Below, in pieces: positions 1 through 21,108 of a stretch of DNA of 21,108 nt (within the stretch, counting starts at the first letter, position 1; every line of letters begins with the position of its first letter). The notes under the pieces are model-generated. The model was not told the origin of the DNA, ran no database searches, and was given only the letters and a program-made list of their open reading frames with translations. The DNA comes from a virus, in IMG/VR virus record IMGVR_UViG_3300041402_000361, positions 1 through 21,108 of that record; one strand, given 5' to 3'. Both the position numbers and the translations under genes were made by a program.

Positions 1-59
1 AACACGTACACACACCCGACTGCCAGGATGGCCATGCACGCGATGAAAATCTTGCTCAT
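1..59 (-). CDS. Partial small membrane protein or lipoprotein, cut by window edge
   Basis: Only the first 19 codons lie in the window. They read MSKIFIACMAILAVGCVYV, a short basic start followed by a hydrophobic run, so the product probably begins with a signal peptide or a membrane anchor. The A-V-G-C segment at residues 12-15 resembles a loose lipobox, which would make it a lipoprotein, but the rest is missing. The ATG shares its A with the TGA stop of the upstream gene (TGATG), and GAGAGGG lies just before it. Function unknown. Confidence 0.6.
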   Translation of the reverse strand, partial: MSKIFIACMAILAVGCVYV

Positions 60-250
60 CACCCTCTCGGAGGATTATATCCCCTCAACGCTTCCACCAG
101 CAGATCGTCGTCCCAGTAGAAGAACGGGCAAGGCTCGGACTTATCTTCTCTCACATTTTCAATCAGTTGCCCCAGCCTCAACGCGGGGTACTGCCGCCAT
201 TTCTGGTAGAGGAACCACAGTATACGAATCATCTGCCATCGAGATCTCAT
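59..250 (-). CDS. Small phage protein of unknown function (63 aa)
   Basis: A 63-residue protein with an aromatic, basic N-terminus, a central LRLGQLIENV segment and an acidic WDDDLLVEALR end. Small phage and bacterial proteins with an LRLGQL...DD-L-E-L layout are familiar, but I cannot name a function. I chose the ATG at 250 because ACAGGAG stands 7 nt before it; longer forms starting up to 292 would overlap the preceding gene and lack a comparable site. The stop overlaps the next start as TGATG, implying coupled translation. Confidence 0.7.
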   Translation of the reverse strand: MRSRWQMIRILWFLYQKWRQYPALRLGQLIENVREDKSEPCPFFYWDDDLLVEALRGYNPPRG

Positions 251-273
251 CAGGTTACTCCTGTAGAATCCCC

Positions 274-711
274 TCATGTGTGCGGGGTCCACTTATTCAC
301 GTCATCGTGGCTCAACTCCAAGTTGACCGGAGTATCGTACTCATGTGATTGACGGCATCGCTGAGCCATTTCATTCACAAGGAACTCCGCAGCAGTGCAC
401 TCCCGTTCAGCCTTGTCCCGCAGCAGGACCGCCGTATCCAAGTCCAGACACTTGATCGAAAAATCACGAAGCTGACCGGCGAGAAACGTGGCCCGACCTT
501 TCCAGACCTCCCTATCTTCCTTCAGCTCTTTGGCCTCTCCCTCGATGTCCCGCTGATCCGCCGCCCGTTTCTTCGACTCCTTCCCGCGCAGCTCCATCAG
601 TTCATCGACCTGACCGTACAATTGGAACAGCTTGGTAACAAGAAACTTCTTGCTCTGTGCCATCAGATGCTTTCGCTCGTGCTTTGGATCGTTTGACTTA
701 CTGGCCCTCAT
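274..711 (-). CDS. Coiled-coil hypothetical protein (145 aa)
   Basis: Highly charged protein rich in Lys, Glu, Arg and Asp. From about residue 25 to 115 the spacing of hydrophobic residues fits a long alpha-helical coiled coil; no enzyme motif is visible. The start at 711 is preceded by GAAAGGAG with 6 nt spacing. An internal ATG at 663 is possible but has a weak site. It lies 42 nt downstream of the Fis-like gene, and that gap contains one copy of the recurring GCACGCGCGTGC palindrome. Function not recognised. Confidence 0.75.
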   Translation of the reverse strand: MRASKSNDPKHERKHLMAQSKKFLVTKLFQLYGQVDELMELRGKESKKRAADQRDIEGEAKELKEDREVWKGRATFLAGQLRDFSIKCLDLDTAVLLRDKAERECTAAEFLVNEMAQRCRQSHEYDTPVNLELSHDDVNKWTPHT

Positions 712-732
712 GCGAACTCCTTTCGCGATTGT

Positions 733-750
733 CGCGCACGCGCGTGCGCG
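733..750. repeat. GC-rich palindrome copy 1 (18 bp)
   Basis: Perfect 18-bp palindrome CGCGCACGCGCGTGCGCG in the 42-nt gap between the Fis-like gene and the coiled-coil gene. It contains the GCACGCGCGTGC core found four more times in the window, at 4785, 5502, 13925 and 20120. Confidence 0.85.
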
Positions 751-753
751 GGA

Positions 754-960
754 TTATCCCACTTTCTTCAGCTTCGCCTTTTTCACCTTCGGTCGAAAGC
801 TTGCGGGGTCCACACCACATTTCTTCACGAAGGTGTAAAAGTCCTTTCGGTCCTTCCCGGCAATACGAGCGGACTCGGACATGTTCCCGTTAGTCTCCCG
901 GAGAACCTCCCGAATGTAGTCCTTGATAAAAGCCGCTTTCGCTTTCGAGAAAGTCATCAT
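754..960 (-). CDS. Fis-type helix-turn-helix DNA-binding protein (68 aa)
   Basis: Residues 6-56 read as a Fis/NtrC C-terminal type HTH: a helix (AKAAFIKDYIREVLRETNGN), then NMSESARIAGKDRKDFYTFVKKCGVD, the pattern of a recognition helix-turn-helix with the usual N-x-S-x-A-R-x-A-G signature. The tail (residues 57-68) is strongly basic, which would help DNA binding. A protein of this kind could act as a phage regulator or nucleoid-like protein. GAGGAG lies 8 nt before the first of two adjacent ATGs. The start overlaps the upstream stop as ATGA. The fold call is good; the target is unknown. Confidence 0.8.
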   Translation of the reverse strand: MMTFSKAKAAFIKDYIREVLRETNGNMSESARIAGKDRKDFYTFVKKCGVDPASFRPKVKKAKLKKVG

Positions 961-1214
961 GTCACAATCTCCTCAACCGGTCCAACCTGCGCCGTATCAC
1001 TTTCTTGCCCCGCTGTTTCATCAACCACACTCTGAGTCTTTCCAACATTGGTGGCCTCCTTCTGTGCCCGACGCTTCTCGATGACCTTCATTTGTCGGCG
1101 TTTCAACAACCTCGCCAAAGCCATCATCTTTCGTTTCGTCTTACCGTTCTTCTGTTGATAGTATGCCTTCTGCGCTGTCTGTAATTCCAATTCCAATCGA
1201 ACAGTGCTCTTCAC
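957..1214 (-). CDS. Basic helical hypothetical protein (85 aa)
   Basis: The N-terminal 55 residues are rich in Lys, Arg and Gln and likely helical (QKNGKTKRKMMALARLLKRR); the last 30 are acidic and polar, giving a bipolar charge layout. No family recognised. It starts with GTG at 1214 behind a GGGGGGTGAG ribosome site. It sits between a membrane protein gene (13 nt away) and the Fis-like gene (ATGA overlap), within one run of coupled genes. Confidence 0.7.
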   Translation of the reverse strand: MKSTVRLELELQTAQKAYYQQKNGKTKRKMMALARLLKRRQMKVIEKRRAQKEATNVGKTQSVVDETAGQESDTAQVGPVEEIVT

Positions 1215-1226
1215 CTCACCCCCCGG

Positions 1227-1517
1227 TTATGAACGAACGATCTTCAGGTGCTCCGGTACCTTGTGCTTCTTCTTCAACGGCGTGTTCTTGGCCTCCTCAG
1301 ATTGCTCCGGGGCTGTGTACCCCATTCCCTCAGCCGCTTCCTGATAGGTCTGGGCAATACCGATCACTTCGTTGTAGTGCTTCTCGCGCTCCCGCATCTG
1401 CATCCCCATATAGAGGACGCAGGCCCATGCGAACGCGGCACTGATGTTCAAACTGACCAATGAAAAGACCATCACAGCGATGGTCAAACCCGTTGAGAAC
1501 TTCTGGCTGCTAGTCAT
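1227..1517 (-). CDS. Single-pass membrane protein (96 aa)
   Basis: Residues 10-37 form a hydrophobic stretch (LTIAVMVFSLVSLNISAAFAW) long enough to cross the membrane. It is followed by a charged, soluble part ending in a Lys-rich tail (LKKKHKVPEHLK). The short N-terminus and following positive residues suggest an anchor with the C-terminal part in the cytoplasm, though this is inferred. GGAGAAGGG precedes the ATG. The start overlaps the end of the RapZ-like gene by 8 nt. Function unknown. Confidence 0.7.
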   Translation of the reverse strand: MTSSQKFSTGLTIAVMVFSLVSLNISAAFAWACVLYMGMQMREREKHYNEVIGIAQTYQEAAEGMGYTAPEQSEEAKNTPLKKKHKVPEHLKIVRS

Positions 1518-1875
1518 GGCCCTTCTCCAAATCCCTATGCTGGACCACCACCTCCCTGATGCTCTTCAGCTTGTCTTGCAGTTCCAGGGCAAGCACCACC
1601 GAACGGTGCCGACCCCCTGTGCAACCGATCATCACTTTGATGCGGTCCATATCGCTTCGAGCTGCCGTGGTAAGCATGGCTACCGTCGCAGCCAAGAACG
1701 TGCGGAAGTCTCCGCGGGACGCGAGTGCACCACGCACGCGCGAGTCCGTCCCATCCAAAGGACGCAACTTCTCATCCTTCCACGGGTTCCACAGCACACG
1801 CGCGTCGATGAGAAAGTTCGTGGCCTTCGTGTCTGGTGACCCGTTCTTGAATCCGAATGTCTCAATCGTAATCAT
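1510..1875 (-). CDS. Stand-alone RapZ (YvcJ) C-terminal domain protein (121 aa)
   Basis: The protein matches the C-terminal half of the bacterial RapZ/YvcJ family along its length: the ETFGFKNGSP start, the F-x-IDARVLWNPW strand, LRPLDGTD, then IGCTGGRHRSV at residues 83-93 and VQHRDLEKG near the end. In full-length RapZ this half binds small RNAs and an amino-sugar metabolite and follows a P-loop kinase-like half, which is absent here. A phage protein of this kind could imitate or block the host RapZ, or bind another nucleotide-like ligand; that is inference. The ATG at 1875 has GGAGG 4 nt upstream, better placed than the GTG at 1878. It overlaps both neighbours. Confidence 0.85.
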   Translation of the reverse strand: MITIETFGFKNGSPDTKATNFLIDARVLWNPWKDEKLRPLDGTDSRVRGALASRGDFRTFLAATVAMLTTAARSDMDRIKVMIGCTGGRHRSVVLALELQDKLKSIREVVVQHRDLEKGHD

Positions 1876-2146
1876 CACACCTCCTTGTTGTGGATAGTGG
1901 GTATCTTACCACACATTCACACGCCCTGTCCATCACGGACGGCTTCGTTCTGAGAATCGTTTCACGCTCCAAGTCAGTAGAGGACCACACGAGGTTGACA
2001 GCGGGCTCCCCATCCACCTTGAACCAGAGCATCTTGCCATTCTTACCCGGCACTTCCAAGATTCGCGAACGCGGGGCTCGACGCCCCCGGGCCGCAGCCT
2101 TCCGCTCGGACTCACATAATGCAACGGCCTTGCTCAGTTCCATCAT
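1862..2146 (-). CDS. Hypothetical protein (94 aa)
   Basis: A mixed alpha/beta-looking small protein with a basic patch (KAAARGRRAPRSR, residues 16-28) followed by a likely beta segment (GKMLWFKVDGEPAVNLVW). No family recognised. GAGGAG lies 8 nt before the first of two consecutive ATGs. The start overlaps the upstream micro-gene stop as ATGA, and the 3' end overlaps the RapZ-like gene by 14 nt. The last 15 codons therefore also contain the ribosome binding site of that gene. Confidence 0.65.
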   Translation of the reverse strand: MMELSKAVALCESERKAAARGRRAPRSRILEVPGKNGKMLWFKVDGEPAVNLVWSSTDLERETILRTKPSVMDRACECVVRYPLSTTRRCDDYD

Positions 2147-2277
2147 GTAATCATCTCCTCAATCGCGTCTACCAACTTGCCCACTCGCGCCAGGAGGACG
2201 AACTTGGTGGGGGACGACACAAGCCATAGAGCGATTCCACCGACCGCCACTGCGCTGACTAGCGTGCGTGCCCTCAT
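2143..2277 (-). CDS. 44-residue membrane micro-protein
   Basis: Reads MRARTLVSAV, then a hydrophobic run AVGGIALWLV, then SSPTKFVLLARVGK and an amphipathic end. Residues 5-20 could form one short transmembrane helix with a basic N-terminus. It is too short for a usual ORF cut-off but fits exactly between its neighbours, with ATGA overlaps at both ends. That strongly supports translation by coupling. Alternatives are a holin-like or regulatory micro-protein, but nothing identifies either. Confidence 0.6.
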   Translation of the reverse strand: MRARTLVSAVAVGGIALWLVSSPTKFVLLARVGKLVDAIEEMIT

Positions 2278-2726
2278 CTAGCTTCCCCTTTACCTGCATC
2301 ATCCCCCAGCATCTTCAGCGCATTCTTATATCTGACCCACATCCGCGGCTCTAACGGGAAAGGCTCCCGAAGGTTGTCCAGCACGTCACACACCTTGATC
2401 CGCCTCGCGCCTTCGTTCTCCGTCACCCGCGCGATATACTCGAAATAGGTTTCCTTTTCCTTGTCGTACGTGAGCACCAAAACCAAATTGGCGACCCCCA
2501 GACCGAATCGCATTTCCACGTCGTTGTAGGTGGCATCCGTATCCTCAATCACATCGTGTAGGAGCGCGGCGGCCACCATCCTCTCGTCTCCACCCGTTCT
2601 CGTCGCAACCTCACACGCAACCCGCAACGGGTGGTAGATGTAATCCACCTCGTTCTTATCCAACTGACCGTCGTGCTTGGCCATCGCGTACCGCAAAGCC
2701 GCGAATACTCTACTCGTCGAATTCAC
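2274..2726 (-). CDS. RelA/SpoT-type HD hydrolase, small alarmone hydrolase-like (150 aa)
   Basis: The order of motifs is that of the (p)ppGpp hydrolase half of RelA/SpoT and of stand-alone MESH1-like enzymes: YIYHPLRVA (His32), ALLHDVIEDT (His57, Asp58, Glu61, Asp62) and KVCDVLDNLR (Asp114, the distal metal ligand). These residues bind Mn2+ and an activating water that removes pyrophosphate from the 3' position. No synthetase domain is present, so it should be hydrolase-only. In a phage it may lower alarmone levels or neutralise a toxic alarmone-type synthetase; the substrate is inferred. It starts with GTG at 2726, overlapping the upstream TGA as GTGA. Confidence 0.85.
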   Translation of the reverse strand: MNSTSRVFAALRYAMAKHDGQLDKNEVDYIYHPLRVACEVATRTGGDERMVAAALLHDVIEDTDATYNDVEMRFGLGVANLVLVLTYDKEKETYFEYIARVTENEGARRIKVCDVLDNLREPFPLEPRMWVRYKNALKMLGDDAGKGEAR

Positions 2727-3028
2727 TTCTTGTACTCCTCTCGCGCATACCGCTCCAACTCGTCATCCCCGAAGGTCTCTGTAGCCGTCGCAGCATCGTG
2801 AACCATTCTGTTCCGCCAAGCCATATAGCGATCCGCTCTTTCCTTGCTCAGGGACCGCGCGTGTTTCGCCCGGGTAGCCTCAGCTTCCTCGGGAGTCTCC
2901 GCCTCGCAACTCATGCACAGGAGAACCTTCGATTCACGGTCGTACCGCTCCAGACCCTCCCTACTCATTGCGCGGGCTGCTCCACATCTACAGCAGTAGA
3001 GCTTGAATACTTCGTTCACGCGGCGCAT
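2723..3028 (-). CDS. Zinc-ribbon hypothetical protein (101 aa)
   Basis: The N-terminal part has a four-cysteine pattern, CCRCG (around residues 12-16) and CMSC (around 38-41), typical of a treble-clef or zinc-ribbon. A charged helical tail rich in Glu, Arg and Ala follows. GAAGGAG lies 8 nt before the ATG at 3028; an upstream GTG at 3037 would overlap this site and is unlikely. The gene overlaps the end of the DUF6011-type gene by 13 nt and the alarmone hydrolase start by 4 nt. No specific function. Confidence 0.75.
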   Translation of the reverse strand: MRRVNEVFKLYCCRCGAARAMSREGLERYDRESKVLLCMSCEAETPEEAEATRAKHARSLSKERADRYMAWRNRMVHDAATATETFGDDELERYAREEYKK

Positions 3029-3831
3029 GATGTGCACTCCTTCATTGACCCGTCCTTCTGAACGATAATCCCCTCATCCATGCACTGTGCACAGTTGAAC
3101 CCCGCATCCTCAGCGGTGATCTCCGGCTCCGTGGGAGGGGTGATGGGAACGCCCGCGAACTTCGTCGGGGCCTTCTTCTTGAACTTGACGCGACCGGTCT
3201 GCGTTCCCTCCATCGTCACCTTGGTGCCCCACGCAAGACCGAACTTCTTGGCACAGATCGGACCGTACCCGACCGCCATGCTTTCATCAGATTCGATCGG
3301 GGTGTTGCAGAAGCAGCAGTGCCCGCTCACCTTCGCGTACTTCTTGGCCATGCCTGCGGGGTCCGCGGACAATCGCTTGACGGTGCTGACGACGTACTGC
3401 GGAACGTCCCCGGACATCTGCCACGTGCCATCCAACAGGATGCGTCCGAACCACTTGTTCTCGCCGTACGGCAAACCGTCGGTGACGTTGATGCTACCCG
3501 GCACCGTCGCTTTTGCCCCGGCCCGGGAAAGCTGAACCGTACCCTCGTCCGTCTTGATGGTGATCTTGGGGTACTTGGCGGCTTGCGCCGCGGTATCGAA
3601 CATCGCAATCAGCGGCGCACAATCCACCACGACGACCGGCTTCACTTCCCCAGTCGAGCGAGCAGCCAGCTTCACCACCCACGGCCACTGCTTCGGGGAC
3701 AGGGTTCCTTTCTTTTCGAGTTGGCCCAGGAGGGAGGTTGCGAACGACTTGTCCTTGTCCGCGAGTTTCTCAAGATTGGCTTTCAGGGTTTTCACCGCAG
3801 CCGCTTCTTTACTGTCGGGGATATAGGCCAT
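3016..3831 (-). CDS. DUF6011-type zinc-binding protein (271 aa)
   Basis: Residues 170-197 read GHCCFCNTPIESDES...GYGPICAKKFG, the C-x2-C...GxGPxCAxK pattern of DUF6011 zinc-binding modules, common in phage and actinobacterial proteins. A second zinc site follows near the end, CAQC (247-250) and CTSC (266-269). The first 60 residues are helical and charged; residues 85-155 look like a beta-rich domain of unknown role. Two adjacent ATGs are possible (3834 and 3831); GGGAG is 6 nt from the second, which I chose. The upstream stop overlaps (TAATG). Biochemical function unknown. Confidence 0.75.
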   Translation of the reverse strand: MAYIPDSKEAAAVKTLKANLEKLADKDKSFATSLLGQLEKKGTLSPKQWPWVVKLAARSTGEVKPVVVVDCAPLIAMFDTAAQAAKYPKITIKTDEGTVQLSRAGAKATVPGSINVTDGLPYGENKWFGRILLDGTWQMSGDVPQYVVSTVKRLSADPAGMAKKYAKVSGHCCFCNTPIESDESMAVGYGPICAKKFGLAWGTKVTMEGTQTGRVKFKKKAPTKFAGVPITPPTEPEITAEDAGFNCAQCMDEGIIVQKDGSMKECTSCAA

Positions 3832-3833
3832 CA

Positions 3834-4103
3834 TTAGCTCCCGAACCGCATGTCAACGAGGTCCGCATCACGGTCGGCTGCGCGGCCTACGACCTGCGCG
3901 CTCTCCAGATAGATGTGGTGATGATCCCCAAGATGGAACGCGCTCTTCTCAGCCGCGCCAATGACATCGTTGACGGTCGGGTTCGTGTACGTGCCAGAAC
4001 TCCAACCTTCCCGATGCAAAATAACGTCACCCTTGAACGCCACGTCGTCACCGCTCTTGGTTCCGAACACACTAGCGTCCACTACAATCTTGATTCTGCT
4101 CAT
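3834..4103 (-). CDS. Hypothetical protein under repeated promoter P1 (89 aa)
   Basis: Starts MSRIKIVVDASVFG. A beta-rich N-terminus is followed by a central Gly/Thr-rich part and HLGDHHHIYLE near residue 60; the histidine cluster could bind metal but no family is evident. The ATG at 4103 has GGAGG 5 nt upstream inside a conserved leader (GGCACGGAGGCCAAG) shared with three other genes. Longer in-frame starts run back into the promoter and are rejected. It is the first gene after the operator-promoter at 4142-4176. Confidence 0.7.
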   Translation of the reverse strand: MSRIKIVVDASVFGTKSGDDVAFKGDVILHREGWSSGTYTNPTVNDVIGAAEKSAFHLGDHHHIYLESAQVVGRAADRDADLVDMRFGS

Positions 4104-4141
4104 CTTGGCCTCCGTGCCGTTTGATGTGCTGTGCTTGACCA

Positions 4142-4176
4142 TGTGGTAACTATACCACACACAAGATAGAAGGCAA
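4142..4176 (-). promoter_or_regulatory. Repeated promoter-operator P1
   Basis: Minus-strand sigma-70-like promoter: -35 TTGCCT (4176-4171), 16-bp spacer, -10 TATAGT (4154-4149). The -10 box lies inside the 18-bp inverted repeat TGTGGTATAGTTACCACA (4159-4142; 7-bp arms, 4-bp centre), identical in all five copies in the window. A protein bound to the repeat would cover the -10 box, so a repressor site is the simplest reading. Drives the 89-aa gene. Confidence 0.85.
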
Positions 4177-4200
4177 GGATTACTTTAGGGGAGGGATGAT

Positions 4201-4223
4201 GCCCCGGTATGACGCCCCGGGGC
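4201..4223 (-). terminator. GC-rich stem-loop after the 115-aa gene
   Basis: Seven-base-pair stem GCCCCGG (4201-4207) with CCGGGGC (4217-4223) and a 9-nt loop, 12 nt beyond the TAG stop. It overlaps a 14-bp palindrome (4212-4225). There is no U-run after it, so termination would be weak or factor-dependent. It separates the upstream gene from promoter P1. Confidence 0.45.
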
Positions 4224-4235
4224 GTGGCGTTGTGT

Positions 4236-4583
4236 CTACTTCTTGATCGGGTCCAGTGCGTCCCTGACCATCGCAGCAAGGTGTTGGAAATTCTTCCCGC
4301 GTCCCATCCACGGGTCCCGCACCTTGTACGGAATGTCCAGAAGGTCGGCTACCCAATGCACCGCATCGAACTCAGCCACCCCCTGCACATCCTGAGCACC
4401 CCCGTCGTTCGGAGTCACCGAGTGCTTCCCCATTGCCGGATCGTTCTTGAACGTCTCGGACTTGAACTCCAGCCCCATCTTGCTGAAGAACTCCGGGCTC
4501 AGGATGGAGTAGCCATCCGTGTCACTCAGCCACTCCCGAACCTTGTCGTGATCCATCTTTTCTACCGTGTTCTTGGTTGTCAT
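4236..4583 (-). CDS. Hypothetical protein (115 aa)
   Basis: Soluble, slightly acidic protein with predicted helices at both ends (VREWLSDTDG; FQHLAAMVRDALDPIKK) and a Gly/Asn-rich middle. The GVAEFDAVHWVADLLDIPYKVRDPW segment looks like a conserved core, but I do not recognise the family. AGGAG lies 7 nt before the ATG. It is preceded by a 250-nt gap containing a hairpin and a palindrome and followed by a GC-rich stem-loop, so it may be a single-gene transcript. Confidence 0.7.
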   Translation of the reverse strand: MTTKNTVEKMDHDKVREWLSDTDGYSILSPEFFSKMGLEFKSETFKNDPAMGKHSVTPNDGGAQDVQGVAEFDAVHWVADLLDIPYKVRDPWMGRGKNFQHLAAMVRDALDPIKK

Positions 4584-4599
4584 GTTGATCTCCTATGTC

Positions 4600-4617
4600 G
4601 AGTCCCTCATTGGACTC
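4600..4617 (-). promoter_or_regulatory. Small hairpin just upstream of the 115-aa gene
   Basis: GAGTCC and GGACTC form a 6-bp stem with a 6-nt loop, ending about 8 nt before the AGGAG ribosome binding site of the gene starting at 4583. It is preceded on the transcribed strand by CCTAAAATAGGG. It could affect translation or be part of a control site; no U-run follows. Confidence 0.4.
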
Positions 4618-4784
4618 AACCCTATTTTAGGAAACCGACTTTTCAGATTGGTGTCATTGGCAACGTGCCGCGTGACCTACCCCTGCACCTTGCATCGCAT
4701 TGACGAAATCGCCCGGGGCCTTGACACGGTTGCCAGCTAACACAGAACGGAGGGCGTGTGATCGGAGATGACTCGATTCAGATA

Positions 4785-4802
4785 CGTGCACGCGCGTGCA
4801 CG
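4785..4802. repeat. GC-rich palindrome copy 2 (18 bp)
   Basis: Perfect 18-bp palindrome CGTGCACGCGCGTGCACG, the longest GTGCAC-flanked form of the repeated core. It lies in the non-coding gap 4584-4831, 15 nt beyond the U-run of the terminator at 4817-4844. The rest of this gap shows no ORF with a ribosome site and no tRNA. Confidence 0.85.
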
Positions 4803-4816
4803 CCAGGGACGAAAGT

Positions 4817-4844
4817 AAAAAGATTCCCCGGCTAGAACGCGGGG
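4817..4844 (-). terminator. Rho-independent terminator after the 159-aa gene
   Basis: CCCCG (4844-4840) and CGGGG (4830-4826) form a 5-bp GC stem around a 9-nt loop that contains the TAG stop codon. It is followed by AATC and five U (4821-4817). It is the best intrinsic terminator in the window. It marks the end of the transcript that carries the genes from about 7660 down to 4832. Confidence 0.6.
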
Positions 4845-5311
4845 CCGTCTGGACCGGCGTATTTCTTGGGTTCGTACCGCAGCTCGATTGTTGCGATCTC
4901 GTAGCTGCTCCCATCCTCGCAGGAGCCGAAGAAGGCATTGGCGCGGTCCCGCGAGTCATCCGGCTTTGGCAACCCCTTCAAGGCATCAACCGACTCCCAC
5001 CAGATGTCAGCGTACTGCCCCACCGCATCCCATGCGTCCTGCTCTTTCGCATACCCGCTCAATTCGATCACATCGTTAGGCGTGGTCATGGCCAGTACAG
5101 TGACACGCTCCGGGCTACTGAAGTGGGTGGTCTCGGCAATCTCCTCTGCCAGTCCCTCCACCTCTTTCGGGGAGAGCGCCACGATTTCGCCCTTCGCCGT
5201 GGCTACCTCGCGCACGGCTATCGGGGGTTGTCCCTCAGCGTCGTAGTGTCGGTTGAAGAAACGCAGTGCGGCCACAACCGTCGCGAGCTGTCTCTGATCC
5301 AGATTCCGCAT
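4832..5311 (-). CDS. Hypothetical protein (159 aa)
   Basis: Starts MRNLDQRQLATVVAALRFFNRHY. The N-terminal 40 residues look helical; residues 45-75 resemble a charged helix and beta strand; WWESVDALKGLPKPDDSRD lies near residue 105. The acidic character suggests a soluble cytoplasmic protein. No family recognised. GAGAGGTAACTC precedes the ATG. It is the last gene before an intrinsic terminator whose hairpin contains its stop codon, 14 nt after the preceding gene. Confidence 0.7.
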   Translation of the reverse strand: MRNLDQRQLATVVAALRFFNRHYDAEGQPPIAVREVATAKGEIVALSPKEVEGLAEEIAETTHFSSPERVTVLAMTTPNDVIELSGYAKEQDAWDAVGQYADIWWESVDALKGLPKPDDSRDRANAFFGSCEDGSSYEIATIELRYEPKKYAGPDGPAF

Positions 5312-5325
5312 GAGTTACCTCTCTT

Positions 5326-5547
5326 TCAATTAGCCTTCCCTTGTGGAAGGGTCTTCACATCAGTTTCGATTTGATCTGCCACGTCCCGTAGAACCTGGAT
5401 AAGAACTTCGGCATCCTCGGCAGGGGCCTGAACAGAGAATCCATGCCCGTACTCTCCCCCCACTACAATGATGACCGCGGACCTCGCCTTCGCGTCGTCG
5501 CGCACGCGCGTGCACAGGTCGTCATATCGCCCAGCTCCAAGTGCCAT
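5326..5547 (-). CDS. Small phage protein of the GHGFSVQ type (73 aa)
   Basis: Contains RYDDLCTRVRDDAKARSAVIIVVGGEYGHGFSVQ, a helix, a beta strand (AVIIVVGG) and a GHGFSVQ motif seen in many short phage proteins of unknown role, followed by an amphipathic helix. AAGGAGG is 4 nt before the ATG at 5547; a GTG at 5550 is less well spaced. The start overlaps the previous stop as TGATG. The CTRVR codons fall on a copy of the repeated GCACGCGCGTGC palindrome. Confidence 0.7.
   Translation of the reverse strand: MALGAGRYDDLCTRVRDDAKARSAVIIVVGGEYGHGFSVQAPAEDAEVLIQVLRDVADQIETDVKTLPQGKAN
5502..5513. repeat. GC-rich palindrome copy 3 (12 bp)
   Basis: Perfect palindrome GCACGCGCGTGC inside the 73-aa gene, where it encodes part of C-T-R-V-R. 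Flanks do not extend the symmetry. Confidence 0.75.
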
Positions 5548-5876
5548 CACTCCTCCTTGAGTCCAAGGGCTTTCTTCTCTTCATCACTAAGCTTAGCAAG
5601 ACCCTGCGCTTTGAGCGCCAGCTTGTTCAGCTTCGCCTCGTCCATCTCTTTCTTGGCCTCATCGGCCATATCGTGGTCGTCAAACCACTTCACCACCCAC
5701 GGGTCGAATGCGTCGTCGATCTGGCGACGGGTCTTCAGGCACTTGAGGGACGCCCACAGTGCCCGCGCAACCATCGTCGCGAGCGCGCGGTCCCCTACCT
5801 TCAGACCGTAGTCTTCGTCATTGCGCCTGCATTCCATCTGATAGATCTCATGCGGTGACGGGCTACCGTTCGGCAT
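5547..5876 (-). CDS. Hypothetical protein (109 aa)
   Basis: Starts MPNGSPSPHEIYQMECRRND. It has a central region with DPWVVKWFDDHDMADEAKKE (residues 58-77) and a Lys/Leu-rich helical C-terminus ending KKALGLKEE. Likely helical and soluble; no family recognised. GGGAGG lies 8 nt before the ATG at 5876, 5 nt after the upstream stop. Its stop overlaps the next start (TGATG). Confidence 0.7.
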   Translation of the reverse strand: MPNGSPSPHEIYQMECRRNDEDYGLKVGDRALATMVARALWASLKCLKTRRQIDDAFDPWVVKWFDDHDMADEAKKEMDEAKLNKLALKAQGLAKLSDEEKKALGLKEE

Positions 5877-5881
5877 CAGCT

Positions 5882-6211
5882 TTACCTCCCCTTGATTTGT
5901 TCCAACACAGCCCGCGTCTCTTTGATTTGTTCCAACACAGCCAGCGCCGCGAGGGGCGCATCATTCAGAATCGCGTAATCCTGCACAGCGTTGTTCTTCA
6001 CGCACGGCATCAACTGCTCGTGTGCGCGTAGCATCATGTCCAGGGACTTTTCCATCTCCCCGATGATTCTGATGGCACGCTTCCAAGCTGCGGGCTCCTG
6101 AGCGCCCGCCTCACAGTTGCCTTGCAGTATCCGTTCCGCGATAGCCAACTCCCTATTAGTGAATCGGAAACCACCGTAGTTGCCCCTTCCGGGGATCACG
6201 CCATCACTCAT
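5882..6211 (-). CDS. Hypothetical protein with duplicated C-terminal peptide (109 aa)
   Basis: Mostly helical. Residues 15-60 read FRFTNRELAIAERILQGN...WKRAIRIIGEMEK. The C-terminus ends with AVLEQIKETR then AVLEQIKGR, a tandem duplication of ten codons that is also a direct DNA repeat (5892-5942). GGGAGG precedes the ATG, which shares a base with the upstream stop (TGATG). Function unknown; the duplication is at the very end, so it may be neutral. Confidence 0.7.
   Translation of the reverse strand: MSDGVIPGRGNYGGFRFTNRELAIAERILQGNCEAGAQEPAAWKRAIRIIGEMEKSLDMMLRAHEQLMPCVKNNAVQDYAILNDAPLAALAVLEQIKETRAVLEQIKGR
5892..5942. repeat. Tandem 30-bp duplication (21-bp perfect core)
   Basis: TTGATTTGTTCCAACACAGCC occurs at 5892-5912 and again at 5922-5942, a 30-bp period that keeps the reading frame and duplicates AVLEQIK in the encoded protein. 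A 14-nt relative (TTTGATTTGTTCCA) also occurs near 18964 in gat-queC, where it again encodes LEQIK. Confidence 0.9.
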
Positions 6212-6351
6212 CAGCTTGCCTCCCTTTCGTTCATGCGGTCAGCCACCACTGCGGCGTCGTCCCGCGTCCAATACCCTTCTGCCACTGCACCCGAATGAAT
6301 GAAGTGAGGGAAGTATCGTCCAGTCTTGGGATCACGATCCACGTACCACAT
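6211..6351 (-). CDS. 46-residue hypothetical protein
   Basis: Reads MWYVDRDPKTGRYFPHFIHS then GAVAEGYWTRDDAAVVADRM and a short polar end. The pattern (aromatic strand, then a DDAAVVADRMN helix) looks like a small beta-hairpin plus helix domain. AAGGGGG stands 8 nt before the ATG. It fills exactly the space between two neighbours, with a 3-nt gap upstream and a TGATG overlap downstream. Too short for standard ORF lists; function unknown. Confidence 0.65.
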   Translation of the reverse strand: MWYVDRDPKTGRYFPHFIHSGAVAEGYWTRDDAAVVADRMNEREAS

Positions 6352-6354
6352 CAG

Positions 6355-6660
6355 TCACCCCCTTGTTCGGTCATCTACAAGCCCCAACTGCCCGTTGGAA
6401 ATCATGCCGTCGATGACATTGCGCATGAAGTCCGGCATCACCTCATAGGCGGCCTGACCAATGTTGGGAGGGGGAGTCACCAGATCCCCAATCGTGAGGG
6501 ACAACCCGTGTTCGAGCTTGCGACACGCGGTACCGAGCAGGTTCTCCACGTCGTTGAAAACCTTGAACTTCGCCTCGGCCAATTCCGGGGACGTAGCCAT
6601 CAGCTCGCCCGACTGCTTCTTCAGTTCCTTGATCGCTTCCGCCATCTCAGGCATCGTCAT
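6355..6660 (-). CDS. Hypothetical protein (101 aa)
   Basis: Begins MTMPEMAEAIKELKKQSGEL, a helical start; the middle reads EAKFKVFNDVENLLGTACRKLEHG, and the end contains PNIGQAAYEVMPDFMRNVIDGM. Helix-rich and soluble. I chose the ATG at 6660 because GAGGAG is 8 nt upstream; the longer frame to 6762 runs antisense to the codon use of the 53-aa gene that overlaps it. Overlap with that gene is 14 nt. No family recognised. Confidence 0.7.
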   Translation of the reverse strand: MTMPEMAEAIKELKKQSGELMATSPELAEAKFKVFNDVENLLGTACRKLEHGLSLTIGDLVTPPPNIGQAAYEVMPDFMRNVIDGMISNGQLGLVDDRTRG

Positions 6661-6808
6661 CTTCGTTCTCCTCGTCTTCAGCTCGTTCCCGTTCCTCGCG
6701 CTCTTCCCGTTCCAGGCGCGCGTCCTCTTCCGCGGAGGTCTCGCAACCCATCGCGTCGTCAATGTCTTGGTGTGTGCAACCCGGGGGCAACCCCCATCCG
6801 AAACCCAT
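6647..6808 (-). CDS. 53-residue acidic protein
   Basis: Starts MGFGWGLPPGCTHQDIDDAM, then a highly charged Glu/Arg helix and an acidic end (EDEENEDDDA). The P-P-G-x-T-x-x-D-I-D-x-A-M segment resembles the start of many very small phage proteins of unknown role. It shares a base with the upstream stop (TGATG) and overlaps the next gene by 14 nt. Its last acidic codons carry the GAGGAG site of that gene. Below usual ORF size cut-offs. Confidence 0.6.
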   Translation of the reverse strand: MGFGWGLPPGCTHQDIDDAMGCETSAEEDARLEREEREERERAEDEENEDDDA

Positions 6809-7056
6809 CAGATCAACCCCCTGCGGATGTGGTCGGTGATCGAATCAACGAGGGAGCGATTGCCCCGCTCATCCCAGTCCGCGAACGGCTCCAGCGCGTC
6901 CAGGATGGTGTCCTGCTGCTTCACCAGAGCTTCCCCCAGCTCCTCGACGGACACTGCATCCGGCGCACTCTTTGCGCGGGCCTCAGCCAATTCCTTGCGG
7001 CACTGATCCAGCGCCCCGAGTGCCTCGTGGTAGTTCTTCGGTGTGTACTTAGCCAT
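6808..7056 (-). CDS. Hypothetical helical protein (82 aa)
   Basis: MAKYTPKNYHEALGALDQCR and following residues (KELAEARAKSA, VEELGEALVKQQDTILDALEPFADWDE) suggest two or three amphipathic helices, perhaps a small coiled coil. No family recognised. GGAGG stands 6 nt before the ATG at 7056; the GTG at 7059 is an alternative. It overlaps the previous gene by 8 nt and the next by one base. Confidence 0.65.
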   Translation of the reverse strand: MAKYTPKNYHEALGALDQCRKELAEARAKSAPDAVSVEELGEALVKQQDTILDALEPFADWDERGNRSLVDSITDHIRRGLI

Positions 7057-7288
7057 CACTTGCCTCCTTGCGAGCTGCCCGTTTCATCAGTGAGTCGATC
7101 GTGCGCTGCGCCTGATACTTCCTCGTGTAGGAGTTCCACGCACGGCCTGTCTCGTTGTTGATGACCTCGAACCGCGTCTCGAAGATGTACTCGTTCATCT
7201 TGATCGCATACCCCGACGCGCGCTGTGCTGCGTTCGCCCGGGGCGCACGCTTGTGGATCACCTTTTCGATCCGGTAGGTCGCGCTCAT
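7049..7288 (-). CDS. Basic hypothetical protein (79 aa)
   Basis: Strongly basic (many Arg and Lys), with a central beta-rich part (YIFETRFEVINNETGRAWNS) and a basic helical end (TIDSLMKRAARKEA). It may bind nucleic acid, but no motif proves this. The ATG overlaps the upstream stop as ATGA, so translation is likely coupled to the gene driven by promoter P2. Confidence 0.65.
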   Translation of the reverse strand: MSATYRIEKVIHKRAPRANAAQRASGYAIKMNEYIFETRFEVINNETGRAWNSYTRKYQAQRTIDSLMKRAARKEASDG

Positions 7289-7665
7289 ACCGAAACCACG
7301 TCGGCGTCAATGTGGAGGTCCCGCGCCAAGAACATGCTCGAACCCTTGTAAACGAACCCGGACGAGCAGCGGCACGAACTGCATCCCGCATACCAGTCCC
7401 AGGAGCAGTCCTTCGTGGCCTGGACGCTTTCCTTGATGTTGAATCCCATGCGAAGGAACGCGGCGTAGATCGTGCCCCGCAGGACCTTGCGCTGCGCGTT
7501 GTACCCTGCGCGGGTGATTGCCTTCTCTTCCTTCGTCTCGTCCGTCTTGAACAAGCGAGTCTGAAGCTCGTCGAACTCCGCTCCCTCGACGTTGACGTAG
7601 ACCCGGGGGTAACTGGCCTTGCCCCTCATTCGTACCTGTGTCATCTCGGTGATTGCGACCTGCAT
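7285..7665 (-). CDS. Hypothetical protein under repeated promoter P2 (126 aa)
   Basis: Starts MQVAITEMTQVRMRGKASYP, then a beta strand RVYVNVEG. A charged helix (FKTDETKEEKAITRAGYNAQ) follows. The C-terminal part has CSWDWYAGCSSCRCSSGF (around residues 92-109), a Cys-rich stretch that could bind zinc or iron. No family recognised. The ATG at 7665 has AAGGAGG in the conserved leader GGCAAGGAGGCCAAA; the longer frame reaching 7713 enters the promoter. Confidence 0.7.
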   Translation of the reverse strand: MQVAITEMTQVRMRGKASYPRVYVNVEGAEFDELQTRLFKTDETKEEKAITRAGYNAQRKVLRGTIYAAFLRMGFNIKESVQATKDCSWDWYAGCSSCRCSSGFVYKGSSMFLARDLHIDADVVSV

Positions 7666-7712
7666 TTTGGCCTCCTTGCCGTTGAATGCGTCTGATGTCC
7701 TTACGTTGACCA

Positions 7713-7747
7713 TGTGGTAACTATACCACAGTCAAGGGGACTGGCAA
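7713..7747 (-). promoter_or_regulatory. Repeated promoter-operator P2
   Basis: -35 TTGCCA (7747-7742), 16-bp spacer, -10 TATAGT (7725-7720), inside the invariant 18-bp inverted repeat (7713-7730). An A-rich GAAAATA tract lies 4 nt upstream of the -35 box, in the position of an UP element. Drives the 126-aa gene. Confidence 0.85.
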
Positions 7748-7752
7748 GCACT

Positions 7753-7773
7753 ATTTTCAGGGACTCCGAAAAT
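7753..7773 (-). promoter_or_regulatory. A/T inverted repeat between gene end and P2
   Basis: ATTTTC and GAAAAT arms (6 bp) around a 9-nt centre, beginning at the TAA stop of the 66-aa gene and ending just upstream of the P2 -35 box. The same 6+9+6 layout occurs at 11339-11359 before promoter P5. It may be an activator site, an UP element or a weak terminator. Confidence 0.5.
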
Positions 7774-7973
7774 TAAATCGTCTGCACCTTCACCCCTGCC
7801 AGCGTGGCCTCGTAGCGGTTGTCGCGCGTGCGCTCCGCCAGCCCCGCGATCACCAGTTGGGTTCCATGCTTCACATCGTTGCGCCGCAACTGCACGCTCC
7901 GGGAGTTGGCCCCCTTGAGCGCGGCCTGCAAGAGGTGCAGGACCCTACGCTCGTCGATGGAAAGGCGTGTCAT
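7773..7973 (-). CDS. Small hypothetical protein, possible winged helix (66 aa)
   Basis: MTRLSIDERRVLHLLQAALK looks like a helix, followed by RSVQLRRNDVKHGTQLVIAGLAERTRDNRYEATLAGVKV. A helix, a basic helix and a beta-hairpin with LVIAGLAERTRDN-YEAT strongly recall the end of small winged-helix proteins, but this is a weak pattern. The ATG at 7973 has GGAG 6 nt upstream; the longer frame would need a TTG start. The ATG overlaps the upstream stop (TGATG). Confidence 0.6.
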   Translation of the reverse strand: MTRLSIDERRVLHLLQAALKGANSRSVQLRRNDVKHGTQLVIAGLAERTRDNRYEATLAGVKVQTI

Positions 7974-8332
7974 CACATGCTCCAATAGGTTTCACTTGAG
8001 GGGTCGCAGCAGTTGGGCGTGTCGGCGCGAATCGTCATCTCTTTGCCGCTCATCAGGTTGACGACCGTCTTCATCTTCGGGGGACCGTGAACCGCTTCGT
8101 ACTCCGCAGTCAGGACCGCCTCGGACACGAACCCGCGGGCCGTTTCTTCCCAGCCGTAGAAGCACAGCGGACCCACGTACCCGGAACACAGAATCACGCA
8201 GTTCGCATCATTGTGCATGGCCCAGCGATACCCCTCAGCCGCTTCCGTATTGGCGGCGGCCAGGAAATACTGCCCGACTTCCTTCGTCTCTGTGTTGGTT
8301 GCGTGAAAGGCGTAGATTCGTTGCTTGCTCAT
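7973..8332 (-). CDS. Hypothetical protein behind the structured leader, promoter P3 (119 aa)
   Basis: Starts MSKQRIYAFHATNTETKEVG. The first 60 residues look like a beta-alpha unit (YFLAAANTEAAEGYRWAM). The middle contains CVILCSGYVGPLCFYGWEE, and the C-terminus has a possible metal site (TPNCCDPSS). No family recognised. The ATG at 8332 has AAGGAGG in the conserved leader GGCAAGGAGGCCGAA. The same frame stays open back to 8563, but that part covers the inverted-repeat leader and has poor protein character. Confidence 0.65.
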   Translation of the reverse strand: MSKQRIYAFHATNTETKEVGQYFLAAANTEAAEGYRWAMHNDANCVILCSGYVGPLCFYGWEETARGFVSEAVLTAEYEAVHGPPKMKTVVNLMSGKEMTIRADTPNCCDPSSETYWSM

Positions 8333-8561
8333 TTCGGCCTCCTTGCCGTTGGTTGACGTGCGCCATGAAGAAGCAGGACGTTCGTTCCCGGCCTTGGCCG
8401 CTGCTACAGACTTGAGTGCCCCGGTTTCCCGGCTTCTCTTACTGTCCTCGGTCAGCCCTGCTTCTTCATGGCACATGGGACGCAGGCTCTCGGGGTGCAT
8501 CTCTTTCGTCGCTACCAGGAGCGCTGAATGGCCTTCCCCTTGAGTGTCTGTCCCGTGTACC
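8333..8561 (-). other. Long untranslated leader of the 119-aa gene
   Basis: About 230 nt separate the predicted start of transcription of P3 from the ATG at 8332; the other four repeated promoters have leaders of only about 30-50 nt. The extra sequence holds the 111-nt inverted-repeat element (8362-8472). I see no separate gene with a ribosome binding site here. The gene-free stretch as a whole runs 8333-8636 and also contains promoter P3. Confidence 0.55.
8362..8472 (-). ncRNA. Candidate structured RNA element, 16-bp closing stem
   Basis: GCCATGAAGAAGCAGG (8472-8457 on the minus strand) pairs perfectly with CCTGCTTCTTCATGGC (8377-8362), enclosing 79 nt. Inside are a CCGG stem capped by a GAAA tetraloop (CCGGGAAACCGG, 8432-8421) and a second GC hairpin (CGGCCAAGGCCG, 8400-8389). 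Such nesting, directly behind a promoter, suggests a folded leader RNA or a small RNA processed from the transcript. It matches no riboswitch or ribozyme that I recognise. The inverted repeat is certain; its function is inferred. Confidence 0.55.
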
Positions 8562-8562
8562 A

Positions 8563-8597
8563 TGTGGTAACTATACCACAGTCAAGGGGAGGGGCAA
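8563..8597 (-). promoter_or_regulatory. Repeated promoter-operator P3
   Basis: -35 TTGCCC (8597-8592), 16-bp spacer, -10 TATAGT (8575-8570), inside the invariant inverted repeat (8563-8580). An AAAATAAG tract lies 5 nt upstream of the -35 box. Unlike the others, the conserved GGTCAA after the repeat is changed to GGTACA, and a long leader follows. Confidence 0.85.
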
Positions 8598-8636
8598 GGA
8601 CTTATTTTCCCTGAAACCAAGATTTTTATTCAAGAG

Positions 8637-9083
8637 CTATTCCGGTCTGTTAGGCGAGATGATAGTGATCGGCTTCTGACATTCCTTCGCGAAGCGCACG
8701 GTCCACCATGTGCCTTGGCCCCGTTTCCCGATGGGCTGCTTCTCCTGCCAGGGCGTAGCCAGCATCATATCCGTGTGACTGACGATGGTGGCATTCCGCT
8801 TGAGGTACTCCGCACGGGGCAAGCACCGGGCACAACCAGTTCCCTCCCCTTCAGGGATGCCCACGTGCTTCTGCTCAATCGGCGGGTGAAGAACAATGTA
8901 GTAGCCGAGGTCCCACGCGATGTCGTGCGCTTGGGTATCGGCCCCCACGCACCCGCCGTGATGGAACTCGTAGCGTTCCATCTTCTGCAAGGCCGACGCC
9001 TTGTGCAACTTGAGGATGTGCGTCACCGCCTCTTTCTGCGATTGCGTCATTCCCTTGCGCGTACCTGTGAATCCAATCTTCAT
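8637..9083 (-). CDS. SLOG/DprA-like nucleotide-binding protein (148 aa)
   Basis: MKIGFTGTRKGMT at the start and HHGGCVGADTQAHDIAWDLG at residues 41-60 are the two signatures of the SLOG/DprA Rossmann-like family (GxTGxR, then H-G-x-x-xGAD-x-A). YYIVLHPP follows, the next strand. Members bind nucleotides or nucleotide-derived signals; DprA itself binds single-stranded DNA. This single-domain phage version may bind or cleave a nucleotide; the ligand is unknown. GAGGAAGCTGA precedes the ATG, which overlaps the upstream stop as ATGA. It is the last gene before promoter P3. Confidence 0.75.
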   Translation of the reverse strand: MKIGFTGTRKGMTQSQKEAVTHILKLHKASALQKMERYEFHHGGCVGADTQAHDIAWDLGYYIVLHPPIEQKHVGIPEGEGTGCARCLPRAEYLKRNATIVSHTDMMLATPWQEKQPIGKRGQGTWWTVRFAKECQKPITIISPNRPE

Positions 9084-9280
9084 TCAGCTTCCTCCTCAAA
9101 CAGGTCGATGCCCAGAGCCCCGGCAATGCACTCAGATTGATCGTTACAGTACCGGATATTCTGAGTCATCTGCGCCCCGTGGAAATCCAACGTCTTCTGG
9201 TGAACGGAGATCTTCTCATCCGGTCGCGTACGCTTGCACACGTGGCACGTCCATGTCAGCTTCGTGTAGTCGAATGTCAT
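9080..9280 (-). CDS. Zinc-binding hypothetical protein (66 aa)
   Basis: Contains TWTCHVCKRTRPDEKISV near the start and NIRYCNDQSEC near residue 48, giving a C-x2-C...C-x5-C set that likely holds one zinc ion. Short phage proteins with a W-x-C-x2-C-x3-RPD opening are common and uncharacterised. The ATG at 9280 overlaps the upstream stop as ATGA. Its first nine codons (MTFDYTKLT) are nearly the same as those of the gene just upstream (MTFDFKKWY). Confidence 0.7.
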   Translation of the reverse strand: MTFDYTKLTWTCHVCKRTRPDEKISVHQKTLDFHGAQMTQNIRYCNDQSECIAGALGIDLFEEEAE

Positions 9281-9450
9281 CGGGGAGCCATCGAAGGGAA
9301 TGTGGTGGCAAGCTTCTTCTTGTTGCGCCACGCGGTGACCCTACGCTTCTCTGCCGACCGTACCTGTGGATTCAGCTTGTATCGCTTGCGCCGCTTGGCG
9401 TTCACGATGTCCTTGTTGTCCGCGTACCACTTCTTGAAGTCGAATGTCAT
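9277..9450 (-). CDS. 57-residue very basic protein
   Basis: Reads MTFDFKKWYADNKDIVNAKR then RKRYKLNPQVRSAEKRRVTA and a Lys-rich end. The Y-x-D-N-K-x-x-V-x-A-K-x-x-x-x-Y pattern is like small phage proteins built of short basic helices, possibly nucleic-acid binding. It has ATGA overlaps at both ends (9450-9447 and 9280-9277), which supports real translation although it is below usual size limits. Confidence 0.65.
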   Translation of the reverse strand: MTFDFKKWYADNKDIVNAKRRKRYKLNPQVRSAEKRRVTAWRNKKKLATTFPSMAPR

Positions 9451-9836
9451 GCGCGCTCCGTGTCGTATTCGTCGCGCAGGGCGAGGATCTGACTCGGGCT
9501 GTCACTCAACCTCCCGAACCGTGTAGAGAACGCCCCACGCGCCACGTCGTGGAATACAGAGTGCAGATCCATGCTCAGCCGCGACATACGGGTGGAGAGC
9601 GCGTACTCCCTCGCACGTTCCGTCGCAGGGAGGGGTCCCGAAAACGACCACCTCGCGATGATGCCCAGTATCTTCTCCCGCAGATCTTCGGGGAACTCCC
9701 GATCTCCCGTGCAGAGGCAGATAGCGTGCACGCGGGGCTTTTCGATCTCCGTCATGCGGACGAGGAACTCTTCCCCGTCTTCGATATTTTCGATGGCTTG
9801 AATCTCGCCATCCCAAGCGTCAAACCAACTACTCAT
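9447..9836 (-). CDS. Hypothetical protein (129 aa)
   Basis: Starts MSSWFDAWDGEIQAIENIED. The first half is acidic with a possible beta strand (VHAICLCTG), the middle a helix (EDLREKILGIIARW), and the C-terminus helical and basic. No family recognised. I chose the ATG at 9836 because GGAGG lies 9 nt upstream; the longer frame to 9977 runs through the next gene and has an Arg/Trp-rich, shadow-like composition. Confidence 0.7.
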   Translation of the reverse strand: MSSWFDAWDGEIQAIENIEDGEEFLVRMTEIEKPRVHAICLCTGDREFPEDLREKILGIIARWSFSGPLPATERAREYALSTRMSRLSMDLHSVFHDVARGAFSTRFGRLSDSPSQILALRDEYDTERA

Positions 9837-10041
9837 CCTCTGGTACCTCCAACGGGCCACACCAAACAGCCACCGAGTAAACCGAAATCGGGTCCACGAA
9901 TCCGCGGTCCCCGCGCCAAACAGCCAGCTCCCCGTGCCCATGTTCCGGGCCAATCTCAACCACGGTGGGTTCCCCACTCCCCAACCGCATCCAGTAGAAT
10001 CCGATCTTCGTAGGCGCTTCAGGCGTCCACTTCATCCTCAT
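9829..10041 (-). CDS. Small phage protein with W-x-P...GFYW start (70 aa)
   Basis: MRMKWTPEAPTKIGFYWMRL resembles a frequent small phage protein opening (W-x-P-x-x-P-x-x-x-G-[WF]-YW), followed by EPTVVEIGPE and VAVWCGPLEVPE, all beta-like. Probably a single beta-sandwich-like unit of unknown role. The first ATG at 10041 has GGAGG 7 nt upstream and overlaps the upstream stop (ATGA). It overlaps the next gene by 8 nt. Confidence 0.7.
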   Translation of the reverse strand: MRMKWTPEAPTKIGFYWMRLGSGEPTVVEIGPEHGHGELAVWRGDRGFVDPISVYSVAVWCGPLEVPEDE

Positions 10042-10277
10042 CCCAAATCCTCCTCATCGAGCCGGTCCTGCAAGCCCGCCACATCGGGGAACTGTGCCAG
10101 CACCATCTCAATCGCTTCGTCCACATCCTCGGTCGTATGCGCCAGGATCGATCGCAATTCCTTCAGCGCAGGGGCAAACGTCGGCTCCAAAGCAGCCTTG
10201 GCTTTGTTCGCCACGGCGTTGCGCTTATGCTCCGCAGCCCGCGCGACCTGCCAGGAATTGGGAACGAACTTGCCCAT
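10038..10277 (-). CDS. Hypothetical helical protein (79 aa)
   Basis: Begins MGKFVPNSWQVARAAEHKRN, basic at the start and acidic at the end (LQDRLDEEDLG). It has long helices at residues 20-70 (APALKELRSILAHTTEDVDEA). No family recognised. GAGG lies 7 nt before the ATG, which shares a base with the upstream TAA (TAATG), so it is co-translated with the gene behind promoter P4. Confidence 0.65.
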   Translation of the reverse strand: MGKFVPNSWQVARAAEHKRNAVANKAKAALEPTFAPALKELRSILAHTTEDVDEAIEMVLAQFPDVAGLQDRLDEEDLG

Positions 10278-10462
10278 TAGAAGACCTCGAAATCTTCAGC
10301 GAAGGGGCCTTCCGGGTAGAACTGAGGGGGCTTGTCCTTGCGTGCGATGATGGCCTTGAGCAGCATCGTCTTCTGGAACTCGTTCGGAGCGTTTTCGAGG
10401 TACTCCTCCAACTCCGCCGTCGTCACATCCTTGAGGTCCCGCATCTCGTTGGTGCCTGCCAT
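10277..10462 (-). CDS. Hypothetical protein under repeated promoter P4 (61 aa)
   Basis: MAGTNEMRDLKDVTTAELEE then YLENAPNEFQKTMLLKAIIA and KPPQFYPEGPFAEDFEVF: two helices and an acidic proline-rich tail. Unknown family. The ATG at 10462 has AAAGGA about 7 nt upstream in a leader (GCAAAGGAAACCAAA) shared almost exactly with the gene behind promoter P5. Longer starts extend into the promoter. Confidence 0.65.
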   Translation of the reverse strand: MAGTNEMRDLKDVTTAELEEYLENAPNEFQKTMLLKAIIARKDKPPQFYPEGPFAEDFEVF

Positions 10463-10494
10463 TTTGGTTTCCTTTGCTGTCCGTGTGTTGACCA

Positions 10495-10529
10495 TGTGGT
10501 AACTATACCACACCTCCAGCGAGATGCAA
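10495..10529 (-). promoter_or_regulatory. Repeated promoter-operator P4
   Basis: -35 TTGCAT (10529-10524), 16-bp spacer, -10 TATAGT (10507-10502), inside the invariant inverted repeat (10495-10512). This copy lacks the A-rich tract found upstream of P2, P3 and P5. It begins right after the stop of the 52-aa gene. Confidence 0.8.
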
Positions 10530-10534
10530 ACGCC

Positions 10535-10693
10535 CTACCGACCCAGCTCCTTCTTCGCCTGAGTCACGGCCTCGGCCATCGTCATCAGCGACGGACCGCT
10601 GTGCTGCCGGAGAATCTCCATCGCCAGGAAATGGACCTTGAGGCGATCATTGCCCCACTGCGCGTCCCGGTCTGCTTGAGAAGTGTTGGACAT
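10535..10693 (-). CDS. 52-residue hypothetical protein
   Basis: MSNTSQADRDAQWGNDRLKV then HFLAMEILRQHSGPSLMTMA and EAVTQAKKELGR: a short helical protein of unknown function. The ATG at 10693 carries the conserved leader GGCAAGGAGGCCGAA that otherwise follows P1, P2 and P3. Here no operator lies directly upstream; the gene follows 22 nt after the 120-aa gene. Confidence 0.65.
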   Translation of the reverse strand: MSNTSQADRDAQWGNDRLKVHFLAMEILRQHSGPSLMTMAEAVTQAKKELGR

Positions 10694-10715
10694 TTCGGCC
10701 TCCTTGCCGGTGTTG

Positions 10716-11078
10716 TTATTCCGCTGCAATCTGAAAGATCTTCGTGATGATTGCAAGGCCCCGCACGTGCGGGATCGTCCCACTGGCGTTGAACCCGCGC
10801 GTGTTGAGAACGCGCCACTTACCACTCTTCGGAGTCGTCATGCTCAGTTGCAAGTCGTCCCCGAGAGAAACGCCCACCTTCTGGATGCGCGTCTTGCCCT
10901 GGACCCACACGCTAACCTGCCCGCCCGCCTTGGTGGTGAGCCGCATGTTTTCGGAGAGCAGCTTCACGAGCGACTGCTGTGGATTGAGCATGACATCGTG
11001 GCGTCGGATGAACTCCTCCAATTCCGCCAGAGCGCCGTCCAATTCCGCCAGCTCTTCTTGCTCGGCTGTTGCATTCAT
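10716..11078 (-). CDS. Hypothetical protein (120 aa)
   Basis: An acidic helical N-terminus (EQEELAELDGALAELEEFIRR) is followed by a beta-rich domain (VSVWVQGKTRIQKVGVSLGDDLQLSM) ending in a helix. Function unknown. The ATG at 11078 overlaps the upstream stop as ATGA. The ribosome site is weak (GGAACGG), so coupling is likely needed. The coding sequence holds the palindrome CCCGCACGTGCGGG (10760-10773). Confidence 0.65.
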   Translation of the reverse strand: MNATAEQEELAELDGALAELEEFIRRHDVMLNPQQSLVKLLSENMRLTTKAGGQVSVWVQGKTRIQKVGVSLGDDLQLSMTTPKSGKWRVLNTRGFNASGTIPHVRGLAIITKIFQIAAE

Positions 11079-11266
11079 CGTTGAACGCCGTTCCAAGCCG
11101 TGTAGTTAGGCTTGACGCGGGGGGTGTTGATGTTACGCGCCATCTCCACCAGCGCGGGGCTGAACGAGTTGTTCTCGTTCTTCGCGACGTACTCGACCAG
11201 CTCCTTGTCGGAGAAGGGCACGTTGAATTCTGCACGAAGGATCTTCACCAGTGCTGTCCGCGTCAT
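11075..11266 (-). CDS. Hypothetical protein under repeated promoter P5 (63 aa)
   Basis: MTRTALVKILRAEFNVPFSD then KELVEYVAKNENNSFSPALV and a basic tail: a small helical protein, possibly with a helix-turn-helix-like first half, though the pattern is weak. The ATG at 11266 has AAAGGA in the leader GCAAAGGAAACCAAG, almost the same as the P4 leader. Longer starts run through the promoter and are rejected. Confidence 0.65.
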   Translation of the reverse strand: MTRTALVKILRAEFNVPFSDKELVEYVAKNENNSFSPALVEMARNINTPRVKPNYTAWNGVQR

Positions 11267-11298
11267 CTTGGTTTCCTTTGCTGTGTTGTGTTTGACCA

Positions 11299-11333
11299 TG
11301 TGGTAACTATACCACACACAAGGGGGATGACAA
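11299..11333 (-). promoter_or_regulatory. Repeated promoter-operator P5
   Basis: -35 TTGTCA (11333-11328), the best -35 match of the five, then a 16-bp spacer and -10 TATAGT (11311-11306) inside the invariant inverted repeat (11299-11316). A GAAAATAA tract lies 4 nt upstream of the -35 box. Confidence 0.87.
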
Positions 11334-11337
11334 GCTT

Positions 11338-11360
11338 TATTTTCGGATGAAGTGAAAATA
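11338..11360 (-). promoter_or_regulatory. A/T inverted repeat upstream of P5
   Basis: TATTTTC (11338-11344) and GAAAATA (11354-11360) form a 7-bp inverted repeat with a 9-nt centre, the same layout as 7753-7773 before P2. It lies between the end of the 151-aa gene and the -35 box. Confidence 0.5.
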
Positions 11361-11379
11361 ATTCTGGACACGCAAGAGG

Positions 11380-11835
11380 CTAGATAACTGCGTGAACCTC
11401 ATGGAAGAGGACGATCTCGCGCGTGTCATAGGGCACGTCTTCGCGTGTTAGCTCCACCGTTACCACGCCATCGAAACCCCTATTCAAGAGCATCAGACTG
11501 AGGTTGATCCCCGTTACTCGGTCAAACGCTTCGCTGAGCTGATGCTTCCAGGAGAAGCCATCATACCCGCATCCGTGATGAAGATTGAAGGGGATAACGA
11601 GGGGGCACTCCAACAGAGTCTTACCCTGCTCCCACCCGTGGCGGGAAATGTCCGGGTCGGGGTCGTGCAGCACATACCTCCCAACGGGTTCGATGTCCTG
11701 TTGGAATCGAGAGCCGAAGTCTTCCGCCCGATCCAGGATGTGCTTCCAGTTTAGGTGAACGGGCAAACCGGTAGAGAAGTGATGCCCGTACTCTTCCACC
11801 CCCATCCCTACCTTGGCCAGCCCCGTGAAGATCAT
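11380..11835 (-). CDS. Hypothetical protein, possible ADP-ribosyltransferase-like fold (151 aa)
   Basis: MIFTGLAKVGMGVEEYGHHF opens the protein. Residues 20-115 contain His- and Trp-rich stretches (HGWEQGKTLLECPLVIPFNLHHGCGYDGFSW). The C-terminus reads LMLLNRGFDGVVTVEL...REIVLFHEVHAV, like the G-[FY]-D-G-V-V...E-x-V-x-F end of some ADP-ribosyltransferase-like proteins. The similarity is only to this ending, so the family call is weak. GAGGAGG is 8 nt before the ATG at 11835. Confidence 0.6.
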   Translation of the reverse strand: MIFTGLAKVGMGVEEYGHHFSTGLPVHLNWKHILDRAEDFGSRFQQDIEPVGRYVLHDPDPDISRHGWEQGKTLLECPLVIPFNLHHGCGYDGFSWKHQLSEAFDRVTGINLSLMLLNRGFDGVVTVELTREDVPYDTREIVLFHEVHAVI

Positions 11836-11852
11836 CTTGGTTCCTCCTCGAA

Positions 11853-12089
11853 TCAATCAACAAAGCCTTCCGGGAAATGCTTGTCGAGTAGGGTCTGCAC
11901 AATCTCCACCAGTTTCGGGGGATAGGTCTCTTGCGCGGCCACGGCCTTCAGGTCATCCCGAATCTCAAGCTTCTGCTCGCGGTACCGATTGCACTGGAAC
12001 CGAGCTTGATCCCTCAGTTCCTCCGCGCGCTCCAAGGCGTACGTCAGATCCTTGATGTCCTTGGACTCCTCTTGCTTCGTGCCAGCCAT
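11853..12089 (-). CDS. Coiled-coil protein, paralogue of the gene at 12097 (78 aa)
   Basis: MAGTKQEESKDIKDLTYALE leads into ERAEELRDQARFQCNRYREQ, then KLEIRDDLKAVAA and an ending with LDKHFPEGF. The order of features (helix with RF, then E-Q-K-x-E-I-x-x-D-L-x-A-x-A, then HFPE) matches the gene directly upstream, so the two are tandem paralogues. The second of two ATGs, at 12089, has GAGG 5 nt upstream. Function unknown. Confidence 0.7.
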   Translation of the reverse strand: MAGTKQEESKDIKDLTYALERAEELRDQARFQCNRYREQKLEIRDDLKAVAAQETYPPKLVEIVQTLLDKHFPEGFVD

Positions 12090-12096
12090 CATCACC

Positions 12097-12294
12097 TCAA
12101 TCTGTAATCTCAGGAAAGTGCCGAACGAGCAGTATTGCCGCAGCGGCATCGGTTTCAATCCTAGGCATCGAAGCGGTGGGGTGAGCGAGCGCCTCCAGGT
12201 CCGCTTTGATTTCGTTCTTCTCCTGCTTCAGTATCTCCTCGCGGAACCGCGATTGCTCAAGCAGTTCAGCCATCCGTTGAAGTTCCCCCGCCAT
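12097..12294 (-). CDS. Coiled-coil protein, paralogue of the gene at 11853 (65 aa)
   Basis: MAGELQRMAELLEQSRFREE, then ILKQEKNEIKADLEALA and LLVRHFPEITD. It shares MAG, the AELLEQSRF helix, the E-Q-K-N-E-I-K-A-D-L-E-A-L-A segment and the HFPE ending with the next gene. GGAGG stands 7 nt before the ATG, which overlaps the upstream stop (TGATG). A helical, probably oligomeric small protein of unknown role. Confidence 0.7.
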   Translation of the reverse strand: MAGELQRMAELLEQSRFREEILKQEKNEIKADLEALAHPTASMPRIETDAAAAILLVRHFPEITD

Positions 12295-12563
12295 CAGACG
12301 ACCTCCACTTCAGGTACTTCAGGTTGCCGAGGAAGACTGTGGTCCTCATGTTCGTGGTCCACTCCGGCTTTGCAGAGGTCACATTCCAGTGCCCCCTCCA
12401 ATTGAGCCACCGCTGCAATGAACTCTCTACACGTGCGGCAATGCAACAGCACGTGCGTCTTGGTTGCATAAGCATCCAATCCCCTGAACGGAACCTTGTT
12501 CTCGAAACAAGCCTTACACTTTAGGACTACGGCCTCTTCCCCATCGAGTTCTACTTTAGCCAT
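12294..12563 (-). CDS. Zinc-binding hypothetical protein (89 aa)
   Basis: Contains LKCKACFENKV, then LLHCRTCREF about 30 residues later, then ECDLC: three Cys pairs that would bind one or two zinc ions. The C-terminus is acidic and proline-rich (PRQPEVPEVEVV). No family recognised. AAGGAGG stands 5 nt before the ATG at 12563, and the start shares a base with the upstream stop (TGATG). The longer frame to 12671 is unlikely. Confidence 0.7.
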   Translation of the reverse strand: MAKVELDGEEAVVLKCKACFENKVPFRGLDAYATKTHVLLHCRTCREFIAAVAQLEGALECDLCKAGVDHEHEDHSLPRQPEVPEVEVV

Positions 12564-12790
12564 CACCCCTCCTTGGTCATTCTGCCTACGTTGACTTGTT
12601 GCACTCGGCCCGCAGTGCACGCACATACGAGGTCGCGCGCATCCTCCACGGGCTCCACGTGGATGTACCACCCAATCGAAGCCCCGATGTCTTTCGTGTC
12701 CTCCGCATGATTCTCACACACGAAGTCGGGGGCCTTCCCGGGCCAGAACCTCCGGTGAGTGACAGGTCGCTCACACTTAGGTTCGGTCAT
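12563..12790 (-). CDS. Small phage protein with FWPG motif (75 aa)
   Basis: MTEPKCERPVTHRRFWPGKA, then PDFVCENHAEDTKDIGASIG and a CACTAGR end. Cys, His and the FWPG-x-x-P-x-x-x-C-x-x-H spacing are typical of a small zinc-binding protein seen in many phages; function unknown. The ATG overlaps the upstream stop as ATGA, and the stop overlaps the next start as TGATG. Confidence 0.7.
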   Translation of the reverse strand: MTEPKCERPVTHRRFWPGKAPDFVCENHAEDTKDIGASIGWYIHVEPVEDARDLVCACTAGRVQQVNVGRMTKEG

Positions 12791-13335
12791 AACAGGGGAA
12801 TCCCAGACAGGTCCGCGCGATGCAACATCTTGCTCACCATGCTACTCATTCGATCTTCCCGCAGTGCCCATCCGACCTCAGGGGCCTCCCGCGCTTCTTG
12901 GATCACCATCAGCGACACGAGCACCGCCTGATTCTCTATGTCCCCGCCCGGGTACTTCCCCTCATCTGCGAGCTTCGTAATCAGGAACGCCGCAGCCAGC
13001 ACCGCTTCCGCTGCATCCTCCGGGTTCGCGGCATCGAGCATGGAGTGGGCTACCCCCATCGCAGCCAGGGTCATTTCTCCTGCCTGATCGGGAGGAATCC
13101 CGATGAGTGGTAGGGCAGCCGCCCTCGAAAGCAGTGTGGTGACATCCTCGCGCGCCTCCGCCCCCGCCTTCTCAATCAACGCCTTGAGGGCCACGTTGAG
13201 CAGTGCAGGCAACAGCACCGCCTTCCGCCGCTCTGTGGTCTTGGCTATCTGCCACAACTCCTCCTGAGTATCCCGCCCCCGCTCAAACCCGAGCCCGGTG
13301 ACGGAATCACCTTTCTTGCCCTTGATGATGGTCAT
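12787..13335 (-). CDS. Alanine-rich helical hypothetical protein (182 aa)
   Basis: MTIIKGKKGDSVTGLGFERG, then helical segments (AVLLPALLNVALKALIEKAG; EDVTTLLSRAAALPLIGIPP; AAEAVLAAAFLITKLADEGK). Hydrophobic helices alternate with charged ones, but none is clearly membrane-spanning, so a soluble helical bundle is likely. No family recognised. It shares a base with the upstream stop (TGATG) and overlaps the next gene as ATGA. Confidence 0.7.
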   Translation of the reverse strand: MTIIKGKKGDSVTGLGFERGRDTQEELWQIAKTTERRKAVLLPALLNVALKALIEKAGAEAREDVTTLLSRAAALPLIGIPPDQAGEMTLAAMGVAHSMLDAANPEDAAEAVLAAAFLITKLADEGKYPGGDIENQAVLVSLMVIQEAREAPEVGWALREDRMSSMVSKMLHRADLSGIPLL

Positions 13336-13520
13336 CAGGTCACCGACAAAGAGCAGTCAAGGAACTCCGCTCCCTTCCTGTCCAACAGGGCAAACAAAGC
13401 CCGCTCCCCGCCGTCCGCATCCCTGAGGGTATCTCGGAGATCTACCTCCAGCTCCACGGTCTTACCGTCGGGAACATCCTCAAGAGTCCACATCATTGTC
13501 AAAACCACTGTCGCGCTCAT
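13335..13520 (-). CDS. 61-residue hypothetical protein
   Basis: MSATVVLTMMWTLEDVPDGK and TVELEVDLRDTLRDADGGER suggest beta strands around a Gly/Asp turn. AAGGAGG stands 5 nt before the ATG. Its stop overlaps the next start as TGATG. Function unknown. Confidence 0.65.
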   Translation of the reverse strand: MSATVVLTMMWTLEDVPDGKTVELEVDLRDTLRDADGGERALFALLDRKGAEFLDCSLSVT

Positions 13521-13533
13521 GCTCCCTCCTTGG

Positions 13534-13716
13534 TCAGTCTACCCGGCTCCCGCCGAGGTCCCTGAGTTGGTGCCACACGTTTTCATCCATATCGTGCATG
13601 GGCACCATGACGTTGCGCGTGTCAGAATCGAGTGTGAAATGCTTGTCGTGGTCGATCATCCAATTGATGAACAGTTGGGTATTGGTGTCAGACCAGAAAG
13701 CAAACTCGAACATCAT
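13534..13716 (-). CDS. 60-residue hypothetical protein after terL
   Basis: MMFEFAFWSDTNTQLFINWM, then IDHDKHFTLDSDTRNVMVPM and a charged end. Several His, Asp and Met residues (DHDKHF, MHDMDEN) could bind metal; family unknown. GAGG lies 7 nt before the first ATG, which overlaps the terL stop as ATGA, so it is the first gene translated after the terminase. Confidence 0.65.
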   Translation of the reverse strand: MMFEFAFWSDTNTQLFINWMIDHDKHFTLDSDTRNVMVPMHDMDENVWHQLRDLGGSRVD

Positions 13717-15530
13717 TTTCGAGCCTCCTCTGCCTTCTCCATCTTCTGAACCAGGGAGCCCGGTATTGCACCCAACGGAATGCTATGGGTCACCCAGACC
13801 TCCCTCCTGCGGCTAATACCATACACGACCCCGGCGAGTGCGTCCGCGCAGTCTTTTGACCCGTTGGGACGATGGTCAATCTTCCCTTTCTGCGCATTCA
13901 CTTCCAGCTTTAGGATCTCCTCTTGCGCACGCGCGTGCGCGGGAATCTGTACGCGATCGTCATAAAGAGCCTGCTTGAAAACCGCATAGGGAAGAGGCGT
14001 CTTATCCATCGACACGTTGCCCACTGTGTACCCCTTGGTCTTGAGGATCTGCAAAGAGTCCACGCTTTGCCAGGAGTCGAACGTCACCCAGGACACCTTC
14101 ACCTTTAGCTTCGAGAGGGTGTAGATCAGCGTGCGCACCTTCTCGAAAAGAATCTCTCCCCCACGCGGGGGCTTGATCTGGAGCACCGCGTCAATGTGAA
14201 TCTTCGGCAGGATCTCCTTGTAATCCCCTCGATCCATCTCGGTGAACCCGTACACACACCCCACCGCAAAGCCACAGGAATCCGCGGTGAGCGCGAGGTC
14301 GATGTGAACGTACCGCTGGAACTCGGGGTACTGAATCAGATTGGGTTCCACGTGCAACTTCAGGTCCTCGAAGTCCACGGCCTCCTGCACGAACAGAGAA
14401 TCATGCCTCCCAAAGCAACCCACCACGCGCTCGGGTTCCATGATGAACGGGTGCAGTGCAGTCGTAGACACGCCCGCGATGTCGCGCAGTGCATTCAGGA
14501 GATCCGCCTTGAACTGGAGTGTGTACTCGACCGGGATTTCATGGACGAGGGCCTTATCCTTGGGCAGCGGATGGTTCTCGTCAATCACGTACGGCTTGCG
14601 CGACTCATCTCCTACGAATACGCTGAACTTCTCGCCGCAGAACTTCCCCGGTCGGATGTCCCACACCCTCTTATCGTAGACGAAGATGCGGGGATTCTCT
14701 TTCGCTTCATCCTGCTTGATGTCGGTGAACTGCCCGCGGTACCGCTTGGAGGAAACCAGACACAGCATCCCCGGCAAGTTCCCACCCAACTCGATGAACC
14801 GAGATTCCCGCCTACGAGCGATCGTGTTGTACGCCTCCACCGCTTGGTTGTACGTTCCCTCATCCGCGGCCTTCCGGCTCTTCTCGATGATCGCCATGAA
14901 GTTCAGCTCGTCAATGCACCCCCCGATCACGTTCTGTCCCAACGCCCCGGTAGACACCCCCGAAATGGGCTTCACGATGATGCGCTTGGGGAACAGGAGC
15001 TTGGACTTGATATTCTTGTCGAAGGTGAAGTTGTGTTGGAAGTAAGGCGACATCTCAATCATCGACTTGAAGCGGTCGTACTCCACATCCTTTGCCGTGC
15101 TGGCGGTGATGCTCTGGAACACGATCTCGATTTCCGATGTGGGGTCCAAACCGAAGACTTCGTGTGGCTTGTCGTAGTGGCTGAGCACATAGAGCTGATA
15201 CGCTTGCGTGTAGAGCGCGATCGTTGTCTTGCCCGACCCAATGGCCCCGGTCAAAACCGCTTCCGTGTACTTCCCGGAATTCAGCTCCTCAATCGCTTTC
15301 ATGCACTCCGGGTAGATGCGCCCCTTCGCGTCCATGTAGTGGGGGCTCTCAATGAACTCCCGCACCCCCACAGGCGCAGACGTATGCTTCCGCAGGTTCC
15401 GACGTACCGCCTCAAGAAACGGAGCCCGTTTCTCCTCCGGTAGCTTCTCCGCCCGCAGGTTCGCCCTCTCCATCGCCGTCACTGTGTTCGTGTACGTGGG
15501 CAGGGAGTTGGGGGGTTGTTCCTGAGTCAT
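13713..15530 (-). CDS. terL: Terminase large subunit
   Basis: The ATPase-nuclease motor that packages DNA into the prohead and cuts it. The N-terminal ATPase has a Walker A GAIGSGKT (95-102), a Walker B GGCIDELN (Asp207, Glu208) and a coupling motif CLVSSKRY (257-263). The C-terminal RNase H-like nuclease has HIDLA (Asp411), TFDSWQS (Asp485) and SKDCADA (Asp560/Asp563) as metal ligands. At 605 aa it is somewhat longer than typical. GAGGTG is 4 nt before the ATG at 15530. The first 119 nt lie within the end of terS in another frame. A copy of the repeated palindrome lies in the nuclease part. Confidence 0.97.
   Translation of the reverse strand: MTQEQPPNSLPTYTNTVTAMERANLRAEKLPEEKRAPFLEAVRRNLRKHTSAPVGVREFIESPHYMDAKGRIYPECMKAIEELNSGKYTEAVLTGAIGSGKTTIALYTQAYQLYVLSHYDKPHEVFGLDPTSEIEIVFQSITASTAKDVEYDRFKSMIEMSPYFQHNFTFDKNIKSKLLFPKRIIVKPISGVSTGALGQNVIGGCIDELNFMAIIEKSRKAADEGTYNQAVEAYNTIARRRESRFIELGGNLPGMLCLVSSKRYRGQFTDIKQDEAKENPRIFVYDKRVWDIRPGKFCGEKFSVFVGDESRKPYVIDENHPLPKDKALVHEIPVEYTLQFKADLLNALRDIAGVSTTALHPFIMEPERVVGCFGRHDSLFVQEAVDFEDLKLHVEPNLIQYPEFQRYVHIDLALTADSCGFAVGCVYGFTEMDRGDYKEILPKIHIDAVLQIKPPRGGEILFEKVRTLIYTLSKLKVKVSWVTFDSWQSVDSLQILKTKGYTVGNVSMDKTPLPYAVFKQALYDDRVQIPAHARAQEEILKLEVNAQKGKIDHRPNGSKDCADALAGVVYGISRRREVWVTHSIPLGAIPGSLVQKMEKAEEARK
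13925..13940. repeat. GC-rich palindrome copy 4 (16 bp)
   Basis: Perfect palindrome GCGCACGCGCGTGCGC inside terL, where it encodes A-H-A-R-A. The same DNA core encodes other peptides elsewhere, so the conservation is at the DNA level. Confidence 0.8.
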
Positions 15531-16053
15531 CCATCACCTCGTACTCCACATCGAGTATCTCTGCTTCCGCGTCATCCAACATCTTCTCAAAGTCATCAAT
15601 CGAGATCGATACGTCACTGCGGTCATAGACGTTGACCTGGATCTCCGGGTTATCCTTCTGATCGAGGATCTGCTTGCCCAACCAGATCTGCATCGTCACA
15701 TTGCCATCCTTCAACGCGGTATCGATCTGCTTCTTCCTCAGCAACCGTTGCGTCTTCGTGCGCCCGCGCTCCCATGCCTGCCGGTAGAGGGGTTCCTGCA
15801 ACCGCCTCTTCATGGTCGAGTGCGATACGTTGAAGAAGGTGGCCGCCTCCAGGATGGTCAGGTTGAGCCCTGCCACGCTCTCCAACTCCTCCGGGGAGAT
15901 CTCGATCTTGGATTGCCCGGATTGGAGCGTGGACTTGACGGCCTTCGGGTATGCCTCGTTCATCACCTGGAGTGCGTCCGCGGTACCTAGCTCCTTCAAG
16001 TCCGCAGCCAGACTCTCCATCTTCAACTTCAAGGCGCTCTTCTCATCAGCCAT
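15412..16053 (-). CDS. terS: Terminase small subunit
   Basis: The DNA-recognition partner of TerL, which binds the packaging start site as an oligomer. Residues 63-86 (LNLTILEAATFFNVSHSTMKRR) form a helix-turn-helix of the kind found at the DNA-binding end of small terminases. A helical core and oligomerisation part follow. The last 35 residues are low complexity and acidic, Gly/Glu-rich (GDGEGEPAGGEATGG). The start overlaps the folE stop by 8 nt. Position just before terL and the HTH support the call; no direct family match is visible beyond that. Confidence 0.85.
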   Translation of the reverse strand: MADEKSALKLKMESLAADLKELGTADALQVMNEAYPKAVKSTLQSGQSKIEISPEELESVAGLNLTILEAATFFNVSHSTMKRRLQEPLYRQAWERGRTKTQRLLRKKQIDTALKDGNVTMQIWLGKQILDQKDNPEIQVNVYDRSDVSISIDDFEKMLDDAEAEILDVEYEVMDDSGTTPQLPAHVHEHSDGDGEGEPAGGEATGGETGSVS

Positions 16054-16921
16054 GTTGCCTCGCCAAGCTCAGGAACTCCGACCTGCAATGGGCCTCGTCC
16101 TTCATCACCCCCAACAGGCAAGAGGTAACCGTGGCCCCTTCGCTTCGGATTCCCCTCATCCCCATGCACAGGTGAACCGCCTGGATCACACACGCCGCCC
16201 CGATCGGTTCTAGGTACTGCATCATCGCCTCTGCGATCTGCTGCGTCATCCGCTCCTGCACCTGCAACCGCGCGGCATAGCACCTCACCAACCGTGCAAG
16301 CTTGGACAATCCGACCACCATTTCCCCCGGCACGTAGCCAACTGTGGCGGTGCCGTGGAAGGGGAGCATATGATGCTCACACAACGAGTAGAAGGGGATG
16401 TCACGGACCACCACCATTTCATCACACCCTACGTCGAACTGTGCAGCGAGGATCTCAACCGGGTCCTGATCGTACCCTTGAGTCATTTCCTTGTACGCGC
16501 GGGCCACGCGCGCAGGCGTATCCTTCAGTCCCTCCCGCTCCGGGTCTTCTCCCACAAACTGGATCAGGCGGGTCACTGCATCCTCCACCGATCCCGCAAC
16601 ACTCTCTTCCCACGGAAACACCAGCCACCCAAGGTCGGGGTCTTTGAGCTTGTTGAACAGCACTACGAAAGGCTTGCCAGGGAATATCGCTTTCCAGTGC
16701 TTGCACGTGCGTCCACTGTCGATCAAGTCATCGCAGATGTAATCCGCCTCCTCCGGGTTATCCACCGGAATCCCAAGCAGAGGCGCAATCGCACACCCGC
16801 CCCGCGGTACCCCGAAGACCTTGCGGGTATCCGTATTCCCGAAGTAGTTGTCCATCTCTATTCGCACGCGATGCGCTTCCCCGCGCAGGGCATCCCACGT
16901 CACGATGGTTGTGTGCCTCAT
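16046..16921 (-). CDS. folE: Phosphoribosyltransferase-GTP cyclohydrolase I fusion
   Basis: Residues 1-110 are a purine-type phosphoribosyltransferase: FGVPRGG, the PRPP-binding ICDDLIDSGRT (62-72) and a WLVFPWE strand end as in xanthine-guanine PRTases. Residues 112-291 are GTP cyclohydrolase I: GEDPEREGLKDTPARVARA, then FYSLCEHHMLPFHG (zinc ligands Cys181, His184; catalytic His183), GLSKLAR, QERMT and HLCMGMRG (Cys252, the third zinc ligand). FolE makes dihydroneopterin triphosphate from GTP, the first step to preQ0. The PRT part might supply guanine nucleotide; that is inference. The ATG at 16921 overlaps the queE stop as ATGA. Confidence 0.93.
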   Translation of the reverse strand: MRHTTIVTWDALRGEAHRVRIEMDNYFGNTDTRKVFGVPRGGCAIAPLLGIPVDNPEEADYICDDLIDSGRTCKHWKAIFPGKPFVVLFNKLKDPDLGWLVFPWEESVAGSVEDAVTRLIQFVGEDPEREGLKDTPARVARAYKEMTQGYDQDPVEILAAQFDVGCDEMVVVRDIPFYSLCEHHMLPFHGTATVGYVPGEMVVGLSKLARLVRCYAARLQVQERMTQQIAEAMMQYLEPIGAACVIQAVHLCMGMRGIRSEGATVTSCLLGVMKDEAHCRSEFLSLARQHG

Positions 16922-17535
16922 CGCACTCTCCAGAGCTTGTGATCCTGTGTCGAGAGCGCCCACCGGGGGTTCTCCAAGCACAGCTTCACACACCAGTCCA
17001 AGGTCTCCCGCAGTACCGTCCCATCCGGCTCAAAGGCGGGGCTGATGAAGTGATGCACGGCTTTCAAGTTCGGCTTGGGAATCGCCTGCCTCACATTCCG
17101 CACATACCTCAGCTCATTGATGATGGCGTAGGTCTCCCGCACCCGCAGCGTATGCTCCGCGGTCTTGGGGGAACAGGACACCCACTGAATCCCGATGGGC
17201 AAAGCCACCGTCCCGTTCGTCTCGATTGCGATAATCCAATTGGATGCCAGGAGTGCTTCGATCAGCTCATTGTCCACCTGCAATCCAGGCTCCCCACCAC
17301 TGAGGACAACCCTGTGCGAACTGGACTCAAGTCGCTCCAGCGTGTGCACGATCTCTTCCGCGGTCATGGGGTAACCCGAACTGAAGTCCGTATCGCAATC
17401 GAACCCCTCCGGTCCATCCGCGCGGCAGGTGAGGTTGCAGCCTGCAAACCGCACCCAATGGTTGACCGTTCCTTTGCGCGCTCCCTCACCCTGGAGCGTC
17501 GGACCGAATATCTCGTTCACCGTGTACGTCTTCAC
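16918..17535 (-). CDS. queE: 7-carboxy-7-deazaguanine synthase (radical SAM)
   Basis: Converts 6-carboxytetrahydropterin to 7-carboxy-7-deazaguanine with an iron-sulphur cluster and S-adenosylmethionine. The start EIFGPTLQGEG is typical. RFAGCNLTC with Cys33 and Cys37, then Cys47 in FDCDTDF, are the cluster ligands; the spacing C-x3-C-x9-C is wider than the usual C-x3-C-x2-C. GGEP (80-83) and ETNG (105-108) bind SAM. It starts with GTG at 17535 behind GAGGGG. 40 nt separate it from queD. Confidence 0.93.
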   Translation of the reverse strand: MKTYTVNEIFGPTLQGEGARKGTVNHWVRFAGCNLTCRADGPEGFDCDTDFSSGYPMTAEEIVHTLERLESSSHRVVLSGGEPGLQVDNELIEALLASNWIIAIETNGTVALPIGIQWVSCSPKTAEHTLRVRETYAIINELRYVRNVRQAIPKPNLKAVHHFISPAFEPDGTVLRETLDWCVKLCLENPRWALSTQDHKLWRVR

Positions 17536-17575
17536 ATCGATCCCCTCATGCGCAACTAATGTGCAACTCTCCCAC

Positions 17576-18064
17576 CTAAATCACATTTAGAGCCGCAGCG
17601 TCTAGGTCCAGAGGTCGATACTCTGCCCCGCAATTCGGCGTCTCCCACACCACCACAGACACCACCCGCAACCCGTAGTCCGTGGGGTCGCCCTCGTCAT
17701 CGTGCGTGAGAAGCGCAGTCGCCACGTTGAATAGGTGTTCGGCCAGGTTCTCCGCGGTCGGGGCCTCCTCCATGATGAAGAAGGGGCGCAATCCCTCCTT
17801 CACTGCTTCCTTCGAGAAGTTCCGCATGAACCCATCGCTCCCTTGGATGATGAATGTGTGATCCCAGTGCTCGTCGATCCAGGTCCCCACGTATTGCTTG
17901 ATGAGCCCGAAGTCCACAACGAAGCCTTCCTTGGTCAGCTCGTTCGCTTCGCACGTGATGTCCACCTTGTACCGATGGCCGTGCGGGGTCTTACACTTGG
18001 ACTCGTGCAGGGGCACTCGATGCCCTGCGTCGAACTCCAATCTGCGCGTGCATGTGATGCTCAT
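17576..18064 (-). CDS. queD: 6-carboxytetrahydropterin synthase
   Basis: Second preQ0 step: dihydroneopterin triphosphate to 6-carboxy-5,6,7,8-tetrahydropterin. Zinc ligands His15, His28 and His30 (FDAGHRV...CKTPHGHRY), catalytic Cys24, the WDHT segment (Asp68, His69) and PTAENLAEHLF (102-112) are all present, and the length (162 aa) fits the PTPS/QueD family. The ATG at 18064 has GGAGGAG upstream and overlaps the gat-queC stop as ATGA; the earlier ATG at 18100 is within the previous gene and has no site. Confidence 0.96.
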   Translation of the reverse strand: MSITCTRRLEFDAGHRVPLHESKCKTPHGHRYKVDITCEANELTKEGFVVDFGLIKQYVGTWIDEHWDHTFIIQGSDGFMRNFSKEAVKEGLRPFFIMEEAPTAENLAEHLFNVATALLTHDDEGDPTDYGLRVVSVVVWETPNCGAEYRPLDLDAAALNVI

Positions 18065-19317
18065 GCCTCCTCCTTGAATACCGGGTCTGTCTTTCCACAT
18101 CGCTCAAACGCCGTGCGCCGCATGAAGCAGGGTCCACACTTCCCGCAGTGCACGTCACCTCCTTTGTAACAGCTCCACGTATGCTCCAACGGAGCCCCCA
18201 GATCCAACCCGTACTGCACGATCTCCCGCTTCACCATCTTGCAGACCGGAGCCTCAATCCGCAGCTCGTACCCTGCGCTCACCGCATAGTCAGCCACCTT
18301 GTCCAGGTAGAGGAACATCTGCTCCTCATTGTCCGGGTACGCTCCGCTCTCCTCCAGGTTGTTTCCCAGCGCCACGATGTGATAGCCATGCGCTTCCGCG
18401 TATGCTGTGGCGTATCCGACCATCACGAGGTTCCGCGCAGGGACCCACTCATGGGCAAACTCCGCTCCTGCGACCGGACCTGCTATTTCCGCCCCTGCTC
18501 TGAGAAGAGTGCTTCCCCCGATGTGGGCGTAGGGTAGAGGCATGATCTCCCACTGCACCTGAACATTGAACTGCTGGTAGAGGTTCTGTGCGATCAGCGG
18601 GATACATTTCGCCTCTCGCTTGGCCGCATGGCATCCGTAGTCCATGTGAAGCAGGCACACGTCATATCCGAGTGCCGCGTAGTGGGTCGCCACCACCGTG
18701 CTGTCCAATCCCCCGCTTGCCACCACGAGCGCACGCTTGGCCGTCTTTCGGGGAATCTCCATCACCCTCCCCGTACGCAGATCCATCGCCGTGTAAGGCT
18801 TCAAGGCTACGGGAGCCTGTCCGAAGGGCATCACATCCTCAAAGTGACTGGCCAGGGAGCTGAAATACCGGGCGTCCCCTGGACCCTCCCAATAGTGGAT
18901 CGGCTTGAAGTTGCAGGCGAGATAGACGGTCCCGTTCGCAGCCATCGCTATCGCGTAACTGCCTTTGATTTGTTCCAGGGAATGAACGAACGCTTCCAAG
19001 GTGCTCGGGTCCAAGATGCGGGGCAGGACCATGCTGTCCACCTCGTCATCCAGAATGCCGAGTTCCATGTCATTTGCGATCGTCCCATTGTGCACAACCC
19101 CGTCATACGGTTGCAGGGGTGCGCGCTCCATCTCCGGCGTAGGGGCTGCCCTCCAATTCCCCAGCACTGCGGTCATGTTGGTGGTCAAGAGGTCGTACTT
19201 CACCTGCCGACCCCCATCCCGTCCGCGGTCTTTCGCGCGCTCTGAAATCAGCCGCAGCGGCACCTCCCATGTGGGACCTTTCTCTTCCCGGAACAGCACT
19301 CCGTAGATTGAACACAC
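18061..19317 (-). CDS. gat-queC: Glutamine amidotransferase-QueC fusion, predicted archaeosine synthase-type
   Basis: N-terminal class II glutamine amidotransferase domain: the GTG start at 19317 gives M-C-S-I-Y-G, so Cys2 becomes the nucleophile; HNG (76-78) binds glutamine. QueC domain from about 190: PP-loop SGGLDS (201-206), LGNNLEESGAYPDN, and four zinc cysteines (383, 391, 394, 397). QueC makes preQ0 from carboxydeazaguanine using ATP and ammonia. GAT-QueC fusions in archaea and phage 9g are tied to archaeosine (G+). No separate queC is visible, so this protein may do both steps. GGAGG is 7 nt before the GTG. Confidence 0.94.
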   Translation of the reverse strand: MCSIYGVLFREEKGPTWEVPLRLISERAKDRGRDGGRQVKYDLLTTNMTAVLGNWRAAPTPEMERAPLQPYDGVVHNGTIANDMELGILDDEVDSMVLPRILDPSTLEAFVHSLEQIKGSYAIAMAANGTVYLACNFKPIHYWEGPGDARYFSSLASHFEDVMPFGQAPVALKPYTAMDLRTGRVMEIPRKTAKRALVVASGGLDSTVVATHYAALGYDVCLLHMDYGCHAAKREAKCIPLIAQNLYQQFNVQVQWEIMPLPYAHIGGSTLLRAGAEIAGPVAGAEFAHEWVPARNLVMVGYATAYAEAHGYHIVALGNNLEESGAYPDNEEQMFLYLDKVADYAVSAGYELRIEAPVCKMVKREIVQYGLDLGAPLEHTWSCYKGGDVHCGKCGPCFMRRTAFERCGKTDPVFKEEA

Positions 19318-19319
19318 GG

Positions 19320-20279
19320 TCAGTCCTCCAGACTGTCTAGGGTCTTCTTCCATCGATGCTTCATCTTGCGCTCAAAATCCAGATACCACTCCACCTCACT
19401 GCGCAGGTTCACGCTCCCCCCACGCAAGCCCGGGTTTGCCCCACCGAGGCTCTTCCAGTTTCCCCACGCCGCGGGACCCTGCTCCCAAGAGGTGGAATCA
19501 CAGCTATGGAAGGGGACGGCCATGAGCACGTTGGTAGCCATGACCCCAAAGCCGTGGATCTTCTTGGGCCACACACGGGCAAAACACTGTCGCACCCAGG
19601 CTTCGAGACTCTTGGGGTTCTGCCCAACCATGCCCCCGAGTGCGATCTTCGGATAGGTCTCTGCGAGGTGCATCAGCGCATCTTCCGGCGCTCCGTAGTG
19701 GAAGGTCGGGATAGCCTCTACCCCCTGCTTCCACATCTCCTCCGTGTTGGCCAGCGTACCTTTCCAATCCCCGATCACGTCCAGGGAATACACTTCCGTG
19801 AGTAGTGGGTCGGATGCGAGCTTCTGTTTACAGCAGTCGATATAGTCCTGGAGCACAATGGGCTTCCCGCTGTTCTCCGCGGTGAACGCCCCGCTATCCA
19901 TCACCCAATCTCGGAAATGAAGGTGCTTTCTCATGCTCTCGAATCCGTTCAAGTAGACATAGGAAACGAGCAGTGCAGGCGCGGGGTCTTGGGAGAGCCC
20001 CTTCTTGATTGCTTCCGGGGGTCCACACAAGGCCAGCCGCAGGTTCGTCATCTCTTCCTCTCCGATATGTTCATGCAACTCCTCCACGCTGGCTGGTTCC
20101 AGGCTCGGATCTTCCAGACGTGCACGCGCGTGCACAGATCCGAATGCCCGCATATGCTTCAGGGGGTTGCGGAACCCTGAAACCAACCGCATGTCTGTCA
20201 CCTCAGTTTCCCCTCCCAGCGTCTTCACGATCCGCGGGTGCGCGTTGTTGTGTGCAATCGCGAGTCGCAAGGTCGTCAC
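19320..20279 (-). CDS. dpdA: DNA 7-deazaguanine transglycosylase DpdA
   Basis: TGT-like enzyme that swaps guanine in DNA for the deazaguanine base. Family motifs: DSGAF (128-132), LDVIGDW (166-172), GGMVG (215-219), HGFGVM (242-247) and SCDSTSW (259-265), in the order of phage DpdA. From an internal ATG at 20051 the protein would be 243 aa, the expected domain. The start at 20279, a GTG overlapping the ParB-like stop (GTGA), adds about 76 residues whose codons look protein-coding. I keep the longer form; the internal ATG has a good site (GAGAGGAAGAG) and may also be used. Confidence 0.9.
   Translation of the reverse strand: MTTLRLAIAHNNAHPRIVKTLGGETEVTDMRLVSGFRNPLKHMRAFGSVHARARLEDPSLEPASVEELHEHIGEEEMTNLRLALCGPPEAIKKGLSQDPAPALLVSYVYLNGFESMRKHLHFRDWVMDSGAFTAENSGKPIVLQDYIDCCKQKLASDPLLTEVYSLDVIGDWKGTLANTEEMWKQGVEAIPTFHYGAPEDALMHLAETYPKIALGGMVGQNPKSLEAWVRQCFARVWPKKIHGFGVMATNVLMAVPFHSCDSTSWEQGPAAWGNWKSLGGANPGLRGGSVNLRSEVEWYLDFERKMKHRWKKTLDSLED
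20120..20135. repeat. GC-rich palindrome copy 5 (16 bp)
   Basis: Perfect palindrome GTGCACGCGCGTGCAC inside the N-terminal extension of dpdA, where it encodes V-H-A-R-A. Confidence 0.8.
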
Positions 20280-20890
20280 TTCGTTTTCTGATTCCCCCAC
20301 TCTGCGCACAGTTGGGTGAGGGCTTCCGCGTGCGAAAGCTTCTGCTGGTGTACGAGTTGAAAGCTCGTAAGCATATCCTTGACGGTGGACCACTGATCGG
20401 CACTGAAGCTGACCACATGGGCGCTTCCCTCATCCTTGTCGGGGAGATCGGTTTTCTCGTCTGGGGAGAAGTCCGCTTGAAGCAGGATTTCCAGTTCATG
20501 TCCCTGCCACCCCAATTCAGTGAAGTCAATCCCCTCCTCTTGCAGGTCCAGGAACTCCTCGGTCACCCGGCTGTAGTCCCACCCGCTGAGTTCGGCCAGT
20601 CTATTATCTGCGAGGCGATACGCCTTCGCTTGCCCTTCGGAGAGGTGATCCAGACGTACCACGGGGACGGTCTTCATCCCCAATTCGGAAGCTGCCAATA
20701 GGCGGCCATGCCCCGCGAGAAGGACCCCCTGCTTGTCCACCAGGACGGGGTTGTTGAATCCGAACCGCTCTATGCTGCGAGCGATGGCATGTACCTGCAC
20801 TTCATCATGGATCTTGGCGTTCTGCGCATAGGGGACCAGCCCCTCCACGGGTAACTGCTCCACCTGCTTTGCTCCATCGGTCACTGCCAC
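20276..20890 (-). CDS. ParB/sulfiredoxin-like domain protein next to dpdA
   Basis: Residues 11-98 are a ParB N-terminal-like fold: LPVEGLVPYAQNAKIHDEVQ, IARSIERFGFNNPVLVDK, then LAGHGRLLAASEL (GHGR at 60-63, the nucleotide-binding turn) and VPVVRLDHLSEGQAKAYRLADNRL. This form is usual in phages and next to DNA methylases. The C-terminal 100 residues are acidic and of unknown fold. GTG start at 20890 with AAGGGG 6 nt upstream. Its stop overlaps the dpdA GTG. In bacterial dpd islands, DpdB, a DndB/ParB-related protein, works with DpdA; a similar partner role here is inference. Confidence 0.85.
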   Translation of the reverse strand: MAVTDGAKQVEQLPVEGLVPYAQNAKIHDEVQVHAIARSIERFGFNNPVLVDKQGVLLAGHGRLLAASELGMKTVPVVRLDHLSEGQAKAYRLADNRLAELSGWDYSRVTEEFLDLQEEGIDFTELGWQGHELEILLQADFSPDEKTDLPDKDEGSAHVVSFSADQWSTVKDMLTSFQLVHQQKLSHAEALTQLCAEWGNQKTK

Positions 20891-20994
20891 CCTGATCCCC
20901 TTTTTATAAAAGGACCACTTCGGTCGCAGGCGCTCATCACAAGATACTGGATCTGTTTGCCGCGGAGTCCGCCACGGTGCGCCTTGCCCTTCAT
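20881..20994 (-). CDS. Possible 37-residue leader peptide
   Basis: Reads MKGKAHRGGLRGKQIQYLVM then SACDRSGPFIKRGSGWQ: very basic, no family. It lies in the leader before the ParB-like gene and overlaps its start by 10 nt. Only a weak purine-rich site (GAGAGGG, about 10 nt away) precedes the ATG. It may be a chance ORF; a coupled leader peptide is possible. Confidence 0.3.
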   Translation of the reverse strand: MKGKAHRGGLRGKQIQYLVMSACDRSGPFIKRGSGWQ

Positions 20995-21023
20995 GGCCCC
21001 GACCCTCTCAGTCGGTTTCAGGC

Positions 21024-21052
21024 ATCGTACCTCGGGGGGAGGTTGGGTGCAA
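21024..21052 (-). promoter_or_regulatory. Candidate promoter of the modification cluster
   Basis: -35 TTGCAC (21052-21047), 17-bp spacer, -10 TACGAT (21029-21024), 134 nt ahead of the ParB-like gene. It lacks the TGTGGTA inverted repeat of P1-P5, so it would be controlled separately. This is a single-site prediction. Confidence 0.45.
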
Positions 21053-21079
21053 CGAGGAGGAGGGGGGACACGTTATTTT

Positions 21080-21106
21080 GGATTTCTGAAACTATTTTAG
21101 AAATCC
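21080..21106. repeat. Inverted repeat at the right edge
   Basis: GGATTTCT (21080-21087) and AGAAATCC (21099-21106), 8-bp arms around an 11-nt A/T-rich centre. It resembles the TATTTT-type A/T elements near P2, P3 and P5 and lies at the upstream end of the modification cluster. It may be a terminator of an upstream gene or a control site; the sequence ends here. Confidence 0.5.
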
Positions 21107-21108
21107 CT

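Follow-up and report, generated by a model that had tools for sequence, protein, structure and literature searches.

A tailed phage encodes a stand-alone RapZ C-terminal domain that may bind a sugar phosphate

The closest described system to the phage protein analysed here is the C-terminal domain (CTD) of Escherichia coli RapZ, which by itself forms a dimer and binds the small RNAs GlmY and GlmZ (PMC5737377, PMC9841335). The isolated CTD neither interacts with RNase E nor mediates cleavage of GlmZ, and both RapZ domains are needed to build the tetramer by which GlmZ is presented to RNase E (PMC9841335). For the Bacillus subtilis homologue, a passage of PMC9841335 citing Foulquier 2020 describes UDP-GlcNAc binding as impaired by mutation of Walker A. 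The E. coli CTD alone binds GlcN6P with a KD of 10 nM, more tightly than full-length RapZ does, and D182 is required for its self-interaction (PMC7073468). RapZ is inactive in the H190A, R253A, C247A and C247S variants, the loss in the two cysteine variants being accompanied by the authors' proposal of a catalytic thiol, and a crystal of the CTD with GlcN6P contained an apparent transformed product (PMC9841335). The resemblance of the RapZ-CTD pocket to a tyrosine-phosphatase loop is already published, together with the proposal that the ligand is hydrolysed (PMC7199280). Stand-alone viral copies of the domain (RapZ_C) are likewise a known and widespread kind, and proteins of phages and giant viruses have already been named 'RapZ-like'.

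The window, by which we mean the whole stretch of 21,108 nucleotides analysed (IMG/VR record IMGVR_UViG_3300041402_000361, positions 1 to 21,108), is phage DNA, as indicated by a terminase large subunit gene at 13713-15530. Its RapZ_C frame is a real gene (Table 1). It starts with an ATG at 1875, with an in-frame GTG at 1878, and stops at 1510; its pattern of GC by codon position is that of the terminase and QueC genes, and it is found at 100% identity on a second IMG/VR contig (L001), which overlaps positions 1-4618 of the window at 100% and extends the genome leftward. The gene overlaps both of its neighbours, as in a tight operon. Searches of Pfam and PHROG gave no match for the upstream gene and no family for the downstream one. 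Two genes upstream of RapZ_C (2274-2726) lies a stand-alone RelA/SpoT-type HD hydrolase domain (HD_4) that possibly acts on alarmones, and three genes downstream (754-960) a small protein of 68 aa that weakly matches a Fis-type helix-turn-helix.

Table 1. Features of the RapZ_C locus and related elements, in coordinates of the window
Feature	Position	Strand	Evidence
Stand-alone RapZ C-terminal domain CDS, 121 aa	1510..1875	minus	PF22740, RapZ equivalog model, PDB phmmer, AF2 model, fold match
Shine-Dalgarno AAGGAGG of the RapZ_C gene	1880..1886	minus	sequence
Phosphate-binding loop CTGGRHRS, residues 85-92 (E. coli C247-S254), Cx2Gx2R[ST] signature	1600..1623	minus	alignments
D24-x-R26 (E. coli D182, R184)	1798..1806	minus	alignment
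W32 at E. coli RapZ pocket position H190	1780..1782	minus	alignment
H113 (E. coli H276), invariant among viral copies	1537..1539	minus	alignment
Upstream gene, 94 aa, 3' end overlaps RapZ_C start	1862..2146	minus	
Downstream gene, 96 aa, start overlaps RapZ_C stop	1227..1517	minus	
DUF6011/phrog_4046 gene, recurrent RapZ_C neighbour in related phages	3016..3834	minus	Pfam, PHROG
Palindrome copies	4142-4159, 7713-7730, 8563-8580, 10495-10512, 11299-11316	minus	

The encoded protein is a complete stand-alone RapZ C-terminal domain. PF22740 matched residues 2-117 over profile positions 3-121 of 121 with 98.4 bits (E 4.2e-28; cut-off 27 bits), while the NCBIfam RapZ model (NF003828 / PRK05416) was matched only over positions 162-278 of 278, at 91.5 bits against a cut-off of 244 bits, indicating that the N-terminal half of RapZ is absent. 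Consistent with this, the 121-aa frame contains no Walker A motif and lacks the N-terminal kinase-like domain that characterises RapZ under NF003828; what is missing is the half in which the Walker A mutation impairs UDP-GlcNAc binding by the B. subtilis homologue. An earlier note on this DNA had read the gene from its motifs GCTGGRHRSV and VQHRDLEK, both of which are present, as the RNA- and metabolite-binding part of RapZ, with the kinase-like half missing, and the profile matches bear this out. So does the structure prediction that it had proposed. The AlphaFold (AF2) model (mean pLDDT 96.5, pTM 0.90) superposes on the E. coli RapZ-CTD crystal (5o5s/5o5o) with a Z of 19.0 and an rmsd of 1.6 over 116 residues, and Foldseek gave an E of about 1e-9 for the same domain. 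In searches of the PDB, RapZ was the only significant phmmer match (6e-16) and the only structure found with a profile. The phage protein thus shares the whole-chain fold of the E. coli CTD at 38% identity, and also most residues of its phosphate pocket, D182, R184, R196 and H276; it differs from E. coli RapZ in having Trp for H190, Met for R238, and a less basic C-terminal tail with GHD in place of RKP.

Stand-alone copies are common in viruses. A phage collection held 56 records with a match to RapZ_C, the frame that holds the domain lacks a Walker A motif at all 80 RapZ_C loci taken from IMG/VR, and PF22740 matches all 54 aligned members. One of the 80 loci, L065, is probably bacterial. At the best 80 bacterial loci, by contrast, the domain follows a long N-terminal part, with at least 198 residues ahead of the loop cysteine, which is the layout of full-length RapZ. 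Annotated stand-alone examples include Rhodobacter phage RcZahn gp140 ('RapZ-like protein') and Rhizobium phage RHph_TM16 EVB27_119, both of 109-114 aa, 30-37% identical to the window copy and carried by phages whose terminase is homologous to the window's, as well as copies in Streptomyces phage Geonosis and Gordonia phage Tarzan ('RNA binding protein'). Members of PHROG 18111 and actinophage proteins (e.g. Tarzan gp64) are likewise stand-alone, at about 30-37% identity, and go by the names 'ATPase', 'nucleotide-binding' or 'RNA binding protein'; the first of these was presumably inherited from full RapZ, since these proteins lack the Walker A half. The domain is also encoded by giant viruses (Klosneuvirus, Pithovirus, Marseillevirus), which have no obvious need for GlmZ; their copies are only 21-26% identical to the window's, several of the proteins are longer, and the hosts are eukaryotic. 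The Microcystis phage MaAM05 record (L005) carries a full-length RapZ with a gluconeogenesis factor gene, panB and panC, so that this 'phage' genome appears to be bacterial in part.

The window copy belongs to a lineage of tailed phages in which the stand-alone domain has been maintained. Relatives of its terminase, at about 46-54% identity, occur in Stenotrophomonas phages Summit/DLP, in RcZahn and in Vibrio phages, and among 16 RapZ_C-bearing records searched, 10 have a terminase that shares 48-56% identity with that of the window. A homologue of the window DUF6011 gene is present at seven RapZ_C loci, and L015 additionally has the downstream prohead-region gene that occurs on L001. Among the loci with the shared terminase and DUF6011 neighbour, RapZ_C itself is just 33-39% identical, indicating that it has diverged far in a common genomic place. 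The annotated phage collection held no near-identical phage, and the RcZahn protein as query found nothing among viral contigs. In the tree, viral and bacterial copies otherwise lie largely apart, and the nearest to the window copy by path is RapZ of Pseudomonadota; recent transfer from a particular host was considered and rejected, as the tree gives the window copy, on a long branch (1.53), no resolved position.

This phage carries further elements of interest. A 7-deazaguanine cassette at 16046-20393 encodes FolE, QueE, QueD, QueC and a DpdA-like queuine transglycosylase, suggesting modified phage DNA; its FolE has a 136-aa N-terminal extension with a weak phosphoribosyltransferase match and its QueC a 200-aa N-terminal extension. 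A tRNA-Asn gene lies at 5939-6014 of L001 with the anticodon GTT, which is of the queuosine type, in a phage that also carries 7-deazaguanine genes. A shared pathway with RapZ_C was rejected, as QueC was found in 0 of 16 related RapZ_C records (several of them fragments), so that RapZ_C is not tied to the cassette. The palindrome TGTGGTA-TAGT-TACCACA, of which no copy is expected by chance, occurs in five perfect copies upstream of phage genes, and these look like operators overlapping a promoter -10 (TATAGT).

To see which parts of RapZ are retained, residues were compared between 78 viral and 80 bacterial sequences in E. coli RapZ numbering; L065 was left out of the counts as a probable bacterial contig (CofD adjoining, and placed among bacterial RapZ in the tree). 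C247, G250, H252 and R253 do not vary in either set and G249 is present in 94% of the viral copies, a conservation that is partly built in because the bacterial sample was picked by query similarity with a loop-containing pattern and the viral sample with a more relaxed version of that loop. D182, R184, P189 and H276 lie outside the loop and are free of this bias, and these four, with R196 and K251 (K/R), are near-invariant in viral and bacterial sequences alike, the dimer residue D182 reaching 99% of the viral copies. Of the sulphate/malonate pocket (H190, T248, G249, H252, R253) plus C247, the window copy keeps five of six residues. The exception is Trp at the H190 position, seen in about 5% of viral copies, where bacterial RapZ has H, F or Y. 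The basic positions of E. coli RapZ are less well kept: all bacterial copies (100%) have a basic residue at R238 against 8% of the viral ones, the shares at K170 are 98% and 40%, and at K270, R282 and K283 only 3-6% of viral copies are basic. Judged from these alignments, the viral copies all appear to keep the phosphate-binding pocket, and not clearly the RNA-regulating surface. The pocket conservation could also stem from binding RNA phosphates.

The earlier note had further suggested that the phage copy acts in glmS control or RNA decay. This is possible but found no support: the CTD alone lacks the RNase E interaction and GlmZ cleavage activity of RapZ (PMC9841335), the window copy has lost K203, F208, R211, R238 and, of the three C-terminal basic residues, R282 and K283, and has H190 replaced by Trp, and the window and its neighbour contig L001 (30 kb of phage) gave no Rfam match to GlmZ, GlmY or glmS RNA, only to a tRNA. 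The window copy may still bind RNA, as most of its basic surface is intact. K170, R184, K194, R196, K251 (R), K270 (R) and K281 are retained, five of the seven basic RNA-facing residues named in PMC9841335 are kept, and the net charge is +4, against +5 for the E. coli CTD. In a fuller form of this idea, the phage CTD dimer would bind host GlmZ/GlmY-like stem-loops as a decoy or regulator, keep them out of reach of the host's RapZ-RNase E and so alter glmS expression and the supply of envelope precursors. The E. coli CTD alone binds GlmY and GlmZ as well as full RapZ does (PMC5737377; PMC9841335), five of the retained residues (K170, R184, K194, R196 and the R at K251) would be available for such binding, and a host that has lost rapZ shows altered LPS and glmS and is less well infected by phage JS09 (PMC8546717), which makes the pathway relevant to one phage at least. 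We nevertheless consider this unlikely, in view of the same six residue losses, of a Trp at a position where H190A is dead in E. coli RapZ, of the CTD's inability to mediate cleavage, of the lack of these RNAs in the 30 kb, and of the loss of R238 and the basic tail by the viral copies as a group.

The near-invariant D182 speaks for another alternative, in which the phage CTD would form mixed dimers with host RapZ, break the tetramer and inactivate it. RapZ is active only as a tetramer, and contacts within the CTD dimer are important (PMC5737377, PMC9841335), but the window protein is just 33-43% identical to bacterial CTDs and giant viruses, with eukaryotic hosts, carry the same domain; we regard such interference as improbable.

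The Cx2Gx2R[ST] loop, which in the AF2 model sits between strand 79-85 and helix 91-103, is common to the phage protein and cysteine-dependent dual-specificity phosphatases (DSPs) such as SBFV3 DSP (7ncy). The model matches 7ncy with a modest Z of 6.6 (rmsd 2.4 over 80 residues), a level tied with phosphofructokinase, also at 6.6, which may reflect a common arrangement only. No profile link to PTP/DSP families was found: the PDB profile search gave none, a Pfam scan of RapZ_C members found no PTP family, and hhalign of the RapZ_C profile against a thin, four-sequence profile of DSP-like neighbours gave a probability of 1.4%. That the viral stand-alone copies are cysteine-loop phosphatases of amino-sugar phosphates or RNA ends we hold to be rather doubtful. 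The DSP-like proteins of that profile (PTP-SAK family, with a CxGGHGRT loop) recur with a large protein beside RapZ_C in four related contigs (L021, L050, L056, L067), and could point to a domain that recognises the terminal phosphates of RNA or DNA, or removes them. Such end processing or repair would also agree with HNH genes adjoining RapZ_C in Tarzan and L015, and with Corynebacterium phages that fuse RapZ_C to a C-terminal HNH-like region (L011 3965-4642; L012 3584-4678), in phage Lederberg beside an RtcB-like ligase and tRNA; in phi16 a P-loop segment lies in front. Around the window gene, however, no HNH, RtcB-like or DSP-like neighbour was found, HNH genes are frequent in phages, and the DSP-like profile does not align with that of RapZ_C, all of which makes a role at nucleic-acid ends improbable as well.

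The reading that we tentatively favour is a dimeric binder, perhaps a hydrolase, of a GlcN6P-like sugar phosphate. We infer it as the most economical one from the E. coli literature and the pattern of conservation. The phage protein, small and cytoplasmic, would form a CTD homodimer and bind a phosphorylated (amino)sugar, e.g. GlcN6P, through the CTGGRHRS anion loop, and hydrolysis of this ligand by the loop cysteine may come in addition. During infection, some precursor of the cell-envelope or nucleotide-sugar kind would thereby be lowered, buffered or redirected, with RNA binding secondary at most. Neighbours differ by phage group, with no partner gene common to all viral copies, and no sugar genes were identified adjoining the window gene. 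In RcZahn and RHph_TM16, RapZ_C is immediately followed by a block that includes epimerase, aminotransferase and glycosyltransferase genes, and parts of this block occur in four related contigs (L045, L047, L060, L083). This fits binding of a sugar phosphate, but the cases are not independent, as the carrier phages share ancestry with the window phage through their homologous terminases.

Overall, the survey indicates that the 'ATPase' label on PHROG 18111 misleads. The viral stand-alone copies reveal which part of RapZ is kept without small RNAs or RNase E, apparently the phosphate pocket and the dimer residue, and they offer small natural test pieces for the question whether RapZ-CTD chemically turns over its ligand (PMC7199280, PMC9841335). 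If they were phosphatases, turnover would be the core activity of the domain, and the small-RNA adaptor role of enteric RapZ would have been added later.

Follow-up and report, generated by a model that had tools for sequence, protein, structure and literature searches.

A shared inverted repeat over the −10 boxes of dispersed putative promoters in a phage genome

Closest described systems

The operators and stoperators of the mycobacteriophage L5 type, the targets of cluster A repressors, are asymmetric 13-mers that are bound by a monomer, and many of them lie away from promoters (PMC9283540). The sites reported here are like them in being a phage-wide family of short sites oriented with transcription; unlike them, they show symmetry and coincide with promoter-like sequences, and no repressor gene was recognised. 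A second comparison is with the box of the Azospirillum regulator TyrR, TGTAACG-N4-CTTTACA (PMC6375630), which shares with the phage element its length of 18 bp, the TGT and ACA ends, 7-bp arms and an N4 centre. The other arm bases are different, however, and the analysis turned up no TyrR-like protein but only a 68-residue Fis-like candidate below the Pfam cut-off. Compared with sigma70 promoters of the extended −10 type, the sites have the TTG of the −35 box, the spacer of 16–17 bp, the TG (in eight of nine) and a hexamer near TATAAT; what is added is a right arm that forms a dyad with the extended −10.

For the 5' ends of the predicted transcripts, the nearest parallel is provided by E. coli mRNAs in which a 5' AUG and an SD start are both present and both can be used for translation (Beck, Fleming and Janssen 2016, PMC4965119); leaderless mRNAs in Caulobacter are the subject of PMC4117421. 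Seven of the nine phage sites likewise have an AUG at the predicted 5' end and an SD start downstream, but the phage version recurs genome-wide, for the most part sharing its frame with the SD start, and its 5' end is a predicted one. A search of the open-licence literature by title and abstract opening found no description of the element.

Five identical and four diverged sites

The window, the whole stretch of 21,108 nucleotides that was analysed, contains five exact copies of the 18-mer TGTGGTATAGTTACCACA, starting at 4142, 7713, 8563, 10495 and 11299 and all on the minus strand, which is the strand of the apparent genes in the window. In 100 dinucleotide shuffles no copy was found, even with three mismatches allowed. 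The first-pass annotation had reported these five repeats, each covering a TATAGT −10 box with a TTG-type −35 box exactly 16 bp away and with spacers that differ from site to site, and on all these points (5/5) it proved correct. The conserved stretch is longer than the 18 bp it had claimed: because TGGT follows the 18-mer in all five cases, the identical block measures 22 bp (TGTGGTATAGTTACCACATGGT). The palindrome is not perfect: between its 7-bp arms lie four central bases that do not pair. The dyad score of the window sites is 1.00, against 0.69 for permuted flanks (0/100; three of the five sites passed the filter).

All features are on the minus strand. Putative promoter-operator site 1 occupies 4138–4159 (18-mer 4142–4159 plus TGGT), with the −35 TTGCCT at 4171–4176, the −10 TATAGT within the repeat and the expected +1 and 5' ATG at 4142; the first SD-led gene of its unit, of 89 amino acids and in frame with that ATG, is at 3834–4103. 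Putative site 2 (7709–7730, 18-mer 7713–7730 plus TGGT) has its −35 TTGCCA at 7742–7747 and precedes a gene of 126 amino acids at 7285–7665. Putative site 3 (8559–8580, 18-mer 8563–8580 plus TGGT), with TTGCCC at 8592–8597, is followed by a long leader of 231 nt (8333–8563), which contains a long hairpin and is open in its reading frame throughout, and then by a gene of 119 amino acids at 7973–8332. For putative site 4 (10491–10512, 18-mer 10495–10512 plus TGGT) the −35 is TTGCAT at 10524–10529, although TTTGCA one base upstream, with a spacer of 17 bp, scores equally; its first gene, of 61 amino acids, is at 10277–10462. Putative site 5 (11295–11316, 18-mer 11299–11316 plus TGGT), with TTGTCA at 11328–11333, leads into a gene of 63 amino acids at 11075–11266. 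The first gene of each unit is SD-led.

A search for TTG plus a TATA-type −10 that took no account of the dyad returned seven places, the five window sites and two others, one of them a promoter-like site before an SD and the other a weak match on the plus strand. A plain promoter scan of positions 1–13500 gave seven promoter-like sites, against 4.6 (standard deviation 2.3) in shuffles; terminator-like sites in the same region are at chance level, leaving the ends of the transcription units undefined. An Rfam search of the window (E up to 1) and a megablast of the window against phages gave no match.

Adjoining contigs, assigned to the same virus by overlaps 99.86–100% identical to the window virus or to each other, contain four diverged sites, TGTGGTACTGTTACCACA, TGTGGTAGAGTTACCACA, AGTGGTATAAAAACCACA and TGGGGTAGAGTAACCACA. 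The TTG lies 16 bp away in TGTGGTACTGTTACCACA and 17 bp away in TGTGGTAGAGTTACCACA, AGTGGTATAAAAACCACA and TGGGGTAGAGTAACCACA, and SD-led genes are found downstream of all four. Their −10 cores are TACTGT, TAGAGT (twice) and TATAAA instead of TATAGT, and GTGGTA and ACCAC are retained apart from a single mismatch in one of the sites. Locus L201, which might have been taken for a distant relative, is on a contig that overlaps those of the window virus and so belongs to the same virus.

All nine sites, five identical and four diverged, are on promoter-like sequences, on the gene strand and upstream of an SD-led gene, with TTG at 16 or 17 bp; a TG one base before the hexamer is present in eight (all five in the window and three of the four others, the exception being TGGGGTAGAGT). 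The −10 core is altered in four of the nine, but ACCACA is unchanged in every one, including two that lack the ATG. The inner arms are thus better preserved than the −10 core, a comparison in which sites 6–9 were detected via their arms, so that arm conservation is favoured by the search itself. Over the full 7-bp arms, two of the nine sites differ at two positions, including the first base of the right arm. The motif GTGGT-N6-ACCAC is present nine times in 53,564 bases (53.6 kb). Eight of these places belong to the nine promoter-like sites (TGGGGTAGAGTAACCACA is left out of this count by its arm mismatch); the ninth place, inside an ORF between 4142 and 7713, is unrelated. About 0.1 places are expected, and Markov sequences gave a mean of 0.17 and at most two (60 runs, both strands counted). 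With the site a dyad and eight of the nine motif places promoter-like, this is not the arrangement of L5 stoperators.

Against an operator reading, the five identical copies could partly stem from recent duplication of leader DNA (families D1–D3).

Operator reading and alternatives

We consider it probable that each of the observed repeats marks an early tailed-phage promoter with a built-in operator, served by the host's main sigma factor and a symmetric binding protein; transcription, its early timing, protein binding, repression and the identity of the protein are what we infer from the sequence. Host RNA polymerase with its main sigma factor would recognise the −10 hexamer, the TGTGG of the extended −10 and, upstream, the TTG of the −35 box. 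A protein of matching symmetry, probably dimeric, would bind TGTGGTA-N4-TACCACA. As this sequence spans the −10 box together with its extension and the start site, the bound protein would block open-complex formation, and all site-bearing units would be silenced, or released, at the same time. An ordinary extended −10 element is enough to account for the left half on its own; it is the retention of the dyad while the −10 core drifts that suggests an operator over dispersed early promoters. That the sites form a set of predicted promoters open to co-regulation is well supported, and through at least nine predicted start signals with an identical or near-identical repeat a single protein could switch many small gene blocks together. 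The earlier proposal of a regulon under one factor is thus supported in part, as a putative co-regulated promoter set enlarged by four sites; the switch, its direction and the factor are hypothetical. The shared dyad makes one-factor regulation in this virus directly testable, and provides a short DNA bait for the factor.

The same annotation had put forward the Fis-like protein (68 amino acids, 754–960, minus strand, downstream of site 1) as one candidate for the factor. TyrR carries an HTH_8 domain, a Fis-type helix-turn-helix, and the phage protein matches HTH_8 with an E of 0.0033, below the Pfam cut-off. Its single-sequence structure model (pLDDT 69.8), in which low-confidence helices span residues 6–22, 27–33, 38–47 and 52–66, has no significant match in the PDB. 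It is a possible binding factor on this weak evidence. A match to HTH_6 at 11075–11371 (E 0.029) is also below the cut-off. No clear repressor gene was found among the 64 proteins scanned from the incomplete genome, as judged from the 25 top-listed families of 33 in Pfam and of 74 in PHROG.

It is possible, if somewhat unlikely, that the 22-bp block is only an optimal extended −10 and start region, its symmetry a by-product, with no binding factor. Unrelated AT-rich viruses contain many promoter-like sites of the form TTG...TATA[GC]T-N4-6-ATG, apparently leaderless, in which the commonest bases per column form a left-hand TGTGG and a right-hand AC..CATG. A dyad constraint is not clearly visible in them: the 84 distinct sequences, drawn from 29 loci and including near-duplicates and sites without a checked ORF, hold five perfect dyads, a number reached by 98 of 2000 shuffles, and their pairing sum is reached by 107 of 2000. 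Three contigs of these viruses carry the exact 18-mer, and GTG or GTGG precedes the −10 in several terminase relatives, which also speaks for a promoter alone. The right-arm columns of the AT-rich promoters are loose, however (C15 29%, A16 26%), against the invariant ACCACA of the nine sites, and a drifting core beside a constant right arm, kept even where the ATG is missing, is the opposite of the order that a promoter-only constraint predicts.

Two further explanations involve translation. In all five window sites the palindrome ends with the A of an ATG; this A is base seven downstream of the −10 box, the usual position of a sigma70 start. This ATG is in frame with, and open into, the SD-led gene over 39, 48, 231, 33 and 33 nt for sites 1–5. 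Overall an ATG is at the expected +1 in seven of the nine sites and in frame and open in six of these seven; the chance of at least six is 0.007 if the sites are independent, which they are not, since the leaders share related segments. As a secondary feature of the operator reading, seven of the nine predicted transcripts would start with AUG, so that ribosomes may to some extent initiate at the 5' end and make an N-terminally extended product. We regard as rather doubtful the idea that the 20-bp core TGTGGTATAGTTACCACATG is a cassette of promoter, dyad operator and 5'-terminal AUG that has spread through the phage genome, supports leaderless as well as SD translation, and arose in or moved to unrelated AT-rich viruses as a plain leaderless promoter. 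It is improbable that the block is kept for a translated start AUG as such, whether for leaderless or N-extended products or for loading ribosomes for the SD start. The E. coli mRNAs of PMC4965119 and the AT-rich viruses, where the identically placed ATG is the apparent gene start, provide precedents, and the in-frame ATGs agree with it, though the related leader segments weaken that test; two sites without ATG and one out of frame nevertheless have ACCACA, and the symmetric left arm is left unexplained. The 5' AUGs in frame with SD starts provide a natural setting in which to test for mixed translation, leaderless and from SD starts. Short identical repeats in differing surroundings could also be replication, recombination or packaging sites unrelated to transcription, which is hardly credible given nine of nine on the gene strand, each with its TTG at 16–17 bp and an SD-led gene downstream.

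Relatives and other viruses

The first-pass annotation would have counted the absence of the repeat from relatives that keep the genes against a regulon. Within three mismatches, the 18-mer is indeed absent from all 79 fetched terminase-relative stretches and from all four cultured relatives. The terminases of these relatives are only about 40–55% identical, so we take the absence to indicate a lineage-limited element rather than a refutation. Single-protein searches for closer relatives (terminase, DNA polymerase) returned only this virus. Homologs of the genes that open the four diverged units are present in 14–30 loci; for the genes that open the five window units, no homolog was found among the relative loci.

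In some relatives the orthologous genes have different promoters. Like the window virus, Stenotrophomonas phage Summit, Vibrio phage LV6 and some IMG/VR contigs repeat, by eye, an individual promoter signature upstream of SD-led genes, in part at orthologs of genes putatively controlled here. Unlike here, the repeated element sits on the −35 or upstream of it (TTGACAAAAC in LV6, GGCGAAAA..CTTGC in Summit). In the gaps inspected by eye no dyad overlapped the −10, and none was clearly above control in 19 IMG/VR loci with at least three promoter-like sites (lowest 13/100); in Rhodobacter phage RcZahn no repeated promoter signature was evident. An excess of TGTGG-N8-CCACA in relatives (six at N8 against 0–2 at other spacings) was discarded, as at least three of the six are in homologous, probably coding, stretches. 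Among relatives that share the terminase and PPDK genes, the dispersed promoters appear to have been rewritten in each virus separately.

A bacterial and archaeal scan with CTTG-N16/17-TGN-TATAGTTAC-N3-ATG gave 22 stretches, not clearly above the roughly 15 expected by chance on our own estimate, and no host was inferred from it. Among viral contigs, arms plus ATG matched 50 stretches, those outside this virus and the AT-rich group mostly looking like coding-repeat families or chance. The −35 plus arms matched 14, of which four loci (L229–L232) belong to neither group and, with about three expected by chance on our own estimate, were set aside. A side result of these comparisons is the AT-rich virus group itself, whose small genes seem to be driven by many leaderless promoters.

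Nine sites on the window virus contigs

The 18-mer TGTGGTATAGTTACCACA occurs in five mismatch-free copies (sites 1 to 5, at 4142, 7713, 8563, 10495 and 11299), all on the minus strand, and no match was found in any of 100 shuffled sequences, even with up to three mismatches allowed. A TTGNNN box lies 16 bp upstream of TATAGT at all five; the -35 boxes and spacers vary, and only 22 bp, through ATGGT, are common to all. The first-pass annotation, which described identical inverted repeats over TATAGT, TTG-type -35 boxes at exactly 16 bp and differing spacers, is borne out in each respect. The A of the ATG is base 7 after the -10 box; in all five cases the ATG is in frame and open into a gene led by a Shine-Dalgarno sequence, 39, 48, 231, 33 and 33 nt downstream, respectively.

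The window is an entire virus record of 21,108 bases. Among the best 25 of 352 records, its terminase shares around 45–54% identity with the terminases of phages of Stenotrophomonas, Rhodobacter and Vibrio, 80–102 kb in size; another comparison gave 46–52%. Three overlapping IMG/VR contigs add about 32 kb, giving 53,564 bases of a still incomplete genome. Two of these, represented by L007 (100% over 4,618 bp) and L012 (99.94% over 13,951 bp), overlap the window; the third, containing L233 and L234, matches L012 (99.86% over 3,609 bp) and L235, from the same contig as L012 (100% over 2,387 bp). They contain matches to DNA polymerase, PPDK, RecA, helicase and primase, and the gene order matches that of Rhodobacter phage RcZahn: PPDK, tyrosine phosphatases, polymerase, then a 625-aa protein at the position of the portal protein.

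Extending the motif search to these contigs, as had been proposed, yielded four further, diverged sites: TGTGGTACTGTTACCACATGG, TGTGGTAGAGTTACCACATGG, AGTGGTATAAAAACCACAG and TGGGGTAGAGTAACCACAAG. At all four, a TTG box lies upstream at a spacing of 16 or 17 bp, and the gene downstream, PPDK in one case, is Shine-Dalgarno-led. An ATG follows two of them, in frame at one; overall it is present at seven of nine sites and in frame at six of the seven (P 0.007 if independent, which is doubtful because leaders are shared).

Probable promoters and a likely shared operator

The nine sites are very likely promoters, and a shared operator at them is likely; our confidence in the whole statement, promoters carrying one shared operator, is moderate. 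Constraint on the promoter only would predict a -10 hexamer that is kept and a right arm that drifts. The reverse is observed: the hexamers are TATAGT (five sites), TAGAGT (two), TACTGT and TATAAA, whereas ACCACA is identical at 9/9, although the arms were the basis on which the four diverged sites were found. Outer arm positions vary at two sites, by two positions each. A search ignoring the dyad (TTG plus a TATA-type -10 box) picked up the five window sites and two other places, seven in all. GTGGT-N6-ACCAC occurs at nine places in the 53,564 bases (Markov mean 0.17, both strands counted), eight being promoter sites and one lying inside an unrelated ORF. Over positions 1–13500, neither a plain consensus promoter scan (7 against 4.6, sd 2.3, in shuffles) nor a terminator scan (10 against 10.5) gave an excess. 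In the shared-operator reading, a dimer over the -10 box and start site would control open-complex formation; direction of control, binding factor and timing are what we infer.

The unit 3 leader (8325–8563, minus strand) folds with a long hairpin (arms 8359–8377 and 8457–8475); its predicted minimum free energy is −94 kcal/mol (z −3.7), equalled by none of 200 shuffles, and it has no Rfam match.

Relatives and AT-rich viruses

Absence of the repeat from related phages that keep the genes had been named as counting against a regulon. Even when up to three mismatches are allowed, the 18-mer is absent from all 79 stretches taken from terminase relatives (roughly 1.16 Mb in total; no contig contributes more than about 22 kb, and some contigs are near-identical), and it is absent from the whole genomes of four cultured relatives. 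Because terminase identity to the relatives is about 40–55%, we take the absence to mean that the element is confined to this lineage, not that the regulon is refuted. Among the relative loci, the genes that open the four diverged units have homologs at 14, 20, 26 and 30 loci; for those that open the five window units none were found. Some relatives have different promoters upstream of these homologs: by eye, TTGACAAAAC-type in Vibrio phage LV6 and GGCGAAAA..CTTGC-type in Stenotrophomonas phage Summit, while RcZahn has no evident signature. At 19 relative loci with at least three promoter-like sites, no dyad stands clearly above control (lowest 13/100). One relative, L116, has a single promoter-like site, TGTGG-TAAAATAT-CCACA.

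The exact 18-mer is also found in three contigs of unrelated, AT-rich viruses. Contigs related to these have TTG...TATA[GC]T-N4-6-ATG upstream of many small ORFs (17 loci give 85 candidates, of which some are weak or spurious), and the ATG itself appears to be the gene start. In a set of 84 distinct sequences drawn from 29 loci, right-arm columns are loose and dyad pairing is barely above shuffles (107/2000 reach the observed value); five dyads are perfect, a number reached by 98/2000. Given this loose arm and near-chance pairing, we read the strict dyad, on sequence comparison, as special to the window virus, and the left half, -10 box and ATG position as probable promoter and start features.

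The AT-rich group (L009, L013, L061, L066, L237 and related loci) is rich in leaderless-looking promoters, with as many as 12 within 8.2 kb (L009), and few Shine-Dalgarno sequences in a crude ORF count (e.g. 4/20, 1/20 and 3/18, versus 25/41 in the window). In AT-rich contigs, long ORFs similar to one another, presumably T4-like DNA polymerase, start 5 bases past TATAGTT, within TTGAC...TATAGTTAC[TA][GA]TATG, most of which the search pattern itself required, leaving no Shine-Dalgarno room (L060, L063, L064, L070, L074–L076, L080, L082–L090, L092, L093, L095, L099, L102 and L103).

Candidate regulators and other features

In agreement with the earlier remark that the factor is not obvious in the window, no clear repressor was seen among 64 scanned proteins, among the families listed. 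The Fis-like 68-aa protein (754–960) has an HTH_8 match below cut-off and weak alignments to PDB chains of the NtrC family (E 0.42 and 0.54); its low-confidence model has four helices, and no known structure matched it significantly (best E 4.8). The site shares the 18-bp geometry of TyrR boxes, and a 98-aa ORF in the unit of site 5 (11075–11371) has an HTH_6 match below cut-off (E 0.029). All three are leads only. A Pfam CsrA match (E 1.7e-6, one of the 64 proteins) was assigned, by reading the sequence, to L233:11096–11371, minus strand, of the same virus, a probable CsrA-like protein with homologs in 19 other loci.

A G+C-rich palindrome built around GCACGCGCGTGC, its ends variable, recurs in the window at 731, 4784, 5497, 13922 and 20117. 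It also adjoins sites near 10130 of L233 and near 4030 of L234; in two cases it lies inside a leader adjoining a putative operator site. Finally, the gene run at 16046–20393 of the window resembles one for 7-deazaguanine synthesis, and includes a queuine tRNA-ribosyltransferase-like protein (19320–20393; PHROG E 9.4e-31).
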